From positions 434,001-498,000 of the forward strand of contig NZ_KE136482.1 of the NCBI RefSeq assembly GCF_000407185.1: DNA of 64,000 bases. Reading direction: 5' to 3'. Source of the DNA: Enterococcus malodoratus ATCC 43197 (GTDB taxonomy: Bacteria; Bacillota; Bacilli; Lactobacillales; Enterococcaceae). A program made the position numbers and the translations under genes. Shown here one piece after another: positions 1 through 64,000 of this stretch (positions are counted from its first letter, which is position 1; every line of letters starts with the position of its first letter). The notes under the pieces are model-generated. The model saw nothing but the letters and a program-made list of their open reading frames with translations. It did not search any database and had not been told where the DNA came from.

Positions 1-1085
1 AAAGCATGACCGGTTTCATGGGTCAAGACATCAACATCATCGGAGGTTCCGTTGAAATTAGCAAAGATGAAGGGCATCTGCACCTCATCGATAAACTCGC
101 AGTAACCGCCGCTTTGCTTGCCGGGGCGGCCAGCCAAGTCCATCAATTCTTGCTGGATCATTTGGTCAAAAAAGTTTCCCGTTTCGTCCGACAGTTCATG
201 ATACATCGCTTGGGCTTTTTGAACTAAGTCGTTTCTATTTCCTTGTGGTCGCGGATTGCCTGTTGGATAGACCAGCGGCAGATCATAATGGAAGAGTGTG
301 TCAATCCCAAGGCGTTCTTGTTGGCGTTTGTATAGTTTTTGATTGATCGGGACGACTTCTTCTACAATAAACTGACGGAAAGCATGAAGCTGTTGGCGGT
401 CATAGCTCCAACGATTCATTAACCGATCGCCGTACTCCACGTAATTCGCGAAGCCTAATTTTTGTGCCTGCTGATGACGCAGCGAGACTAATTGATCAAA
501 GATCTCATCAATTTCTTGTTCATGAGTCACGAAGAAGCTCTCATAAACCGCGTGGGCGGCTTTGCGGGTCTCACGATTGGGCTCTGTAAAGAAAGCCGAC
601 AGTTCTGACAACGTGCGTTTTTTGCCTTCAAACTCTAATTCAGCCGAGGCGATCACTTGGATATACTGGCTGACCATTTCGTTTTCCTGCTGTTTTAATT
701 CAATCACCGAATCATCTAAAAGCCGCAATTGATCCTCCGCAAAAAGAAACAGCGTCGCCGGAAAGTCTGCTTCCAGTTGAGTTCGAAAAGGGGAGGACAG
801 CAAGCTTTCATAAAAATGATTGTGGATCTGATTGACCAGCGGTTCATGATGGTCCCAAAAATCATTCTCGTCACGATAAAAGTTGTCACTAGTATCAATG
901 GAGTGACGGATATAGGCTAATTTCATGTTTTTGGCCATGTCACCGCGCAAACGGTTCAGCTCCTGCAAAGCCGTTTTGGCATCCGAATAGCTGTTTGCTT
1001 CGGAAAAATGTTTATTTGCTGCATTGAACGTCGTTTCATACTGATTAAGATCAGGACGTTCATAAGTAAAATCAGAAAATATCAT
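1..1085 (-). CDS. M3-family oligoendopeptidase (PepF-like), 3' part outside window
   Basis: Zinc metallopeptidase of family M3, which cleaves oligopeptides in the cytoplasm. The reading frame starts at an ATG (1085-1083) preceded by GGAGG and stays open to the left edge, giving about 361 residues beginning MIFSDFTYERPDL. Close to the edge it encodes the zinc-binding motif HETGHAF (HExxH), which in this family lies in the second half of a protein of roughly 560-600 residues. About a third is therefore missing, including the downstream zinc-ligand Glu. The M3 call rests on the HExxH plus the helical N-terminal region typical of PepF-type enzymes. A terminator separates it from the upstream alanine dehydrogenase gene, which has the same orientation, so it is probably transcribed on its own. 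Confidence 0.85.
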   Translation of the reverse strand, partial: MIFSDFTYERPDLNQYETTFNAANKHFSEANSYSDAKTALQELNRLRGDMAKNMKLAYIRHSIDTSDNFYRDENDFWDHHEPLVNQIHNHFYESLLSSPFRTQLEADFPATLFLFAEDQLRLLDDSVIELKQQENEMVSQYIQVIASAELEFEGKKRTLSELSAFFTEPNRETRKAAHAVYESFFVTHEQEIDEIFDQLVSLRHQQAQKLGFANYVEYGDRLMNRWSYDRQQLHAFRQFIVEEVVPINQKLYKRQQERLGIDTLFHYDLPLVYPTGNPRPQGNRNDLVQKAQAMYHELSDETGNFFDQMIQQELMDLAGRPGKQSGGYCEFIDEVQMPFIFANFNGTSDDVDVLTHETGHA

Positions 1086-1128
1086 ATGAGACCTCCATTT
1101 ATTTATAAGCTAACTAAGTATAACAAAA

Positions 1129-1158
1129 AAACCTGCCAGCAGGAGGCTGGCAGGTTTA
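1129..1158 (-). terminator. Rho-independent terminator of ald
   Basis: On the minus strand an AACCTGCCAGC / GCTGGCAGGTT stem with a short loop is followed by a run of T. It begins directly after the alanine dehydrogenase stop codon. Confidence 0.85.
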
Positions 1159-1165
1159 ATCATTC

Positions 1166-2302
1166 TTACGAATTCATCATTAATTCTTCGTTTAGCAACT
1201 CATCCAGCTGCGTATAGTCCATCGATAAATCTTTTGCGACAGCTTCAATCGTCAACTTGCCGTTGTAAGTATTCACACCGCGGCGAAGCGCTAAATCATT
1301 TTTCAAGATTTCTTCTAACGGGTTGTTAGCCAATAAGTTGGCATACGCCATTGTACTATTACTCAATGCATAAGTCGCTGTTTGCGGCACAGCACCAGGC
1401 ATATTCGCAACCGCGTAATGAACAACACCTTCTTTGACATAAGTTGGATCGTCATGGGTAGTCACGCGGTCTTCAGTTTCGAAAATCCCGCCTTGGTCGA
1501 TGGCAACATCGACGATGACAGAATGATCAGGAATATTTGCGACCATTTCTTTGGTAACTAAAGTTGGTGCTTTATGGCCTGGAATTAAAACAGCCCCGAT
1601 AACTAAATCAGCCGTTTTCAAGCATTCTTGAATATTGAAGCTGTTTGACATCATGGTTTGGATACTATTGCCGAAGATAATGTCTAATTCCTTCAAGCGG
1701 GGAACGCTGACATCTAAAATAGTTACGTTCGCTCCTAAACCTAAAGCCAATTTTGCGGCATTCAATCCAACAACACCACCGCCGATTACGACAACATTGC
1801 CGCGACGTACGCCAGGAACACCAGAAAGCAGGATTCCTTTACCGCCGTTGACACGTTCTAGATAGTTGGCACCGATTTGCGCAGCCATCCGGCCGGCAAT
1901 TTCACTCATTGGTGCAAGTAATGGCAATGTATTATCTGCCGGTTGTACATTTTCATAGGCAATCGCATTCACACCACTGTTTACTAAAGCTTCTGTTAAC
2001 GGTCTGTTTGCTGCTAAGTGTAAATAGGTGAATAATAATAATCCTTTACGGAAATACTGATACTCTTCGGGAAGCGGCTCTTTTACTTTCATGACCATTT
2101 CAGCAGCCCAAACATCTGCGGCATTGTCGATAATTGTTGCACCTGCTGCAGCATACTCTTCGTCTGAAATTGCGGAACCTTTGCCGGCATCTTTTTCTAC
2201 TAATACTTGATGACCACGATTGGTTAGATCAAATACTCCAGATGGGGGAAGGGCAACACGGTTTTCATTGTTCTTGATTTCTTTCGGAATTCCAATAATC
2301 AT
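1166..2302 (-). CDS. ald: Alanine dehydrogenase
   Basis: NAD-dependent L-alanine dehydrogenase, interconverting L-alanine with pyruvate and ammonia. The 378-residue protein has the family's normal length. Visible features are the N-terminal IGIPKEIK signature, Lys74 in VMKVKEP and His95 in FTYLHLA at the positions of the known catalytic Lys/His pair, and a Rossmann motif VVIGGGVVG at about 171-179. The start chosen is the ATG at 2302, with AAGGAG a suitable distance upstream. A GTG nine bases earlier would add three residues but sits too close to that site. It has its own terminator and a recognisable promoter, so it is probably monocistronic. In Firmicutes this enzyme normally feeds alanine into central metabolism or supports survival on amino acids. 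Confidence 0.95.
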
Positions 2303-2324
2303 TTGACACACTCCTTCTTAACGA

Positions 2325-2336
2325 TTCGTATACGAA
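2325..2336. promoter_or_regulatory. 12-bp perfect palindrome in the ald leader
   Basis: TTCGTATACGAA lies between the ald promoter and its ribosome binding site. The position suits an operator, but the regulator is unknown. Confidence 0.35.
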
Positions 2337-2356
2337 GTGGATTCGCTTACAAAATA

Positions 2357-2384
2357 ATTGTACAGGAATATAGAACAATTTCAA
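2357..2384 (-). promoter_or_regulatory. Predicted ald promoter
   Basis: Minus strand: TTGAAA (-35), 16-nt spacer, TACAAT (-10), about 55 nt upstream of the ald start. Confidence 0.5.
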
Positions 2385-2598
2385 CTAAGAATTTGCAAAG
2401 GATTTAACGCATGTGAATTATTGTGACCAAATGAAATCCTTTACATATTTTAATAGTCGCCCGATTCTGCTTAGCGTGCTCTTATTGATGAGGGCTGCCG
2501 AATAAAAAATTATTATTTAGATAATAAGAAATAAAATATTTGCGAAAATGGAGATTACTAGGGATAATAAGAAAAGGATATTAAGGAGCGAAGTCACT

Positions 2599-2991
2599 AT
2601 GCCGGAAAAACAACGGATTGATCTATTAAAAGAGCAAGTCAGCTTTCTGGAAGCACGCTTGACTCGTTATGAGGAATTACTTAACGGTCCCATGCTAAAG
2701 CGAATCGTATTTGGCGGGGGACGCAGAGCTAAACTCAGCATTGTCGAAATTGTGATCGGCCTGATCGTGTTACTATATACACTTTTTAGAGTGCAGTTAA
2801 GCGTTATTTTCGCTGTAATTGTGATCTTATCACTGTTTATCATTCTTTTTTCTGCGATTCAATTGAATGTAATTCGTAAAAAGAATGGAAAAGAAAAATA
2901 TCAGCGGATGATTGCCAGCTTAACAGCAGAGAAGGCCTCGATGGATAAAGAGTTGGCGCGTTTAACAGCAGAAAAAGAAGGACTTGAGTAA
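2599..2991 (+). CDS. Small two-helix membrane protein with coiled-coil ends
   Basis: Not recognised as a named family. The ATG at 2599 is chosen because AAGGAG lies just upstream; an earlier in-frame ATG (2548) has no such site. The 130-residue protein has a charged helical N-terminus (about 1-30), two adjacent hydrophobic segments (about 47-63 and 67-90), and a charged C-terminal helix with two related LTAEK units (about 100-130). The likely topology is a membrane hairpin with both helical ends on the same side. It is a single gene convergent with the Mga-like pair. No function is proposed. Confidence 0.7.
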   Translation: MPEKQRIDLLKEQVSFLEARLTRYEELLNGPMLKRIVFGGGRRAKLSIVEIVIGLIVLLYTLFRVQLSVIFAVIVILSLFIILFSAIQLNVIRKKNGKEKYQRMIASLTAEKASMDKELARLTAEKEGLE

Positions 2992-3010
2992 TTGCTCAAG
3001 TCCTTCTTTA
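2976..3010. terminator. Bidirectional terminator overlapping a stop codon
   Basis: GAAGGACTTGAG / CTCAAGTCCTTC stem with a TAATTG loop. The loop contains the stop codon of the + strand gene, and the structure also lies at the end of the convergent Mga-like gene. Confidence 0.75.
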
Positions 3011-4522
3011 TTGTATTGCCAGCAGATTGTTTCGTTCGTTTGTCTGATCGACCATCAACTGGATTTTGTTCAGAGAATGAATGCTGGGACAGAGCTCGAC
3101 AGCAATGATCGGTGTTTGGCAATTGGGTACGTTAAAGGTAGACGTACTGATCACTACATCGTGTTCTTCAAAAACTTCTAAGTAGCTCTTATTATGTAAT
3201 TGAGTGACATTTACTTGATGAATCACGTAATTCCCTCGAATTGAAAAGCGTAAAAGTTCGATTAATAAACTCTCCTGCATTTTTGAATCGGTTGAAACAA
3301 TCAACAAATTGACAGGCTTTTCCGATTGCTTCATGCCGTTCAAACAACTTGGGACAGTGGCGATGATTTGATAGATATAATTATCGATAAATTCCGTAGA
3401 GTTGAATAGATGATAGTCGTCTGTGAAATCAATCACTAGTTTACGCAGCTGATGAACACAATGAGCGTGAAAAACCTCCAATAAACGCAAACAATCCTTT
3501 TTCCGATCCTGTACCACACTGATGAATTCCTTTGTTGTTGCATGAAACAGATGCTGATTGATTAATATAGTCGCTAACTGGTCCTTTTGCAGGTCGCTTA
3601 AAGGTTCGTTCAGCATTTTACTCAATTTTTCCGTCAGTTCATAATGTGTTTCATAATGATAAGCTAAGGAATGATTTGCTTCTAAAACCCGATCTCGCTG
3701 TTCTTCTCCTAGTAAAAACAAATCTGAGTAGAGCAGCCAGAAACTGTCCTTCATCACGTCTTCGGAATAGAGTATCAGCAACTCATTACGCAAATAAGGG
3801 CCGAAATTGTTGATGGTGTTTTGATCAGGCGGAATTATACTAGTAGAAACCAAGGTACGGGAAGATACTCGATGCCCTCTGGAAACACGAACAAGACTGA
3901 TAAAGAAGGAAAGCGTCAAGCGATTATATTGGGCCAAAGAGACTGTAAGGTTATTGTTCTTAATCATTGAACGAGTAATCGCGTCGCCGAAATGGAAAAA
4001 TTCGGAACTAAAGCGCGTATTTTCCCGCTCAATTTTCTTTTCCGAAAAATACAGGAAGTACGAATGACGAATCGCCGTTTCATTCCCGGTTAATCGAAAG
4101 GGACGGCGGTGAATCGTTAACTTCCATTTTGCTAAGGCCTCCTGTAAGTCCTTCATCGCCGCTTGGATAGTTGTCAGGCTGCAAAATAGAGCTTTCGAAA
4201 GGTCCAATAAAGAAAGGCAATCTTCAAAGAAAATCGCCTCCAAAATTTTGAAAGCCACGGAGTTTCTGATTAAGGTTGAAAAAAGCACATCGATCGTGGC
4301 ATTGTCTTTAAGTTCCAAACGGTATAAACCATTTTCCCGCACGATTTTATAGTAATCACTTTGGGCATTGATTGCGCGAATGTCATTTAAGAAAGCTGGT
4401 GTTGTACATTCTGTTATCTTAGATAATTCATCACTCGAGCGAGGATGTTGAGAATAATAAAGTGTTTCAATTAAGAGCAGTTGACGCTGGCTATCTCGCT
4501 TTAGCAGATGGCGTAAGTTCAT
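3008..4522 (-). CDS. Mga-family transcriptional regulator (second of tandem pair)
   Basis: Probable DNA-binding virulence or sugar-response regulator of the Mga/AtxA type. The N-terminus (MNLRHLLKRDSQRQ, then an HTH-like SSDELSKITECTTPAFLNDIRAIN) resembles the two HTH domains of Mga, followed by a long helical central region of the PRD type and a C-terminal EIIB-like region. The start is the ATG at 4522, with AAAGGAA upstream; an earlier in-frame ATG (4561) lies deep inside the preceding gene. Length is 504 residues, usual for the family. It overlaps the end of the upstream paralog by 32 bases, so the two are almost certainly co-transcribed. Such regulators are often controlled by PTS phosphorylation of their PRDs. 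The target genes are not evident here. Confidence 0.75.
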   Translation of the reverse strand: MNLRHLLKRDSQRQLLLIETLYYSQHPRSSDELSKITECTTPAFLNDIRAINAQSDYYKIVRENGLYRLELKDNATIDVLFSTLIRNSVAFKILEAIFFEDCLSLLDLSKALFCSLTTIQAAMKDLQEALAKWKLTIHRRPFRLTGNETAIRHSYFLYFSEKKIERENTRFSSEFFHFGDAITRSMIKNNNLTVSLAQYNRLTLSFFISLVRVSRGHRVSSRTLVSTSIIPPDQNTINNFGPYLRNELLILYSEDVMKDSFWLLYSDLFLLGEEQRDRVLEANHSLAYHYETHYELTEKLSKMLNEPLSDLQKDQLATILINQHLFHATTKEFISVVQDRKKDCLRLLEVFHAHCVHQLRKLVIDFTDDYHLFNSTEFIDNYIYQIIATVPSCLNGMKQSEKPVNLLIVSTDSKMQESLLIELLRFSIRGNYVIHQVNVTQLHNKSYLEVFEEHDVVISTSTFNVPNCQTPIIAVELCPSIHSLNKIQLMVDQTNERNNLLAIQ

Positions 4523-6023
4523 TATATAGTTCCTTTCGTGACGGAAGAGGTTCATAGTCATTTATAAATTGTTGGATGCGATCGAAATCCTTTGATGTCG
4601 GATAAGTATTGATCGCGATCAATGGGCAAGCCGGTACCAAATTGTTCATAGTAACATTTGTGACGACCAAATCGTAATTGCGTGTTAAGTTGACCAGTTG
4701 TTCTTGAAAAAGATAAGGACTCTCAAAATACTCATATTGAACCGACCCCTTAATATAAGCCGGAAAAACAGAGTGCCAAAAGCGTTCATGAGATGTAGAG
4801 GTATCCGATAGTAAAAGAACTCTGATCGGACGGTCTGCATCGACCAAGCGCTGTAATAAGTCCGGAATTATAGTGATCAGGCTGCTGATATACATCGAAA
4901 TAAGTAACTCCTGCTTTCGCGGAATTAGAAATTCACTCACAATTTTACTCAATTTTCTTATTTCTCGGCCGTACTTTTTCCCAATTAATTTCAACATTGC
5001 TTTGTCTGTCTCTTGAATAATTTCAATCGAACATTCTTTATGATTGTAGCAGAACAGGCGATTGCCCAGCTGCCGCAAGGTATCCAGCCTCTCAGTCTGA
5101 GAAAGCGGCGTAACTAACAGATTATTGACCTTGTCTATTAAAAAATGACGGGCTTCATAAAAATGTGCCAACTGTCTATTTTTTTTATGAACGAGGGTCT
5201 GCTGCTGGCGAGTCAAAATCAATTGGTGAGAATAGAGCGGCCACAAGCATTCACGTAAGTAGGCCGCATTGAAGGGCCGTTCGCTTTCTCGGCGGATTAG
5301 GTAGCCCAAGTGAGTGAGCTGATCTAATTCAGGAATGATCAATCCGCATTTTGAAGAAAGACCTTTCATCTTATGTCCATGTTTTCGACGCTGCAGGCCA
5401 ATCAAAAAACTATGCATCAGTTGAAAATGCACATTCATGTTATTCGTAATATGATTGTCGGCTAAAATTCGACGAATCAACTGGTCGACAGCGTCAATCA
5501 GGTTTTTTGAAAAGCCGTAATTTGAAAATTGTATTCGTGACTCTTTAAAGAAGAGATAGTAAAATTGACGAATTGAAGCTTCATCCCCGACCATTTGCAG
5601 CGGGCGATGGTTAACGCCAATGTCCCATTTAAGCAATTCGCTTTTAATCGCAATCAGATAGCGCTGCATGTTGGAAAAGCTGCAATTCAAATCTTTCGCA
5701 GCAAACTGAATCTTTTCATTCTTTTCAAAAAAGAGACTTTCAATAATATCATATTCCAGACTGCTGCGTAAAACGTAGGCGTAGATCGTATCGATCGTCG
5801 CGTGAAAATCAAACTCAATGGAGTAAAGACCTTTATTTTTAATAATTCTGATAGGTAGATTTTCTTCATTTAGAAAACGGATGTCATTAAGCAATATAGG
5901 TCGTGAGCAATCCAATATCTCCATTAATTCTTCAGAAGTCACAAAATCTTTTTCATAGTAAAGTTTTTCAACGATGATTATCCGTCGCAATGATTCTTGT
6001 CTCATTAACCCTCTTAAACTCAT
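4491..6023 (-). CDS. Mga-family transcriptional regulator (first of tandem pair)
   Basis: Paralog of the following gene: 510 residues, starting MSLRGLMRQESLRRIIIVEKLYY with an HTH segment TSEELMEILDCSRPILLNDIRFLN. GGGAG precedes the ATG at 6023. The shared pattern LLIETLYY / IIVEKLYY, then S-x-ELxxIxxC-(T/S)xP-x-LLNDIR, shows that the two genes arose by duplication. The rest is helical with no enzyme motif. The upstream region to HU is AT-rich and probably holds promoters for both directions. The Mga call is by architecture and length. Confidence 0.75.
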   Translation of the reverse strand: MSLRGLMRQESLRRIIIVEKLYYEKDFVTSEELMEILDCSRPILLNDIRFLNEENLPIRIIKNKGLYSIEFDFHATIDTIYAYVLRSSLEYDIIESLFFEKNEKIQFAAKDLNCSFSNMQRYLIAIKSELLKWDIGVNHRPLQMVGDEASIRQFYYLFFKESRIQFSNYGFSKNLIDAVDQLIRRILADNHITNNMNVHFQLMHSFLIGLQRRKHGHKMKGLSSKCGLIIPELDQLTHLGYLIRRESERPFNAAYLRECLWPLYSHQLILTRQQQTLVHKKNRQLAHFYEARHFLIDKVNNLLVTPLSQTERLDTLRQLGNRLFCYNHKECSIEIIQETDKAMLKLIGKKYGREIRKLSKIVSEFLIPRKQELLISMYISSLITIIPDLLQRLVDADRPIRVLLLSDTSTSHERFWHSVFPAYIKGSVQYEYFESPYLFQEQLVNLTRNYDLVVTNVTMNNLVPACPLIAINTYPTSKDFDRIQQFINDYEPLPSRKELYNELTPSAKAR

Positions 6024-6275
6024 AAATAAAACTCCCTGAATATTTTTTTATTTAATATAATGTCAAAAGAGTGGTTAAACAAGCCTAAAAGGCCTAATTA
6101 TCCGTTATATTTGTTATTTAACTAACTATCAATAAGAATTATTATAATTTAGGATACCAATTTAATAAGGGCAAATACAAATTATTTTAAAAAACTTTGA
6201 ATAAATTTTTTATTTTTTAATATATAATTAAAAAAAAAGAAAAAACCGAAAAAGAGAGAAAAAGAGCGTTAACTG

Positions 6276-6304
6276 TTGCCTTTCTCCGCAAGAACGAATA
6301 GAAT
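6276..6304 (+). promoter_or_regulatory. Candidate HU promoter
   Basis: TTGCCT, 17-nt spacer, TAGAAT, ending about 42 nt before the HU start codon. A TATAAT at 6223-6228 further upstream has only a TTGAAT at a 20-nt spacing and is less likely. The rest of 6024-6346 is AT-rich with no gene. Confidence 0.4.
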
Positions 6305-6346
6305 TATCTTTGGAATACATTAAAAAGATAGTGGAGGCTATACATT

Positions 6347-6622
6347 ATGATCAATAAACAAAGTTTAGTTGAACAAGTAGCAGAAAAAACTGGATTAACA
6401 AAGAAAGACGCAACATCAGCTGTAGATGCTTTATTTGACGGCATTCAATCATCATTAAAAGATGGCGAAAAAGTCCAAGTCATCGGTTTTGGTAACTTTG
6501 AAGTACGTGAACGTGCTGCTCGTAAAGGCCGTAACCCTCAAACAGGTGAAGAAATCACCATCGCAGCAAGCAAATCACCAGCATTTAAAGCCGGTAAACA
6601 ATTAAAAGACGCTGTAAAATAG
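6347..6622 (+). CDS. hup: DNA-binding protein HU
   Basis: Histone-like nucleoid protein that binds and bends DNA as a dimer. The 91-residue length is typical. It has [22 protein letters not shown] at the N-terminus, the [26 protein letters not shown]-binding arm, and the usual ending [19 protein letters not shown] precedes the ATG. Codon use is that of a highly expressed gene. A terminator follows. The gene is single and forms the left border of the integrated element described next. Confidence 0.97.
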
Positions 6623-6632
6623 TATCGACATT

Positions 6633-6672
6633 AGACCTGTTGGGGCTGTAAGGCTCTTGCAGGTTTTTGTTT
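6633..6672 (+). terminator. HU terminator
   Basis: ACCTG ... CAGGT hairpin followed by TTTTTGTTTTG, just after the HU stop codon. Confidence 0.6.
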
Positions 6673-6684
6673 TGTAGAAAGGGT

Positions 6685-6706
6685 AAAAGGGGCAAAAAAG
6701 GGGCAA
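6685..6706. repeat. Two tandem 11-bp repeats at the integrase end
   Basis: AAAAGGGGCAA occurs twice in succession between the HU terminator and the 3' end of the integrase gene. Short direct repeats at this place are typical arm-type integrase sites next to an attachment site. No second attachment site was found because the far end of the element is lost. Confidence 0.4.
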
Positions 6707-6721
6707 AAAGAAAAAGAATGG

Positions 6722-7864
6722 CTATAAACCATTCTCTTCTAGTTGGCTGATTAAGTCAGTCTTCATTTTATCGGTAATGTGCGTATAAATTTTATTTGTG
6801 ACGTCTGCATCTTCGTGCCCTACTCGATCCATAATTGCTTTCAAAGGTGTGTTCTGTTCGGCGAGTAACGAAACATGGGTATGCCTAAGAATATGAGAGG
6901 TTAATCGCTTGTGAATTCCACTTTTTTTACCTGCAGCAGCAAAAGATCGATTGAATGAACTATTTTGCATGGGCGTTCCCGATCGGGTCACAAAAACGAA
7001 CCCATCATTACTAAAATCAGATTCGGATACCAAATCTAGTTTATTTTCCTCAAAAGTGCGTTTTACTAGATCAACCGTCCGGTGAGTCAACTGAACATCT
7101 CTATTTGATTTCTGGGTCTTGGTTGGTCCTATCGCTTTTTGTTTGTAACCTTTGCTGTAGTCGATTGTACCTCTAATGTGAACGATATTATTCTCCAAGT
7201 CGAAATTTTCTTCTCTTAATGCGACTGCTTCGCCAAAGCGAACTCCTGTTAAATACATAAATTCAGCTAGTCGTCCGACACGAAAAGTTAAGCGACTTTT
7301 ATATAGTTGATCTAGGATCAATTTTACTTCACTTTTTTCAAGGTACTTATCCTCAATACGTTCTATATCTTCTAACGTTTTCGCTTTAGAAATGATCTCC
7401 ACGTTTTCTACAGGGTTTTTATCGGCGTAGCCTAGTTTAATCGCATACTTGAACACTAGGTTAAGGTTTGACTTGATATGTGCGACATAGGTCTGAGAAT
7501 AGTCGAGAGAAGCAAAGAAATTCTGCAGCAATCTTGTATCAATGTTTGAAATTAAAATGTCTTCGTTAATAGCCTTGAAAATAATTTTTCGAATGGCTAC
7601 ATACGTGTTCTTTGAGTTAGGTCTCAATGATTTAAAATAATTATTTTCCCACTCCGTATAAACTTGCTGGAAGGGGACTTTGTCAATTTTCTTTTTGGCC
7701 AGCTCATTTTCAATTTTATCATTCAGAATACTTAACGCTTTATTCCATGCCTGTTTAGATTGGCTATTCAGTATCACTGATTTTTTTCGGGTTTTCTCAG
7801 TGTACGGATCTTTGTAGCGCTCGATAAATTTGAAACGCCCGTCCTTAGTTTGTTCAACCCACAT
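6722..7864 (-). CDS. Phage/ICE-type tyrosine integrase
   Basis: Site-specific recombinase that integrates and excises a mobile element. The 380-residue protein has an N-terminal arm-binding-like segment (about 1-40, WVEQTKDGRFKFIERYKDP), a SAM-like core-binding domain (about 60-165), and a catalytic domain with Arg in TGVRFGEAVAL, the HILRHTHVSLLAE box (HxxR) and GHEDADVTNKIYTHI with the Tyr nucleophile. All catalytic residues are present, so it may be active. The gene lies immediately beside HU and points towards it, as expected for an integrase next to its attachment site. The element it belonged to is now cut by an IS21 element. Confidence 0.92.
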   Translation of the reverse strand: MWVEQTKDGRFKFIERYKDPYTEKTRKKSVILNSQSKQAWNKALSILNDKIENELAKKKIDKVPFQQVYTEWENNYFKSLRPNSKNTYVAIRKIIFKAINEDILISNIDTRLLQNFFASLDYSQTYVAHIKSNLNLVFKYAIKLGYADKNPVENVEIISKAKTLEDIERIEDKYLEKSEVKLILDQLYKSRLTFRVGRLAEFMYLTGVRFGEAVALREENFDLENNIVHIRGTIDYSKGYKQKAIGPTKTQKSNRDVQLTHRTVDLVKRTFEENKLDLVSESDFSNDGFVFVTRSGTPMQNSSFNRSFAAAGKKSGIHKRLTSHILRHTHVSLLAEQNTPLKAIMDRVGHEDADVTNKIYTHITDKMKTDLISQLEENGL

Positions 7865-7962
7865 TTTTAAAATCTCCTTATGAATGTATGTTCTCTGTTT
7901 AGTAAAAAGAAAAGCCCTGAGGCTAATCGTGTTTATCCCTTCATCAATAAAGATAAATAGTG

Positions 7963-7968
7963 TATAAT
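7963..7968 (+). promoter_or_regulatory. -10 box of the small element gene
   Basis: TATAAT about 38 nt before the start codon at 8006. No convincing -35 was found. Confidence 0.3.
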
Positions 7969-8005
7969 CACAGTAAATCTTACAATTTTTCGGGTGGTGT
8001 TTTTT

Positions 8006-8170
8006 ATGAATAAAGAAGTAGAAATTGAGTATGAAAAATTACATAAAAAAAACTTATCGAGGCGGAAGCAATTTAGTAAGGAAATCGAAAATAGTTCTAT
8101 CAGTTTTAATATCTCTAAAAAAAGAGTTGATTCCCGCTTAAATAGATTTATTCCAAATCGAAAAAAATAG
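8006..8170 (+). CDS. Small basic protein of the integrated element
   Basis: A 54-codon frame starting MNKEVEIEYEKLHKKN, rich in Lys/Arg and ending FIPNRKK. The ribosome binding site is weak (GGGTGG) but a TATAAT box lies upstream. It is divergent from the integrase, and its 3' end overlaps the convergent DUF6414-like gene by 23 bases. Its charge and position between integrase and immunity genes would fit an excisionase or small regulator, but nothing in the sequence proves that. Confidence 0.4.
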   Translation: MNKEVEIEYEKLHKKNLSRRKQFSKEIENSSISFNISKKRVDSRLNRFIPNRKK

Positions 8171-9071
8171 CTATAGGTCGAACGAAGTATCCATCATCTT
8201 CTAATAGGTTATACGAATCTAAAATTATTTCAGTAAATATGGAATGTGTCGATGAAGCGATTATGTCAGATTCCAATTGGACTCCTTCTTCGGGAATAAT
8301 GTTCTTATTTCTCTTTGACATTACAATGCCAATCATTTTTAAAGGCCTTTTAGTTTGCCCCATCGCAGAAAGAGTAGGGGAGTTCACTCGCAAATTCTTC
8401 TTGTCTAAAATAGATAAAGTGTCGTCTATTCTTATAAGTATAGAGTCTGGGTATAGAAGTTGCCCAAAGGCTGCAAAACGATTGACCAAATTAAAGGTAT
8501 CTTTAGAACTCTTGGATTTAATGAATTTTTTCAAGACTTTAATTCTTTCAGAGTGTTTATTCCTAAGCGCTTTTGAAGAAGTTAATGTTTTTAGTTCTGT
8601 CTCTGCTTCAATAAGTTCTTCATCCTCGAGCATGACTAAGCTCACTGATTCGTCTCGCGTAATGCTTTCCAATATTTCGAAATTATATACATAGAAATTA
8701 TCCTTTATAGAGATGAAATCTCCTTCAGACCAAACTGACTCTGAAGTCAATAAGCGTTCTGAACCTAGTTTGTCAACAAGTACATCTAAAGAGTAATCAT
8801 CTAAAATTGTATCAACTAATTCTGTATTTGCCTCAGAGAAAACAATTTTAAATTTATCAAATTCAGTATTGGAATAATCTCCGTTACCTTTTACGAGGCC
8901 TTCAACTCCCAAAGATCCTCCGACAGTTTTAGTTATTTGATTGCCACCTTCCTCTTCATTTTCTTTTTGTTCTGCTTTACTAACAGTTAATTTGGTTAGA
9001 AGCCCTTCGTTGAGTTGAGCTAAACAAGAATTTACCAATTCTGTATCTAAATACACAAATTCTTTCATCAT
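8148..9071 (-). CDS. DUF6414-like protein of the integrated element
   Basis: A 307-residue soluble protein starting MMKEFVYLDTELVNSCLAQLNEGLL, with a Glu/Lys-rich stretch near 33-45 and a Gly-rich segment TVGGSLGVEGLVKGNGDYS. The N-terminal pattern (short hydrophobic start, D-x-x-x-x-N-S-x-L-A-Q) resembles the DUF6414 family known from Firmicutes mobile elements; this is a family resemblance from memory, not a search. AAAGGAG precedes the start (either of two adjacent Met codons). It follows the ImmA-like gene in the same direction. The function is unknown; a role in immunity or defence is only suggested by location. Confidence 0.6.
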   Translation of the reverse strand: MMKEFVYLDTELVNSCLAQLNEGLLTKLTVSKAEQKENEEEGGNQITKTVGGSLGVEGLVKGNGDYSNTEFDKFKIVFSEANTELVDTILDDYSLDVLVDKLGSERLLTSESVWSEGDFISIKDNFYVYNFEILESITRDESVSLVMLEDEELIEAETELKTLTSSKALRNKHSERIKVLKKFIKSKSSKDTFNLVNRFAAFGQLLYPDSILIRIDDTLSILDKKNLRVNSPTLSAMGQTKRPLKMIGIVMSKRNKNIIPEEGVQLESDIIASSTHSIFTEIILDSYNLLEDDGYFVRPIAIFFDLE

Positions 9072-9130
9072 ACAAACTCCTTTAAAATTAAAATATTTGA
9101 ATTTTTCAAAATCATGAGTAACCTATTTTG

Positions 9131-9172
9131 CACGATCACATCTCTTGGCGGGGTAGGGATCGTGTTTTTTTT
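9131..9172 (+). terminator. Hairpin with T8 tail on the + strand
   Basis: CACGATC ... GATCGTG followed by eight T on the plus strand, at the 3' end of the ImmA-like gene, which is on the other strand. No plus-strand gene ends here, so its client is unclear. Confidence 0.35.
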
Positions 9173-10037
9173 ATATATTCGGAAAATCATCGTCTTCAGA
9201 ATTGGGTACTTGGTCATCAGAAAAACCTAATTCCTCAACAATCTCTCCCCAAAAACTACTGCCCTTTAACTTGTCAACATATGCGGATTGAATTTTGATT
9301 AAAGTTTCAGTTTCTTTGTTTGCAGCTCGTTGATCAATTTGCTGTTTAACCTTATATCTAAGGATTTGACGTGTTTTGGGATCTTCGGATCGGAATTTCA
9401 ATACATAATTTAAAGCTAATCGAAAAGGTAATCTCAATGCATGCTCAATATAATTAAGTAACCTATTATGCATAGCCGGCTCACTCATACCAGTATTTCG
9501 GCACATGTCCTTAAATGTATATTTTTTAGCTAACATGTATTCAAGACGTTCTCCTGGGCAAAAAAGGATAGAACCGATAATATTCGCTTCGTTCTCAAAA
9601 GGAATTAGTTCCTCAGAGTATTGACCGTCAATCTGGTCATTTGTTAGCGAAACGAATGCTTGTTTCTTGTCTTTATCTCTTATATGAAAATAAAAGTGAC
9701 ATAGTTCATGCAAAATTGTAAAAATGATTCTAGGATAAACCCGATCCTGATTAATTAAGATAAGAGTGCGGTTGCCTTCAGGAATAGTGACACCAGAAAT
9801 TCGATCAACAATTTCTGAATCTAAAAAGCAAAAATCAGCGCCTTGAATAGTATCTTTGTATTTAATCCAAGAGCTGTCAGGCTGAGTCTCGGGCCATCCT
9901 TCGTCACCGTACAATTCTGTTGGATCGGCTTCAAAAAAAGCAAAGTGTATATTAAAATTGATTCGGAAATAATTAATTATGTCATCATAACGAAGTTTAT
10001 TGTAAAGGGCCACGATAAAATGTAGGAAAAGGGCCAT
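9171..10037 (-). CDS. ImmA/IrrE-family metalloprotease, 5' end replaced by IS21
   Basis: Zinc protease that in ICEs and prophages cleaves the ImmR-type repressor to induce excision. The HELCHFYFH motif (HExxH at residues 110-114) is intact, followed by the usual Glu/Asn-rich ENEANIIGSILFCP segment. The first 12 codons (MALFLHFIVALY) lie inside the terminal repeat of the IS21 element that begins at 10001; element sequence of its own starts at NKLRYDDIINYF. The native start, and the repressor gene normally found just upstream, are missing. The fused frame could still be translated, but no clear ribosome binding site precedes the ATG. It probably survives only as a remnant. Confidence 0.8.
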   Translation of the reverse strand: MALFLHFIVALYNKLRYDDIINYFRINFNIHFAFFEADPTELYGDEGWPETQPDSSWIKYKDTIQGADFCFLDSEIVDRISGVTIPEGNRTLILINQDRVYPRIIFTILHELCHFYFHIRDKDKKQAFVSLTNDQIDGQYSEELIPFENEANIIGSILFCPGERLEYMLAKKYTFKDMCRNTGMSEPAMHNRLLNYIEHALRLPFRLALNYVLKFRSEDPKTRQILRYKVKQQIDQRAANKETETLIKIQSAYVDKLKGSSFWGEIVEELGFSDDQVPNSEDDDFPNI

Positions 10038-10103
10038 CGAAAATGTAGGTTAGATTTAAAATCTGATATTCTTTTTCATGAAACCATTCAAGGAGAGTGA
10101 CTC

Positions 10104-11330
10104 ATGCGAAAAGATGTCTTAGAAGGAGTCTTACGACACATTATGAACGATATTCAACCTAACTATGCAGCCATGGCCAAGCAATATAATTGTGATTACC
10201 GAACAGTCAAGCGTTACTATGAAGCTGGAACTAAAGGGGAAGTAGAACAGATCAAAAAGAGACAATCTTCTGCTCCTCTTTTATTAAGCGGTTTTGAAGA
10301 AATTATTAAAGATAAAATGGAGTTAAGCTGTTCCGCTTCTTCAATTTATTATTTTATTAAGAAAAAAGGATATCAAGGTGGCTATACCACCGTCAAACGA
10401 TATTGTCGGAACTATCGAGAAAAGCGTGTAAAAAAAGCAACCATTCGAATTGAAACGACGCCAGGTCTTTCTGCTCAAGTCGATTGGAAAGAAAATATTA
10501 AGATGGTGAGTAAACATGGTGAAGTCTTTTACTTCAATCTTTTTCTATATATTCTAGGCTATTCTCGCATGAAATACTTAGAGGTAACCTTTGATCGAAC
10601 CCAAGCGAATGTCTTCAATTGTTTGGTCAATGCGTTTGAGTACTGCGGGAATGGTGTTCCTCAAGAAATTTGGTTTGACAATATGAAAACAGTTGTTGAT
10701 AGAAGTAAAAGCCAATTTAGTCAAACCGTTTTTAACGAAAAATTTCGTCAATTTGCTAAAGATGCTGGATTCAATCCGATTGCTTGTCGCCCTTTTCGTC
10801 CACAAACCAAAGGCAAAGTTGAAGCTTTAGCTCGTACTGTTAACCGCTTAATGGTCTTTAACTACGAGTTTGAAAATGAGCAGGAGCTAAAACGAATCGT
10901 CTATGAGTTTATGAATGACTTAAATAATGAACGTTCTCAAGCAGTGAATAATCATCCCTCTAAGCTTCTTATAGATGAACAATCGGTGTTGCGTCCTTTC
11001 AATCGTTTAGAATTAGTCAGATATGTTTCTAGAACCCAACACGTAATTAGAAAAGTTTCCATTGAATCCATGGTCCAATATCAAAACTCAAAGTATTCTG
11101 TTCCCGTGAAATATATTGGTAAAGAGGTAACTTTAGATGTCCGTAAGGACAGTCTATTCATTTGGTATGGCCATCAATGTATTCGCTCGCACCCATTAAG
11201 CAAAAAAACCTTAAATTATCAACGTGATGACTCTCTTGAGATTCTTCGATCTGATGTCTTCAAATACTTAGAAGACGAAGAGTTGGAGCGCTTTGTAGAA
11301 GAAAATTTAGATGCTTACGATGAATTATAA
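10104..11330 (+). CDS. istA: IS21-family transposase IstA
   Basis: DDE transposase of 408 residues. An N-terminal HTH (about 15-40, NYAAMAKQYNCDYRTVKRYY) is followed by the rve integrase core with acidic residues at Asp127 (SAQVDWKEN), Asp192 (IWFDNMKT) and Glu240 (TKGKVEALAR), and a C-terminal beta-barrel region. AGGAG precedes the ATG. Length is near the usual IS21 size and no interruption is seen, so it looks intact. It is directly followed by istB. Confidence 0.93.
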   Translation: MRKDVLEGVLRHIMNDIQPNYAAMAKQYNCDYRTVKRYYEAGTKGEVEQIKKRQSSAPLLLSGFEEIIKDKMELSCSASSIYYFIKKKGYQGGYTTVKRYCRNYREKRVKKATIRIETTPGLSAQVDWKENIKMVSKHGEVFYFNLFLYILGYSRMKYLEVTFDRTQANVFNCLVNAFEYCGNGVPQEIWFDNMKTVVDRSKSQFSQTVFNEKFRQFAKDAGFNPIACRPFRPQTKGKVEALARTVNRLMVFNYEFENEQELKRIVYEFMNDLNNERSQAVNNHPSKLLIDEQSVLRPFNRLELVRYVSRTQHVIRKVSIESMVQYQNSKYSVPVKYIGKEVTLDVRKDSLFIWYGHQCIRSHPLSKKTLNYQRDDSLEILRSDVFKYLEDEELERFVEENLDAYDEL

Positions 11331-11340
11331 GGAGGCTCAT

Positions 11341-12102
11341 ATGTCAAATTACCATCAGTTATTAAATCAATTATCAGATTTAAATCTTACCTGTATCAAA
11401 GAAATTTTACCTGCCCATTTAGATGAAGTAGCTAAAAATGAACAATCTCTAGTTGATTCTTTATTTGAATTAACACATCAAGAAATTAGCTATCGTAGAA
11501 AGGAGACCCAAAGAAAAATTTTAAAACGGGCAATGTTTCCCTATCATAAACGCCTTCATGATTTTAACTTTGATTTTCAACCCAAAATCAAAAAAAGTGA
11601 AATTCAAGATTTAGTGACATTACGCTTTTTAGACACGTATGACAACCTTTTATTCATTGGAAATAGCGGTGTTGGAAAAACCCATTTAGCCGTTTCAATT
11701 GGTTTAGAGTGTATTGATAGAGGGCAGAGCTGTTTATTTATCACTAGTACAGAACTGGTTAATCGACTTATCCGGGCACATAAACGTGGGACAAGTGATA
11801 CCATGCTCAAAAAATATGCGAGCTATTCTGTATTAATTATTGATGAAGTCGGGTATCTCCCCTTCTCAAAAGAAGGATCTAACTTACTGTTTCAACTAAT
11901 TAATATGCGATACGAAAGAAAATCAACGATTATTACAACGAATATTCCTCTGTCTCAATGGTCCGAAATTTTTGGTAATAAGAAATTGACTAATGCTTTA
12001 TTGGACCGATTGGTCCATCATTCTAAAATTATTCAAATTACAGGACCTTCCTATCGAATGAAAAGTTATAGTGAAACGAAAGGAAAAGAAACGAAACGAT
12101 AA
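11341..12102 (+). CDS. istB: IS21-family helper ATPase IstB
   Basis: AAA+ ATPase of 253 residues that helps the transposase choose and deform its target. Walker A is GNSGVGKT (107-114) and Walker B VLIIDEVGYLPF (about 164-175). The start is the ATG at 11341, set by AGGAGG immediately after the istA stop. An in-frame ATG 30 bases earlier, inside istA, lacks such a site. Confidence 0.93.
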   Translation: MSNYHQLLNQLSDLNLTCIKEILPAHLDEVAKNEQSLVDSLFELTHQEISYRRKETQRKILKRAMFPYHKRLHDFNFDFQPKIKKSEIQDLVTLRFLDTYDNLLFIGNSGVGKTHLAVSIGLECIDRGQSCLFITSTELVNRLIRAHKRGTSDTMLKKYASYSVLIIDEVGYLPFSKEGSNLLFQLINMRYERKSTIITTNIPLSQWSEIFGNKKLTNALLDRLVHHSKIIQITGPSYRMKSYSETKGKETKR

Positions 12103-12162
12103 AGAGAAAACTACCTACAATTTCAATGGCCCAAAACCAACATTTTATTATGGCCCTTGACA

Positions 12163-12416
12163 CTGAATGGTCTGATTCGGGGGAGTCGGCATCAGAATAT
12201 AGTATCGTCTCGGTTTATTCCGATGCGCAAACGACTCCGAACCCATCGGCTGGCAGACATATCTATTTCTTTGGATTCAGAGGCAATCAGCCAGTAGTGT
12301 TAGTTTCAATGCAGAATCAAGGAATGCCTGATAAGGCTTTGCATTTTAATCTGACAGAAAATGAGGCCTTAAATTCTGGTTTTCAAACCATCGCGGCCGG
12401 AAATCCAGCAGAATAA
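12163..12416 (+). pseudogene. 3' fragment of a DUF4767-like secreted protein gene, cut by IS21
   Basis: Only the C-terminal ~84 residues remain (TEWSDSGESASEYSIVSVYSD ..., with NQPVVLVSMQNQGMPDKALHF near the middle), resembling the end of DUF4767-type enterococcal lipoproteins. The open frame extends back into the IS21 right end, where an ATG at 12126 supplies MAQNQHFIMALD. That start is artificial, and the signal peptide and N-terminal part are gone. The family call is tentative; truncation by the element is clear. After its stop codon, 12417-12533 holds only a short spacer before the next gene. Confidence 0.6.
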
Positions 12417-12533
12417 AAATCGGGAAAGCAAATTCCTGTATGCGTTTACTTTTTCGATTGATATCCGCTGCTAAACCCTGTATGCTGACTATGAGTGGTG
12501 TACTCAAATAATTGATTTTAGGCAGGTGCATGT

Positions 12534-12896
12534 ATGAAACAACATCCATTAGAAGGTAAAACAGCGATCATTAAATTCGATTCAGGGCTGCAATTTCGCA
12601 TTGATTTTTTAGAGGAAAAACAGTTGCGTTGGACCTCGATTCGCAAAGAAGACGAAGGGGCGACTGATGTCGAAAAGATCCATATTGAGGAGTATCCTGG
12701 CGGGATTTATTCCGTTGATTGGGTCGAGGAATCCGGACTTTGCGTCTCTTATACCATTGATACTAAGAATGAGTTTGTAAAGAGCTTCATGACCTTCACA
12801 GATGACAGTTATCGTGGTGGACGCAGACCATTTACCCATGAAGGGACCTTTCAATTTGTCCTAGACGATGGTCAGTCGGACACAGCATCGGAATAA
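12534..12896 (+). CDS. Small MoaF/lipocalin-like protein
   Basis: A 120-residue acidic protein, mostly predicted beta strands: GKTAIIKFDSGLQFRIDFLE, then LRWTSI, then GGIYSVDWVEESGLCVSYTID, then GTFQFVLDDG. This alternation resembles the MoaF-related small beta-barrel proteins, in which a single domain binds a small ligand. The resemblance is weak and no binding residue can be named. The ATG at 12534 follows AGGCAGG. A terminator follows, so the gene stands alone. It lies just outside the IS21 junction and seems to be ordinary chromosome. Confidence 0.6.
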   Translation: MKQHPLEGKTAIIKFDSGLQFRIDFLEEKQLRWTSIRKEDEGATDVEKIHIEEYPGGIYSVDWVEESGLCVSYTIDTKNEFVKSFMTFTDDSYRGGRRPFTHEGTFQFVLDDGQSDTASE

Positions 12897-12923
12897 TCAA
12901 CGATATAAAAATACTTATGAAGT

Positions 12924-12963
12924 GCGCTCTTTAAGTTGATTCTAACTTAAAGGGCGTTTTTTG
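12924..12963 (+). terminator. Terminator
   Basis: GCGCTCTTTAAGTT / AACTTAAAGGGCG stem followed by TTTTTTG. The stretch after it to 13156 is AT-rich with no gene; 13157-13164 is the AAAGGAGG site of the next gene. Confidence 0.75.
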
Positions 12964-13171
12964 AACTACAGAATCAACATTTTTTGAAAAGGTTTTCATT
13001 ATTTTATGATGGATTAAAGCCTGATAGCATCACAATCAGCCTCTGAAAATCATTATGATTAATTTATTATTAATTAAATGGTGTGTAAAAGCCGTGACAA
13101 AAGGGGTATTTTGTTGGTGTAGATATCTTAGATAATAATGATTAAAAATTAGCCCGAAAGGAGGAAGTCTT

Positions 13172-13555
13172 TTGAAGGAACATGGACTAAGCAGACAGCA
13201 ATTATTCAAATTATCCCGTCGAACATTGGAGAAACGTATCCGTACATTTTACTATGAGACAACAGATGGAAAGGCCACCATCGAAATGTTGATCGCACTT
13301 CAAGTAAGAGAAGAATTGTGTGATGCGGATTTTTCAAATGTCCTGCGGGCCTTGGTTCAGCATATTTTTCTAAAAACGCGTTCGACAGCTGCGATGCGCC
13401 GCTATTATCTTTATTTTGGCGAATACTTTGGGAAAAAGGACTGGCAATTATTATCAATCAAATTATTTCCAACACAAACATTTATCGCTGAAAAGCTTGA
13501 GCAATTATATACACAAGTAATTAAAAGACCCTTGACAGGATTAGCGGAATCATGA
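13172..13555 (+). CDS. Conserved-looking protein of unknown function, TTG start
   Basis: A 127-residue basic protein starting MKEHGLSRQQLFKLSRRTLEKRIRTFYYET. The start is a TTG at 13172, chosen because AAAGGAGG lies seven bases upstream and no ATG follows for a long way. The sequence is helical and soluble. The first 35 residues could form an HTH-like unit, but I do not recognise a family. It is followed 52 bases later by another unknown gene in the same direction, probably the same operon. Confidence 0.65.
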   Translation: MKEHGLSRQQLFKLSRRTLEKRIRTFYYETTDGKATIEMLIALQVREELCDADFSNVLRALVQHIFLKTRSTAAMRRYYLYFGEYFGKKDWQLLSIKLFPTQTFIAEKLEQLYTQVIKRPLTGLAES

Positions 13556-13607
13556 CCACGTAGCGAGAAAGGAGGCTAAAAACAAAAAAAGAAAGGGAAT
13601 GAATGAA

Positions 13608-14309
13608 ATGATAAAAACAATCACGCTAGATGCGGAATTTGCAAACAGTAATGGCAAATCCCAGCATCTTCAACTAAAGAACTTCGATCCGACAAAAACG
13701 GCTGAAGAAATCAAAGCATCTTTGACAAAATTAACTAAGCTCGATCTGTTTGAAAAGGACGGTGTCGGCTTATTTAAGGAGGTGCTGCATGCAACTGTGC
13801 GGGAGAAAATCGTTGAACCGATTTTTGACGACCGAAAGAAGGCAAAGAAAAAAGCCAAGGACCCGCTGACTAGAATGATGGAGGCGGCGATGGGCCAGAC
13901 TCAGACAAAACCGCTGCCGAAAAAACCAGAGGCTCTGCCGCCGCAAACAGAACCCGTGGAACCAATGGAGAGCCTTGAGAATATCCGGATTCCGCAAGAT
14001 TTGACTATCTTGGAAGAGAGACCAGAACCAGATGTACTGATTCAAACCATCGAACTGCCGAAAGGAATCAATCCGTGGAAGCTGGATGAGAACCAAGCAT
14101 TTAGCCTGATCCTAGCATGTATGCCGCCGCATACTTCACTGATAAATGTGGTGGTCGATGACCAATCAGTTCCGGCAAGATTGATCGTCACAGAGAAGAT
14201 TGAGCAAGAGCAGGTGCCGCTTGATACCTCAGAGATCACTCAATCACCGCCAGAGAAACCGAAGCGCCTTCGAAAGCGGCTGCTGGATCGCATTCGAAGT
14301 CGAAAATAA
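13608..14309 (+). CDS. Unknown protein with DUF2922-like N-terminus
   Basis: About 233 residues. The N-terminal 75 residues (IKTITLDAEFANSNGKSQHLQLKNF, then TAEEIKASLTKL, then a turn and a further strand) resemble DUF2922-type small domains. Then come a Lys-rich linker, a Pro/Glu-rich spacer (about 100-150), and a second small domain (NPWKLDENQAFSLILACMPP ... VVVDDQSVPARLIV). The C-terminus is very basic (PKRLRKRLLDRIRSRK). The ATG at 13608 is favoured over 13599 because GAAAGGGA lies nine bases before it. No catalytic motif and no signal peptide are seen; the basic tail suggests binding to nucleic acid or membrane. The domain call is tentative. Confidence 0.55.
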   Translation: MIKTITLDAEFANSNGKSQHLQLKNFDPTKTAEEIKASLTKLTKLDLFEKDGVGLFKEVLHATVREKIVEPIFDDRKKAKKKAKDPLTRMMEAAMGQTQTKPLPKKPEALPPQTEPVEPMESLENIRIPQDLTILEERPEPDVLIQTIELPKGINPWKLDENQAFSLILACMPPHTSLINVVVDDQSVPARLIVTEKIEQEQVPLDTSEITQSPPEKPKRLRKRLLDRIRSRK

Positions 14310-14316
14310 CTGATAA

Positions 14317-14368
14317 ACTCCTTCCTCTCATCATGAAATCCAACGTTGGTATGAGGCGGAAGGAGTGA
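14317..14368 (+). repeat. Long inverted repeat downstream of the unknown gene
   Basis: ACTCCTTCCTCTCAT pairs with ATGAGGCGGAAGGAGT across a short loop. No T-run follows directly, but it probably forms a strong RNA hairpin at the transcript end. Confidence 0.5.
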
Positions 14369-14395
14369 TTAACCATCTTCTATAGTGAGATTTTT

Positions 14396-14421
14396 TAGCC
14401 CGCTAAAACAGCGGGCTATTT
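14396..14421 (+). terminator. Weak terminator-like hairpin
   Basis: TAGCCCGCT / AGCGGGCTA stem with an AAAAC loop, followed only by ATTTG, between two convergent genes. Confidence 0.4.
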
Positions 14422-14514
14422 GTCGGGTTAAAAAGAGAAAAGGATAGAATTGTGATAAACATCATTTTAGAGAATTCAATTCAGATTTTTTATAATCTAA
14501 TACATATCATAACT

Positions 14515-15387
14515 TTACTCTTCCATCGTTAAAGAAGTAGCACTACGAATATCCGCAATCTTCGATGTTTTGATAATATGTTCCATGTTTTGTTCAAAGT
14601 TTTTAGCAAACAGCGCCGAATAAAGGATGTCTAATAAATGGACGACAGAAGTGTTAGTCGAATAATGACCAACCTTCGAATAAAGACGCTCCCGTGTTGC
14701 CATATATAAAATGGCGTCCGCATTTTGCGACAAAATATTTTCAGAAAAGCTGGTAATGGCAATGATCGGGATATTTCTAATCTTCAATACCTCAGTGACT
14801 TCCTGCATCTTTGAACTGCTTCCCGTATAAGAAATCAGCAAAGCGCAAGAATCTTGCGGCATATTTAAGACATCATAGATGTGCTCACCTTCAACGTTGC
14901 TGATGGTTACAGAGTACATTAAGCGTCTCATTTTAAATTGAAATTCCTCTGCCAGCAGAAGATTTACGCTGCTGGCAAATATCGTAAAGTGTTTTTGTTT
15001 ATTCAAATAGTCTACTGCTTTGGTCAACTCTTTGTAAGAGAGGAGCTCAACGATGTCATCAAAGGTATTCTTTTTTAATTCAGTGATCTTATTTGCGATA
15101 CTTAACGCTGAATCTTTTTGAGAAAAGGGAATATTTAAATCTACTTTTGAGATACTTCTCTCAAAGTAAGTAAGTTCTTTGATATAAGACAGCTTCAGAT
15201 CATTCCAGCCCATAAATCCCATCTTGTTTGCGACACGAATAAACGTTGACGGAGAAGAAAAACTTTCCTTAGCAGCCACTTTTATTGTCTTATCGGCTAA
15301 TTCATATTTTTGACTTTGCATGTAGTCTACCACTAATTGTTCAGCCCCGGTGAATTTAGTGGTTTTCATTAATTCTAAAATGGACAT
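14515..15387 (-). CDS. RpiR/MurR-family sugar-phosphate regulator
   Basis: Transcription factor with an N-terminal HTH (about 1-75; FSSPSTFIRVANKMGFMGWNDLK is the recognition region) and a C-terminal SIS domain that binds a phosphosugar (about 120-260, including FTIFASSVNLLLAEEF and ALLISYTGSSSKMQEV). The 290-residue length is typical. GGAGG precedes the ATG at 15387. It is divergent from the beta-glucoside PTS operon and very probably controls it, with a phosphorylated beta-glucoside as the likely effector. Most beta-glucoside operons use a BglG antiterminator instead; none is seen here. Confidence 0.9.
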   Translation of the reverse strand: MSILELMKTTKFTGAEQLVVDYMQSQKYELADKTIKVAAKESFSSPSTFIRVANKMGFMGWNDLKLSYIKELTYFERSISKVDLNIPFSQKDSALSIANKITELKKNTFDDIVELLSYKELTKAVDYLNKQKHFTIFASSVNLLLAEEFQFKMRRLMYSVTISNVEGEHIYDVLNMPQDSCALLISYTGSSSKMQEVTEVLKIRNIPIIAITSFSENILSQNADAILYMATRERLYSKVGHYSTNTSVVHLLDILYSALFAKNFEQNMEHIIKTSKIADIRSATSLTMEE

Positions 15388-15450
15388 GGATAGTGCCTCC
15401 TTTCGAAATTAGAATTTCATTTCAGAAAAAGTAAATGATTTCAACTAGAA

Positions 15451-15497
15451 ATGAAAACGGTTTTCCTAAATGATTAAACGCTGTTGGAAAACAGTTT
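15451..15497. promoter_or_regulatory. Operator candidates of the PTS operon
   Basis: AAACGGTTTTCC (15455-15466) and GGAAAACAGTTT (15486-15497) form an inverted repeat with one mismatch in 12; the second arm overlaps the -35 box. The first arm with its flank, TGAAAACGGTTTTCC, also resembles a CcpA cre site with one mismatch. Either the RpiR regulator, CcpA or both may bind. Confidence 0.5.
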
Positions 15498-15512
15498 AGA
15501 ATACACTATATT
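15484..15512 (+). promoter_or_regulatory. Promoter of the beta-glucoside operon
   Basis: TTGGAA, 17-nt spacer, TATATT, 74 nt before the PTS start codon. Confidence 0.6.
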
Positions 15513-15585
15513 TTACATTGTAAGACCAAGCAAAACAAGCTAGGTTAAGGCGCCTAACCTGCAGAAAGTATGGGGTGAAATAGAA

Positions 15586-18856
<3,271 letters not shown>

Positions 18857-18857
<1 letters not shown>

Positions 18858-19633
18858 TGGATGACTACTCTTTACTTTTACAGGTTGGACAAAATAAATT
18901 TACTTTCTTTCAGAAAACACCAATGAAGTTTTTCGTTAAATCCATTTTGGCAGGTATCTATTTAGGGGTGGCGATGAGTTTGTCACTTGCTTTGGGTGGG
19001 ATTATTGCTACGATAAATCCTAATCTAGCAAAGATCGCCTTCGCAATGTTCTTCGGGCTAACGTTCGTACTCATCATTTTTTTGAATGGGGAATTATTTA
19101 CGGGGAACTGTCTCACCACCATTTTTCCAATTTATAACAAAAAACAGTCTCTTTCATCTTTACTTAAAATGTGGGGAAATTGTTTACTGGGAAATGCAGT
19201 GGGAATCAGTATTTATAGTGTACTTTTCATCCGAAGTCGTGCACTGAGCACTATAATTATTCCATACCTTGCTAATTTAGTGGAAGCGAAACAACATTTC
19301 ACGTTAGAAAGCTTACTTATTAAGTCGATCCTATGCAATTTCATTGTATGTATCGCGACCTATGTAGCACTAAAAATCAAGGAAGATCTAGCCAAAACCT
19401 TTATTATGTTAGTAGTAATTATGACATTTGTGGTATGCGGTTTCGATCACTGTATTGCTAATATTGGACTTTTTCTGATGCAAGCAATGAGTGGTGGAAC
19501 AGCCCTAAGCGGCTCATTAGTATTTCAAAATATCCTTTTTTCAATTGTCGGAAATGTTCTTGGCGGATCAGTGATGATGGCAGCTCCATTATATTTTGTT
19601 CTTTGTCCGACAAACCTGAACATGAGAAGGTAA
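18857..19633 (+). CDS. Formate/nitrite (FNT) family channel
   Basis: Pentameric channel-type protein for small monocarboxylates such as formate, nitrite or lactate. The 258 residues show about six membrane segments and the family motif NGELFTGNCLTTIF (GxELFTGN). The start is the ATG at 18857, which shares a base with the stop of the glucosidase gene and so implies translational coupling. FNT proteins in beta-glucoside operons are uncommon; fermentation of the imported sugar yields formate or lactate that it could export, but this is inference. A strong terminator follows. Confidence 0.88.
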
Positions 19634-19682
19634 CTGATCCAACATATAATGATCATTCTGGATTTTCTAAACTCCACACTAA

Positions 19683-19725
19683 AACAGCCTCCCAACTCTT
19701 TTTAAGATTTGGGAGGCTGTTTTTC
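19683..19725. terminator. Operon terminator (works on either strand)
   Basis: AACAGCCTCCCAA / TTGGGAGGCTGTT perfect 13-bp stem followed by TTTTT, with an A-run before it. A second hairpin (AAGAGACT / AGTCTCTT, 19732-19755) follows. Confidence 0.88.
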
Positions 19726-19803
19726 ATAATTAAGAGACTTTTTAGTCAGTCTCTTCTTAAACTCCACTCTCTTTTAAATAACCAACAAGTAGGTTTCAAG
19801 CTA

Positions 19804-20685
19804 CTATTTTTCACCAATATTCTCGAGCCATGTTGTGGCAAATCGGTTGAAAATATCAGACGCTGCAGAAGAATAGACATCTGAGTTTTTAGCAATGACT
19901 AATGAACGATAATAGTGTTCACTAATTGGCCGAATAGCGACATTGACATGGTTAGGTATGCTATCGAGAAAAAATTTCGAAAAAATACTGATGCCAAATC
20001 CGGCTTCGATAAGTTTTAAAGCCACGAGTTCATCGAAAATTTCGAAGGTGTATTGTGGTTCTAAACCAAGGGAATGAATGAAACTACCAATTTCAAAATC
20101 AAATCTTTCTCCAGATAGGATATATGTTTCATCGACTATCCGATTGATGGAAATAGTAGGTTCGGTAACAAATGGATGATCGCAGGGCAACACGACGACA
20201 AACTCATCTTGTAAGAAAACTTCATAAGAAAACTCATCCATGCCATACATCGATGTGAAAGCAACATCAATTTCATTTCGGCTTAATTTTTCATAGATTT
20301 CTTGTTGATTTCCTGTAAAAATCTCAAATTTGATTTTTGGATATTTTGTCGTAAATTCTTTTAATATTTTGGGCAGGTAGGTCATTGCAAAGCTAATAAA
20401 GCTTCCGATGCGGACAGTCCCAATTTCTGATTGCGTCATAGCATCTGATAGCTGTTGTAATCGCAGGTTCTCTTGATGAATAATCTCAAGTGATTTTATA
20501 ACAGAACTTGCATTTGGTAAAAGCATCACACCAGAGTTCGTTCGTTTAAAAATTGGGAACCCCATCTCATTTTCAAAAGATTTAATGGTTTGACTAATCG
20601 CTGATTGGCTATAGTTTAAATTCTTTGCGGCCTGAGAAATATTACTTGTTTTTACAACCTCTAATATTACATCGTATTTATCCAC
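19804..20685 (-). CDS. LysR-family transcriptional regulator
   Basis: Likely activator of the catabolic operon on the far side of the IS1380 element. The 293-residue protein has an N-terminal winged HTH (about 1-60, SNISQAAKNLNYSQSAISQTIKSFE) and a substrate-binding domain (about 88-285). The start is a GTG at 20685. No ATG fits, and the ribosome binding site is poor because the start overlaps a 16-bp palindromic element that may be its own binding site; this suggests autoregulation. LysR regulators usually sit divergent from their target, and here the target operon starts 1.9 kb away because the IS lies between. Confidence 0.9.
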   Translation of the reverse strand: MDKYDVILEVVKTSNISQAAKNLNYSQSAISQTIKSFENEMGFPIFKRTNSGVMLLPNASSVIKSLEIIHQENLRLQQLSDAMTQSEIGTVRIGSFISFAMTYLPKILKEFTTKYPKIKFEIFTGNQQEIYEKLSRNEIDVAFTSMYGMDEFSYEVFLQDEFVVVLPCDHPFVTEPTISINRIVDETYILSGERFDFEIGSFIHSLGLEPQYTFEIFDELVALKLIEAGFGISIFSKFFLDSIPNHVNVAIRPISEHYYRSLVIAKNSDVYSSAASDIFNRFATTWLENIGEK

Positions 20686-20700
20686 CTGAATAATTCATAG
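20685..20700. promoter_or_regulatory. Palindromic element at the lysR start, copy 1
   Basis: CCTGAATAATTCATAG, built on the palindrome TGAAT-A-ATTCA. The same 16 bases occur in reverse orientation at 22343-22358, on the other side of the IS. This is a candidate LysR operator. The next 186 bases to the transposase gene are AT-rich and include the IS end. Confidence 0.5.
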
Positions 20701-20829
20701 ATCTAATTTTTTTGGGAAAATAACGTTTATACATCGATTTGAGTTGAATTTTCTTTTTTCAACCGGTTTGTACTTGCGAAAACAGATTTCCTTTTGTTTT
20801 TTTAACGAAGATAGGGAATCTGGAGCTGT

Positions 20830-22295
20830 TTTTGGGCGCACGAATCCCTTAGTGATTCCATGTCTTTTTAAAAGCTGATTGCTATTTTACACTTGCCAAC
20901 TGAGTTGCTGGATTTTGTCCAGTAACTGATAAAACAAGTCTTGATAGACATGGGAGGAGCTCATCCGTAAAAGCAATCTACGGCCACTGCGGACTAATTT
21001 ACCCGCGACCTTGAACAGGCGGAGCCGCAATGTGTCGACTTGGAATGTCGCTTCCTTTTCAGGTAGACATATGGTCTTCATGAAGTTGACCAGGTTGTAA
21101 GCCAACAGGCTTACCATCATCCGTGCATGATTTTCCAAGAAGCTTGAGCTATCCGTCTTGTCGAAATAGAACCCATTTTTTGCTTCCTTGATGAAGTTCT
21201 CCATGGTGCCGCGTTTATGGTAAATCTGGAAGATGGTTTTCGCGGATAGTTCCTCGTGAAAATTAGTGACCACGTACTCGTGACTGAACACCAGCTGATT
21301 CGATTCCCGAGTCGATTTGATACAGATTCGACGTTTTTGGGACCAGCTATTGGCTTGATAGAACGCGGAATAGTAGTGGACTTCCCTTTCCTCCCAGGGA
21401 TGGTCGTCCCCAACCAGGACAAAGGTTTCCGCTAGTTTTTCCACGACTTTATTTGATTTCAGGCGGATGACATAGAAACTTTCGTTGGATTCACACGTAT
21501 CATAGACCTCGGGCGTCGCAAAGCCGCTGTCTCCCCGGACCAAAATATCAGTGCAGGGAAGGACTTGACGGTAATGTGTGAGCATCGGTGCCAGAAAATC
21601 TTTTACACCTTTTGACGTATACACATTTCCAGAACGAAGTTCTGCTTTCAGAAAGTCTCCCGTAAGGCCATCGAAGGCTACCAACGGATGATAGCCCTGT
21701 GTGCCGTAATGGGCATTGTGCTCAGTCTTTTCTTGATTCCCGAACGTATCCGAATGTGTGGAATCTAAATCGATGATCATTTGGGTATTGTTCCGTTCCA
21801 TGCGGACCTTGTCCAGCATGGCTTGGTTCAGTTCCTGGAACTGTGCAATGTTCTCCTCGCTGATCCGGTCCCAGAAGCGGGATAGCGAGGCCTGGGAGGC
21901 GATGGCTTCCTTATCCAAAACCAACCGAAAAATGGGATCTTCCTTCAAGAGATTGGCGGATGAATCTGCGGAATATCCGGCAATCAACTGGAAGAGCAGC
22001 TGTTCGAGCAGGGAGATGTTGTCATGAGTCCAATAAATACGGTCCTCATTGAAGTGGAGGAATTGCTTCGCGAACGAATAAAATCCAAGCGAATTCATGA
22101 ATTCCTTCACCAAGATGAGACCGGCATCTGACGAAAGATTACCACCGGTGTTTGACACCACCATTTTAGAGTTGAATTTTACGTGTTTTTCCTGTAATGT
22201 AGCCATTGAGAGAACCCCTTTCTTGGTTTAGTTTAGACACTTTAACCATAGCAGATTGGGGTTCTTTTTGTACACCCAAAGGGTGCGGTAAAAGA
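20830..22295 (-). mobile_element. IS1380-family insertion sequence (ends approximate)
   Basis: A single-transposase element. Exact ends could not be fixed. Small palindromes lie outside the gene on each side (GAATC ... GATTC at about 20843-20860, CACCC ... GGGTG at about 22275-22287), each with a nearby CGCAC, and may mark the subterminal regions. The element separates lysR from the operon it probably regulates. Confidence 0.6.
20887..22206 (-). CDS. IS1380-family transposase
   Basis: DDE (transposase DDE_Tnp_1-like) enzyme of 439 residues, the usual IS1380 length. Typical features are the start KHVKFNSKMVVSNTGGNLSSDAGLILVKEF, the IDLDSTHSDTFGNQ catalytic Asp region, LVRGDSGFATPEVYD with the second Asp, and YHKRGTMENFIKEAKNGF with the Glu. 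AAGGGG precedes the ATG. GC content is visibly higher than in its neighbours, in keeping with recent arrival. It appears intact. Confidence 0.93.
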   Translation of the reverse strand: MATLQEKHVKFNSKMVVSNTGGNLSSDAGLILVKEFMNSLGFYSFAKQFLHFNEDRIYWTHDNISLLEQLLFQLIAGYSADSSANLLKEDPIFRLVLDKEAIASQASLSRFWDRISEENIAQFQELNQAMLDKVRMERNNTQMIIDLDSTHSDTFGNQEKTEHNAHYGTQGYHPLVAFDGLTGDFLKAELRSGNVYTSKGVKDFLAPMLTHYRQVLPCTDILVRGDSGFATPEVYDTCESNESFYVIRLKSNKVVEKLAETFVLVGDDHPWEEREVHYYSAFYQANSWSQKRRICIKSTRESNQLVFSHEYVVTNFHEELSAKTIFQIYHKRGTMENFIKEAKNGFYFDKTDSSSFLENHARMMVSLLAYNLVNFMKTICLPEKEATFQVDTLRLRLFKVAGKLVRSGRRLLLRMSSSHVYQDLFYQLLDKIQQLSWQV

Positions 22296-22342
22296 AAAGA
22301 AGAACCGTGCGTTAATAAGCTTTTAATAGAGTTTCAGAAATT

Positions 22343-22358
22343 CTATGAATTATTCAGG
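22343..22358. promoter_or_regulatory. Palindromic element upstream of the catabolic operon, copy 2
   Basis: CTATGAATTATTCAGG, the inverted copy of the element at the lysR start. The rest of 22296-22623 is non-coding leader. It contains the related phrases GGTATTAGGAACCTGA (about 22438) and GGTATTAAGAAAACTGA (about 22519), which may be further regulatory sites. No clear promoter was settled on. Confidence 0.5.
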
Positions 22359-22623
22359 ATCCATACTGACCTCCTAAGAGTATATGTACTGCGAACCTAG
22401 AAATTATCAGCTTTTTCTAATGCAATGTCAAGCGCTGGTATTAGGAACCTGAATACCCGATAACAAAAGGTCTTATAACGCCATCACTAATTGTGAACAA
22501 AAGCACAGGTTGACTTGGTATTAAGAAAACTGATAGCGGGCAACACTTTTTGTTGGTTTATTTACGACAAGCCCATCGTTACAATAATCTCGTAAATAAC
22601 TCAAATGTTGAAGGGATGATATC

Positions 22624-23598
22624 GTGAAGACAATCAATGAAAAGCAGGTCAAAACATTTTTAAGTATGGGAAATGTGATTGAGGTTGTGAAGAAATTATA
22701 TTTTGAATGTACAGAAGGCCAAATACGTGCTGGTAATAGAATATATATGCCTATACGCGGTGAAGAAAATGTAGGGCAATGGTTAGTCGCTAATTCACTT
22801 AGTCAACCATTTTTTGGTTCAAAATTTTCTTCTGTATTTCCCAAAAATGTGGCTATTGGACTTCCAAGTACCATTTCAAAAATCAGCCTCTACTCAGCAG
22901 AAACAGGAGAACTGCAGGCTTTGATCGATGCGAATTATTTAACGGCGATTAAAACAGGCGCAAGTGCTGCTGTTGCGACAGATTTAATGGCTAGAAAAAA
23001 CGCGTCTGTTTTATCCATCATCGGTACAGGGTTGCAGGCATATTCTCAAGTACTTGCTATTCAAGAGGTTAGAAAATTAGAAAAAGTCTATGTTTATGAC
23101 GTTGTGCCCGAACGGATCGATGAATTCATCTCAATGATTGAAAAAGAAAAAAATCAGGACTATTCGATTGTCGCTGCTGCATCAGGGGATGAATGTGCAG
23201 AACAAGCAGATATTATTTGTACGTGTACGACAGCAAAATCTCCAGTTTTTTCAGGTGAGAAGCTTAAGCCCGGGACACATGTAAATGCGATTGGTTCTTT
23301 TACTCCTTTCATGCAGGAAATCGATGAAAACACCGTTCTTAAAGCATCGAAGATTTTAACTGAGCATGTAGAGGGTTTGTGGGAAGCCGCTGGCGATATT
23401 TTGATTCCGTTCAATGAAGGGAGGATTACTAAAGAGGATGTAACTGGAGAACTCGGTGACGCATTGACTGAAAAAGTATCTGCCAGAGACAACGATCAAG
23501 AAATCACCTTGTATGAAAGTGTAGGTTCAGGTGTTTTGGATATTGGTTTGTCGATCTATGTGTACCAAAGTCTTTATAAAGAGGAAAAGGGTAAATGA
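22624..23598 (+). CDS. Ornithine cyclodeaminase/mu-crystallin family reductase
   Basis: NAD(P)-dependent enzyme of the OCD family, which includes ornithine cyclodeaminases and Delta1-pyrroline-2-carboxylate reductases. The 324-residue protein has the conserved TAIKTGASAAVATDLMAR segment (about 107-124) and the Rossmann motif IIGTGLQA (132-139). The start is a GTG at 22624 with AAGGGA upstream. It is first in a four-gene operon and overlaps the MFS gene by four bases (ATGA). Beside a proline-racemase-family enzyme, reduction of pyrroline-2-carboxylate to L-proline is the most economical role. Ornithine cyclodeamination or alanine dehydrogenase activity are alternatives within the family. Confidence 0.85.
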   Translation: MKTINEKQVKTFLSMGNVIEVVKKLYFECTEGQIRAGNRIYMPIRGEENVGQWLVANSLSQPFFGSKFSSVFPKNVAIGLPSTISKISLYSAETGELQALIDANYLTAIKTGASAAVATDLMARKNASVLSIIGTGLQAYSQVLAIQEVRKLEKVYVYDVVPERIDEFISMIEKEKNQDYSIVAAASGDECAEQADIICTCTTAKSPVFSGEKLKPGTHVNAIGSFTPFMQEIDENTVLKASKILTEHVEGLWEAAGDILIPFNEGRITKEDVTGELGDALTEKVSARDNDQEITLYESVGSGVLDIGLSIYVYQSLYKEEKGK

Positions 23599-24968
23599 TG
23601 ATGGAAATGAAAACGAGTTATAAGGATTCATCGTTAAAGACGATTCATAAAAAAGTATTTCTTTGTATGCTTTTAGGACAAATGGCTTGTTCCTATGCAT
23701 TAGGGATTGCAGGGACAGCATTAACACAAGCTTCCGAACCGTTAGGACTGAACAGTTTTTGGATGGGATTAATAGGTGCCGGGACATTGATTGGTTTAAT
23801 GGGGAGCATTGTGGTTGGTAATCTGGCCGATCGCATGGGTAGACGAATCCTTTTCAATATAGACATGATCCTGTTCACAGTTATTTCCTTAGTTCAATTT
23901 TTCGTAGTCGGTCCAATCAGCTTATTTATTTTAAGAATTGCTTTGGGGTTAATGATCGCGATCGATTATACAGTAGGTAGTGCCTTGTTGACCGAATGGC
24001 TGCCAGATAAATGGGCGGATAAATTTCAAAGTTATCTGATCATATTCTGGAGTATCGGCTTTGTTGCATCCTATTTTGTTGGAAGCGCCATGGTTAATCT
24101 AGGGAATGGTGCGTGGAAATGGATTTTTATGTCGTCTGCGCTGCTTAGTGTCGTGGCGGCGATTGTTAGAATTGTTCTCAATATTCCAGAGTCTCCAGAA
24201 TGGTTAACGACTGTTGGCAAAAAGGATGAGGCTTTACGTTTAGTACACGCTCAGCTGGGTTCGGACTATAGTTTACCGATAGTTGAGCAAGGAGAGTCTG
24301 AGAAAGTTAGTTGGTCAGAGTTGTTTAATGAACACAATCGAATAAATACTCTAGTTGGCGGTATTTTCTACGGCTGCCAAGTATTTCCATATTTTGGCGT
24401 AAGCATCTTTATTCCCATATTGGTCAAAAACATGAACATGGGAAATAGCGGTACGTCTGGTACGATCTACAATATTTTTGTTGTAGTTGGTGCAATCGTC
24501 GGTGTTATTCTTTTTGATCGAATCTCAAGGAAAGCCTTTTTAATGACAACTTTTTACGTACCGGCTATTGCGGTTATTGGGATGATTCTTTTGCAAAAGG
24601 CACCGCTCGTGATTACGATTGTTTTATTTTCTATCTTTGCGCTCGGCATGGCTGCTTCCGTTGTTGCTGAGAATCCTTATCCGCCTGAATTGTTTTCAGC
24701 AAGACTGAGAGCTTCAGGTGTGGGTGCCGTGATTGCGATAAGTCGTATTGGTGCTGCCCTCGGAACATTTCTTTTACCGATAATTGTTGATCGTTTTAGT
24801 GCATATACTGCTCTAGGTGTTTGTGCGGCTGTTCTAATAGTCGGCGGTGTCTTTTGTCAATTGTATGCCCCTGAAACGTCTAATAAATTTAAGCGGAAGG
24901 AGGAGAAATTCGATGCCCCATATTGCGATCCAAATGTATCCAGGACGGGATCAAAAAACGAAAGATAA
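23595..24968 (+). CDS. MFS transporter (sugar/acid porter type)
   Basis: Twelve-helix major facilitator of 457 residues. Between helices 2 and 3 is GNLADRMGRR, the family loop motif, and a second copy (FDRISRK) follows helix 8. ENPYPPELFSARLRASGVG near the C-terminus resembles sugar/aromatic-acid/metabolite porters. Several adjacent Met codons are possible starts; the first overlaps the stop of the preceding gene. Its 3' end overlaps the tautomerase gene by 56 bases. It probably imports the operon's substrate, which I take to be a hydroxyproline or related imino acid. Confidence 0.88.
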   Translation: MMMEMKTSYKDSSLKTIHKKVFLCMLLGQMACSYALGIAGTALTQASEPLGLNSFWMGLIGAGTLIGLMGSIVVGNLADRMGRRILFNIDMILFTVISLVQFFVVGPISLFILRIALGLMIAIDYTVGSALLTEWLPDKWADKFQSYLIIFWSIGFVASYFVGSAMVNLGNGAWKWIFMSSALLSVVAAIVRIVLNIPESPEWLTTVGKKDEALRLVHAQLGSDYSLPIVEQGESEKVSWSELFNEHNRINTLVGGIFYGCQVFPYFGVSIFIPILVKNMNMGNSGTSGTIYNIFVVVGAIVGVILFDRISRKAFLMTTFYVPAIAVIGMILLQKAPLVITIVLFSIFALGMAASVVAENPYPPELFSARLRASGVGAVIAISRIGAALGTFLLPIIVDRFSAYTALGVCAAVLIVGGVFCQLYAPETSNKFKRKEEKFDAPYCDPNVSRTGSKNER

Positions 24969-25125
24969 AATTGCTAAAAGAATGCAGGCTGTTCTTGCTG
25001 AAGAAATGCAAGCAGACAAAAAATATTTTTCCGTTTCCATTCAAGACGTTGAAGCAGATGACTGGAAGGATAGTGTTGAAGACAAAATTGAATCTGAAAA
25101 CCTATTTATTTCAGCCGAATTTTAG
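24913..25125 (+). CDS. 4-oxalocrotonate tautomerase-family protein
   Basis: A 70-residue protein beginning MPHIAIQMYPGRDQKTKDK. After removal of Met, Pro1 is the catalytic base of this family, which shifts keto-enol or imine-enamine double bonds. The start is fixed by AAGGAGGAG upstream and by the need for Pro at position 2; a longer frame into the MFS gene would destroy this. In this operon a fitting reaction is conversion of Delta2-pyrroline-2-carboxylate, the enamine formed by hydroxyproline dehydration, to the Delta1 imine that the OCD-type reductase uses. That is inference. Confidence 0.85.
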   Translation: MPHIAIQMYPGRDQKTKDKIAKRMQAVLAEEMQADKKYFSVSIQDVEADDWKDSVEDKIESENLFISAEF

Positions 25126-25160
25126 TAATAAAAAATACAATTAAAGAGGAGCAAGTAATT

Positions 25161-26225
25161 ATGGCATTTAAACGAATGATCAATTGTGTAGAGACTCATG
25201 ACGGCGAGCCTATGCGTGTTGTAACTGGAGGCGTAGGACATATTCCAGGTGACAGTGTGTACGAAATGATGGAAAACCTAAGAAAAACAGATGATGGCTT
25301 ACGCAAATTTCTTCTTAGAGAACCTCGAGGATATCCGCCTCTTTGTTGCAATATTGTTGTGCCGCCAAAGCATCCTGATGCGGCAGCTGGTTTCATTATC
25401 ATGGAACAAGTAGAGTATCCCATGATGTCTGGAGGCAACACAATCTCTGTGGCTACTGCTTTATTAGAAACGGGGATTATCCCGATGCAAGAACCATACA
25501 CTGAGTTTAATTTAGAAGCTCCAGCTGGATTGATTGGGATCAAGGCGAAATGTGAAAATGGCAAAGCTACAGAAGTGACCTTTAAAAATGTTCCTGCTTT
25601 TGCTGCTTACACAGATACTGTCATTGATGTGCCTCACATTGGACATGGCGTTGAAAAAGTCACCGTCGATGTCGCTTGGGGAGGGATGTTCTATGCTATG
25701 GCAGATGTTCGTCAATTCCCTTGGGTAGAATTAGAGCCTGATCAAGGTCGTGAGATCACACGTATTTCGTCATTGATTTTAAAAGCGGCACAAGAGCAAT
25801 TACCTGTCGTTCATCCAGATTATCCTGGAGTAGGGATTACTATTTCTCAATTGTTCGGCCCAACGGATGATCCAAATGCAGATGTCAAAAATGCGGTAAC
25901 CGTAGCCAGCGGTGAGGTCGATTTTGATAACCCGTCTACCTGGATCGGAGCGCTCGATCGCTGCCCTTGTGGAACAGGTACCTGTGCTCGTATGGCTGCG
26001 ATGTATGCTAAAGGTGAACTAAAACTAAATGAACCTTTCCTACATCAAGGACTTTTAGGTGTTGTCTATAAGGGAGAATTAGTTGAAGAGACAACGATTG
26101 GGGACTATAAAGCAATTGTCCCAACAATCACTGGCTGTTCATGGATATATGGCTTCAATAATCTGGTTTTAGATCCGACTGATCCATTTACAGAAGGATT
26201 TACAATTGGAGATATTTGGGCTTAA
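25161..26225 (+). CDS. Proline racemase-superfamily enzyme (predicted hydroxyproline dehydratase/epimerase)
   Basis: A 354-residue protein with the superfamily fold signature. The first catalytic position is Ser90 in PMMSGGNT, where proline racemase has Cys in MCGHG. The second is Cys270 in DRCPCGTGTCA. The Ser/Cys pairing occurs in a subgroup linked to hydroxyproline metabolism rather than to true proline racemases, as I recall the family. AGAGGAG precedes the ATG. Together with an OCD-type reductase, a tautomerase and a transporter, trans-3-hydroxy-L-proline dehydratase is my best reading; 4-hydroxyproline epimerase is the main alternative. Last gene of the operon; 26226-26384 after it is non-coding. 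Confidence 0.85.
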   Translation: MAFKRMINCVETHDGEPMRVVTGGVGHIPGDSVYEMMENLRKTDDGLRKFLLREPRGYPPLCCNIVVPPKHPDAAAGFIIMEQVEYPMMSGGNTISVATALLETGIIPMQEPYTEFNLEAPAGLIGIKAKCENGKATEVTFKNVPAFAAYTDTVIDVPHIGHGVEKVTVDVAWGGMFYAMADVRQFPWVELEPDQGREITRISSLILKAAQEQLPVVHPDYPGVGITISQLFGPTDDPNADVKNAVTVASGEVDFDNPSTWIGALDRCPCGTGTCARMAAMYAKGELKLNEPFLHQGLLGVVYKGELVEETTIGDYKAIVPTITGCSWIYGFNNLVLDPTDPFTEGFTIGDIWA

Positions 26226-26384
26226 TAATATAGTAACAAGAAACAGCTTTAGATTATTTAGTTAAAACGTAGAAGAAGACCTCAGAAGCTTTTTGAGTGT
26301 GAAGTAAAGCCCAATAGTTAGACTGCATTTTCACTTTGTCATTCGTTCTCGATACTTAGGAAGCCCCCTTCAATGGGAAATTTA

Positions 26385-26425
26385 AAAAGGAGCCAAGAAA
26401 TCATTGCGATTTCTTGGCTCCTTTT
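26385..26425. terminator. Bidirectional terminator
   Basis: A 17-bp perfect stem starting AAAAGGAGCCAAG, loop CATTGCG, ending in CTTTT. It serves both the catabolic operon and the convergent recombinase gene, whose stop codon lies two bases on. Confidence 0.9.
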
Positions 26426-26426
26426 A

Positions 26427-27536
26427 TCACGTCCACAAATCATTCATCGCATCGCGTTTCTTCTTACCAGCGATATGCGTATAAACGGTCGTTGCTGAGG
26501 TTCCGGACTGGCCGAGCTGCTCGGCGACTTGCACGAGAGAGTTGGTTTTGCTATATAATTGGGTCGCGACTGAGTGGCGCAGTTTGTGCGGCGAGATCTT
26601 GATTTTGAAGGCCTCTGAATATTTTCCAACCATGGCTTCGACGGCGCCGTTGGCGATGCGCTTGGCCTTGCCGCGATAGCGGGTGAGGAAGAGGGCCGAT
26701 TCATTTTCGTCTGGCTGGTAAAGCTGATTTCGCTGTTCCAGATAGACGTTTAGATATTCGATCGCGATCGAAGAAATCACCACCATATCCCATTTTCCGC
26801 CTTTACGATACACCCGTGCTTCACCAGTGTTCAAGTCGAGGTCCTGCACGTTCATATTGACCAGCTCAGACAGCCGCATTCCCGTTCCGAGAAAAAGCCC
26901 GATAATCGCGAGATCTCGTACTTGATTGTTCTTAAATGCGGTAATTGCCTGGCGCGTTTCCAAGGTATCGATGTAGCGCTTTTCAATAAAATCAAGAAAA
27001 TCCAAGGCTTCCTCGTCTAAGAATAATTTCTTCTCAATAGCCGCCCCGCGTTCAGCCATCGTTTTATTATCCTTGACATTTGCGACTTTTCCCATCATAT
27101 TGTGTTCAAGATAAGGCTTGCCTGTCTTGCGATCAATCGCTTCACTCAGATAACTGAAGAGCGAGCGTAAAGCAGTAACCCCGCGTTGAACGGTCGCATT
27201 TTGTCGTAAGGGGAGAGCTTGTTCACTTTCTTCTAGGCGTTTCTTGGTTGATTCTTTTAAAATTTTCGGTGCTTTGACAAGATGCGCTTTGTAAAATTCC
27301 AGATCTTCTGGCCACAAAGCAGCGAATTCAGCCAAAGTAATTTCAGCTAATTGGTCAGCCGAAGAAAAGCCTTCTTGAATCAACCAATTCAAAAAGCGCC
27401 GATATTCCTTGGCGTATTCATATAAGGTGATGGAAGAGTACTGATCACCGCTTTTTTTACGAAAATAATTTTGGACGAACCAGGGAAAAAACTGGATTTC
27501 TTCCTCCATTCGCCGATTGGCTTCTTGCTGATTCAT
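26427..27536 (-). CDS. XerS-type tyrosine recombinase, copy 1
   Basis: Single-subunit chromosome-dimer-type recombinase related to XerS of streptococci and lactococci. The 369-residue protein has a core-binding N-terminal half (YSSITLYEYAKEYRRFLNWL at about 35-54) and a catalytic domain with GTGMRLSELVNM (Arg), SPHKLRHSVATQLY (HxxR) and TTVYTHIAGK (Tyr). The start is the ATG at 27536 with AAAGGAG upstream. It shares the overall plan and the C-terminal DLWT with a second copy at 47266-48408. It has its own strong promoter. A dif-like target was looked for nearby without success. Confidence 0.85.
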   Translation of the reverse strand: MNQQEANRRMEEEIQFFPWFVQNYFRKKSGDQYSSITLYEYAKEYRRFLNWLIQEGFSSADQLAEITLAEFAALWPEDLEFYKAHLVKAPKILKESTKKRLEESEQALPLRQNATVQRGVTALRSLFSYLSEAIDRKTGKPYLEHNMMGKVANVKDNKTMAERGAAIEKKLFLDEEALDFLDFIEKRYIDTLETRQAITAFKNNQVRDLAIIGLFLGTGMRLSELVNMNVQDLDLNTGEARVYRKGGKWDMVVISSIAIEYLNVYLEQRNQLYQPDENESALFLTRYRGKAKRIANGAVEAMVGKYSEAFKIKISPHKLRHSVATQLYSKTNSLVQVAEQLGQSGTSATTVYTHIAGKKKRDAMNDLWT

Positions 27537-27561
27537 TCTGGCCAACTCCTTTATAACTAAA

Positions 27562-27590
27562 AGTATATGACAGAGGCTAAATCTTGTCAA
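27562..27590 (-). promoter_or_regulatory. Promoter of recombinase copy 1
   Basis: Minus strand TTGACA, 17-nt spacer, TATACT. A palindrome GGTTATTATACC lies just upstream at 27609-27620. Confidence 0.7.
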
Positions 27591-27750
27591 ACGACAGTTA
27601 TTTTATAAGGTATAATAACCTGTGAAATGATTATTGTTATCATAAATTGGTTATTTAATAATTAATGGTATAAAAAAATAGTTGTTCATTTTCCGCAAGA
27701 AAGCCGATTCGCAAAAAGATATACTAGGGGTAATAAAGGGGGAGTAACTC

Positions 27751-28830
27751 ATGATTACTTCAAAGAAAAAACAAGTAGAATACTATCATGCCTTAAAGGA
27801 AAAGGATCGTCATTACGATGGGCTCTTTTTTGCCGGAATCAAGACGACAGGAATTTTCTGTCATCCGACTTGCCGTGCTAGAAAACCAAAATTTGAAAAC
27901 TGTGAATTTTACTCAACAGCGGAAGAAGCGTTGTTGGCGGGATATCGCCCATGCAAGATCTGTCAGCCGTTGTCTTTTCCGCAAGCAATTCCTGAAGAGG
28001 TGCAGCAACTAGTCAACGCGGTGGAAGAACAGCCGGAAAAACGTTGGAAAGAAGCAGATTTCTCAGCCATCGGTTTGAATTCCGCTACAGCCCGCAGAAG
28101 ATTCAAAGAGGTCTACAATATGACTTTTGTTCAGTATGCACGAGCACGCCGAATGGGGTTGGCTTTTAAAGAAATCAGTCACGGCAGTAAAGTAATTGAT
28201 CAGCAGCTTGAAACGGGCTATGAATCCTCCAGCGGATTTAATGATGCCTTTACCAAAATCATGGGCAATCCGGCGAAAAAGCTGGATGCTCGAACATTAA
28301 ATGCGTCATTTATCTCAACACCGATCGGTCGGATGCTCTGTTTGAGTGACGATGAGTACTTGTACTTATTGGAGTTTGAAGATCGGCGCGGCTTAGAACG
28401 AGAAGTCGAGCAATTACGGACAAAGTATAACTTCCGCATCATCTATGGACGAACGGTTATTAATCAGCAGGTGGAAGAACAACTAAGCGAGTATTTCAGA
28501 GGCGAGCGGACCGAATTTTCATTGCCGTTGTTTTATGACGGTTCGTCGTTCCAAAAAGAAGTCTGGAAAATTCTAGAAACGATCCCCAGTGGTGAAACGT
28601 TGAGTTACCGAGACATCGCTCTTCAATTAGGGGATAAAAATAAAGTTCGCGCGGTGGGACGGGCCAATGGGTTAAACAAACTGGCGATCGTCGTACCATG
28701 TCATCGAGTAATCGGAAGCGATGGGAATTTGACCGGCTATGCCGGCGGATTGGAACGAAAGCAGTATCTGCTGGAGCTGGAGAAGAAGGCGGGAAAAATA
28801 AAAGAAACAGCTAAAAAGCGAGGCGAGTAA
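27751..28830 (+). CDS. ada: Ada-type DNA repair protein and regulator
   Basis: Adaptive-response protein that repairs alkylated DNA. Three domains are visible in 359 residues. First is the Ada zinc/methyl-acceptor domain (about 8-80) with Cys37, Cys41, Cys68 and Cys71. Next is an AraC-type HTH (about 85-185, LNSATARRRFKEVYNM and DQQLETGYESSSGFNDAF). Last is an O6-methylguanine methyltransferase domain with acceptor Cys317 in VVPCHRVIG. The length matches the classical fused Ada. GGGGGAG precedes the ATG. Its own expression is probably raised by the methylated protein; no Ada box was identified. The 3' end forms half of a terminator shared with the convergent gene. Confidence 0.93.
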   Translation: MITSKKKQVEYYHALKEKDRHYDGLFFAGIKTTGIFCHPTCRARKPKFENCEFYSTAEEALLAGYRPCKICQPLSFPQAIPEEVQQLVNAVEEQPEKRWKEADFSAIGLNSATARRRFKEVYNMTFVQYARARRMGLAFKEISHGSKVIDQQLETGYESSSGFNDAFTKIMGNPAKKLDARTLNASFISTPIGRMLCLSDDEYLYLLEFEDRRGLEREVEQLRTKYNFRIIYGRTVINQQVEEQLSEYFRGERTEFSLPLFYDGSSFQKEVWKILETIPSGETLSYRDIALQLGDKNKVRAVGRANGLNKLAIVVPCHRVIGSDGNLTGYAGGLERKQYLLELEKKAGKIKETAKKRGE

Positions 28831-28850
28831 CATTGGTTCGCTTTTTAGCT
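28809..28850. terminator. Inverted repeat joining two convergent gene ends
   Basis: AGCTAAAAAGCGA / TCGCTTTTTAGCT, a perfect 13-bp stem. One arm is in ada and the other in the last codons of the convergent membrane protein gene. Confidence 0.6.
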
Positions 28851-29171
28851 GAAACGAAATATGACCATCACAAACAACAAGAATAGAAAAAACATCACGG
28901 CTAATAAACAATAAATCTTCTTTTTGAGAGTAAGGAATTCAGCCGTTTCCGCAGTGTTCATCCGACTAACAGTCTTTCGCCGTGTAAAGAGATAGAGGAG
29001 CAGGCCGCCGCCGTTTTGTCCGCCGGAAGCTACAATAGACCAAAACTTAGGATTTTTGATTCCACGACTTTTGGCGTCTATCATAACAAGAGAGTAAATA
29101 AAGTACCACATACATCCCGCCGCTAGTACCAGTAAGACCATCAAAAGAATCACTATCATTGTTTGACTCAT
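28845..29171 (-). CDS. Small membrane protein paired with an XRE regulator
   Basis: A 108-residue protein with a hydrophobic N-terminal segment (about 5-33, MIVILLMVLLVLAAGCMWYFIY), a short cytoplasmic-looking stretch with SRGIKNPKFWSIVASGGQNGGGLLLYLFTRRK, and a C-terminal hydrophobic helix (about 85-106). AGGAG precedes the ATG. It starts 12 bases after the XRE gene, so they form one unit. The family is not recognised; it may be the membrane partner or target of the regulator. Confidence 0.7.
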   Translation of the reverse strand: MSQTMIVILLMVLLVLAAGCMWYFIYSLVMIDAKSRGIKNPKFWSIVASGGQNGGGLLLYLFTRRKTVSRMNTAETAEFLTLKKKIYCLLAVMFFLFLLFVMVIFRFS

Positions 29172-29183
29172 AAAAATCAGCTC

Positions 29184-29582
29184 CTAAATTTTTTTAATAA
29201 TCAGATAAAAAAGCGAGAGAGTATTGGCCCCAATCAAGGAGAAGATAATGATAATAAAAGGCTCACTCATCGTTCGATTAAACAAAAGCACAACCATTAA
29301 GAACACATTGATAAAAAGCATCGTAATAAAAATCTTCAAAAAATGATTGACGACTGTGTTTTCCTGCAAATGCTTGACCATCTCTCGATCTCCTTTCAAC
29401 AACTCATCCAGCGATAAGTCGTAAATTTCTGATAAGCGAATGATTCGTTCGATATCTGGGTAGCTTCTGCCATTTTCCCAGTTCGACATCGTCTGGCGGG
29501 TGATACCCAATTTCTCCGCCACATAATCTTGCTTCAGATGCAATTCATTTCTTCGTTGTTTCAATCGTTGTCCAACATCCAT
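29184..29582 (-). CDS. XRE-family regulator with membrane anchor
   Basis: A 132-residue protein with a clear lambda-repressor-like HTH (about 5-60; LKQDYVAEKLGITRQTMSNWENGRSYP) followed by two hydrophobic segments (about 78-100 and 108-130). Such HTH-plus-membrane proteins are common small regulators in Firmicutes and sometimes respond to membrane or peptide signals. GAGGGA precedes the ATG. It is followed by a second membrane protein gene in the same unit. Confidence 0.88.
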   Translation of the reverse strand: MDVGQRLKQRRNELHLKQDYVAEKLGITRQTMSNWENGRSYPDIERIIRLSEIYDLSLDELLKGDREMVKHLQENTVVNHFLKIFITMLFINVFLMVVLLFNRTMSEPFIIIIFSLIGANTLSLFYLIIKKI

Positions 29583-29779
29583 TTTTAATCCCTCGTTTAT
29601 CTATCTTTCTTATAGCATAAAACAATCTGCGTAGAACTACGAGAAAAAATAGGGAAAAAACCTTTTACATACCGCTATTAAAGGTTTAATCAAACAGGGA
29701 AGGGGAGGATGAAGGGGGAGATTACGAACTAAAAATATCGCAAAGAAAATATTTACAAATATCTTTTCCTAAAAACCGT

Positions 29780-29808
29780 TTGACAATTAGCTAAAAGCGG
29801 GGTATATT
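29780..29808 (+). promoter_or_regulatory. tetR promoter
   Basis: TTGACA, exactly 17-nt spacer, TATATT, 38 nt before the start codon. Confidence 0.75.
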
Positions 29809-29816
29809 CTAAATAG

Positions 29817-29829
29817 ATACCAGTGGTAT
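29817..29829. promoter_or_regulatory. TetR operator, site 1
   Basis: ATACCAGTGGTAT, a perfect palindrome with one central base, directly downstream of the -10 box. A related site lies before the MFS gene. Confidence 0.65.
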
Positions 29830-29845
29830 GTAAGGAGCTGACGCT

Positions 29846-30490
29846 ATGGCTAGAGGGAAAAATCCTGAGGAAACAAGGCAAAAAATCCTCTCTGTATCGA
29901 AAAAGTTATTTCTTGAAAAGGGCTACGACAACACTTCGATTCAAGATATCGTGAACGGCTTAGATGGAATGACCAAAGGTGCGATCTATCAGCATTTCAA
30001 ATCGAAATTTGAGATTTTTGAAACGATTATTGAACCAGCAGAATCGGCGGAGGAAAGTTTGCGCAAGCACCAGGGGAATACTGGACTAGAAAAGCTGCAA
30101 AGCGCGATTTTAGATGCTTTTACCGACTATTCACGGATGAGATTGAACTATTCAGCGGCGGTTACGCTGCGAAGCCCGCGTTTTATCGGAGAGCAGTTCA
30201 TTGATATGTTTAGTGAAGTGATTCCTGAGATCAAAAAGATCGTGGAAGAGGGCGTCAAGGACGGATCGATCGAGACGGAATATCCGGAAGAGGTAGCGGA
30301 TGTCTTGATGATGAACCTGAACACTTGGATTGGACTGCATCTGACCGTTTTTACAGAAGAACAGTTAAAACGCAAGATTGACTTTACTAAGAAGATTTTT
30401 GACAGCATGGGAATTCCGATCTTCAATGAGGAGATCATGACAGAAGCGTATAAGATGTTTGAGTATATTAAAAAAGATAGCAGTGAATGA
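29846..30490 (+). CDS. TetR/AcrR-family repressor
   Basis: A 214-residue regulator with the N-terminal HTH (about 8-55; YDNTSIQDIVNGLDGMTKGAIYQHFKSK) and a helical ligand-binding domain. TAAGGAG precedes the ATG. The palindrome between its -10 box and start suggests autorepression, and a variant of the same site before the next gene suggests joint control of the efflux pump. The ligand is unknown, probably a compound exported by the neighbouring MFS protein. Confidence 0.92.
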   Translation: MARGKNPEETRQKILSVSKKLFLEKGYDNTSIQDIVNGLDGMTKGAIYQHFKSKFEIFETIIEPAESAEESLRKHQGNTGLEKLQSAILDAFTDYSRMRLNYSAAVTLRSPRFIGEQFIDMFSEVIPEIKKIVEEGVKDGSIETEYPEEVADVLMMNLNTWIGLHLTVFTEEQLKRKIDFTKKIFDSMGIPIFNEEIMTEAYKMFEYIKKDSSE

Positions 30491-30512
30491 GCTATTTTTT
30501 TTAAACATATAG

Positions 30513-30529
30513 ATACCAACGGTAGGTAT
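30513..30529. promoter_or_regulatory. TetR operator, site 2
   Basis: ATACCAACGGTAGGTAT, with outer ATACC/GGTAT arms, in the context TAGATACC as at site 1, between tetR and the MFS gene. Confidence 0.55.
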
Positions 30530-30582
30530 GTTAATGAGTATTATTGATCGTCACTGAAGGAGTAGGAAAGCAGGGTTTAACT

Positions 30583-31821
30583 ATGAGAAAAAATAAAAAT
30601 TTTAATTTATTAATCGGAAGTCAATTATTTTCAGTTTTAGGAACCACGATCGTTCAATTCGTGATCTCCTTGTATGTCTTGGATATCACCAAATCAGCCT
30701 TCACATTTAGTGTGATTGCTTCATTATCAGTTGTGGGACGTTTGATTTGTCTGCCGTTCTGCGGTGTGCTGGCCGATCGTCTGCCAAAAAGAAACTTGAT
30801 GCTGTTCATGGATTGCCTTTATCTAGTCTTGTCAGTGGGGCTCTTCTTAGTCACTCGTTTAGCGAATCCTGTTACGGCCATCGGAATTCTGACCGTAATC
30901 ATCGGAATGGTCTCAGCCTTTGAAACGCCAGTCGTTCAATCAGCAATCCCAGTGATTTGTACTGACGAGGAAATTCCGAGAGCGAACGGCATCATCAGTT
31001 CTATTGGAACATTAGGTACCGTTTTAGGTCCAATTATTGCAGGCATCATCTATCGTTTCGACGCCGTTTATCAGATCTTTGTGATCACCGGCGTCTTGTT
31101 CTTAATTGCTATTTTTTGTGAAGTGCTGCTAACTATTCCGACGCAATCACAAGCGGTGACAGAAGGCTCGCTTTTCCAAGTCGTAGCGGGTGATTTGAAA
31201 GAAGTCACGCAATATTTGAAGGCGCAAAAGGTGATTGTCAAAGTCGCTATGGTGGCGTTCTTATTGAACTTTTTCTTAGCATCTTTCATTCAAGTGATCA
31301 TCCCTTACGTTTCACGCATTCAACTAGGGGTGAGCGACGCCCAATTTGGGTTAATGAATACTATTTTGGCGATCGGCAGCTTGTTAGGAACCGTGGTGTA
31401 TGGTGTGATCGCCAATCGTTTGAATGAAACAAGTATTACTAAAAATCTGATTTTAGTTGCTATCCTGTTTGGTTTATTGGTGATCCCGTTTGGTCTGATT
31501 CAAAACGCGGCTTTGGCCTTTTGGGTTATGACAATCATCGTTGCCTGTGCAATGGGCGTTGTTACAGTAGTTTCAGTCCAACTAATCGTCTACATTCAAT
31601 TGGTTTCAGACAAAGCACTGCTTGGCCGGATCATGTCTTTGGTTATGATCGTAACAACTTTAGCGGTACCGTTAGGACAGGTAATGTACGGCGGTTTCGC
31701 GGCTGTAGCCTCAGAAGCAATGCTGCTGATATTGATTGCCGGAACTTCACTTGTGACAGTTCTGATCGCATTCTTTTCAATCAAAATATTTAAACAAATG
31801 AGGGTCGAAAACGAATTATAA
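30583..31821 (+). CDS. MFS efflux transporter
   Basis: Twelve-helix exporter of about 412 residues, starting MRKNKNFNLLIGSQLFSVLGTTIVQFVISLYV, a pattern close to the MefA/MFS_3 type of drug and macrolide exporters. GVLADRLPKRN is the loop 2-3 motif. The ATG at 30583 is preferred (CAGGG upstream); an earlier TTG would add 13 residues. It is controlled by the upstream TetR gene. The substrate cannot be inferred, and it is not close enough to named resistance pumps to call resistance. Confidence 0.85.
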   Translation: MRKNKNFNLLIGSQLFSVLGTTIVQFVISLYVLDITKSAFTFSVIASLSVVGRLICLPFCGVLADRLPKRNLMLFMDCLYLVLSVGLFLVTRLANPVTAIGILTVIIGMVSAFETPVVQSAIPVICTDEEIPRANGIISSIGTLGTVLGPIIAGIIYRFDAVYQIFVITGVLFLIAIFCEVLLTIPTQSQAVTEGSLFQVVAGDLKEVTQYLKAQKVIVKVAMVAFLLNFFLASFIQVIIPYVSRIQLGVSDAQFGLMNTILAIGSLLGTVVYGVIANRLNETSITKNLILVAILFGLLVIPFGLIQNAALAFWVMTIIVACAMGVVTVVSVQLIVYIQLVSDKALLGRIMSLVMIVTTLAVPLGQVMYGGFAAVASEAMLLILIAGTSLVTVLIAFFSIKIFKQMRVENEL

Positions 31822-31963
31822 TATTAAAAATCATATTTATAATATTTTGTCAAACCCAAATATTTTATTTTTTGTAAAATTATCGTTAAGACAAATAATT
31901 ATTCCCACTTACTTTTCTTGATATAATAAAAATGGATGTATTAAGTTCTAAGGAGGGATTATA

Positions 31964-32719
31964 GTGAGCTTTTTCAGCTATAAGGGAAAGAACGTCTTTT
32001 ACGAAACAATTGGAGAAGGAAAACCACTCGTTTTTTTGCACGGAAATACCTCGTCATCAAAATTGTTTATGCCCATTTTACCCCTTTATAATGACTTTCA
32101 AGTGATTTTGATTGATTTTTTAGGCTATGGTCAATCTGATCGCTTGGATAAATTCCCTACAGAACTATGGAAAGATGAAGCACGTCAAACAGTTGCATTA
32201 TTAGAGCACTTAAACATCAGAGAAGCAAACCTAGTTGGTACCAGCGGCGGCGCCTGGGTCGCGATCAACGCAGCATTTCTTAGACCGGATCTGATTGCAA
32301 CCGTTACCGCGGACAGTTTTGACGGTCGGACGTTTCACGAGGGCTTTGATGAAACCTTATTGGCAAAATCTTGTTCAAACCAAACCGATTTCGAGACTTC
32401 GCAATATTATCATTGGTGTATCGGTGACGATTGGGAAGAAGTTGTTGAACAGGATACAGACTCCATGTGGCGGCTGATCATTTCTAGAAGAGAACTATTT
32501 TTCGACTCACTGCAAATTTTACAGGCACCATTACTTTTAACTGCGACTAAAAAAGATGAAACCATTCGCCCCAATATCGAAAGAGAATACCGCGCGATCG
32601 CAGGAGAAGTCGTTAATGGTCAATTTAAGATATTTGATAATCCCGGACATCCCGCAATAGGAACCAGCGCGGAAGAGGTTGCCGAAACAATCAATCAATT
32701 CATTACCGAATTCAATTGA
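31964..32719 (+). CDS. Alpha/beta hydrolase, tandem copy 1
   Basis: A 251-residue serine hydrolase. The oxyanion segment is FLHGNTSSSKLF, the nucleophile Ser is in VGTSGGAW (GxSxG), and the terminal His is in NPGHPAIGTSAEEV. The GTG at 31964 is the start, preceded by AAGGAGG. A paralog follows after about 110 bases; the two share most motifs almost word for word (WCIGDDW, TADSFDGRT). The substrate is unknown; the fold is also used by lactonases and peptidases. Confidence 0.88.
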   Translation: MSFFSYKGKNVFYETIGEGKPLVFLHGNTSSSKLFMPILPLYNDFQVILIDFLGYGQSDRLDKFPTELWKDEARQTVALLEHLNIREANLVGTSGGAWVAINAAFLRPDLIATVTADSFDGRTFHEGFDETLLAKSCSNQTDFETSQYYHWCIGDDWEEVVEQDTDSMWRLIISRRELFFDSLQILQAPLLLTATKKDETIRPNIEREYRAIAGEVVNGQFKIFDNPGHPAIGTSAEEVAETINQFITEFN

Positions 32720-32741
32720 GGAACACTTAGAAAATGACTAC

Positions 32742-32795
32742 AAGAGCGATCACTACTTTATGACGTGGATCATAACATGAGTGATTGCTTTTGTT
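32742..32795 (+). terminator. Terminator between the hydrolase paralogs
   Basis: AGCGATCACT / AGTGATTGCT stem followed by TTTGTTTT, so the two hydrolases are probably separate transcripts. Confidence 0.6.
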
Positions 32796-32827
32796 TTATA
32801 CTGAAAATAAACTAGGAGGATTTGACG

Positions 32828-33583
32828 ATGAGCTTCTTCAATTATCAAGGTAAACAGCTTTATTACGACATCATCGGGGAAGGCGAGCCGCTCTTCTTTT
32901 TGCATGGGAATACCTCGTCATCAAAATTATTTACACCAATGTTGCCGTTATATGCGGATTTTCAAGTGATTCTGCTCGATTTTTTAGGTTATGGCCAGTC
33001 TGATCGCCTAGATACATTTCCTACCGAACTTTGGAAAGCCGAGGTGCTTCAAGTGATTGCTTTACTTGAACACCTCCAATTGGGAAAAGTTCACTTAATC
33101 GGAACCAGCGGCGGCGCTTGGGTCGCGCTCAATGCGGCTTTACTGAGGCCTGATTTGTTTGCGACAGTTACCGCTGATAGTTTTGACGGCCGCACTCTGC
33201 ATGAGGGTTTTGCTGAAGAATTAACGGCTGAACGATCGGCCGCAGCAGCAGATCCCGAAGCTTCGCAGTTTTATCATTGGTGTATCGGTGACGATTGGAG
33301 CGACGTTGTCAAGAAAGATACCGATTCGATGCTGCGATTAATCACTTCGGAAAAATCCCTATTTGTCGATTCGCTGGAGTCTCTATGCTGCCCATTACTC
33401 TTGACCGGCTCCAAAAATGATAGCGCGCTTCGGTCGAACCTAGAAGAGGAATATCAAGCAATCATTCAGGAGGTCCCACGAGCGCAATTCAAATTATTTG
33501 AGACTCCCGGACATCCAGCCATCGGAACCAGTGCGGAAAAGGTCGCCGAGACGATCAAACAGTTTATTGCCGAAAATCATTGA
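32828..33583 (+). CDS. Alpha/beta hydrolase, tandem copy 2
   Basis: Paralog of the preceding gene, 251 residues. The catalytic landmarks are the same: FLHGNTSSSKLF, GTSGGAWVALNAA with the nucleophile Ser, and TPGHPAIGTSAEKV with the His. The ATG at 32828 with AGGAGG upstream is chosen; a TTG six bases earlier is in frame. The region of greatest difference is the lid (about 125-150; EELTAERSAAAADPEASQ versus DETLLAKSCSNQTDFETSQ), which would affect substrate choice. Confidence 0.88.
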   Translation: MSFFNYQGKQLYYDIIGEGEPLFFLHGNTSSSKLFTPMLPLYADFQVILLDFLGYGQSDRLDTFPTELWKAEVLQVIALLEHLQLGKVHLIGTSGGAWVALNAALLRPDLFATVTADSFDGRTLHEGFAEELTAERSAAAADPEASQFYHWCIGDDWSDVVKKDTDSMLRLITSEKSLFVDSLESLCCPLLLTGSKNDSALRSNLEEEYQAIIQEVPRAQFKLFETPGHPAIGTSAEKVAETIKQFIAENH

Positions 33584-33620
33584 CGAACAGCAAATTCCAA
33601 GTTATTGTTTAGTAAACAAT
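33580..33620 (+). promoter_or_regulatory. lacI-type gene promoter and operator O1
   Basis: TTGACG, 17-nt spacer, TATTGT; the perfect palindrome ATTGTTTAGTAAACAAT (33604-33620) covers the -10 box. This points to autorepression. Confidence 0.7.
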
Positions 33621-33634
33621 TGAGGTGAACATAG

Positions 33635-34654
<1,020 letters not shown>

Positions 34655-34660
34655 TGATGT

Positions 34661-34693
34661 AGAGGGCTTTTGAAAAAAAGTTCTCTTTTTTTG
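34661..34693 (+). terminator. Possible terminator after the repressor gene
   Basis: AGAG ... CTCT stem with an inner TTTT/AAAA part, followed by TTTTTTT. Confidence 0.4.
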
Positions 34694-34703
34694 CAGATTT
34701 CTC

Positions 34704-34733
34704 TTGACATAATTGTTTAGTAAACATTATAAG
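34704..34733 (+). promoter_or_regulatory. Alpha-galactosidase promoter with operator O2
   Basis: TTGACA (34704-34709) and TATAAG (34728-34733). The palindrome ATTGTTTAGTAAACATT (34712-34728) fills the spacer, so bound repressor would block polymerase directly. Confidence 0.75.
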
Positions 34734-34765
34734 GTAAACAACAAGTTAAGAGGAGGAATAAAAAA

Positions 34766-36976
34766 ATGTCACAAACCTACGCAGCATTTAATCAAGAAAC
34801 ACAGGTTTTCCATCTACACAACAATGAAATCTCTTACATCGCACAAATAGAAGAGGATGGGGTTCTTCATCATCTATACTTTGGGAAAGCTGTCCAACAC
34901 TATACCGGTAATAAAAACTACCTGCGCAGAGATCGCGGATTTTCGGGAAATGTACCGGGCAACGCTGAAAGGGCTTACTCAAAGGATACATTGCCGCAGG
35001 AATATTCCAGTCACGGATCAATGGACTATCGTTTACCAGCATCCATCATTCGGCGGGAAAATGGTTCGAACTTGCACGATCTGCGCTACTTTGATTATCG
35101 CATCGAAGCAGGCAAACCTGAGCTAAAAGGAATGCCGCAAGCTTATGTACTGAATGAAGAGGAAGCGACCACTTTAGTCATCGTTCTGAAAGATCGCGAT
35201 CAAGAGATTTACGTAGAATTAGCGTATACGATCTATCATGAACGGCCTGTAATCACGCGTTCAGCAAAAGTTCTTAATAAGACCAGCGAGAAGATCGTTT
35301 TAGAAAAAATCGCTTCGATGCAAATGGACCTAAGCAACAGCGGAGTCTACGATGAAGTCATCTCATTACCGGGCGCCCACTTGCGGGAACGCCAAATTAA
35401 TCGCGACAGCATTCATTCCGGTATCCAAAGCTTTGAGAGTCGACGTGGTGCTTCAAGCCATCATATGAATAGTTTTATCGCGTTAGTCAATCACGATACG
35501 AATGAAATGAGCGGTCCGGCCATCGGAATGCATCTGGTCTATTCCGGCAATCACGCCTTCGAATTGGAAAAAGATCAAATTGATCAGGTTCGGGTGCTGG
35601 CAGGGATCAATGACTACAATTTTTCTTGGGAACTTTCTTCCAATGAAGAATTCCAAACACCAGAAGTCATTCTGACATACTCCGATCAAGGGTTGAATGG
35701 AATGAGTGGCAGCCTTCACCATTTATTGCGGGAACGAGTAGCTCGTGGGGAACACCGATTGAAGGAACGTCCTATTTTAGTAAACAATTGGGAAGCAACC
35801 TATTTCGACTTTGACAGTAAAAAGATCGAGCAGATCGTTGATGAGGCTGCTGATTTAGGTATCGAAATGTTTGTGCTGGATGATGGCTGGTTTGGTCATC
35901 GCGATTCAGATAATTCTTCATTAGGAGATTGGTTTGAATACGAGGGCAAGTTAAAAGACGGGTTGAAGGGCATCGCGGATTACGTTCATGAAAAAGGTCT
36001 GCAATTCGGCGTGTGGTTTGAGCCGGAAATGATCTCCGTCGATTCAAAACTTTACGAAGAACATCCTGATTACTTAATGCAAGAACCAAATCGGACGCCG
36101 TCATCTTCACGTGATCAGCATTTATTGGATATGGGACGCAAAGAGGTCCGTCAAAATATCGAAAATCAAATGTGCCGCATTTTAGATGAAGTGCCGATTG
36201 ATTATATCAAATGGGACATGAACCGCAGCTTATCAGATGTTTATTCGATTGAACTTTCAGCTGAAAATCAAGGAGAAACGGCTCATCGCCATATTCTAGG
36301 TGTTTACGAATTAATGGAAAATCTAATCGCACGCTATCCGAAGATTTTATGGGAAGGCTGTTCTGGCGGCGGCGGACGATTTGATGCCGGCTTCCTTTAC
36401 TACATGCCGCAATCTTGGCCAACTGACAATACCGATGCAGTGGAACGTTTGAAGATTCAATATGGGACAAGTTTGGCTTATCCGATTTCTTCTATGACTG
36501 CACATGTTTCGGCCGTGCCAAATCATCAAACAGGTCGAATCACTTCATTGAAAACAAGAGGTGACGTTGCTATGAGCGGAGTTTTCGGGTACGAATTGGA
36601 TTTGACGGAAATGTCCAAAGAAGAGAAAATAATTGTGAAAGAACAGGTGCAGCAATATCAAACGATTCGTCCTTTAGTCCAATTCGGTGACTTTTATCGC
36701 TTGAATAGTCCTTTTGAAGGAAATATGACCGCGTGGATGTTTGTCTCAGCTGACAAAACAGAAGCATTAGTCATGATGGCCCGTACCTTGGCATCGGCGC
36801 AGCCGGTTTTCCATGAAGTCTTTTTGACCGGATTAGATGAAACCGCTCGCTATCAAGATCAGGCGACAGAGCAACAGTATTATGGAGATGAACTGATGAA
36901 TCTCGGCGTCAACGTACCTGATTTTTATGGCGATTTCCAAACTGCTTTGCTTCATATAAAGAAAGTTGAGGCGTAG
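34766..36976 (+). CDS. Alpha-galactosidase, GH36
   Basis: Cytoplasmic enzyme that releases galactose from raffinose- and melibiose-type sugars. The 736 residues are typical of bacterial GH36. The nucleophile Asp484 is in IKWDMNRSLSD and the acid/base Asp554 is in SWPTDNTDAVER, 70 residues apart as in characterised members. WEGCSGGGGRFDAG lies between them and LVNNWEATYFDFD before them. GAGGAGG precedes the ATG. It is first in an operon with a transporter and an acetyltransferase. A sequence like its operator recurs inside the gene at 35775-35790. Confidence 0.95.
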   Translation: MSQTYAAFNQETQVFHLHNNEISYIAQIEEDGVLHHLYFGKAVQHYTGNKNYLRRDRGFSGNVPGNAERAYSKDTLPQEYSSHGSMDYRLPASIIRRENGSNLHDLRYFDYRIEAGKPELKGMPQAYVLNEEEATTLVIVLKDRDQEIYVELAYTIYHERPVITRSAKVLNKTSEKIVLEKIASMQMDLSNSGVYDEVISLPGAHLRERQINRDSIHSGIQSFESRRGASSHHMNSFIALVNHDTNEMSGPAIGMHLVYSGNHAFELEKDQIDQVRVLAGINDYNFSWELSSNEEFQTPEVILTYSDQGLNGMSGSLHHLLRERVARGEHRLKERPILVNNWEATYFDFDSKKIEQIVDEAADLGIEMFVLDDGWFGHRDSDNSSLGDWFEYEGKLKDGLKGIADYVHEKGLQFGVWFEPEMISVDSKLYEEHPDYLMQEPNRTPSSSRDQHLLDMGRKEVRQNIENQMCRILDEVPIDYIKWDMNRSLSDVYSIELSAENQGETAHRHILGVYELMENLIARYPKILWEGCSGGGGRFDAGFLYYMPQSWPTDNTDAVERLKIQYGTSLAYPISSMTAHVSAVPNHQTGRITSLKTRGDVAMSGVFGYELDLTEMSKEEKIIVKEQVQQYQTIRPLVQFGDFYRLNSPFEGNMTAWMFVSADKTEALVMMARTLASAQPVFHEVFLTGLDETARYQDQATEQQYYGDELMNLGVNVPDFYGDFQTALLHIKKVEA

Positions 36977-36980
36977 AAAA

Positions 36981-38171
36981 ATGATCAATAAAAACAGTAT
37001 CATGACCCGTTTATCTATTTTGTCTATCTCACTCTTATTAACCAGTGCCTTATCAATCAATGGGGCACTGCCGCAAATGCGGGCAGCGCTTGGTATGACC
37101 ACGACACAAGTAGAATTAGTCGCAACTTTACCCGCTTTAGCGGTCGTAATATTCGTTGTCCTTTCTAGTTTTATAGCTGGAAAAATCGGCACGAAACGCA
37201 CCGTCCAGCTAGGATTACTCCTAGTTGGCTTTGGCGGCGGGGTAGCACCCTTATTTTTGAACAGCTATGTTCCGATCCTGATCAGCCGCTTCATTTTAGG
37301 TGCAGGTTTTGGTCTATTTAATTCATTAGCCGTTTCAATCATCAACTTGCTCTTTCAAGATGAACCCGAAGAACGAGCAACCTTGTTGGGGTATCGCGGA
37401 GCAGCGGAAAATATCGGGAATGCCGGCCTGACCTTATTGGCTGGGGCATTACTGGCATTCGGCTGGAGATTCTCCTTTAGTGTTTATCTGATTGCCTTTC
37501 CAATCCTGATTTTGTTCACCTTCTTTGTTCCCGAAATCAAAGAAGGCAGCAAAGCGAAGACAAGTGAGAAGGGTGAACTTAAAATTTCTGTCTATTTGTT
37601 AGCGCTTTTCGCCCTGTTTTTAGTCATGACCTTTGTAGCCATCGGTGTTCGTTTCCCTACTATGGTGACAGATATCAAAGGCGCCAACTATAACGCGTCC
37701 ACTTTCTTGGCGGTGATGCCGATTATCGGGATCATCACAGGTTCACTATTCGGCTTTTTCAACCGCTTATTAGGGGAGAAATGCTTGTACCTTGGTTTGG
37801 CTTTGCTAGCATTGGCGACCTTTATGATCGCTATCTCTGAAAATAATTTTGGTCTGCTGCTGATCGGCTACTTTATCAGCGGGATTCCCGGCAGTCTGAT
37901 TTTTCCATTCATTTATAATTCGCTAAATCTTTACGCATCACCAGCGAAAATGACAGCGGCTACTTCGATCATTCTGATCGGCTGCAACCTTGGAAACTTT
38001 ATCGCGCCATTCGGATTAAGCACGCTGCAATTCATTTCAGGAACATCCGACCTTTTTGCACCATTCAAACTATTAAGCCTGCTGCTGATTGTCATTTTAG
38101 TCGGAATCTTCTTGCATAAGAAACGTCCCTTTCAACGCAACGTCTTAAATGGAGGAAAGCACATTGACTGA
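36981..38171 (+). CDS. MFS transporter of the alpha-galactoside operon
   Basis: Twelve-helix transporter of 396 residues, starting MINKNSIMTRLSILSISLLL. The loop motif GKIGTKRTVQLG is present, and helix 5 carries GYRGAAENIGNAG. The ATG at 36981 has GAGGCG upstream and follows the alpha-galactosidase stop by four bases. It differs from GPH- and LacS-type galactoside carriers, so galactoside uptake is inferred from position only. It overlaps the acetyltransferase start. Confidence 0.85.
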   Translation: MINKNSIMTRLSILSISLLLTSALSINGALPQMRAALGMTTTQVELVATLPALAVVIFVVLSSFIAGKIGTKRTVQLGLLLVGFGGGVAPLFLNSYVPILISRFILGAGFGLFNSLAVSIINLLFQDEPEERATLLGYRGAAENIGNAGLTLLAGALLAFGWRFSFSVYLIAFPILILFTFFVPEIKEGSKAKTSEKGELKISVYLLALFALFLVMTFVAIGVRFPTMVTDIKGANYNASTFLAVMPIIGIITGSLFGFFNRLLGEKCLYLGLALLALATFMIAISENNFGLLLIGYFISGIPGSLIFPFIYNSLNLYASPAKMTAATSIILIGCNLGNFIAPFGLSTLQFISGTSDLFAPFKLLSLLLIVILVGIFLHKKRPFQRNVLNGGKHID

Positions 38172-38724
38172 TACAACGATGAAAGCACAAATGGACTCGG
38201 GTGATAATTATTTTGAGTCCAGCGAGCTGAAAGATGAACAAGCCGTTTATCGCGATCTCCTCTTTCAATTCAATCAGACGCTGCCTAGTAAAAAACAGGA
38301 AAAGGCAGTATTGTTAGATAAGCTGTTGGGCAGTTTTGGCGAAGATTCTTATATCGAGCAGCCCTTTCATGCGAATTGGGGAAAAAATACCTATTTTGGT
38401 AAAAATGTTTACGCAAACTTTGGATTATCCCTTGTAGATGATACGACCATCGATATCCAAGATGACGTGATGATCGGCCCCAATGTGACCTTATGTGCCG
38501 GAACCCATCCATTATCGCCTGAAATGCGCTTGAAAAAGGCCCAATACAATCTGCCGATCGTGATCGAAAAGAATGTCTGGATCGGAGCAGGAACCATTGT
38601 TTTACCCGGTGTAACCATCGGTGAAAATTCCGTAATCGGCGCAGGCAGCATCGTCACAAAAGATATCCCTAAAAATGTCCTGGCCTATGGTTCGCCATGT
38701 AAAGTAATCAAAACAATTGAATAA
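38164..38724 (+). CDS. Maltose/galactoside O-acetyltransferase-like protein
   Basis: Left-handed beta-helix acetyltransferase that uses acetyl-CoA to modify sugars. It has the N-terminal Mac domain (about 15-60), the hexapeptide repeats ending IGAGTIVLPGVTIGENSVIGAGSIVTKDIP, and the active-site His in LCAGTHPLSPE. The start is probably the TTG at 38164, eight bases after GGAGG, giving 186 residues, the usual size; the ATG at 38149 precedes that site. Related enzymes acetylate non-metabolised sugars for disposal, which fits this operon. Confidence 0.9.
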   Translation: MTDTTMKAQMDSGDNYFESSELKDEQAVYRDLLFQFNQTLPSKKQEKAVLLDKLLGSFGEDSYIEQPFHANWGKNTYFGKNVYANFGLSLVDDTTIDIQDDVMIGPNVTLCAGTHPLSPEMRLKKAQYNLPIVIEKNVWIGAGTIVLPGVTIGENSVIGAGSIVTKDIPKNVLAYGSPCKVIKTIE

Positions 38725-38763
38725 TGAGAAAATTGGCTTTAAGACAAAGCTTAACTAAGAAAG

Positions 38764-38790
38764 GATATCTCTTCGGAGGTATCTTTTTTA
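38764..38790 (+). terminator. UUCG-loop terminator, copy 1
   Basis: GATATCTC-TTCG-GAGGTATC followed by T6. An almost identical terminator recurs at 43803-43828. Confidence 0.8.
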
Positions 38791-38901
38791 TATAAACGAT
38801 AAGATTGGCGGAGATGAATGGACAAATTTCACGCATCGGTATTCAATAGGCTAGATGGAATTTTATAGTAGAAATGAAGAAGTGCGAAAGGATTTTTTTG
38901 A

Positions 38902-39549
38902 ATGAGGATTTTACTAGGTGAAGATGAAGATAAAATGCGGGAATTATTGCGGAAATTCTTTGAAATGGAAGGCTACGAGGTTTTTGAGGCCAGTGATGGC
39001 GAAGCGGCTTTGGAAAAATTTTATGACGAAAAATTTGATCTAGCCATTTTGGATTGGATGATGCCAAAAATGAATGGGTTAGAAGTCGCACAAATCATGA
39101 AGCGGGAACGAAATATCAAGATTCTGATGCTGACGGCCAAGAACATGCCTGAAGATGAGGTTGATGCGCTGATGGCTGGCGTTGATGATTATTTAGCCAA
39201 ACCGTTTCACGCGAACGTACTGCTGATTCGCGTCGCTAAATTATTGGGTGTGATTCGACAGGATATCAAGCAGCCTTTAGTATTTATTCCCAATGAAAAA
39301 CGAGTTTTGCTGCATAACTCGGAGCTGACCTTGACGAAAAAAGAATACGAGATGCTGTATTATCTCTACCAAAATCAAGGCTTGCCTTTGACCCGCGAAC
39401 AGATACTGTTATCTGTTTGGGGATTGGATAATGAAAATGACGAAAGGACCGTTGACAGTTTTATTCGTATCTTGCGCGACAAGATCGGCAAGGAATTCAT
39501 CCAAACTGTTTATGGAATAGGCTATCGCTTTGAATTACCGAAAGAATAG
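38902..39549 (+). CDS. OmpR-family response regulator
   Basis: A 215-residue two-component regulator. The receiver domain (1-115) has phospho-acceptor Asp51 in LAILDWMMPKMNG and the conserved Lys in YLAKPF. The winged HTH is at about 125-213 (LTKKEYEMLYYLYQNQGLPLTREQILLSVWG). AAAGGA precedes the ATG. The partner kinase gene follows directly, its frame beginning inside or just after this gene, but it is frameshifted, so the regulator may now lack its normal input. Confidence 0.93.
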   Translation: MRILLGEDEDKMRELLRKFFEMEGYEVFEASDGEAALEKFYDEKFDLAILDWMMPKMNGLEVAQIMKRERNIKILMLTAKNMPEDEVDALMAGVDDYLAKPFHANVLLIRVAKLLGVIRQDIKQPLVFIPNEKRVLLHNSELTLTKKEYEMLYYLYQNQGLPLTREQILLSVWGLDNENDERTVDSFIRILRDKIGKEFIQTVYGIGYRFELPKE

Positions 39550-40902
39550 TTTGACCCGTTCCTTTATCCAGCGGGTGGGAATCATTTTTGTGCTGATTCT
39601 TTTATTCGTCACACTGGTTTATCGTTGGGGATTTCCTACCTATTATTATTGGAAAATGGAGCAGCCGGTGAAAGAGGCCCAGAAAGCGCTGCAAAATGGA
39701 CAAAACTATCAGTCTTCTGATGATCTTGTCGTGGTTCCCATAACTAAAGGGAATTCTAATCCAGAAGAATTAACGGATGACCTGACATTCCGTTTGGAGC
39801 GGGAAGGAATTTCCCTCAATCGATTCTGGGTGGATCAAACAACGATCGAGGCCGTAAATGATGGGCGTTCCGTCCAACGTCTATACAACCAAACCAAACA
39901 AAAGAGTGATTTTTACACGGTTTTTTCAGTAAGGGCAATATCTTATATCTGGTTGGAACCAGTATTCCTGATTTTAAGTCTGCGATCCATACGCTGCTGC
40001 CGCTCTTAGTCGCAGCCACTATTCTATTTCTAGTGTTGCTCTTCGGTTTAGTGATCGTTCTGGTTCGAAACCAGATCATTAAACCGATCAGCCGTTTGGA
40101 GCAGGCGACCCGCAGTATTTCTGAGTTGAATTTCGCGGACTCAGATATCCAGGAAGAAAATGAATTGGGCAGTCTAAGCCATTCAATCAACTTAATGAAA
40201 CGTTCCCTTCACCAGCATGAATTGGACCTGCTGGAACGAAACGAACGGTTAAAGAATTTTTCATCTAATTTAGCACATGAATTAAAAACGCCGTTGTCAG
40301 TCATGCAGCTCTTAGTTGATGGCGAAGATATGGGGCTCGAAAATCCAACCTTCTTGCCTGATCTCAATCAGCAGCTAGAAGACATGAATCATTTGGTTGC
40401 CAATATTTTGGCTTATAGTCAGCAAATGCAAGAAGAACTCCCGCTTGGAACGATTGATATCCAAGCATTCGTTGAAAAAGAACTAACACAGCAGCGCTTA
40501 ATCGCTCCAAAGTTTCAGATTGAGCTTCGTTTGGAGCCTTGCCGACTTCAAACAAATGAGCAGCTGTTGCGGATGGTTTTCATTAACCTGCTGACAAATG
40601 GAATGAAGTACAGCTTAGACAATCAAATAACGATCACTGGCGAAAAACTCGGCAGTGATTACCAATTAATCTTTAAAAATAAAGCAATCCAAATGACTGA
40701 TCAGCAAATCGCTCAATTGAAAGAACCTTTTGTTGTAGGAGAAGAGTCCCGCAACAATCATCTATCTGGAACAGGCTTAGGCCTCTCAATCGTCGAACAA
40801 ACTGTAAAGGGCTTAGACGGAAAAATGACCCTTCAGCAAAAAAATAATCACTTCATCGCAACGATTACTTTACCAATCAAAAAAGAGACCGTACTTAAAT
40901 AA
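39530..40902 (+). pseudogene. Sensor histidine kinase interrupted by a frameshift
   Basis: The N-terminal part (39530-40009) has a first membrane helix, then a sensor region. It leaves the kinase frame at the run CGGTTTTTTCAG (T6 at 39921-39926). Read with one extra T, the protein continues FFSKGNILYLVGTSIPDF, through a second membrane helix, then HAMP, HELKTPLSV (phospho-His), FINLLTNGMKYS (N box) and GTGLGLSIVEQ (G box), without further breaks. All kinase motifs are intact. The start is a TTG, at 39530 or 39551. It could be a true mutation, phase variation, ribosomal -1 slippage, or a sequencing error. Confidence 0.85.
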
Positions 40903-40919
40903 GTGCGGTCTCTTTTTTT
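40884..40919 (+). terminator. Terminator of the two-component genes
   Basis: AGAGACCGTACTT / AAGTGCGGTCTCT stem followed by T7. It overlaps the kinase stop codon. Confidence 0.88.
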
Positions 40920-40972
40920 GCACAAGTTTTGCATAATTGTATTCTATCATGTTACTCATAGGAGGCGAGGAT

Positions 40973-41260
40973 ATGAAAAATGAAACCAAGAGAAAGATCA
41001 TCATAAGCATTTTAACGATTGCCTTATTGCTATCGGGAGGACTATTAGCTTCCTTCGCCACACAGCCAAAAGCGCAGGAACCCGCAAATTCTCTGAAGGA
41101 TAACTCCTTCATTGATTCCAAAATAGATGACTATGCTGACTCTGATCAGCCCTCACATGGAATACCAAAGATTCGTTGGGAGAATAGCGAATCTGATCAA
41201 GCAACAATGAAACCCTTTTGGTGGCTATATAACGCTTTAAAAGAATCTGTCACTAATTAA
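40973..41260 (+). CDS. Small exported or membrane-anchored protein
   Basis: A 95-residue protein with a basic start (MKNETKRKIIIS), one hydrophobic helix (about 9-29), and an acidic extracytoplasmic tail ending KPFWWLYNALKESVTN. It may be a signal peptide or an anchor; cleavage near ASFATQPKA is possible. The ATG at 40973 follows AGGAGGCGAGG. It lies 20 bases before the phosphoesterase gene, probably in one unit. Family not recognised. The location after a sensor kinase suggests a small envelope or sensor-modulating protein, without proof. Confidence 0.65.
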   Translation: MKNETKRKIIISILTIALLLSGGLLASFATQPKAQEPANSLKDNSFIDSKIDDYADSDQPSHGIPKIRWENSESDQATMKPFWWLYNALKESVTN

Positions 41261-41280
41261 AAGAGAGCAGGAAAAACAGC

Positions 41281-42090
41281 ATGAATAAAAAAATATTACT
41301 AGGACTATTTCTGATTTTATTGGCTATACCCATTTATGCCTTTAAGATCGAACCAAATTTAGCGGTAGTCCATCACCTTAAGCTAGGCGATCAAGCGAAA
41401 CCAGCAGAGTTGAAAGTCGTTCAGCTTTCAGACATACAAGTATCTGAGAGCTATGCCACCAATCGATTAGATAAGGTGATCCGCAAAGTGAACAAGGAGA
41501 AACCGGACATAATCGTTTTTACCGGTGACCTTTTTGATAACTACGCCAAATATCAGCACGAACAGGAAATTATCGAAAAATTAAGCAAAATGCAGGCCTC
41601 CATTGGCAAATACGCAGTCTGGGGCAACCATGATTATGGCGGCGGAGCAGCAAATATTTACGAGCGGGTGATGAACGCCGCGAATTTTGATGTCTTAAAA
41701 AATACTGGTGAAACACTGACCCTCAAAAATGGCAAAACACTTTTTATCGGCGGGCTAGATGATTCCTTACTGGGAAACCCATCAGTAAACGATACCTTGG
41801 CATATCGCGAAAAATATGACTATTCAGTTTTACTGACGCATGAACCCGATGTGGCCGATGACTTTGTCGGAACCAATACTCAACTAGTTTTAGCAGGACA
41901 TAGTCACGGCGGACAAATCCGGATTCCATTTCATCCGGTGAAAAACGTTTTAGCAGAAAAGTACATCCGAGGGTTATATGAACTCAGCGATCACACCAAA
42001 CTCTACGTCAATACAGGATTAGGAACAACTTCGATCCACGCACGATTCGGTGTACCGCCTGAGATTTCCGTCTTCGAATTGCATTTTTAA
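41281..42090 (+). CDS. Membrane-anchored metallophosphoesterase
   Basis: A 269-residue calcineurin-like phosphoesterase with an N-terminal membrane helix (about 4-20). Metal-binding motifs appear in order: LSDIQVS (Asp), FTGDLFDN (GDxxD), WGNHDYGG (GNHD), LLTHEPD and LAGHSHGGQ (GHxH). This matches the YkuE/YaeI-like group, which acts on lipid-linked substrates. The start follows GAGAGCAGG. It probably works at the membrane surface. The preceding small protein may be a partner. Confidence 0.9.
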   Translation: MNKKILLGLFLILLAIPIYAFKIEPNLAVVHHLKLGDQAKPAELKVVQLSDIQVSESYATNRLDKVIRKVNKEKPDIIVFTGDLFDNYAKYQHEQEIIEKLSKMQASIGKYAVWGNHDYGGGAANIYERVMNAANFDVLKNTGETLTLKNGKTLFIGGLDDSLLGNPSVNDTLAYREKYDYSVLLTHEPDVADDFVGTNTQLVLAGHSHGGQIRIPFHPVKNVLAEKYIRGLYELSDHTKLYVNTGLGTTSIHARFGVPPEISVFELHF

Positions 42091-42139
42091 TTTGATAAAC
42101 GTTTTTTGAAGCTTTCTTTACTCCGAGAAAACGAGTGAA

Positions 42140-43189
42140 CTATTTATCGTGTGAACGGTACACTTCACTTTCTGAATCATCGCTCATCTGTAAAATGATT
42201 TTTCCAGTGGCTCTTCCTGATTGGGAATAAGAGAACGCTTCTTCAATAGCAGCAAAGGGAACCACGCGATCAATCACAGGTTTGATCGTATCTGATTCAA
42301 TTAACTGGCTTAAAACCTCAAGCTGCGCACCACTTGGCTTCATGAAAAGAAAGGTGTAAGAAACGCCCGTTTGTTTTTCCAACTTAGTTAATTTACGAGT
42401 GACGAATCCGAAAGCAAATTGTTTCCATAATGGCACACCAAACTCCTTACCAAATTGTTTGTTAGGAAGACCGGCGATGCTGACAACTTTTCCACCCGGT
42501 TTAATAATCTTAAATGCATCTTCCAAGGTTTTTCCGCCACGCGTGTTAAACACGTAATCATAATCAGAAAGCACTGCTGCAAAATTGGTTGTATGGTAAT
42601 CAATTGGATAATCGGCGCCCAGTGTTCTAACTAAGTCAAAGTGGCCACTTGAAGTTGTCGTTGCCACATAGGCACCAAGGTATTTAGCAATCTGTATAGC
42701 AATTGTCCCGATTCCGCCTGATCCGCCTTGGATCAACACCTTTTGCCCAGGCCTGATTTTCATAATATCGTGCAAAGCTTGATAACTAGTCAATCCAACT
42801 AAAGGGATTGAAGCTGCTTCTTCAAAAGTAATATTCTGCGGTTTCAAAGCGATATCTCCTTTATCGACGGCGATATACTCCGCAAAAGTTCCAATACGGT
42901 CCTTTTGTACACGCCCATAGACCGCATCACCAACACTGTATTCAGAAACACTTTCGCCAGTTTCAACAATGATGCCGGCAAAATCACTTCCTAGAATCAA
43001 CGGCATGTCATACTCAAGCAGCATTTTGATCTCGCCATCTTTCGTTTTTGTATCAATAGGATTAATGCTTGCAGCAACGATTTTCACCAAAACATCATTG
43101 GAACGAATTTTTGGAATAGCAGTTTCTTTTATGTAGGGTATTGGTTGTTTGTAGTTGTCAATAATTGCAGCTTTCATAGTAGTCATCAT
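42140..43189 (-). CDS. NADP-dependent quinone/medium-chain reductase
   Basis: Medium-chain dehydrogenase/reductase of about 349 residues. The GroES-like N-domain (MKAAIIDNYKQPIPYIKE, LGSDFAGIIVETGESV) is followed by a Rossmann domain with VLIQGGSGGIGTIAIQIAKYLG. The zinc-binding Cys residues are missing, so it is of the quinone-reductase type. The ATG at 43189 (AAAGGTGG eight bases before) is preferred over 43177. It is divergent from an ArsR regulator that probably represses it. Such pairs respond to electrophiles or quinones, but no thiol sensor pair is obvious here. Confidence 0.85.
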   Translation of the reverse strand: MMTTMKAAIIDNYKQPIPYIKETAIPKIRSNDVLVKIVAASINPIDTKTKDGEIKMLLEYDMPLILGSDFAGIIVETGESVSEYSVGDAVYGRVQKDRIGTFAEYIAVDKGDIALKPQNITFEEAASIPLVGLTSYQALHDIMKIRPGQKVLIQGGSGGIGTIAIQIAKYLGAYVATTTSSGHFDLVRTLGADYPIDYHTTNFAAVLSDYDYVFNTRGGKTLEDAFKIIKPGGKVVSIAGLPNKQFGKEFGVPLWKQFAFGFVTRKLTKLEKQTGVSYTFLFMKPSGAQLEVLSQLIESDTIKPVIDRVVPFAAIEEAFSYSQSGRATGKIILQMSDDSESEVYRSHDK

Positions 43190-43215
43190 TAATATATCCA
43201 CCTTTATCATTCAAT

Positions 43216-43246
43216 AGTTCAAACGTTTAATCTTTTGAACGTTTGC
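43216..43246. promoter_or_regulatory. Operator candidate between reductase and arsR
   Basis: CAAACGTTTAA ... TTGAACGTTTG forms an inverted repeat (CAAACG/CGTTTG) between the divergent genes. Confidence 0.5.
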
Positions 43247-43293
43247 TTTTTATGAGTTTAGTTCGTTGGTTTAAAAATGTCAACCAATAGTTG

Positions 43294-43322
43294 TTGACAG
43301 CAAAAAAAAAGTATTGTTTAAT
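43294..43322 (+). promoter_or_regulatory. arsR promoter
   Basis: TTGACA, 17-nt spacer, TTTAAT. Confidence 0.55.
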
Positions 43323-43372
43323 AGTTTAAAATCATAAACGCAATATAAAGGTATTGAGAAAGAGGCCTCCGA

Positions 43373-43690
43373 ATGGCAGAACAAACACTAGAAATTTTTA
43401 AAAAGGGAATTCCAATTTTTACTATGTTGCAGGATGAGAACCGGCAACAGATTCTAGTAATGCTTTGTAAATCTGGGAAATTAACGGTTAATCAGATTAC
43501 TAATCATTTATCGTTATCTAGACCTGCTGTTTCACATCATTTAAAACTAATGCTGAATGCTGGGATTCTATCTGTTAGTAAGGCTGGAACTGAAAGATAT
43601 TACAGTGCCAATATGAACAGTACTCTGGATCTTTTAAAGGAGTTAACAGATTCTTTAGAGGAAGATATTAGAAATGGTGCGAAAGAGTAA
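43373..43690 (+). CDS. ArsR-family regulator
   Basis: A 105-residue winged HTH (about 20-85; LTVNQITNHLSLSRPAVSHHLKLMLNAGIL). Metal-binding Cys motifs of ArsR/SmtB are absent (only one Cys), so it is not a simple metal sensor. GAGGCC lies before the ATG. It is divergent from the reductase gene, with the inverted repeat between. Confidence 0.88.
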   Translation: MAEQTLEIFKKGIPIFTMLQDENRQQILVMLCKSGKLTVNQITNHLSLSRPAVSHHLKLMLNAGILSVSKAGTERYYSANMNSTLDLLKELTDSLEEDIRNGAKE

Positions 43691-43802
43691 TACTATTTAG
43701 TATACTACGACAATAAACATCAATAATAAAAGGGCAAGGATCCTAAAGCAATGCAGCTGATATTTATGCTGCCAAACGATTATTTATGTCTATCGATGAA
43801 AA

Positions 43803-43829
43803 GATATCTCTTCTGAGGTATCTTTTTTC
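43803..43829 (+). terminator. Terminator, copy 2 of the repeated type
   Basis: GATATCTC-TTCT-GAGGTATC followed by T6; nearly the same as 38764-38790. It ends the arsR transcript. Confidence 0.75.
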
Positions 43830-43909
43830 ATTTTCTATCAAAGCATTTCCTTAGAAGAAAAATGGCAGGTTACGTTAGAATGGAGTCAAAATTGGAGAGG
43901 ATGAATTCG

Positions 43910-45415
43910 ATGAACAGTCAAAACTTAATCAAAGAGAATCTCTTAGATAAAAAAAGCCGAGTAAAATTATCGATTCTTCAGTTTCTGTCCGATAATCGCT
44001 TTTATATAACCAGCGACTATTTAGCTGAGTATTTTAACATGTCGCAATTGAATTTTTCTATCTATATCAAGGAGCTTGAAAAGGATATTCTCTCATTAGA
44101 ATTATGCGAACAACCACTTTTGAAAAAGGCAAATTTCATCAAAATCAATTTGCCTTACACTGATCTTGCGGAATACTATTATCGTCTGTTAATTGACTAT
44201 TGTGAGCAGTCCACAAATTACAATATTCTGCTCGCTTTGCTGAGAAGGGACACGAACTCCATTTTAAGCATCAGCGAAAAAACTAATTTTAGTGTTTCCT
44301 ATATTTACTCTCGGATGAAAGCGATCAATGCCTTTCTTTTTCATTACGGGATCAGGGTGGACTTTTCTAAACCCGGAAAGAAAACGATCACGGGAAGTGA
44401 AGTGCAGCTTCACTATTGCATACTCGATATCTATTGGAATATTCATAGCAATATCGACCTGCACACCGATAAGGAACAATCACAACTCGTGTATTCAACC
44501 TTGAATATCTATGTCAAAAAAGAAACGATCCAAAATCTAGAAGGTGGAATGCTCGATAAGTTATTCTTGCTGATTCACTTATGCTTGAGGAATTTTCCGA
44601 TTAGCTCAATCGAAATGATCCGCAAACAATTAAAAGCGACGCCCAACTCAGAATTATTTGTCCATCCCTATTTTGATATTCTTAATCCAGTGCCGCACTT
44701 AAGCAGTGAGTTGCGAACAACAATCAATATTCTTGCCAGATTATTACTTTCAAAGACTGAACCGAGGGGGATAAATTTCAAACAATACGAGGTGCTGAAG
44801 GAGAATGATTCACCTCATTTCGAGTATTCTGAAGAGCTGATAGATGCCTTTTCGACTGAATTTTGCTTGGTGATCCCTGAGGACGAAAGAAAAATCTATG
44901 TACTCAATTTTTTGAGAAATCAAATTTATTATGATGTGTTGACCGCAAATCATCCCAACACGACAATGGCTAGTTATAGCATTTACGCTGAAAAGAATCA
45001 AAATGATGTAAAGAAAAAAATCCAGCAATTCTACAAACGTTTTGTCTCAAAAAAGAGGAAGAGGTATCCATTTATTCAACAGCAAAACCAACAGTGGCTG
45101 CTTGAAGATCTGATTCATATTTATGATCGCTACAAAGAAAATGCACAAATTGTTATTGGGGTAAATTTTACTAGGGATTACTACATTAATGATGATTTAT
45201 GCTCGCAGATCGAGCAGCATTTCGGCCCAGCAAATGTATTGCTAAAAAAGAAAGCGATGAAAACCTGCGACATCATTATCAGCGATTGTCCAGTAAACGA
45301 TTTAGCAGAAAATACGAAGGTTATCTATTTAATCGATGGGGAAATTACCGCATCAAAAATAAAAGATTTATTCAATCAACTGTCCGATCATATTTTTGAT
45401 TTGCGCCAAGTATAG
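43910..45415 (+). CDS. Mga-family transcriptional regulator (third in the window)
   Basis: About 501 residues with the Mga plan: an N-terminal HTH (NRFYITSDYLAEYFNMSQLNFSIYIKELEK), a second HTH-like region (SILSISEKTNFSVSYIYSRMKAINAFL), a long helical middle and an EIIB-like end (TCDIIISDCPVNDLAENTKVIYLI). The ATG at 43910 has GGAGAGG nine bases before. It is more distant from the tandem pair at 3-6 kb than those are from each other. It stands alone upstream of an Spx paralog. Confidence 0.75.
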   Translation: MNSQNLIKENLLDKKSRVKLSILQFLSDNRFYITSDYLAEYFNMSQLNFSIYIKELEKDILSLELCEQPLLKKANFIKINLPYTDLAEYYYRLLIDYCEQSTNYNILLALLRRDTNSILSISEKTNFSVSYIYSRMKAINAFLFHYGIRVDFSKPGKKTITGSEVQLHYCILDIYWNIHSNIDLHTDKEQSQLVYSTLNIYVKKETIQNLEGGMLDKLFLLIHLCLRNFPISSIEMIRKQLKATPNSELFVHPYFDILNPVPHLSSELRTTINILARLLLSKTEPRGINFKQYEVLKENDSPHFEYSEELIDAFSTEFCLVIPEDERKIYVLNFLRNQIYYDVLTANHPNTTMASYSIYAEKNQNDVKKKIQQFYKRFVSKKRKRYPFIQQQNQQWLLEDLIHIYDRYKENAQIVIGVNFTRDYYINDDLCSQIEQHFGPANVLLKKKAMKTCDIIISDCPVNDLAENTKVIYLIDGEITASKIKDLFNQLSDHIFDLRQV

Positions 45416-45469
45416 TTTGCCCATTCTACAATTTACTCATTTTCCCAATAAAAATAGTAGAATCCATCT

Positions 45470-45500
45470 CTCTTTTTTTAATTAAGATAGAAAAAAAGAG
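45470..45500 (+). promoter_or_regulatory. A/T hairpin next to the spx ribosome binding site
   Basis: CTCTTTTTTT / AAAAAAAGAG, a 10-bp perfect stem. The right arm adjoins the GAGGAGGGG ribosome binding site, so it may influence spx translation. Confidence 0.35.
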
Positions 45501-45511
45501 GAGGGGAAAAG

Positions 45512-45955
45512 ATGATTACTATTTTACTTGGCAACTCTTGTACTTCGTGCCGAAAAACGAAAGCTTGGTTTCAGGAGCATGACATTCCATTTGCTGCAAG
45601 AAATATTGATCATGAGCCATTAAGTAAAGAGGAGTTAAAACAAATTATTACGCTTTGTCCAAGCGGGTTTGACAAGATCATTTCAAAAAAATCGAAAATT
45701 TATAGAGCCTTGAACATTGATTTCGACGAACTATCCTTTAATCAATTATTGGTCTTGCTTAGTCAATACCCAAAACTGGTGAAAAGGCCTATTATCTACG
45801 ATGAGAAAAAGATTCAAGTTGGTTTTAATGAAGAGGAGATCCGAACTTTGCTTCCAAAGGAAATCAAACACACAACCAGAAATTACTTATATAAAGTAAA
45901 TACAACGATGCTCTATGAGGATATATTAGCTATGCAAAAGACAGAATTTTTCTAA
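45512..45955 (+). CDS. Spx/MgsR-like ArsC-fold regulator
   Basis: A 147-residue ArsC-fold protein that, like Spx, probably binds RNA polymerase to redirect transcription under disulfide stress. The redox switch Cys10-Thr-Ser-Cys13 (CTSC) is intact. SGFDKIISKKSKIYRALNI and the VKRPIIYDEKKIQVGFNEEEIRTLLP end are typical. It is slightly longer than Spx (about 131) and more divergent, so it is a paralog and not the main Spx. A GAGGAGGGG site precedes the ATG. Confidence 0.88.
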   Translation: MITILLGNSCTSCRKTKAWFQEHDIPFAARNIDHEPLSKEELKQIITLCPSGFDKIISKKSKIYRALNIDFDELSFNQLLVLLSQYPKLVKRPIIYDEKKIQVGFNEEEIRTLLPKEIKHTTRNYLYKVNTTMLYEDILAMQKTEFF

Positions 45956-45967
45956 GACGCACTCAAG

Positions 45968-46002
45968 AAAGAGGCATTCCAATAAGTGGATGCTTCTTTT
46001 TA
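45968..46002 (+). terminator. spx terminator
   Basis: AGAGGCATTCCA / TGGATGCTTCT stem followed by TTTTAA. Confidence 0.7.
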
Positions 46003-46055
46003 AGTCATGGACATTTTTATCCTGTTCGTTAATATCTCTAAAAGCTGCTAGTAAT

Positions 46056-46099
46056 CATGAAAATCTATTCAGATGAATAGATTTTCATGTTATTTTTTT
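46056..46099 (+). terminator. Strong hairpin just before the Zur promoter
   Basis: Perfect 15-bp stem CATGAAAATCTATTC / GAATAGATTTTCATG, loop AGAT, then TTATTTTTTT. It insulates the zinc operon from upstream transcription. Confidence 0.75.
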
Positions 46100-46100
46100 G

Positions 46101-46129
46101 TTGACAAAAGAAAAAGAACTTGGTACAGT
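46101..46129 (+). promoter_or_regulatory. Promoter of the zinc-starvation ribosomal operon
   Basis: TTGACA, 17-nt spacer, TACAGT, immediately before the Zur box. Confidence 0.75.
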
Positions 46130-46137
46130 ATTCGTGA

Positions 46138-46160
46138 CAAATCGTAATTATTACGATTTG
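46138..46160. promoter_or_regulatory. Zur box
   Basis: A 23-bp perfect palindrome with the core TCGTAATTATTACGA, the consensus operator of the zinc repressor Zur in Firmicutes. It lies nine bases after the -10 box, so zinc-loaded Zur would shut the operon. Confidence 0.92.
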
Positions 46161-46191
46161 AATGTTGCAAAACGAAAAGGAGTCATTGCTT

Positions 46192-46461
46192 ATGGCCAAA
46201 AAATCAAAGATAGCACAAGCAAAAAAACAACAGGCGTTAATTGAAAAGTATGCTGAAAAACGGCTAGAGCTAAAAGCAGCACATGATTATGCCGGATTGG
46301 CTAAGCTGCCGAAGAATTCGAATCCCAACCGGTTAAAATTACGCGATCAAATCGATGGGCGTCCTCGTGGATATATGCGCAAGTTTGGAATGTCGCGAAT
46401 TAACTTTCGCGACTTAGCTCATCAAGGCCTGATCCCAGGCGTAAAGAAAGCAAGTTGGTAA
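46192..46461 (+). CDS. rpsN2: Zinc-independent ribosomal protein bS14 paralog
   Basis: A 89-residue S14 of the long, zinc-free type. [20 protein letters not shown] begins it and [33 protein letters not shown] ends it. The CxxC pairs of the zinc form are absent. It replaces the zinc-binding S14 when zinc is scarce, freeing zinc from ribosomes. The ATG at 46192 follows AAAGGAG; an upstream in-frame ATG inside the leader is not used. First gene after the Zur box. Confidence 0.95.
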
Positions 46462-46486
46462 TTTAATCAAGCAAGGAGGAAACCGC

Positions 46487-46660
46487 GTGGCAGTACCAGC
46501 AAGAAAAACATCAAAAGCAAAAAAAAGATTGCGCAGAGCCCAGGATAATCTAAAAAAACCTGAAATTTCTTTCGATGAAAGTTTAGGCGATTATCGGCGT
46601 AGTCATCATGTATCTCTAAAGGGGTACTACAAAGGACGTAAAGTTATCGATAAAGAATAG
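46487..46660 (+). CDS. rpmF2: Zinc-independent ribosomal protein bL32 paralog
   Basis: A 57-residue protein starting from GTG at 46487 with GGAGG upstream: [20 protein letters not shown], ending [11 protein letters not shown]. The N-terminal segment is the L32 signature; the four zinc-binding Cys near the C-terminus of the usual form are missing. It follows rpsN2 by 25 bases and is the second gene of the zinc-starvation operon. Confidence 0.93.
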
Positions 46661-46671
46661 GAGGCGTATTC

Positions 46672-47049
46672 TTGAAAATTATTTATCCCCCCTTAGTCGA
46701 GCAAAGCTTTCAATTTTATCAAGCGAACGATGAACAGGAATATAGCAAGAGCGAGCTATATCGTTCCATGGTTGAAAATCATATTATTTATGAGAACGGC
46801 GCTCCTACGCCTGAAGCGATCGAACAGGGATTGGTCCGAGATTTTTATGAAGAGCCGAATCTTTCCTTTCAAGATTTCTTAACGATTTATCCTATTTTTC
46901 AATCGTATGATTCGACTCTTTTTCAACGAATAGATGGATTTTGGGAAATTCCGCTCGATATCAAAAATGACCTATTAGGGAAACTAGTACTGGACGAAAT
47001 TAGCTATGATGAAAAAATTCAGATTGAAGAATTCCTTGAAGATCGATAA
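46672..47049 (+). CDS. Unknown protein inside the Zur-regulated operon
   Basis: A 125-residue acidic protein starting MKIIYPPLVEQSFQFYQANDEQEYSKSE and ending KIQIEEFLEDR. The start is a TTG with AGGAGG upstream, 11 bases after rpmF2. No Cys and only one His, so it is unlikely to bind zinc tightly. It looks soluble and mostly helical; no named family is recognised. It sits between L32 and L33 paralogs, so it is expressed under zinc starvation. A role in ribosome remodelling or zinc economy is possible but not shown. Confidence 0.75.
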   Translation: MKIIYPPLVEQSFQFYQANDEQEYSKSELYRSMVENHIIYENGAPTPEAIEQGLVRDFYEEPNLSFQDFLTIYPIFQSYDSTLFQRIDGFWEIPLDIKNDLLGKLVLDEISYDEKIQIEEFLEDR

Positions 47050-47072
47050 ACCAATTGGGGCAGGTGAAATGA

Positions 47073-47222
47073 ATGAGACAAAACATTATTTTAGAATGCG
47101 TAGAAACAGGCGAACGCTTATACCTTACGAGCAAGAGTAAACGTAATACGCCAGATCGTTTGGAGTTGAAAAAATATTCTCCCAAGCTGCGCCGCCGTGC
47201 AATTTTTAAAGAAGTGAAATAA
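47073..47222 (+). CDS. rpmG2: Zinc-independent ribosomal protein bL33 paralog
   Basis: A 49-residue L33 starting [20 protein letters not shown], with the family's [14 protein letters not shown]-like core ([20 protein letters not shown]). The paired CxxC motifs are lost (one Cys remains), marking the zinc-free form. GGGCAGG lies before the start. Last gene of the operon; a strong terminator follows. Confidence 0.93.
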
Positions 47223-47228
47223 ATTCGC

Positions 47229-47266
47229 AAAAAAAGGACATTCTCTATTGAGAGTGTCCTTTTTTT
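47229..47266. terminator. Bidirectional terminator
   Basis: AAAAAAAGGACATTCTC / GAGAGTGTCCTTTTTTT, serving the zinc operon and the convergent recombinase gene. Confidence 0.9.
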
Positions 47267-48408
47267 CATGTCCATAAATCGTCAATCACTGAACGTTTTT
47301 CTTTTTTGACGATATGGGTATAGATCTCCGTGGCTGAGGTACCACGCTGTCCCAAAATCTCACTGACCGTTTTCAGATTTTTGGTCTTTCTAAAAGCCAT
47401 CGTTCCAACACTGTGCCGCAGCTTATGGGGGGTGGTTCGTTTGCCAAAGGCTGTGGAGTATTTGTCAATCATCTTTTCAATCGATCCGCCTTCCATTCGT
47501 TTGGCAACATTCTTATGTTTGGTCAAAAACAATGCAGCCACAGAATCGTCCGCATTATAGAGAACCTTTCTTTGATCGATATATTCCTGGATATAATCAA
47601 TAAAGATGGGCGAGATCATCGCGTGATCCATGGTGTCGCCTTTACGCTGGACTTGGATATATAGACCATCATAATTGAGATCACTAACATTGGTATTGAC
47701 TAGTTCTGATAATCGTATCCCAGATCCAAGAAACAAGGCCAAGATAGCCGTATCCCTGATTCGATTTTTTTCATAGGCTGTTTTGGCCTGGCGCGAGGTA
47801 AGGTTGTTTCCATACCCTTCATAAACAAATTCAACAAAGTCAATCGCATCAGAATCTAAATACAGCATCTTTTCAATCTTGTCTTTTCTGACTGCATCGG
47901 AAGCATCAACACCGCCATTTTCGATATTAACCATGATATTTCTCCGCAGCATTGGCCGAATGATATATTCGCCTGTCTGTTCGTCAAATTCCTCGACCTC
48001 CTCATTCGCTAAGTATTTAAAGAGGGAACGCAGGGCAGTGATGCTTCTCTGTACCGTTACTTTTAACCGATGCGTATTTCTTTCACTCAAAGGGGATTGG
48101 GCGACATCATTTTCCGTTTTTCCTTCAAAAGTCCGTTTAGGTGACTGATTCAAAAAGGACTTATATAAAACGATTTTATCTTTATTCAGCCGTTCAAAAT
48201 CTTCTAAGCAGATTTCTGAAATATCATTAACAGAGATAATTTTCTCAGAGGTGAGCCAGGCAAGAAATCGGCGATATTCTTTTGAGTACTCATACAGAGT
48301 GTTGGTCGAACGGGGGATAGCTTCTAAATACAATAAATATTTTTGGATGAAGTCCGGCAATTTTTCAAATTCTTTTTCATAACGTTCTTTTAGTAATTCT
48401 CGACTCAT
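47266..48408 (-). CDS. XerS-type tyrosine recombinase, copy 2
   Basis: A 380-residue recombinase with the same layout as copy 1: STNTLYEYSKEYRRFLAWL in the core-binding half, then GSGIRLSELVNT (Arg), TPHKLRHSVGTMAF (HxxR) and ATEIYTHIVKK (Tyr). Catalytic residues are intact. The ATG at 48408 follows AAAGGAC. The two copies share an unusual N-terminal motif and the C-terminal end DLWT, so they are paralogs about 20 kb apart. One may be the chromosome-dimer resolvase and the other specialised. Its promoter is near consensus. Confidence 0.85.
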   Translation of the reverse strand: MSRELLKERYEKEFEKLPDFIQKYLLYLEAIPRSTNTLYEYSKEYRRFLAWLTSEKIISVNDISEICLEDFERLNKDKIVLYKSFLNQSPKRTFEGKTENDVAQSPLSERNTHRLKVTVQRSITALRSLFKYLANEEVEEFDEQTGEYIIRPMLRRNIMVNIENGGVDASDAVRKDKIEKMLYLDSDAIDFVEFVYEGYGNNLTSRQAKTAYEKNRIRDTAILALFLGSGIRLSELVNTNVSDLNYDGLYIQVQRKGDTMDHAMISPIFIDYIQEYIDQRKVLYNADDSVAALFLTKHKNVAKRMEGGSIEKMIDKYSTAFGKRTTPHKLRHSVGTMAFRKTKNLKTVSEILGQRGTSATEIYTHIVKKEKRSVIDDLWT

Positions 48409-48459
48409 TCGATTCAGTCCTTTCATTATAGTGGGAGAGGGATAGGAATCCCTAACTAC

Positions 48460-48488
48460 AGTATAATTGGTATATACCTTTAAGTCAA
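48460..48488 (-). promoter_or_regulatory. Promoter of recombinase copy 2
   Basis: Minus strand TTGACT, 17-nt spacer, TATACT; the palindrome GGTATATACC (48469-48478) lies in the spacer. Confidence 0.7.
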
Positions 48489-49600
48489 TTATAAAATAAC
48501 GAATTTATCAATTGTTTGAAAAGAGGAGAGGTATCAAAAAACATTTACTATTACTGAAAAATGGTTCTTTCTATAAAGCTAAAGACTGCTATAAAACCAC
48601 TATAAAATAACTGATAGAGAAATATAGAAAAGGGAGAGTCGCAAGAAAAAATGAACCGAAAGTATTTTTCAACTTAAGAAATCCATGATCAATTGCTGCC
48701 GCAAATTTACGTTAGTTGCTAACAATCAATTGAAATCTCTCAACAAAACCTTGATACATCGGTCTGTTCGCACATGCTAGTTCAACTAAGTTTATAAGAC
48801 GTTTTTGCTTGAACTCGTGAACCAATTACTAGTATTTTAGTAAAATTCGCACAAGAAATAATCCGAAGCAATTCTTCGTAAAAGCCGCTTTTTAGCGCGG
48901 ATCACTGTTTAAAAATCATGCTTTCGGGAAAATAGATATTGTTACGAAAACATGATTTCTTTTCATTTGTCGTTCTCGGCTGCTGATCCACCCATAATCT
49001 ACTAAAAAGGCTTGTTACAACTGTTGACTAGCCATTATTATCTGAAACGACTGCTGGTGCTCACGTATATCAACACTAACAGCAATTTTCAGCTCTTATT
49101 GACCATATTCAGCTTCAAATTGCGGCCAATCACGGTTCTGTGATCATCTGGTGCATACAATCATACAACGAATCATTTGAACTCGTTTCAGATCGTTCAT
49201 ATAGATACTTCATCATAAACCTTGCTACTGAATGCTGATAAATTGATTTATGCTTTATGATTTACCAGTTTAGTTCCGAAAATAAAAATGCTAAACACTT
49301 TTAGTAAAACTTTTTGTTGTTGAAAAAAATACGATAAAAATCAAAAAAATTGCTGATCTTATAGGATTCCTGATTTAATCAGCTCTTCTATTTATGCTAT
49401 ATTATGGTTTGAGAAAAACTAACATTATTCTCAAACCATAAAGCGACTATTTCCTACTCTTAAATTGAAATAATCGGCAAATAGAACTTTGCTCTACAAA
49501 AAGTTGTATTCAATCTATTTTTTGAAGCTGCTTGATCAGCATCTACAAACGCAAAATAAATCCATAAAAACATAACCAGTCGTATGTTCTTATGGATCGT
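48489..49600. other. ORF-poor intergenic region with inverted repeats
   Basis: About 1.1 kb without any convincing gene on either strand. It is AT-rich and holds AAATCATG / CATGATTT (about 48915-48962), a small CCGC/GCGG hairpin (about 48889), GCTGAT / ATCAGC (about 49350-49385) and a 14-bp perfect inverted repeat (49402-49441). It may be a decayed gene, a regulatory leader or an unannotated RNA. Confidence 0.5.
49402..49441. repeat. 14-bp perfect inverted repeat
   Basis: TTATGGTTTGAGAA and TTCTCAAACCATAA separated by 12 bases. No T-run follows on either side, so it looks more like an operator or RNA structure than a terminator. Confidence 0.6.
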
Positions 49601-52174
49601 TTAAAGGATATGCAGTTGTTTCGCTTTTTCAATCGCGGTGACTCTGGAATTGACTTCCAATTTGCGGTAAATATTTAGTATATGGGTTTTGACTGTTGCT
49701 ACGGAAATAAATAATTTGTCGCCAATCGCTTTATTGGTTAAGCCTTTCGCCATTTCAGCCAAAATCTCGCTCTCTCGCTCGGTCAGCAAAGAATCCGAGC
49801 TGGTACAGCACAGCTTGATTATTTCATGATGAAAATCTTTTTCCCGTGGTTCCAAATTTGCTTCGATTTCGTCTTTCAGCAGTTTCGTCAGCTCTTCGAT
49901 TTCATTTCGAAAAAGAAAGAAGTCATTCAATATTCGATTTTCACTTCCATAGTATAAGCACTCGTGATAGATATTAAGCATTTGTCTGGCGGAGTCGCCT
50001 TTCATTTTCAGCAATGCTGAAAGTTTTAGCAGGTTGGCTTCAATAATTTTGGAATAAATACGCTGCTTGCGGCTTTTTTCCAAAATTTGATCTGCTATCG
50101 CTAGACACTCTTGATAATCCCCTCTTTTAAATAGGATCATGCCATAAAACAACCGATAAGCCATATTATGAAGTTCTGGGTGCGCCTCAAAAGCTTCGAT
50201 GAACTGCTCTTCGTAATACCCAGGTAATTGACCAAGTTTTAAAGCATATTTCATGATGCCGGATTGTGTAAATGGATTGCTATAGCTTCCAGTTGCCCCG
50301 GTTTCTAACTCTTTAAAGGCTAACCAGCCTTTCTCTTCATCGCCAGAAAGATAATGCAGCTCGGCCAAATTGTACAAATAAGACGCGTGGATATGCGGAT
50401 GTTTATTTGTATTGGCTTTTTTTAATGTATCTGCCGCTGCCTCCAGATTCAATTGTTTCAGATGGATACCGGTGATCGTGATAAAGAAACTGACTTGATA
50501 GGTCTCCTTCATCTTTGAATTGAACCCCATACCGTCCAGCTTCTGATAGATAGCTGTCAAAATGGCCAATCCTTTGTTTAATTCTCCGGTCTCCTCGCAA
50601 ACTTGTGCCAGCAATGTTTGGTTAAAGTACAGCAAAAAGTTATTCTTGCTCTTTTGATTGAGCTTCAAGCTTGCTTCAATAAAATGCTTGGCCTGCTGAT
50701 AGCTTTCCTTAAAGAAAAGAATCAATGCGCTTTTTAGAAAAATGAAGGCTTTCGAAACGTCATCCAATTTCAATTGATTGATTTCTTGAATAGTATTCGG
50801 TGTTTGCTCCGTTGTTAAATAATCTGATCCCAATAATAATTTGATTCCGCTTAAGGCGCGAATCTCTTTTTTATCAGGATATTTTTCTTCCAATGCTTCG
50901 ATCAAATCGTGGCAATTTTCATATTCAAGATTGGAGTAATAGTAGACAAATTTTTGAAACGCGAAATCGATATTCGTCAAGGCAACTTCTCTCGGTATCT
51001 GCTCAATGTAATAAATCCGCCGAAAAGACTGTTCGTTTTCTACAATCAAATTCATGAGCTGCTGGTACTTGCCTAATTCAAATAATAATGCCACACCTTC
51101 ATCCAAATAACCGTCTTCAATAAAGATCGCCGCGGTTTGATTTTTTAAGGTTGTCTGCTTCTCAACGGACTGCGCCTGAAATTCTTTCACTAAATAGTCT
51201 TTTAGAATCGGATGAAAAGTAAATTTTTGCTCCAGACGATCAATGCAGCTGATCATCAGATTTTTCTCCTGCAAGTCCTCGATCATCGCTGAAAAGTCGA
51301 TCTCAGGAAACAGCTGTTGACTCAGATTAGGATAAACAAAAGGGAAATAACCAGTGATCACTAAAAATTCCTGTTCTTCTTTCGATAAGTTGCCAAGTAT
51401 TTCTTTGGCTAGATATTCAGAGAGAATCTTATTTTCGAAGCGGATCTTTTGATTTTGCGATTGATTGATCTTTTTAACGGCCATCAATAATTTCAGTCCG
51501 CCGATCCACCCTTTAGCTGTCTTAAGTAAATACGTCATTGTTTCCTGAGAAAGTGTCTCTCGCGAATTTTGCTGGATAAAGCTCTCCCCTTCAACGTCGG
51601 ACAACAGAAAATCCTCTTCCTGAAGGTACTGAAGCTGCTCCGCCAGTAAAAATTTGGTTAAGTATAACTCTGGCTGATATCTCGTTGTTATTACTACATA
51701 CAAATTCTCCGGTAGTTCTTCTAAAAAACGCTCGAAGGAATGAAGCACTTCTTTATCATTTATCGTATGAAAATCATCCAGTACAAGGTAATCACTTGTT
51801 TCCAAAACTAGACTATCCGTTAAAAAGGAAATAAATTCCTCAATGTTCTCGGCATTCATTCCAGATTGAAAATAGACAAGCATTTCCTCTTTCATCGGAC
51901 CTAATTGATCCTTTAACGTTTCAATCAGATAGCTCCAAAAAACGATTAAATGATTGCAGTCTTCATTCAACGTCAGCCATTGCCACCGATCAGAAGGCAG
52001 TTGATTGAGCTTTTCACGAATAGCCGTTGTTTTACCGTGTCCCGCACCAGCCTCCAAAACCATCAGCTTTTTTTGAAGTCCTGTTTGGATCTTCTCTGCC
52101 AACTCTCTTCTAGTAATAGAATTTTCAAGCGCTTCTGGTGCTTTAACACGATTGGTTGATAAGTGTTTTCGCAT
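49601..52174 (-). CDS. MalT-like LuxR-family ATP-dependent regulator
   Basis: A large 857-residue regulator of the MalT/STAND type. The N-terminal NTPase has Walker A at 42-50 (AGAGHGKTT) and an LVLDDFHTI Walker B. A helical TPR-like middle (about 350-770) senses the inducer. The C-terminal LuxR HTH (about 790-857) reads LTERESEILAEMAKGLTNKAIGDKLFISVATVKTHILNIYRKL. Such proteins activate transcription when ligand and ATP are bound. It starts 46 bases after the ABC exporter operon and is probably in the same transcript or controls it. Confidence 0.9.
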   Translation of the reverse strand: MRKHLSTNRVKAPEALENSITRRELAEKIQTGLQKKLMVLEAGAGHGKTTAIREKLNQLPSDRWQWLTLNEDCNHLIVFWSYLIETLKDQLGPMKEEMLVYFQSGMNAENIEEFISFLTDSLVLETSDYLVLDDFHTINDKEVLHSFERFLEELPENLYVVITTRYQPELYLTKFLLAEQLQYLQEEDFLLSDVEGESFIQQNSRETLSQETMTYLLKTAKGWIGGLKLLMAVKKINQSQNQKIRFENKILSEYLAKEILGNLSKEEQEFLVITGYFPFVYPNLSQQLFPEIDFSAMIEDLQEKNLMISCIDRLEQKFTFHPILKDYLVKEFQAQSVEKQTTLKNQTAAIFIEDGYLDEGVALLFELGKYQQLMNLIVENEQSFRRIYYIEQIPREVALTNIDFAFQKFVYYYSNLEYENCHDLIEALEEKYPDKKEIRALSGIKLLLGSDYLTTEQTPNTIQEINQLKLDDVSKAFIFLKSALILFFKESYQQAKHFIEASLKLNQKSKNNFLLYFNQTLLAQVCEETGELNKGLAILTAIYQKLDGMGFNSKMKETYQVSFFITITGIHLKQLNLEAAADTLKKANTNKHPHIHASYLYNLAELHYLSGDEEKGWLAFKELETGATGSYSNPFTQSGIMKYALKLGQLPGYYEEQFIEAFEAHPELHNMAYRLFYGMILFKRGDYQECLAIADQILEKSRKQRIYSKIIEANLLKLSALLKMKGDSARQMLNIYHECLYYGSENRILNDFFLFRNEIEELTKLLKDEIEANLEPREKDFHHEIIKLCCTSSDSLLTERESEILAEMAKGLTNKAIGDKLFISVATVKTHILNIYRKLEVNSRVTAIEKAKQLHIL

Positions 52175-52220
52175 AAAAGTAGTCCTTCCACTAAAAAGTA
52201 CCCTTAGTATATCAGTTTAC

Positions 52221-53186
52221 TCAGTTGCGGACATACTCCTTTCTTGTTTTAGCTATCGCGATGATCATCAAAACGGCACTGATACCAATTAGATAGAATA
52301 GCAGCTGAAAATTGTCTCCATAACTTTGGCCAGCTTCGATATTTTTCACCAGCTCTAAGAATTGTTTTTGCGGCAGCCAATGGATCAGATCATTAAAGAA
52401 TTTATTGCCATTATCCAATGAAAAGAAACTGCCGGATAGCAATGTAGTAATCATCATGATCATTGATCCTAGCATACTTGCGGTATCAGCTACTTGGAAA
52501 AACGACGCATTACAGACTGCGAAAGCCGTCGCAAACAGTGTGATCACACCAATTAAAATAGTATAGTTCATTAAAGAAAGACCAATATCAGTCAATCCTA
52601 AAAATGAAATACCCGCAATAATCAACAAGTTGGGAATAAACAGCACCAGCCATGCGAACAATGCGTAGTTCGCAAATAATTTGATAAAGCTGATTGGCGT
52701 CGTGATGATCCGTTCCATGATGTGCTTTTCCTTATCCTCACTAAACAGCAGCATATTCGTCACACTAAACATCAACAAGAACATCAGCATATAGCCGATT
52801 ATCTTACTACCGGTCCCGCCCTCATTTTTTTGAATCGCCTTGATCGATTGCGGATCTTTTAAATAGTTCATCAATTCTTTTTTGTATTCTGCGCCTTTAA
52901 ACGTCGAAATTACAGGCGTTTCTTGGCGCATATCGACAATGGCATCGTAGGTCCCTAATGCTAGTGCTGATTTATTCGGCTCTTTGGACAGTGGGACGAT
53001 TTTTACTGTATCAGAAGCAACCTCCTGTTTAGGACCGCCAATTACTCCAATCTTGGTTGAAAAGTTTCCTTTGCTGCTGACAAAAACGGCTAGAAAAATG
53101 GAGACGAGGATCAAGCCCAACATGACAAATAGCCGCGCTTTATTCTGCCACGTTCTAGCCCAATCATTTCTGAACATCGCAATCAT
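52221..53186 (-). CDS. ABC-2 type permease, second subunit
   Basis: A 321-residue membrane protein: one N-terminal helix (about 17-38), a large extracytoplasmic loop (about 40-130), then five helices. This is the layout of ABC-2 exporters for lipids or peptides, for example DrrB- and YhgE-like forms. Its start ATGA overlaps the stop of the preceding permease gene. GGAGG lies upstream within that gene. With the adjacent permease and ATPase it makes a three-subunit exporter. Confidence 0.85.
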   Translation of the reverse strand: MIAMFRNDWARTWQNKARLFVMLGLILVSIFLAVFVSSKGNFSTKIGVIGGPKQEVASDTVKIVPLSKEPNKSALALGTYDAIVDMRQETPVISTFKGAEYKKELMNYLKDPQSIKAIQKNEGGTGSKIIGYMLMFLLMFSVTNMLLFSEDKEKHIMERIITTPISFIKLFANYALFAWLVLFIPNLLIIAGISFLGLTDIGLSLMNYTILIGVITLFATAFAVCNASFFQVADTASMLGSMIMMITTLLSGSFFSLDNGNKFFNDLIHWLPQKQFLELVKNIEAGQSYGDNFQLLFYLIGISAVLMIIAIAKTRKEYVRN

Positions 53187-53926
53187 ACATATTCCTCCCC
53201 GTTAAATAGAATCATTGATCCAGCCATAATCAAGCCAGACAAAATTAGCAGCAGCATAAAAACAGGCAAAAAATTCGCCGCGTTCTGATCGTAAATCATT
53301 TCAAAGACTGTCTTTGCTACTTTGGCCGTGGGCAGCCACTTGCTTATTTTGACAAACGTTTCGCCCAAATTAGCGACTGGAAATAAGAAGCCTGAAAGCA
53401 TCGCCAAAGCGGCCGTCAAAATACTCAAAATTTGATTAGCGACGCCTTCACTTCTGAAAATGCAACACATCAAAACACCAATACAGCTAAACAGCAAATT
53501 CATCCCGATAAATAAAAGCCAGATTTGCAAGAGTTTCTCATCGCCGAAGCGTATCTGAAACAGAAAATGGCAGATCACAGCGGCGATGGTATAAAAGAAC
53601 GTGGAAAAGATAAATGTCGCAATGACTTTTGAAAATGGGATAAACCAATTGCGAATAGGTGAATAAACAATTCGCAGATTGGCCCTTTTGATTTTTTCTT
53701 CCATAAAACTATTTGCCGAAAAAGTGCCTGCATACATCGCTGAAAACAACATTAGAGTGACGCCGTAATAATCATAACTAGTGAAATAGTCGCCATATAG
53801 CCCCTCCGTAAGAAAACCTAATATCGCCACTAATAAAAATGGGAACATCAAACTAAAGAAAATCCACATCGGGTTCGTTAATAGATTGATCGTGTCTCGC
53901 TGAATAATTTTAACTAATCGATACAT
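53183..53926 (-). CDS. ABC-2 type permease, first subunit
   Basis: A 247-residue membrane protein with six predicted helices and an ABC-2 layout: MYRLVKIIQRDTINLLTNP at the N-terminus and MLSGFLFPVANLGETFVKISKWLPTAK, the typical loop before the last helices. AAAGGAG precedes the ATG. It lies 15 bases after the ATPase gene and overlaps the second permease by four bases. Confidence 0.85.
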   Translation of the reverse strand: MYRLVKIIQRDTINLLTNPMWIFFSLMFPFLLVAILGFLTEGLYGDYFTSYDYYGVTLMLFSAMYAGTFSANSFMEEKIKRANLRIVYSPIRNWFIPFSKVIATFIFSTFFYTIAAVICHFLFQIRFGDEKLLQIWLLFIGMNLLFSCIGVLMCCIFRSEGVANQILSILTAALAMLSGFLFPVANLGETFVKISKWLPTAKVAKTVFEMIYDQNAANFLPVFMLLLILSGLIMAGSMILFNGEEYV

Positions 53927-53941
53927 CTTTTTTCTCCTTTC

Positions 53942-54877
53942 TTAATCTCTTAACGAGCGACCCGTCAAATCTAAAAAGATCGTCTCTAGATTTGCTTCTT
54001 GGACAAAGACGTTTTGAATTTTCTGCTGCAGACTGATCAGCTTGCCGATAATATGATCGAGATTTTCAATTCCTTTGATCGAAGTAATCCGCAATTCATC
54101 CTTATTTAACGTGACTTCCTTTACACCTTCGATTTGATAAAAGGTGTCCAAGGAAATATCATTGGAGTCACTGATCTCAATAGTGATCTTCCGCTCATCA
54201 TTTTTCTCTTTTAAAGCCTCTTTGGTTCCTTCAGCAATGATCCGACCATGATCCATAATAATGATGCGCGAAGAGATTTCTTCCACTTCTTCCATATAAT
54301 GAGTGGTATAGAGAACCGTCATTCCTTTTAACTGCATATTTTTGATCGAAGTCAGGATATGATTTCTCGATTGCGGATCAATCCCTACCGTCGGCTCGTC
54401 CATTATTAACAGTGCAGGCCGGTGGGCGATGGCACACGCGATGTTCAACCGCCGTTTCATCCCGCCAGAAAAAGTCGCGACCTTTTCTTTTCGATGACTA
54501 GTTAAGCCAACCGAGTTTAAGGCAAAAGTGACTCCCGCTTCTAATTCTTTTCCCTTCAAACCATACAAGGAGGCAAAAAATTGTACATTTTTTTCAGCCG
54601 TTAAATCCTCATACAATGCCAAGTCCTGCGGAACAACACCCAGCTGTTGTTTGAATGCCTGTAAATTCTGATCGATTGGATCGCCTTTGCAGGTAACTTC
54701 TCCGCGATCAAATCCAAGCGCGCCGCACAAAATATTGATTGTGGTGCTTTTTGATGCGCCGTTCGGCCCCAAGAGACATAAAATTTCTCCTTGATAGATG
54801 GAAAAGGATATTCCATGAATCACCTGTTTGTTTTTATAGCTTTTTTCTAAGTTTTTTACTTCGATTAATGATTTCAT
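53942..54877 (-). CDS. ABC exporter ATPase with variant Walker A
   Basis: A 311-residue ATPase of the DrrA/CcmA type. The Walker A reads GPNGASKSTT, so the Gly before Lys is Ser. The other motifs are normal: Q-loop (VPQDLALYEDLTAEKN), FSGGMKRRLNIACAIAHRPALLIMDEP (signature and Walker B), and TTHYMEEVE (H-loop). The ATG at 54877 follows AGGAGGAG. A C-terminal regulatory segment (about 220-311) is present. It energises the two ABC-2 permeases downstream. Confidence 0.92.
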   Translation of the reverse strand: MKSLIEVKNLEKSYKNKQVIHGISFSIYQGEILCLLGPNGASKSTTINILCGALGFDRGEVTCKGDPIDQNLQAFKQQLGVVPQDLALYEDLTAEKNVQFFASLYGLKGKELEAGVTFALNSVGLTSHRKEKVATFSGGMKRRLNIACAIAHRPALLIMDEPTVGIDPQSRNHILTSIKNMQLKGMTVLYTTHYMEEVEEISSRIIIMDHGRIIAEGTKEALKEKNDERKITIEISDSNDISLDTFYQIEGVKEVTLNKDELRITSIKGIENLDHIIGKLISLQQKIQNVFVQEANLETIFLDLTGRSLRD

Positions 54878-54958
54878 CAACGCTCTCCTCCTAACTACAC
54901 CCATTGTAGAAAAAGTTCTAGTCGAATCCTATCCACCAAGTGGTTGATATTTGAGTAT

Positions 54959-54999
54959 TAAAAAAGAAGCATCGGAGTCATCTACTGATCACTCCGACA
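54959..54999 (-). terminator. Terminator of the dikinase-like gene
   Basis: GTCGGAGT / ACTCCGAT stem and TTCTTTTTT on the minus strand, before the ABC operon. Confidence 0.75.
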
Positions 55000-55093
55000 C
55001 TTCGGTTTCTATTTTTGCTGCTCTTTTGAAATTTACTAACGCGACAACCTTTCGCAAACTATCCCTCGTCTTGGATAAAAATCCCTTTGTCTT

Positions 55094-57040
55094 CTACTTT
55101 AGAATTTTCTGCACTCTCTGAGTTCTTTCCGTCATTTCGCTCTCTGCATCTACAGTGTAATATGCCCCAAACTCTAAATTACACTCCTCGAAAGAGCCAA
55201 CTTGAATTGCGGGAATTTCATATTCTCTCAGAACAATCGACAAGTGGCAGAGAATGGAGCCGCGCTCAAAAATGAAAGCTATATTTTTCGAATCATACGA
55301 ATGGATGAGGTTCAAAAGCTCAATACTTGTTTTATCACAGGCAAAAATGATGTTCTCCTCGATATTTTGACTGTTTTTCGTAAACTTATTATGAAAATGG
55401 AGATCAAACGATTCGTCATCGGTTAAATCCACATTGACTAATTTTCCTGTCAGTTTTCCATGAGATAAAATTCCTTGAGAAATATCTTTGGAGGTTAACT
55501 CCAGGAGCTTCTCAGAGTTTTTAACGAGATCAATTAAATAAGGTTTTGCTGCATGATCTATTTCTAATAAACCAAATTCGATTAAAGCATCTTCTTCAGC
55601 CAAAAATCCTTCAAATTCATTTAGAATGGCTTGAATTTCCTGTTTTGTTAAGCTATTTTCTTTGTTAGACGTGTCTTTATGCTGTATCACTGCCCCTTCA
55701 GATATTTCATACCATTCGTTTTGCAAAACTTCTTGTTTAGAAATGACTTCCCCCGCTCGTGAAATGAGATAATTAGAAGAAGGAATGGTCCCTTTTGTAA
55801 AGAAGTGGCCTTTTATAATTTCAATAATATAATTATCGCCTTCTTTTTTGATGACACCAGTAAATTTTGGAGAATAAATTTCCTGAATGATGATTGACAA
55901 AACCCAAAAATCTTTCTTTGCCATGCTGACAAAGTCCGCTATGCCTTCGTTTATGTCCTGATATTTTGGGTAAGTTTTAATTAAACTGTCTTGTTTGTTT
56001 AGCGACCCTAGACTTAGCCTTCCAGTATTTCCAACAAAGGATCGGATAACTTTTTCTGAAATGAGTTTTGGATATATTACTACGGCGCTATATCCCTGAC
56101 AGAATGGACTTCTTGTAATGATTTTAAGATTATTTGAGCGATCTTGCTTGATCGAGTCGTTGCTAATTATTACATAGGCATCGGAAACATGCGTATTTTT
56201 TTTCTGCGCTTCCATTCTTATAGCGACTTTATCACTTTTTAAAAGCTGTTTAGGTAGCACAGCTAGCTCTTCAGCCTTAACAGGAACCGTCATCGGTTCG
56301 ATTTTAGTTATGGAGGCTAACGGTCTGCACTGAATATATGAAATGTTGCCATTCCGAATGGTCCACTCAACATCAAGCGGATATCCTAAGCGATCCTCCA
56401 ACTCTTTTACCCTTCGACATAATTCGAACAATTTTTGTTCTCCAAAAGGAATCGCTTGTTGATTAGCCAAAGAAAGTTCTTTGTCGCAGATGGTAATCAG
56501 CACATCCGTGCCCTCTTCTTCTCCTGAAACTAATTTCTCCCCACAGCCATCTGTAAAACTGACAATGCTTTCATTTTTTGAAAAAGTTAAGGGATTCGAG
56601 GAAAAAATGACCCCAGAATAATCAGCACGAATAAATTCTTGAATGACTACACCCATTTTATTGTTCGATTGCGTCTCGTCAGCCACCTTATCTTGGCTCA
56701 GAATAACCCTTTTGATTCCTGATAATATCTCTTCAAAACTCATCAAACCAAGAATTGATTCATAATGTCCAGCTAAACTATCATTGACGCCATCCTCATT
56801 TAAAGCAGAAGAGCGAATTGCGATATCATATAATCCTTCCTGATTTTTGAAATCTTCCAGATACGTAAAAAGTTCATTCTGAAACAATAAGCAATCTACC
56901 TTAGTAACATCAGCTGTTGCCTCAATAAAAAAGCTTTCAGGAACATTAAAATTTTTCGAAAATAGTTCTTTTAGACCATTCGCTTTTCCTCCAAACTGGT
57001 GAGCGGAAGAAAAGTTCTGCAGGGAACAGATTTTTAACAT
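55094..57040 (-). CDS. PEP synthase/pyruvate phosphate dikinase-like protein
   Basis: A 648-residue protein with an ATP-grasp PEP/pyruvate-binding domain (about 1-245; DIAIRSSALNEDG, GVIFSSNPLT, DVEWTI..YIQCRP) and a C-terminal mobile phospho-His domain (about 575-648) with the catalytic His599 in RGSILCHLSIVLRE. The third, PEP-binding TIM-barrel domain of PEP synthase is absent. This resembles rifampin phosphotransferase-type enzymes, which transfer the beta-phosphate of ATP to a substrate other than pyruvate. The middle region is unlike them. It starts two bases after the nucleotidyltransferase stop. Confidence 0.8.
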   Translation of the reverse strand: MLKICSLQNFSSAHQFGGKANGLKELFSKNFNVPESFFIEATADVTKVDCLLFQNELFTYLEDFKNQEGLYDIAIRSSALNEDGVNDSLAGHYESILGLMSFEEILSGIKRVILSQDKVADETQSNNKMGVVIQEFIRADYSGVIFSSNPLTFSKNESIVSFTDGCGEKLVSGEEEGTDVLITICDKELSLANQQAIPFGEQKLFELCRRVKELEDRLGYPLDVEWTIRNGNISYIQCRPLASITKIEPMTVPVKAEELAVLPKQLLKSDKVAIRMEAQKKNTHVSDAYVIISNDSIKQDRSNNLKIITRSPFCQGYSAVVIYPKLISEKVIRSFVGNTGRLSLGSLNKQDSLIKTYPKYQDINEGIADFVSMAKKDFWVLSIIIQEIYSPKFTGVIKKEGDNYIIEIIKGHFFTKGTIPSSNYLISRAGEVISKQEVLQNEWYEISEGAVIQHKDTSNKENSLTKQEIQAILNEFEGFLAEEDALIEFGLLEIDHAAKPYLIDLVKNSEKLLELTSKDISQGILSHGKLTGKLVNVDLTDDESFDLHFHNKFTKNSQNIEENIIFACDKTSIELLNLIHSYDSKNIAFIFERGSILCHLSIVLREYEIPAIQVGSFEECNLEFGAYYTVDAESEMTERTQRVQKILK

Positions 57041-57042
57041 GG

Positions 57043-57606
57043 CTACTTCTCCTTAGAGATATGGATAATTCTTTTATCTATCTCATTTTCTTTGATGAAA
57101 CGATAAACACTTTTAGGAACGAGATTTCCCCAAGGTTCGCCATGGATGATTTTAGAACGAACCTCCGTTCCGCTAGTTACTTTTTGGTCATTCGTTCGTT
57201 CCCACATGACGTCAATATCGCAGCCAAGAGCTGAGAGAATCTCATATTTTTCATAGCTCCATTCATCATAAAGAGTCATCAAATATTTGCCCTCTTTGGG
57301 AACATAATTAAATAATTTCTCAGGTACATTTATTGGGAAAGGAACGATATCAAATTTTTCTCTGGGAATCGAACATTCTAGCATAGCTGACCGGATCATT
57401 TCAAAGCGTTCATAATAAGTCATCGGATTGGCACTATCCAATGATCTATGCGGGTTTGAGGCTGTGTATTTAGTATAGTCGCTATCCGGACTTGAAATGC
57501 CAATCAACAGATACTCGCATTTTTTCATTCCTTCTAAAAGATATTCCAAATGACCATTATGTAGGATTTGGAATCTTCCATGAATGATTCCTAGTTTATT
57601 CTTCAT
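57043..57606 (-). CDS. NadM-like nucleotidyltransferase
   Basis: A 187-residue HxGH-type nucleotidyltransferase. The N-terminus KLGIIHGRFQILHNGHLEYL carries HNGH at 16-19; near the end TSGTEVRSKIIHGEPWGNLVPKSVYRFIKE matches the ISGTEIR-type ending of archaeal-type NMN adenylyltransferases. Main NAD synthesis in this group uses NadD, so this paralog probably has another substrate. The ATG at 57606 has GGAG six bases upstream. It forms a translational pair with the dikinase-like gene. Confidence 0.82.
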   Translation of the reverse strand: MKNKLGIIHGRFQILHNGHLEYLLEGMKKCEYLLIGISSPDSDYTKYTASNPHRSLDSANPMTYYERFEMIRSAMLECSIPREKFDIVPFPINVPEKLFNYVPKEGKYLMTLYDEWSYEKYEILSALGCDIDVMWERTNDQKVTSGTEVRSKIIHGEPWGNLVPKSVYRFIKENEIDKRIIHISKEK

Positions 57607-57737
57607 TTTTTTCTCCAATATCGTTTTCTAAAATCATATAAAGCTATGTACAAAAAAATTAATGTCTAGTATAATCATACCATTTCGCGTTCCAAAAATA
57701 TGCAAATTTTCAGGGTTGATTTAGTCTCTAAAAACAA

Positions 57738-57812
57738 AAAACATCATAGGTCAAAGCCAGAATTATTGCGGTTTCTTCACCTATCAATAAAAAGACTTTT
57801 CACTATGATGTA
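57738..57812 (-). terminator. Long-stem terminator of the DUF3788 gene
   Basis: On the minus strand ACATCATAG ... CTATGATGT encloses a second stem (AGGTGAAGAAACC / GGCTTTGACCT-like), followed by TTTTTTGTTTTT. Confidence 0.55.
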
Positions 57813-57823
57813 TTCATATGAAA

Positions 57824-58240
57824 CTATTTGATATTCTTTTTTAAATTCACCAATTCAATAGCTACGTGTAAACTGGTTTCATCTTGAATGGGAATTAAAA
57901 CAGCGTTTAGTTTGCCGGATTTTTGAATCGACGCGTCGTTTGCCTCAAGTTTGTTGAATAGTTCATTGGCTACTAATTGCGGCCAAACTCGTTCCCCAAA
58001 GTAAACTGTTACCTTAACGCCGGTCTCCCAAATTGAGATCCAGCCAAGGTTTTTCTTTTTGAACAATATTTTGCTCAACCATGTTTTTCCATCGTTATAG
58101 TAGTTCCAGTCTTCCTTGAAAGAACACGCATGGATTTCCTCCAGCAGCTGCTGGTAAAGAGCTAAATTTTTTTGGGATAGATGATTGGCCAAGTTTTCAA
58201 TCGTCGGAAATTCTTCCTTGTCTTTTAAAATCGGCTTCAT
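57824..58240 (-). CDS. DUF3788 family protein
   Basis: A 138-residue soluble protein with the family's central signature YNDGKTWLSKILFKKKNLGWISIWETGVKVTVYFGER. The function of DUF3788 is unknown. AGGAGG precedes the ATG at 58240. It lies just downstream of a WYL regulator in the same direction, probably under its control. Length is normal. Confidence 0.85.
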   Translation of the reverse strand: MKPILKDKEEFPTIENLANHLSQKNLALYQQLLEEIHACSFKEDWNYYNDGKTWLSKILFKKKNLGWISIWETGVKVTVYFGERVWPQLVANELFNKLEANDASIQKSGKLNAVLIPIQDETSLHVAIELVNLKKNIK

Positions 58241-58292
58241 TTAGAACGCCTCCTTTATTTCCAGTTTAGCAAGTGTAACTTGCAATCTGATG

Positions 58293-59186
58293 TCAAGTTC
58301 TGTATTTATTTCGCAGTACATCAATACGATCAGCCATTTTTTTACGATAATACTCTGGCGCTAAAATCTCTAAATGGTCCCCAAAGGAAAACAAATAATT
58401 CATAGTTGATTCATCATCGAGGTAAGTGATCTCAACCAACAAACTGCCATCCGGGTTTTGAGTGATCGTATCAAACTCCTCATAGACGCGATAGGCCGCA
58501 CTAGAATCGAATAATAATCTCATTTCAACTAGATTTTCGGTGGGATGCTGTCTTTCTGCGAAAACCTTTTTGGGCGTCTCTCGAATAAAGTTTTCAGTTA
58601 AAGTTTGAAACGCGCGTATTCGGGATAACTTGAACAATCGGTTTTCATTTCTTAGACGACAAAAAGCGTATAAATACCAGGCTTTATCTTTGAAAACCAA
58701 TTTTAAAGGCTCTAAGTCACGCGTAGTCGTTTGTCCTTTTGTACTAAGATAGTCTATCTGAATGACCTGTCTCGAAAGAATCGCCTGCTGAAGGTCGGTA
58801 AATAATTCATTCCGTAATCCGGTCCAATCGGAAAAATCGATCTCTAACCAATCATGACTTTCCTTTTTAAACAAAGAATGAAGCTTCGAAACTAAAGAGC
58901 TTGTCAGTGCCCCATTGGTGAGATTCAAATTTTGAAGAGCGATCAATATTTCCTTTTGTTCTTCGTCAGTAAATACAGCCTTATCCAACACATAATCTTC
59001 TTGGATAAAAATCCCGCCGCCTTTGCCTCGAACCGCATAAACGGGGATGCCGGCAGCACTGAGCGCATCAATATCGCGATAAATCGTCCGCGCAGACACC
59101 TCGAACCGTTCTGCTAATTCCGGTGCCGTCACCGAACCCTTCTCTAATAAAATAAAAAGAAGCTGTAACAATCTGCTTTCAATCAT
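58293..59186 (-). CDS. YafY-type HTH-WYL regulator
   Basis: A 297-residue regulator with a DeoR-like HTH (about 1-55; ELAERFEVSARTIYRDIDALSAAGIPVYAVRG) and a WYL domain (about 130-210; QIDYLSTKGQTTTRDLEPLKLVFKDKAWYLYAFC) that senses nucleic-acid-type or small ligands. The ATG at 59186 follows GGGAGGG. It is followed by a DUF3788 gene, a common partner of such regulators. Confidence 0.92.
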   Translation of the reverse strand: MIESRLLQLLFILLEKGSVTAPELAERFEVSARTIYRDIDALSAAGIPVYAVRGKGGGIFIQEDYVLDKAVFTDEEQKEILIALQNLNLTNGALTSSLVSKLHSLFKKESHDWLEIDFSDWTGLRNELFTDLQQAILSRQVIQIDYLSTKGQTTTRDLEPLKLVFKDKAWYLYAFCRLRNENRLFKLSRIRAFQTLTENFIRETPKKVFAERQHPTENLVEMRLLFDSSAAYRVYEEFDTITQNPDGSLLVEITYLDDESTMNYLFSFGDHLEILAPEYYRKKMADRIDVLRNKYRT

Positions 59187-59270
59187 TTGCGGCCCTCCCC
59201 TCATGATTAAGCGTATCATAAGGAATTAGGCAGGGAAAGGTTGGATATCGTTAATCGCTAAATCATCATT

Positions 59271-59306
59271 AAAAAGACCGTATCCAATAATATGGATACA
59301 GTCTTC
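59271..59306 (-). terminator. pan operon terminator
   Basis: AAGACTGTATCCA / TGGATACGGTCTT stem and TTTTT on the minus strand. Confidence 0.85.
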
Positions 59307-59320
59307 TTCGCAACTAGATA

Positions 59321-60169
59321 TCACTTTGCTTCCCAATAAAAATTATCGATCAAGCGTGTATTGCCGATATAAACCGCAATCGGGACTAAGATGGCCGCAT
59401 TGATCGTTTCGACCTTTTGTAAGGTTTTTTGATCAACAATTTCAACATAATCGATTTTCGCTAAGGATTCTTTACTTATTTCTTCTATTATAAGTTGAAT
59501 TAATTGTTTCGGTTCTCGTGTGCCTGCATTTAATCGCTGCTGCGCCAGATTCAATGCTCGACTCAAGACTAAGGCGGCTTTGCGTTCGGCGGGATTCAAA
59601 TAGACGTTTCGTGAACTCTTGGCTAGTCCATCGACTTCTCGAATGATCGGACAAGCAATGATTTCTACCGGAACATTCAGATCACGAACCATTTGCTGGA
59701 TGACCGCGACTTGCTGCGCGTCCTTTTGTCCGAAGTACGCACGATCAGGCTGAGCGATTTGCAATAGTTTTAAAACGATCGTCGTGACGCCGCGAAAATG
59801 CGTTGGACGGCTGGCACCTTCAAGAACTTCGGTCGTTCCGTGAACCTCAACAAACGTGTCAAAACCTGAAGGATACATTTCTTGGGGTTCAGGATGAAAA
59901 ATCACTTCTACTCCGGCCTTTTCGCATAACGCTTGATCCTCCTCAAGTTTTCTAGGATAGCTGGTCAAATCTTCGTTTGGCGCAAATTGTGTCGGATTGA
60001 CAAAAATACTGACAATCACGTGATCGTTTTCTTCTGCGGCACGTTCAATCAAACTTTGATGTCCTGCATGAAGCGCCCCCATCGTTGGCACAAGACCGAT
60101 GGTTTCACCGGCTTGCCGCCAGAGGTTGACTTGTTTTCTGACTGCTTGGATCGTTTCAAGTGTTTGCAT
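59321..60169 (-). CDS. panC: Pantothenate synthetase
   Basis: Joins pantoate and beta-alanine using ATP in vitamin B5 synthesis. The 282-residue protein has PTMGALHAGHQSLIERA (HxGH), SIFVNPTQFAPNEDL, YFGQKDAQQVAVI and REVDGLAKSSRNVYLNPAERKAA, all catalytic landmarks. It starts two bases after the panB stop. No panD (aspartate decarboxylase) is nearby, so beta-alanine must come from elsewhere or from the medium. Confidence 0.97.
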   Translation of the reverse strand: MQTLETIQAVRKQVNLWRQAGETIGLVPTMGALHAGHQSLIERAAEENDHVIVSIFVNPTQFAPNEDLTSYPRKLEEDQALCEKAGVEVIFHPEPQEMYPSGFDTFVEVHGTTEVLEGASRPTHFRGVTTIVLKLLQIAQPDRAYFGQKDAQQVAVIQQMVRDLNVPVEIIACPIIREVDGLAKSSRNVYLNPAERKAALVLSRALNLAQQRLNAGTREPKQLIQLIIEEISKESLAKIDYVEIVDQKTLQKVETINAAILVPIAVYIGNTRLIDNFYWEAK

Positions 60170-60171
60170 GA

Positions 60172-61008
60172 CTATATCTCCTTCTCCAAGGCTTCGATTA
60201 TTTCTGGAGCGATGCTAAATGTATGTTCCGAAGCCGGAAATTGTTCTTGTTGGATTTCTTCTTTGTACAATTGAATAGCGGTAGTCATATTTTTTCCTAA
60301 TTCAGCGTAGCGTTTGACGAATTTTGGTTGAAGATCGCCATACATGCCCAACATATCCTGATAAACCAAAACTTGGCCATCGGTTTGGTTTCCGGCGCCG
60401 ATCCCAATCGTAGGAATTGTTAGTTTTTTCGTGATCAACGCAGCCAAATCTGCGGGGATTGCTTCTAAAACAATTGCGAAAGCACCCGCTTTTTCCAGAG
60501 CTAAGGCATCCTTCAGTATTTTCTTCGCCGCTTCCTTGGTTTTACCCTGAACTTTAAAACCGCCGAAAGCGTTGATCGATTGTGGTGTTAGACCAATATG
60601 TCCCATCACAGGAATGGACGCACGGGTAATGGCTTCAACCGTTTTGGAAAATTCCGCACCGCCTTCAAGCTTGACCGCCGCAGCATTTCCTTCCTTAATA
60701 AGTCTGCCAGCATTATAAACCGCATCAGAAATCGAGACATGATAAGACATAAACGGCATGTCAGTCACTACGAATGCCTCTTTTGCTCCTCTAGCTACCG
60801 CGCGGGAGTGATGAATCATATCTTCCATAGTTACAGATAAAGTATCCTCGTATCCAAGCATTACCATGCCTAGCGAATCGCCTACCAATAGCGCGTTGAT
60901 TCCTGCTTCGTCCATTAATTTGGCGGTGGAATAATCATAGGCTGTCAACATACTGATTTTTTCGTGGTTTACTTTTTGCTCTTGCATTGTCAAAACGGTA
61001 TTTTTCAT
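60172..61008 (-). CDS. panB: Ketopantoate hydroxymethyltransferase
   Basis: Makes ketopantoate from 2-ketoisovalerate with methylenetetrahydrofolate. The 278 residues carry [38 protein letters not shown] (metal-binding Asp), GHIGLTPQS and [22 protein letters not shown]. Its ATGA start overlaps the stop of the upstream reductase gene; it is second of three genes. Confidence 0.97.
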
Positions 61009-61838
61009 TGATCTAACTTCCTTTCCATCGGTCGGTAATCTCGTTCGGGGTGTTTTTCTGCTGCGATTTGAAGCAATTTCTTTGTAAGTTCGCGATAAAT
61101 CTCTACGGATTCGGGTGGAAGCGCCGCTAAGTGGTCGCTTACTGTTGAAAGATCGTTGCGTTCCACTGGACCAGTCAATGCATCACTAGGACTCATGATC
61201 AGTAAATTCTGGATATTTTGTGAAAACAACTGGCGCCAAGCTTTTTTGGCAAACTCATTAGGCAGTCCGCTCGCTACGAACAATTCCTCAGCGGTCGCAC
61301 TTAGACCGACAACTAGATTACTGGCAAACACGCAGGCCGCGTGATAAAGCACTTTTTCCTCCGATGCGATGACCGCGATCAGGTTTCCCAGCCGCACAAG
61401 CGCCTGTTCGACTTGCTCCACATTCTTTGTTCCCTCTAAAGTAAAGGCAGTATCGGCTAGTTGAGTCAGCGACATTTCTTTGTTCGCGAAGGCTGCTAAC
61501 GGATGGAGCGAAAAACAAGAAACACCTTTGTCCGTAGCAAAAACCAGTGAACTTTTCGCTCCGCTGCAGTGAAAAATGAATTGTTCAACAGATACAAAGG
61601 GTTCTGCTTCTGACCAAACGGCGGCTATTTGATCATCAGGCGCAGTGATAAACAACCAATCACAGGCTTCAATACATTCTTTTAAATCTGTAAACGCTCG
61701 GCTGTTCGTTTGTCGTGAAGCAGCGACGGCATTTTCATAATTTCGACTATAATAGCCGACGATAGGAAAATCTTTGCTACAAAAGTAGCGTCCCAAGTTC
61801 GTGCCAACTTTCCCGGCGCCAATAAAACCGATTCGCAT
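61005..61838 (-). CDS. panG: Ketopantoate reductase of the PanG (DUF2520) type
   Basis: Rossmann protein of 277 residues ([19 protein letters not shown]) with a DUF2520 helical C-terminal domain ([23 protein letters not shown]). This family was shown in other bacteria to be an alternative ketopantoate reductase. Its place directly upstream of panB and panC supports that. No PanE-type gene is in the window. Translationally coupled to panB by an ATGA overlap. Confidence 0.88.
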
Positions 61839-61937
61839 CCAGTTCCCTCCCCTTTTCTCATATAAATTTAATAGAAAAAGTATAGCATAACGATTTCACT
61901 TTTTTTCTCGTCTTAAGAGAATATTATTGGACGGCAC

Positions 61938-61975
61938 AATAAAAAGGCTGGGCAATTATGCACCAACCTTTGTTC
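61938..61975 (-). terminator. ABC operon terminator
   Basis: On the minus strand AAAGGTTGG / CCAGCCTTTTT hairpin, between the ABC ATPase and the pan operon. Confidence 0.65.
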
Positions 61976-61985
61976 TGTAGGATGT

Positions 61986-62732
61986 TCAGATTTCGATTTC
62001 TCGCATTTTTTCCGAAACACAAGCCATTCGTTCTTCCAAGTTTTTCGGCTCATCTTTTGAAAATTGAAGTTCACTAACGATCTGACCATCACTCATGAAT
62101 AGTACGCGCTGCGTTTGCGCGGCAACTTTCGCATCGTGAGTGACTAAGCAAACCGCTGTTCCCTGTTGATTGATTTCCGCTAGGAGCGTCATGATTTCTT
62201 GGGCCGATTTAGAATTCAGTGCACCGGTTGGTTCGTCGCCAAAAATAATTTGCGGATCACCCATCAATGCTCGGCAGATTCCTGCACGCTGCAGCTGACC
62301 GCCTGACACTTGTGTGATGTCTCGCTGCTCTAGTCCGGCGATACCCATTCGATTCATTAATTGCTGGCCTTTTTCCATTAATGATTTGGCCTGTTTTTCA
62401 TTGCCTTTTTGGGCGGGCAGCACGATATTGTCTAACACATTCAGATTTTTCAATAATGTCGGCTGTTGAAAAACAAAGCCCATTTGTTTGCGGCGCAGAT
62501 CGGCCAGAGCATTTTCTGAAAGACTCGCCAATTCCTTATCATCAAATTGTACACTTCCTGCATCAATTTCATCCATGCCGCTCAACGCGAACATTAAAGT
62601 AGTTTTTCCTGATCCTGAGGGTCCCATAATCGAGACGAATTCTCCTTGATCAATTTCAACTGACACATCGCGTAAAACTTTTTCTTGCCCGAAAGCTTTC
62701 TCTATATTGGTCCCAATAATCATTTTTTTCAT
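61986..62732 (-). CDS. MacB/BceA-type ABC ATPase
   Basis: A 248-residue ATPase: Walker A GPSGSGKTTL, Q-loop FVFQQPTLLKN, signature VSGGQLQRAGICRALMGDP, Walker B IIFGDEPTGALN, and TKH-type H-loop LVTHDAKV. The ATG at 62732 (AAGGA nine bases before) is preferred over an in-frame ATG at 62741. It overlaps the FtsX-type permease gene and forms one transporter with it. Such systems export peptides or confer resistance to cell-wall-active peptides; no sensor kinase is seen in the window. Confidence 0.92.
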   Translation of the reverse strand: MKKMIIGTNIEKAFGQEKVLRDVSVEIDQGEFVSIMGPSGSGKTTLMFALSGMDEIDAGSVQFDDKELASLSENALADLRRKQMGFVFQQPTLLKNLNVLDNIVLPAQKGNEKQAKSLMEKGQQLMNRMGIAGLEQRDITQVSGGQLQRAGICRALMGDPQIIFGDEPTGALNSKSAQEIMTLLAEINQQGTAVCLVTHDAKVAAQTQRVLFMSDGQIVSELQFSKDEPKNLEERMACVSEKMREIEI

Positions 62733-62737
62733 CGTCA

Positions 62738-64000
62738 TCATTCCTTTATATTATCGCTGATTTTTATTTTTTGTAACGAGCCGGTCGCTAATGTTGTGGC
62801 TGCTAAAGTCACCAGCAGCATACCCAATGGGCAAAGCACAAAACTGATTAGCGGATTGATCGAAAAGCGGAAGGTGCTGACACCCATCATGGACATGGCG
62901 ATACCCGCGACCTGTCCACCTAATGTACTCGCTAACAGCGTTCCGATAATTGTCCCTAACACAACAATGACGAGTGAACGCATAAAGTATTGCTGGCGTA
63001 CATCTGAACTGGTGAATCCCAAAGCCTTCAACGCCGCGATTTCGTGGCGATCTTTCGCCAGCAGCATCTTGATAAACAATAAAACGATTAAAGCTGTGAT
63101 TGCTAAAGCAACGATTGCTGCTACTTTGGCTGCGGTCGCCACCGTTTGAATCGTCGAACCAAATGTTTGCTGCATATAGTTCTTAATATCAGAGACCTTG
63201 GCATAGGTGAATTGTTTGCCGTAGTCTTTGGCTTTTTCACTTGCCGAGATGCCGGATTTCAAGTTCGCACTGATCGTACACCACATGGTTCCCGCCTTTT
63301 GATCAGTGAAAACAGCTTTGGCGGTCTTTCCGCCATTAGTTACATCGGAATAGATGCCGCAAACTTTAAGTGTGCGATTGCCGGTTGAGGTTTTCACTGT
63401 CAGCGAACTATTGAGTGCTTTCTCAATATCATCAGACAATGAGCTGGATAAAGCAATTTCATCGGCTTTTTTCGGAGCCTTTCCTTCAGCGTATTCCACT
63501 GGAAAGACCGTATGATCGCCTAATTCGATTTTTAATTGGTCCTCCGCTTTGCCTTGCTTGATCAAAGAAAAAGCTTTTGTTGTCAAAGCGACTGATTTGG
63601 TGACTTGTTTGTCTTGCTGCAATGCTTCCATAACTTCCGCTGTTTTAGCAGGAATATTTTTGGTTTGCTGAATGTCTAAACGCAGATCCGATTTTCCGAT
63701 CCCCATATAGCGAGAAAAACTCTGGGATGAAACCGTGCTGTAAAGATTTTGCGGCATGATCAAAATAAACGAAGACAGCAGCAAAACAGTAAACAGGGTC
63801 AGATAAATCTTTTTACGTGCCAAGACGTCTTTGATCCCTAATAAGTTGTTGATTTTCGGGAAAGAGCGCCCAGCTATTTTTATTCCTTTGCGCCCACGAG
63901 CTTTATCTTGTGATCCGCCAAATCGAATGGCCGAGGCCGCCGAAATCTTCCGAAAACGGCGCAAGACGAGATTAACGTACAAGACGACACCAAAGAAGAT
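62738..64000 (-). CDS. FtsX-like ABC permease, 5' part outside window
   Basis: C-terminal part of a large permease; the frame is open to the right edge, so the N-terminus is missing. About 420 residues are present, with a membrane helix (about 60 residues in), a large extracytoplasmic domain, then three helices of the FtsX/MacB type (AAIVALAITALIVLLFIKM; RSLVIVVLGTIIGTLLA; ISFVLCPLGMLLVTLAA). The gene overlaps the start region of the ATPase gene (GAATGATG). The left part before the first helix is basic and cytoplasmic-looking, so this is the second half of a two-domain permease. Confidence 0.85.
   Translation of the reverse strand: MFFGVVLYVNLVLRRFRKISAASAIRFGGSQDKARGRKGIKIAGRSFPKINNLLGIKDVLARKKIYLTLFTVLLLSSFILIMPQNLYSTVSSQSFSRYMGIGKSDLRLDIQQTKNIPAKTAEVMEALQQDKQVTKSVALTTKAFSLIKQGKAEDQLKIELGDHTVFPVEYAEGKAPKKADEIALSSSLSDDIEKALNSSLTVKTSTGNRTLKVCGIYSDVTNGGKTAKAVFTDQKAGTMWCTISANLKSGISASEKAKDYGKQFTYAKVSDIKNYMQQTFGSTIQTVATAAKVAAIVALAITALIVLLFIKMLLAKDRHEIAALKALGFTSSDVRQQYFMRSLVIVVLGTIIGTLLASTLGGQVAGIAMSMMGVSTFRFSINPLISFVLCPLGMLLVTLAATTLATGSLQKIKISDNIKE

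Follow-up and report, generated by a model that had tools for sequence, protein, structure and literature searches.

Do cells catalyse the enamine-to-imine tautomerisation that stands between the dehydration of a hydroxylated proline and its reduction to proline? The question is raised by a locus of Enterococcus malodoratus ATCC 43197, analysed in a window of 64,000 nucleotides (the whole stretch of DNA), for which the initial annotation proposed a trans-3-hydroxyproline operon with its own tautomerase. That annotation described the step as normally taken to be spontaneous, and passages of PMC4113996 agree in the words "nonenzymatic tautomerization"; none of the literature matches listed gives a tautomerase for this enamine-imine step. 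With the step regarded as nonenzymatic, the benefit of a tautomerase is unproven. We read the gene set as a putative module of dehydratase, enamine-imine tautomerase and imine reductase.

Gene calls and Pfam matches bear out four plus-strand genes in the annotated order: an OCD-family reductase gene (22624..23598, GTG start; OCD_Mu_crystall, 203 bits), an MFS transporter gene (23595..24968; MFS_1, 133 bits), the gene for a 70-residue tautomerase (24913..25125; Tautomerase, 29.1 bits against a cut-off of 22) and a gene of the proline-racemase superfamily (PRS; 25161..26225; Pro_racemase, PF05544, 340 bits against a cut-off of 27). The overlap and close spacing that had been reported also hold: the OCD and MFS reading frames share 4 nucleotides, and the MFS frame extends 56 nucleotides into the tautomerase gene, whereas in Enterococcus sp. 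665A it ends upstream of it. The tautomerase ATG at 24913 is preceded by AAGGAGGAG, and the stop codon ends at 25125. A search of genomes for the gene order, as the initial annotation had suggested, found the arrangement LysR|OCD-MFS-TAU-PRS (TAU, tautomerase) also in 665A, with identities of 88, 88, 88, 76 and 96% and dN/dS values of 0.060, 0.044, 0.058, 0.150 and 0.018, respectively. By these values the operon in 665A is under purifying selection, to which the tautomerase too is subject, yet as the least constrained operon gene. The recurrence of the order together with low dN/dS indicates that the arrangement is more than chance; the operon was probably acquired horizontally.

Upstream lie a LysR-family gene and an IS1380 copy that had not been noted earlier. 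The divergent LysR gene (19804..20685, minus strand; Pfam HTH_1 and LysR_substrate) belongs to the operon as its regulator, and its product shares 88% identity with the divergent LysR of locus L041 and 55% with that of L053. Its reading frame is interrupted at the start codon by the IS1380-family element (20685..22358, minus strand), which separates LysR from the operon, encodes a transposase (20887-22206; NCBIfam transpos_IS1380, 395 bits against a cut-off of 180) and has 17-nucleotide perfect terminal inverted repeats and a target duplication, ATCCA, the insertion point being supported by comparison of the flanks with L041. A promoter-like site (TTGACA-17-GATAAT, 11/12; 22403..22431, minus strand), a match to the consensus only, faces LysR and is now separated from it by the element; it is weak, since shuffled versions of the region average 10.7 such sites and the region itself holds 7.

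The tautomerase has Pro at position 2, as annotated, which becomes the first residue after Met removal (codon 24916-24918), and Arg at residue 12 (codon 24946-24948); Pro2, His3, Gly11 and Arg12 are invariant in 8 aligned sequences. Its model, built from 3 sequences, is strand-helix-strand-helix (pLDDT 78), and its score for the NCBIfam PptA equivalog, 36.5 bits, falls below the cut-off of 83. For the OCD-family protein the best NCBIfam match overall is PRK08618 (291 bits, under its cut-off of 417), and PRK06141 (228 of 322) and NF045512 (117 of 400) are also below theirs. Its nearest solved structure by sequence is 6t3e, a Delta1-pyrroline-2-carboxylate reductase (E = 7.1e-51), followed by the alanine dehydrogenase 1omo (E = 2.3e-42), and it is predicted to be a Delta1-pyrroline-2-carboxylate (imine) reductase. 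The MFS protein, for which every NCBIfam subfamily match is under its cut-off, is predicted to take up the substrate.

Motif comparison upheld the Ser90/Cys270 pair of the PRS enzyme (model pLDDT 88.8), with Ser90 in MMSGGN (codon 25428-25430) and Cys270 in DRCPCGTG (codon 25968-25970); Asp266 is present, and Gly92 occupies the position of His or Ser in others. The enzyme has neither the Cys/Cys pair of proline racemase nor the Thr at the second catalytic site of trans-3-hydroxyproline dehydratases, and it scores below the NCBIfam cut-offs both for dehydratases (NF047722, 303 of 550; NF045511, 222 of 540) and for epimerases (NF010578, 226 of 376; NF052296, 132 of 450; NF010577, 95 of 442). As described in passages of PMC4113996, Thr replaces the second Cys in the earlier-known trans-3-hydroxyproline dehydratase, the bacterial dehydratase B9K4G4 has Ser/Thr, and B9JQV3 (cluster 9) is a 4-hydroxyproline 2-epimerase with Ser/Cys, whose cluster epimerises 3-hydroxyproline too; two Agrobacterium structures are labelled differently in its text and figure legend, and the legend is used here. 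Since the published Ser/Cys enzyme is an epimerase and the published Ser/Thr enzyme a dehydratase, Ser/Cys was dropped as a mark of dehydratases. RSP3519 of the same paper is, at a guess from its primer, a different PRS type. The window enzyme combines a pair found in 4-hydroxyproline 2-epimerases (Cys/Cys or Ser/Cys) with the gene context of dehydratases, adjoining an OCD (or MLD2) reductase gene, which in PMC4113996 is the logic of the trans-3-hydroxyproline pathway. Such a pair does not by itself settle the activity, since that of L104 is Ser/Cys although the enzyme shares 71% identity with Fuscibacter's Ser/Thr enzyme.

The PRS is a member of a separate MSGGN subfamily, with representatives in Firmicutes, Alphaproteobacteria, an actinobacterium, a spirochaete and a synergistete. 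Its alphaproteobacterial branch is separate in a tree that omits L068 and L074, whose PRS is split in two, and L075, which is truncated at the contig end, and differs at many conserved positions, e.g., Glu16. Broad searches for MSGGN PRS (E up to 1e-110) gave a single genome out of 295 and a single one out of 78, each the centre genome itself, and within its own order the subfamily was found in 2 of 395 genomes, the E. malodoratus genome and one at 57% identity.

These features are consistent with a LysR-controlled salvage operon for a 3-hydroxylated proline that leads through a PRS dehydratase, the tautomerase and the OCD reductase to proline, a tentative reading whose chance we put just short of even. 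The MFS protein would import the hydroxylated proline; Ser90 would remove the C2 proton and the 3-hydroxyl would leave to give the enamine Delta2-pyrroline-2-carboxylate, a step made less certain by Cys270; the tautomerase, through proton transfer by its N-terminal Pro and Arg, would convert the enamine to the Delta1 imine; and the OCD-family enzyme with NAD(P)H would reduce the imine to L-proline. Proline could then pass to D-proline reductase, whose genes are present in the genome (PrdA, 964 bits against a cut-off of 700). The most simple substrate would be trans-3-hydroxy-L-proline, which is a guess. Of the trans-3-hydroxyproline operon first proposed, what stands is an imino-acid operon of (hydroxy)proline type ending in an OCD-type imine reductase, with a tautomerase tied to it; Ser/Cys proved to be no dehydratase signature, and the exact substrate is a guess because the PRS falls in a subfamily with 4-hydroxyproline-type or betaine-type neighbours.

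Those neighbours were surveyed in a main sample of 36 MSGGN loci, from a scan that reaches close relatives only. In favour of the 3-hydroxyproline reading, AcnX, of the cis-3-hydroxyproline dehydratase family, lies beside PRS in 5 loci (PRS 83-87% identical), RidA, of the enamine/imine deaminase family, is present in 9 (seven at 83-87% identity, two at 59%), and Ldh_2 in 7, with Rhizobium PRS relatives at 68-70%; OCD, too, accompanies PRS relatives. Operons of the 4-hydroxyproline type, GntR-DHDPS-ALDH-ProC-DAAO-PRS, occur in 6 of the 36 (Rhodobacterales); L078 has such an operon without ProC, and a Peteryoungia plasmid carries one MSGGN PRS in a DHDPS-ALDH-DAAO operon. The Rhodobacterales operons weaken the idea that all MSGGN PRS are trans-3-hydroxyproline dehydratases and, with the Ser/Cys pair and 3-hydroxyproline epimerisation of the B9JQV3 cluster, favour a PRS that is a two-base hydroxyproline 2-epimerase or proline racemase, with the OCD protein and tautomerase working on a different imine or keto acid within that amino-acid salvage. 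This is rather unlikely, however: a marker search found no DHDPS, ALDH or DAAO gene at window positions 15001-32000, nor were any among 8 neighbouring proteins scanned or within up to 6 kb beside the PRS of L042-L053 and L074; RidA in many of these loci implies an enamine or imine; and the separateness of the alphaproteobacterial branch and the example of L104 also count against it. BCCT-family transporters in 13 of the 36 loci, MttB-family methyltransferases in 7 and enolases close to 4e8g/2pmq, which we take to be hydroxyproline-betaine epimerase, in 3 (excluding a weak, 27% match in L064) point instead to N-methylated substrates, the MSGGN subfamily acting on N-methyl-hydroxyproline or proline betaine. 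Gly92 would leave room for N-methyl groups where, according to the Figure 5 legend of PMC4113996, solved relatives have a His or Ser in contact with the prolyl nitrogen. We regard such a substrate as improbable, since the window operon has neither BCCT nor methyltransferase gene and the Rhizobium loci read adjoin hydroxyproline-type genes. A quaternary nitrogen, moreover, cannot give the neutral imine reduced by OCD enzymes, so that a fitting substrate would have to be mono-N-methylated.

The tautomerase could also be a passenger, or a keto-enol (phenylpyruvate-type) enzyme unconnected with the imine step. Tautomerases act promiscuously, and the E. coli member PptA has phenylpyruvate as a known substrate; the gene is also the least constrained of its operon and is absent from the LysR|OCD-PRS operon of L053, so such a helper is not obligatory. 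Elsewhere such a gene is rare near PRS or OCD: across 111 genomes sampled from the phylum it lies beside OCD at 0 of 21 OCD places outside G000, which leaves a widespread OCD-tautomerase linkage unsupported. Among 30 Rhodobacteraceae PRS loci (the best 30 of 70 match places, about 1.5 kb per side, two shorter at contig ends; 29 Ser/Thr, L104 Ser/Cys) a tautomerase gene is near PRS in 1, that of Fuscibacter, the locus prompting the search. When 295 Rhodobacteraceae genomes were searched for relatives of the Fuscibacter tautomerase, 12 of them had at least one, at 13 places in all, and of these places that of Fuscibacter alone lies within 1 Mb of a listed PRS place (compared by eye). We nevertheless consider a passenger unlikely, although with appreciable weight. 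In 105 Enterococcaceae genomes this tautomerase type, sought with a profile built with members of both operons, was found at 15 places, in all 15 on the same strand just behind OCD or OCD-MFS; 13 are a second OCD-tautomerase pair, with a serine-ammonia-lyase-like gene next in 7. In Fuscibacter, independently, an unrelated 4-OT gene, the sole PF01361 match of that genome, lies directly behind the Ser/Thr PRS gene, and L047 has a 39% tautomerase relative 1.3 kb behind PRS, past a CoA-transferase gene. Across 66 PRS loci 3 tautomerases were seen against 0.2 expected, a rough, post hoc estimate with one locus counted twice.

The tautomerase idea gained most, through the OCD linkage in Enterococcaceae, and the protein is probably a partner of OCD-type reductases in Enterococcus. 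At the second pair, the serine-ammonia-lyase-like enzyme would form 2-aminoacrylate, an expected enamine that would undergo the same tautomerisation before reduction. It is conceivable, if somewhat doubtful, that dehydratase, dedicated tautomerase and OCD reductase form a general Enterococcus module converting a beta-hydroxy amino acid to its deoxy form with no release of ammonia or free keto acid: 3-hydroxyproline would become proline through PRS, and alanine would arise from serine or a relative through the Fe-S serine-ammonia-lyase-like enzyme. If so, small tautomerases would be, to our knowledge, the first enzymes with enamine-to-imine tautomerisation as their biological job, and PptA-like tautomerases would be assigned a biological role. 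Retention of the tautomerase beside imine reductases in two operons makes possible a direct test of whether cells catalyse the step, and the catalytic pair and gene neighbourhoods of the MSGGN subfamily suggest different reactions.

The tautomerase resembles the PptA/YdcE branch of the 4-OT family (1gyj) in its length of about 70 residues, its N-terminal Pro after Met removal and its MPH start, and perhaps in its strand-helix-strand model. It is 24% identical to E. coli PptA and differs in its linkage to OCD reductases and in having, as in 4-OT, Arg at mature residue 11. As in the trans-3-hydroxy-L-proline pathway of clusters 5 and 12 described in passages of PMC4113996, PRS adjoins OCD and dehydration, tautomerisation and reduction to proline are predicted; here, however, the pair is Ser/Cys rather than one with Thr, the PRS is of the MSGGN subfamily and a tautomerase gene is present, whereas the published tautomerisation is nonenzymatic. 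With B9JQV3, as presented in the same source, the PRS shares the Ser and Cys pair, Asn three residues past Ser and Asp for the amine, but it has MSGG instead of MSGS, and the oxidase, DHDPS and ALDH genes belonging to the B9JQV3 route were not found at window positions 15001-32000. RidA, found in the same PRS subfamily's loci, is likewise a small protein acting on enamine/imine intermediates, but according to passages of PMC4433059 it hydrolyses the imine to the keto acid; the tautomerase proposed here would instead pass the imine on to a reductase.

The operon observed in the window is confirmed. On the plus strand it comprises an OCD/mu-crystallin-family reductase gene (OCD, 22624-23598), an MFS gene (23595-24968), a gene for a 70-residue 4-OT/PptA-like tautomerase (24913-25125) and a gene for a proline-racemase-superfamily enzyme (PRS, 25161-26225), with a LysR gene on the minus strand (19804-20685) as its fifth part, in a genome of 4.6 Mb. 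What the initial annotation stated of the sequence holds, both for the tautomerase, whose residue 2 is Pro, and for the PRS enzyme with its Ser90/Cys270 pair. The operon proteins match those of Enterococcus sp. 665A at 76-96%; LysR is 88% identical to its 665A counterpart, there directly upstream and divergent, and 55% identical to the LysR at the equivalent position in a Eubacteriaceae locus (L053). Comparison of the window with 665A gives dN/dS values of 0.060 for LysR, 0.044 for OCD, 0.058 for MFS, 0.150 for the tautomerase and 0.018 for PRS, with dS of 1.0 to 1.5 across the five genes; each of the five is maintained, with the weakest constraint on the tautomerase. The 665A locus (12.9 kb) resembles the window at the DNA level in just two aligned stretches, which cover LysR and the operon plus the sequence upstream of it, and the unit therefore has different surroundings in the two genomes. 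Within the order, a PRS of the same subfamily, named for its MSGGN motif, was found in only 2 of 395 genomes, this one and one at 57%. In the window the MFS frame (24882-24968) has lost the stop that 665A has and extends 56 nt into the tautomerase gene, possibly as translational coupling or as a neutral extension. An IS1380-family element (20685-22358; 17-nt perfect inverted repeats, target duplication ATCCA) interrupts the window LysR at its start codon, and regulation of the operon may be altered in this isolate. Beyond the element, on the side away from LysR, a promoter-like site faces the gene (22431-22403); it is weak, because the scan returned fewer sites than shuffles give.

The initial annotation had proposed a trans-3-hydroxyproline operon with its own imine-enamine tautomerase. 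That interpretation is partly supported. Its tautomerase part emerges stronger than its author knew, while the dehydratase and its substrate are still putative, with the catalytic pair speaking against them. A tautomerase profile built on eight sequences that represent the two operon types matched at 15 places, spread over 14 of 105 Enterococcaceae genomes (1 of 17 genera), every place with an OCD gene upstream on the same strand. The OCD gene directly adjoins the tautomerase gene in 13, and an MFS gene lies between them in the window and 665A. The 13, from 13 genomes, form a distinct pair, OCD2-TAU2, with OCD2 35-40% identical to the window OCD and TAU2 31-34% identical to the window tautomerase (five compared); a fused Fe-S L-serine-ammonia-lyase-like gene follows within 1.5 kb in 7 of them. 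The E. malodoratus genome itself holds a second OCD-tautomerase operon with such a gene (L112:4838-7686; contig C1, about 1403837-1406685), whose 217 of 243 and 135 of 161 bits mark the lyase-like gene as a divergent relative. L-serine dehydratases release 2-aminoacrylate. According to PMC4433059, this is an enamine that turns into its imine before hydrolysis. Both operons thus bring together a possible enamine-maker, a tautomerase and a reductase that probably acts on imines. The AlphaFold model of the tautomerase (three sequences) has a pLDDT of 78.4 and the order strand-helix-strand-helix. Among the matches listed, titles and abstract openings in the open-licence literature gave no enamine-imine tautomerase tied to OCD, PRS, trans-3-hydroxyproline, pyrroline, ketimine or 2-aminoacrylate.

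Outside the Enterococcaceae, Fuscibacter oryzae provides an independent case: a 4-OT-type gene (L057:7307-7510, minus strand) follows a Ser/Thr PRS gene after about 45 bases and runs towards an MSGGN PRS gene on its other side, in convergent orientation. The product of this 4-OT-type gene is 19% identical to the window tautomerase, and PF01361 matches nothing else in the Fuscibacter genome. Three results count against the generality of the link: a tautomerase is absent from 29 of 30 Rhodobacteraceae PRS loci (the best 30 of 70 matches, the remaining one being Fuscibacter's own); in 11 other genomes, relatives of the Fuscibacter enzyme are never near PRS places; and in a phylum sample of 111 genomes, 17 of which hold 23 OCD places between them, a tautomerase lies nearby only at the two in E. 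malodoratus. A rough, post hoc estimate, with one of 66 PRS loci counted twice, gives 0.2 tautomerases beside PRS expected by chance versus 3 seen.

A marker search spanning up to 6 kb on each side of 36 loci of MSGGN PRS relatives, drawn from a scan that reaches close relatives only, found a BCCT transporter in 13, RidA in nine, Ldh_2 in seven, an MttB-type methyltransferase in seven, ADP-forming CoA ligase in seven and CoA-transferase III in four (never both in one locus), a 2-oxoacid oxidoreductase in six, an amidohydrolase related to Xaa-Pro dipeptidase in six, DHDPS, ALDH and DAAO together in six, AcnX in five (once the small subunit only), an enolase close to 4e8g/2pmq in three, OCD in three (L041 of 665A, L053 and L064) and a tautomerase in three (L041, L047 and, behind a second PRS gene, L057). 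L053 is the sole other LysR/OCD-PRS locus among the 36, its operon having neither MFS nor tautomerase. Clostridial neighbourhoods fit dehydration to an enamine followed by RidA hydrolysis and oxidation to acyl-CoA, those of Rhizobium fit dehydration and reduction by Ldh_2, those of Rhodobacterales fit epimerisation, and the window operon, with its OCD, fits dehydration and reduction. Clostridial, spirochaetal and synergistete loci (L042-L052, L074) hold BCCT, AcnX, RidA and 2-oxoacid:ferredoxin oxidoreductase with ADP-forming CoA ligase or CoA-transferase, which looks like a pathway that ferments hydroxyproline-type substrates, with an acid, for example 4-aminobutyrate, as product; we know of no such pathway in print. 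Six Rhodobacterales loci (L059, L062, L063, L065, L068, L073) join a 4-hydroxyproline operon with a P5C-reductase-like gene, five having an MttB-family methyltransferase and three a 4e8g/2pmq-like enolase.

For the reductive step, the solved structure closest to the window OCD in sequence is 6t3e, a Delta1-pyrroline-2-carboxylate reductase, followed by an archaeal alanine dehydrogenase. D-proline reductase is encoded in the genome as well (PrdA 964 bits, cut-off 700), in a cluster of PrdA and relatives with an adjoining Cys/Cys proline-racemase-type gene (L110:4504-9928), so proline from the operon could act as an electron acceptor. Its third PRS gene (L111:8152-9186, minus strand) has a Cys/Ser pair (PMCGHG, DRSPSGSG).

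Wherever a catalytic site is covered, matches to the window PRS (AlphaFold pLDDT 88.8) at 56% identity or above all show MSGGN for the first site and Cys for the second. In a tree of 45 PRS rows, a single group of 37 (support 100/98) holds the MSGGN members, and the Ser/Thr, Cys/Cys and remaining Ser/Cys proteins fall outside it. PMC4113996 gives a Ser/Cys pair for a 4-hydroxyproline epimerase, with proteins of its cluster epimerising 3-hydroxyproline too, and a Ser/Thr pair for a trans-3-hydroxyproline dehydratase. Since Ser/Cys is thus the published epimerase pair, and the window enzyme falls below the cut-off of every NCBIfam dehydratase and epimerase model, the pair is no proof of dehydration and we do not claim membership of the dehydratase family. 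Nor is it a disproof, because one PRS among the best 30 of 70 Rhodobacteraceae matches (L104:1501-2520) is Ser/Cys yet 71% identical to a Ser/Thr enzyme, so close relatives can differ in their catalytic pair. In the enzymes of PMC4113996, going by its Figure 5 legend, the prolyl nitrogen is contacted by His, or by Ser in Ser-type enzymes, whereas the MSGGN enzymes have Gly at that position.
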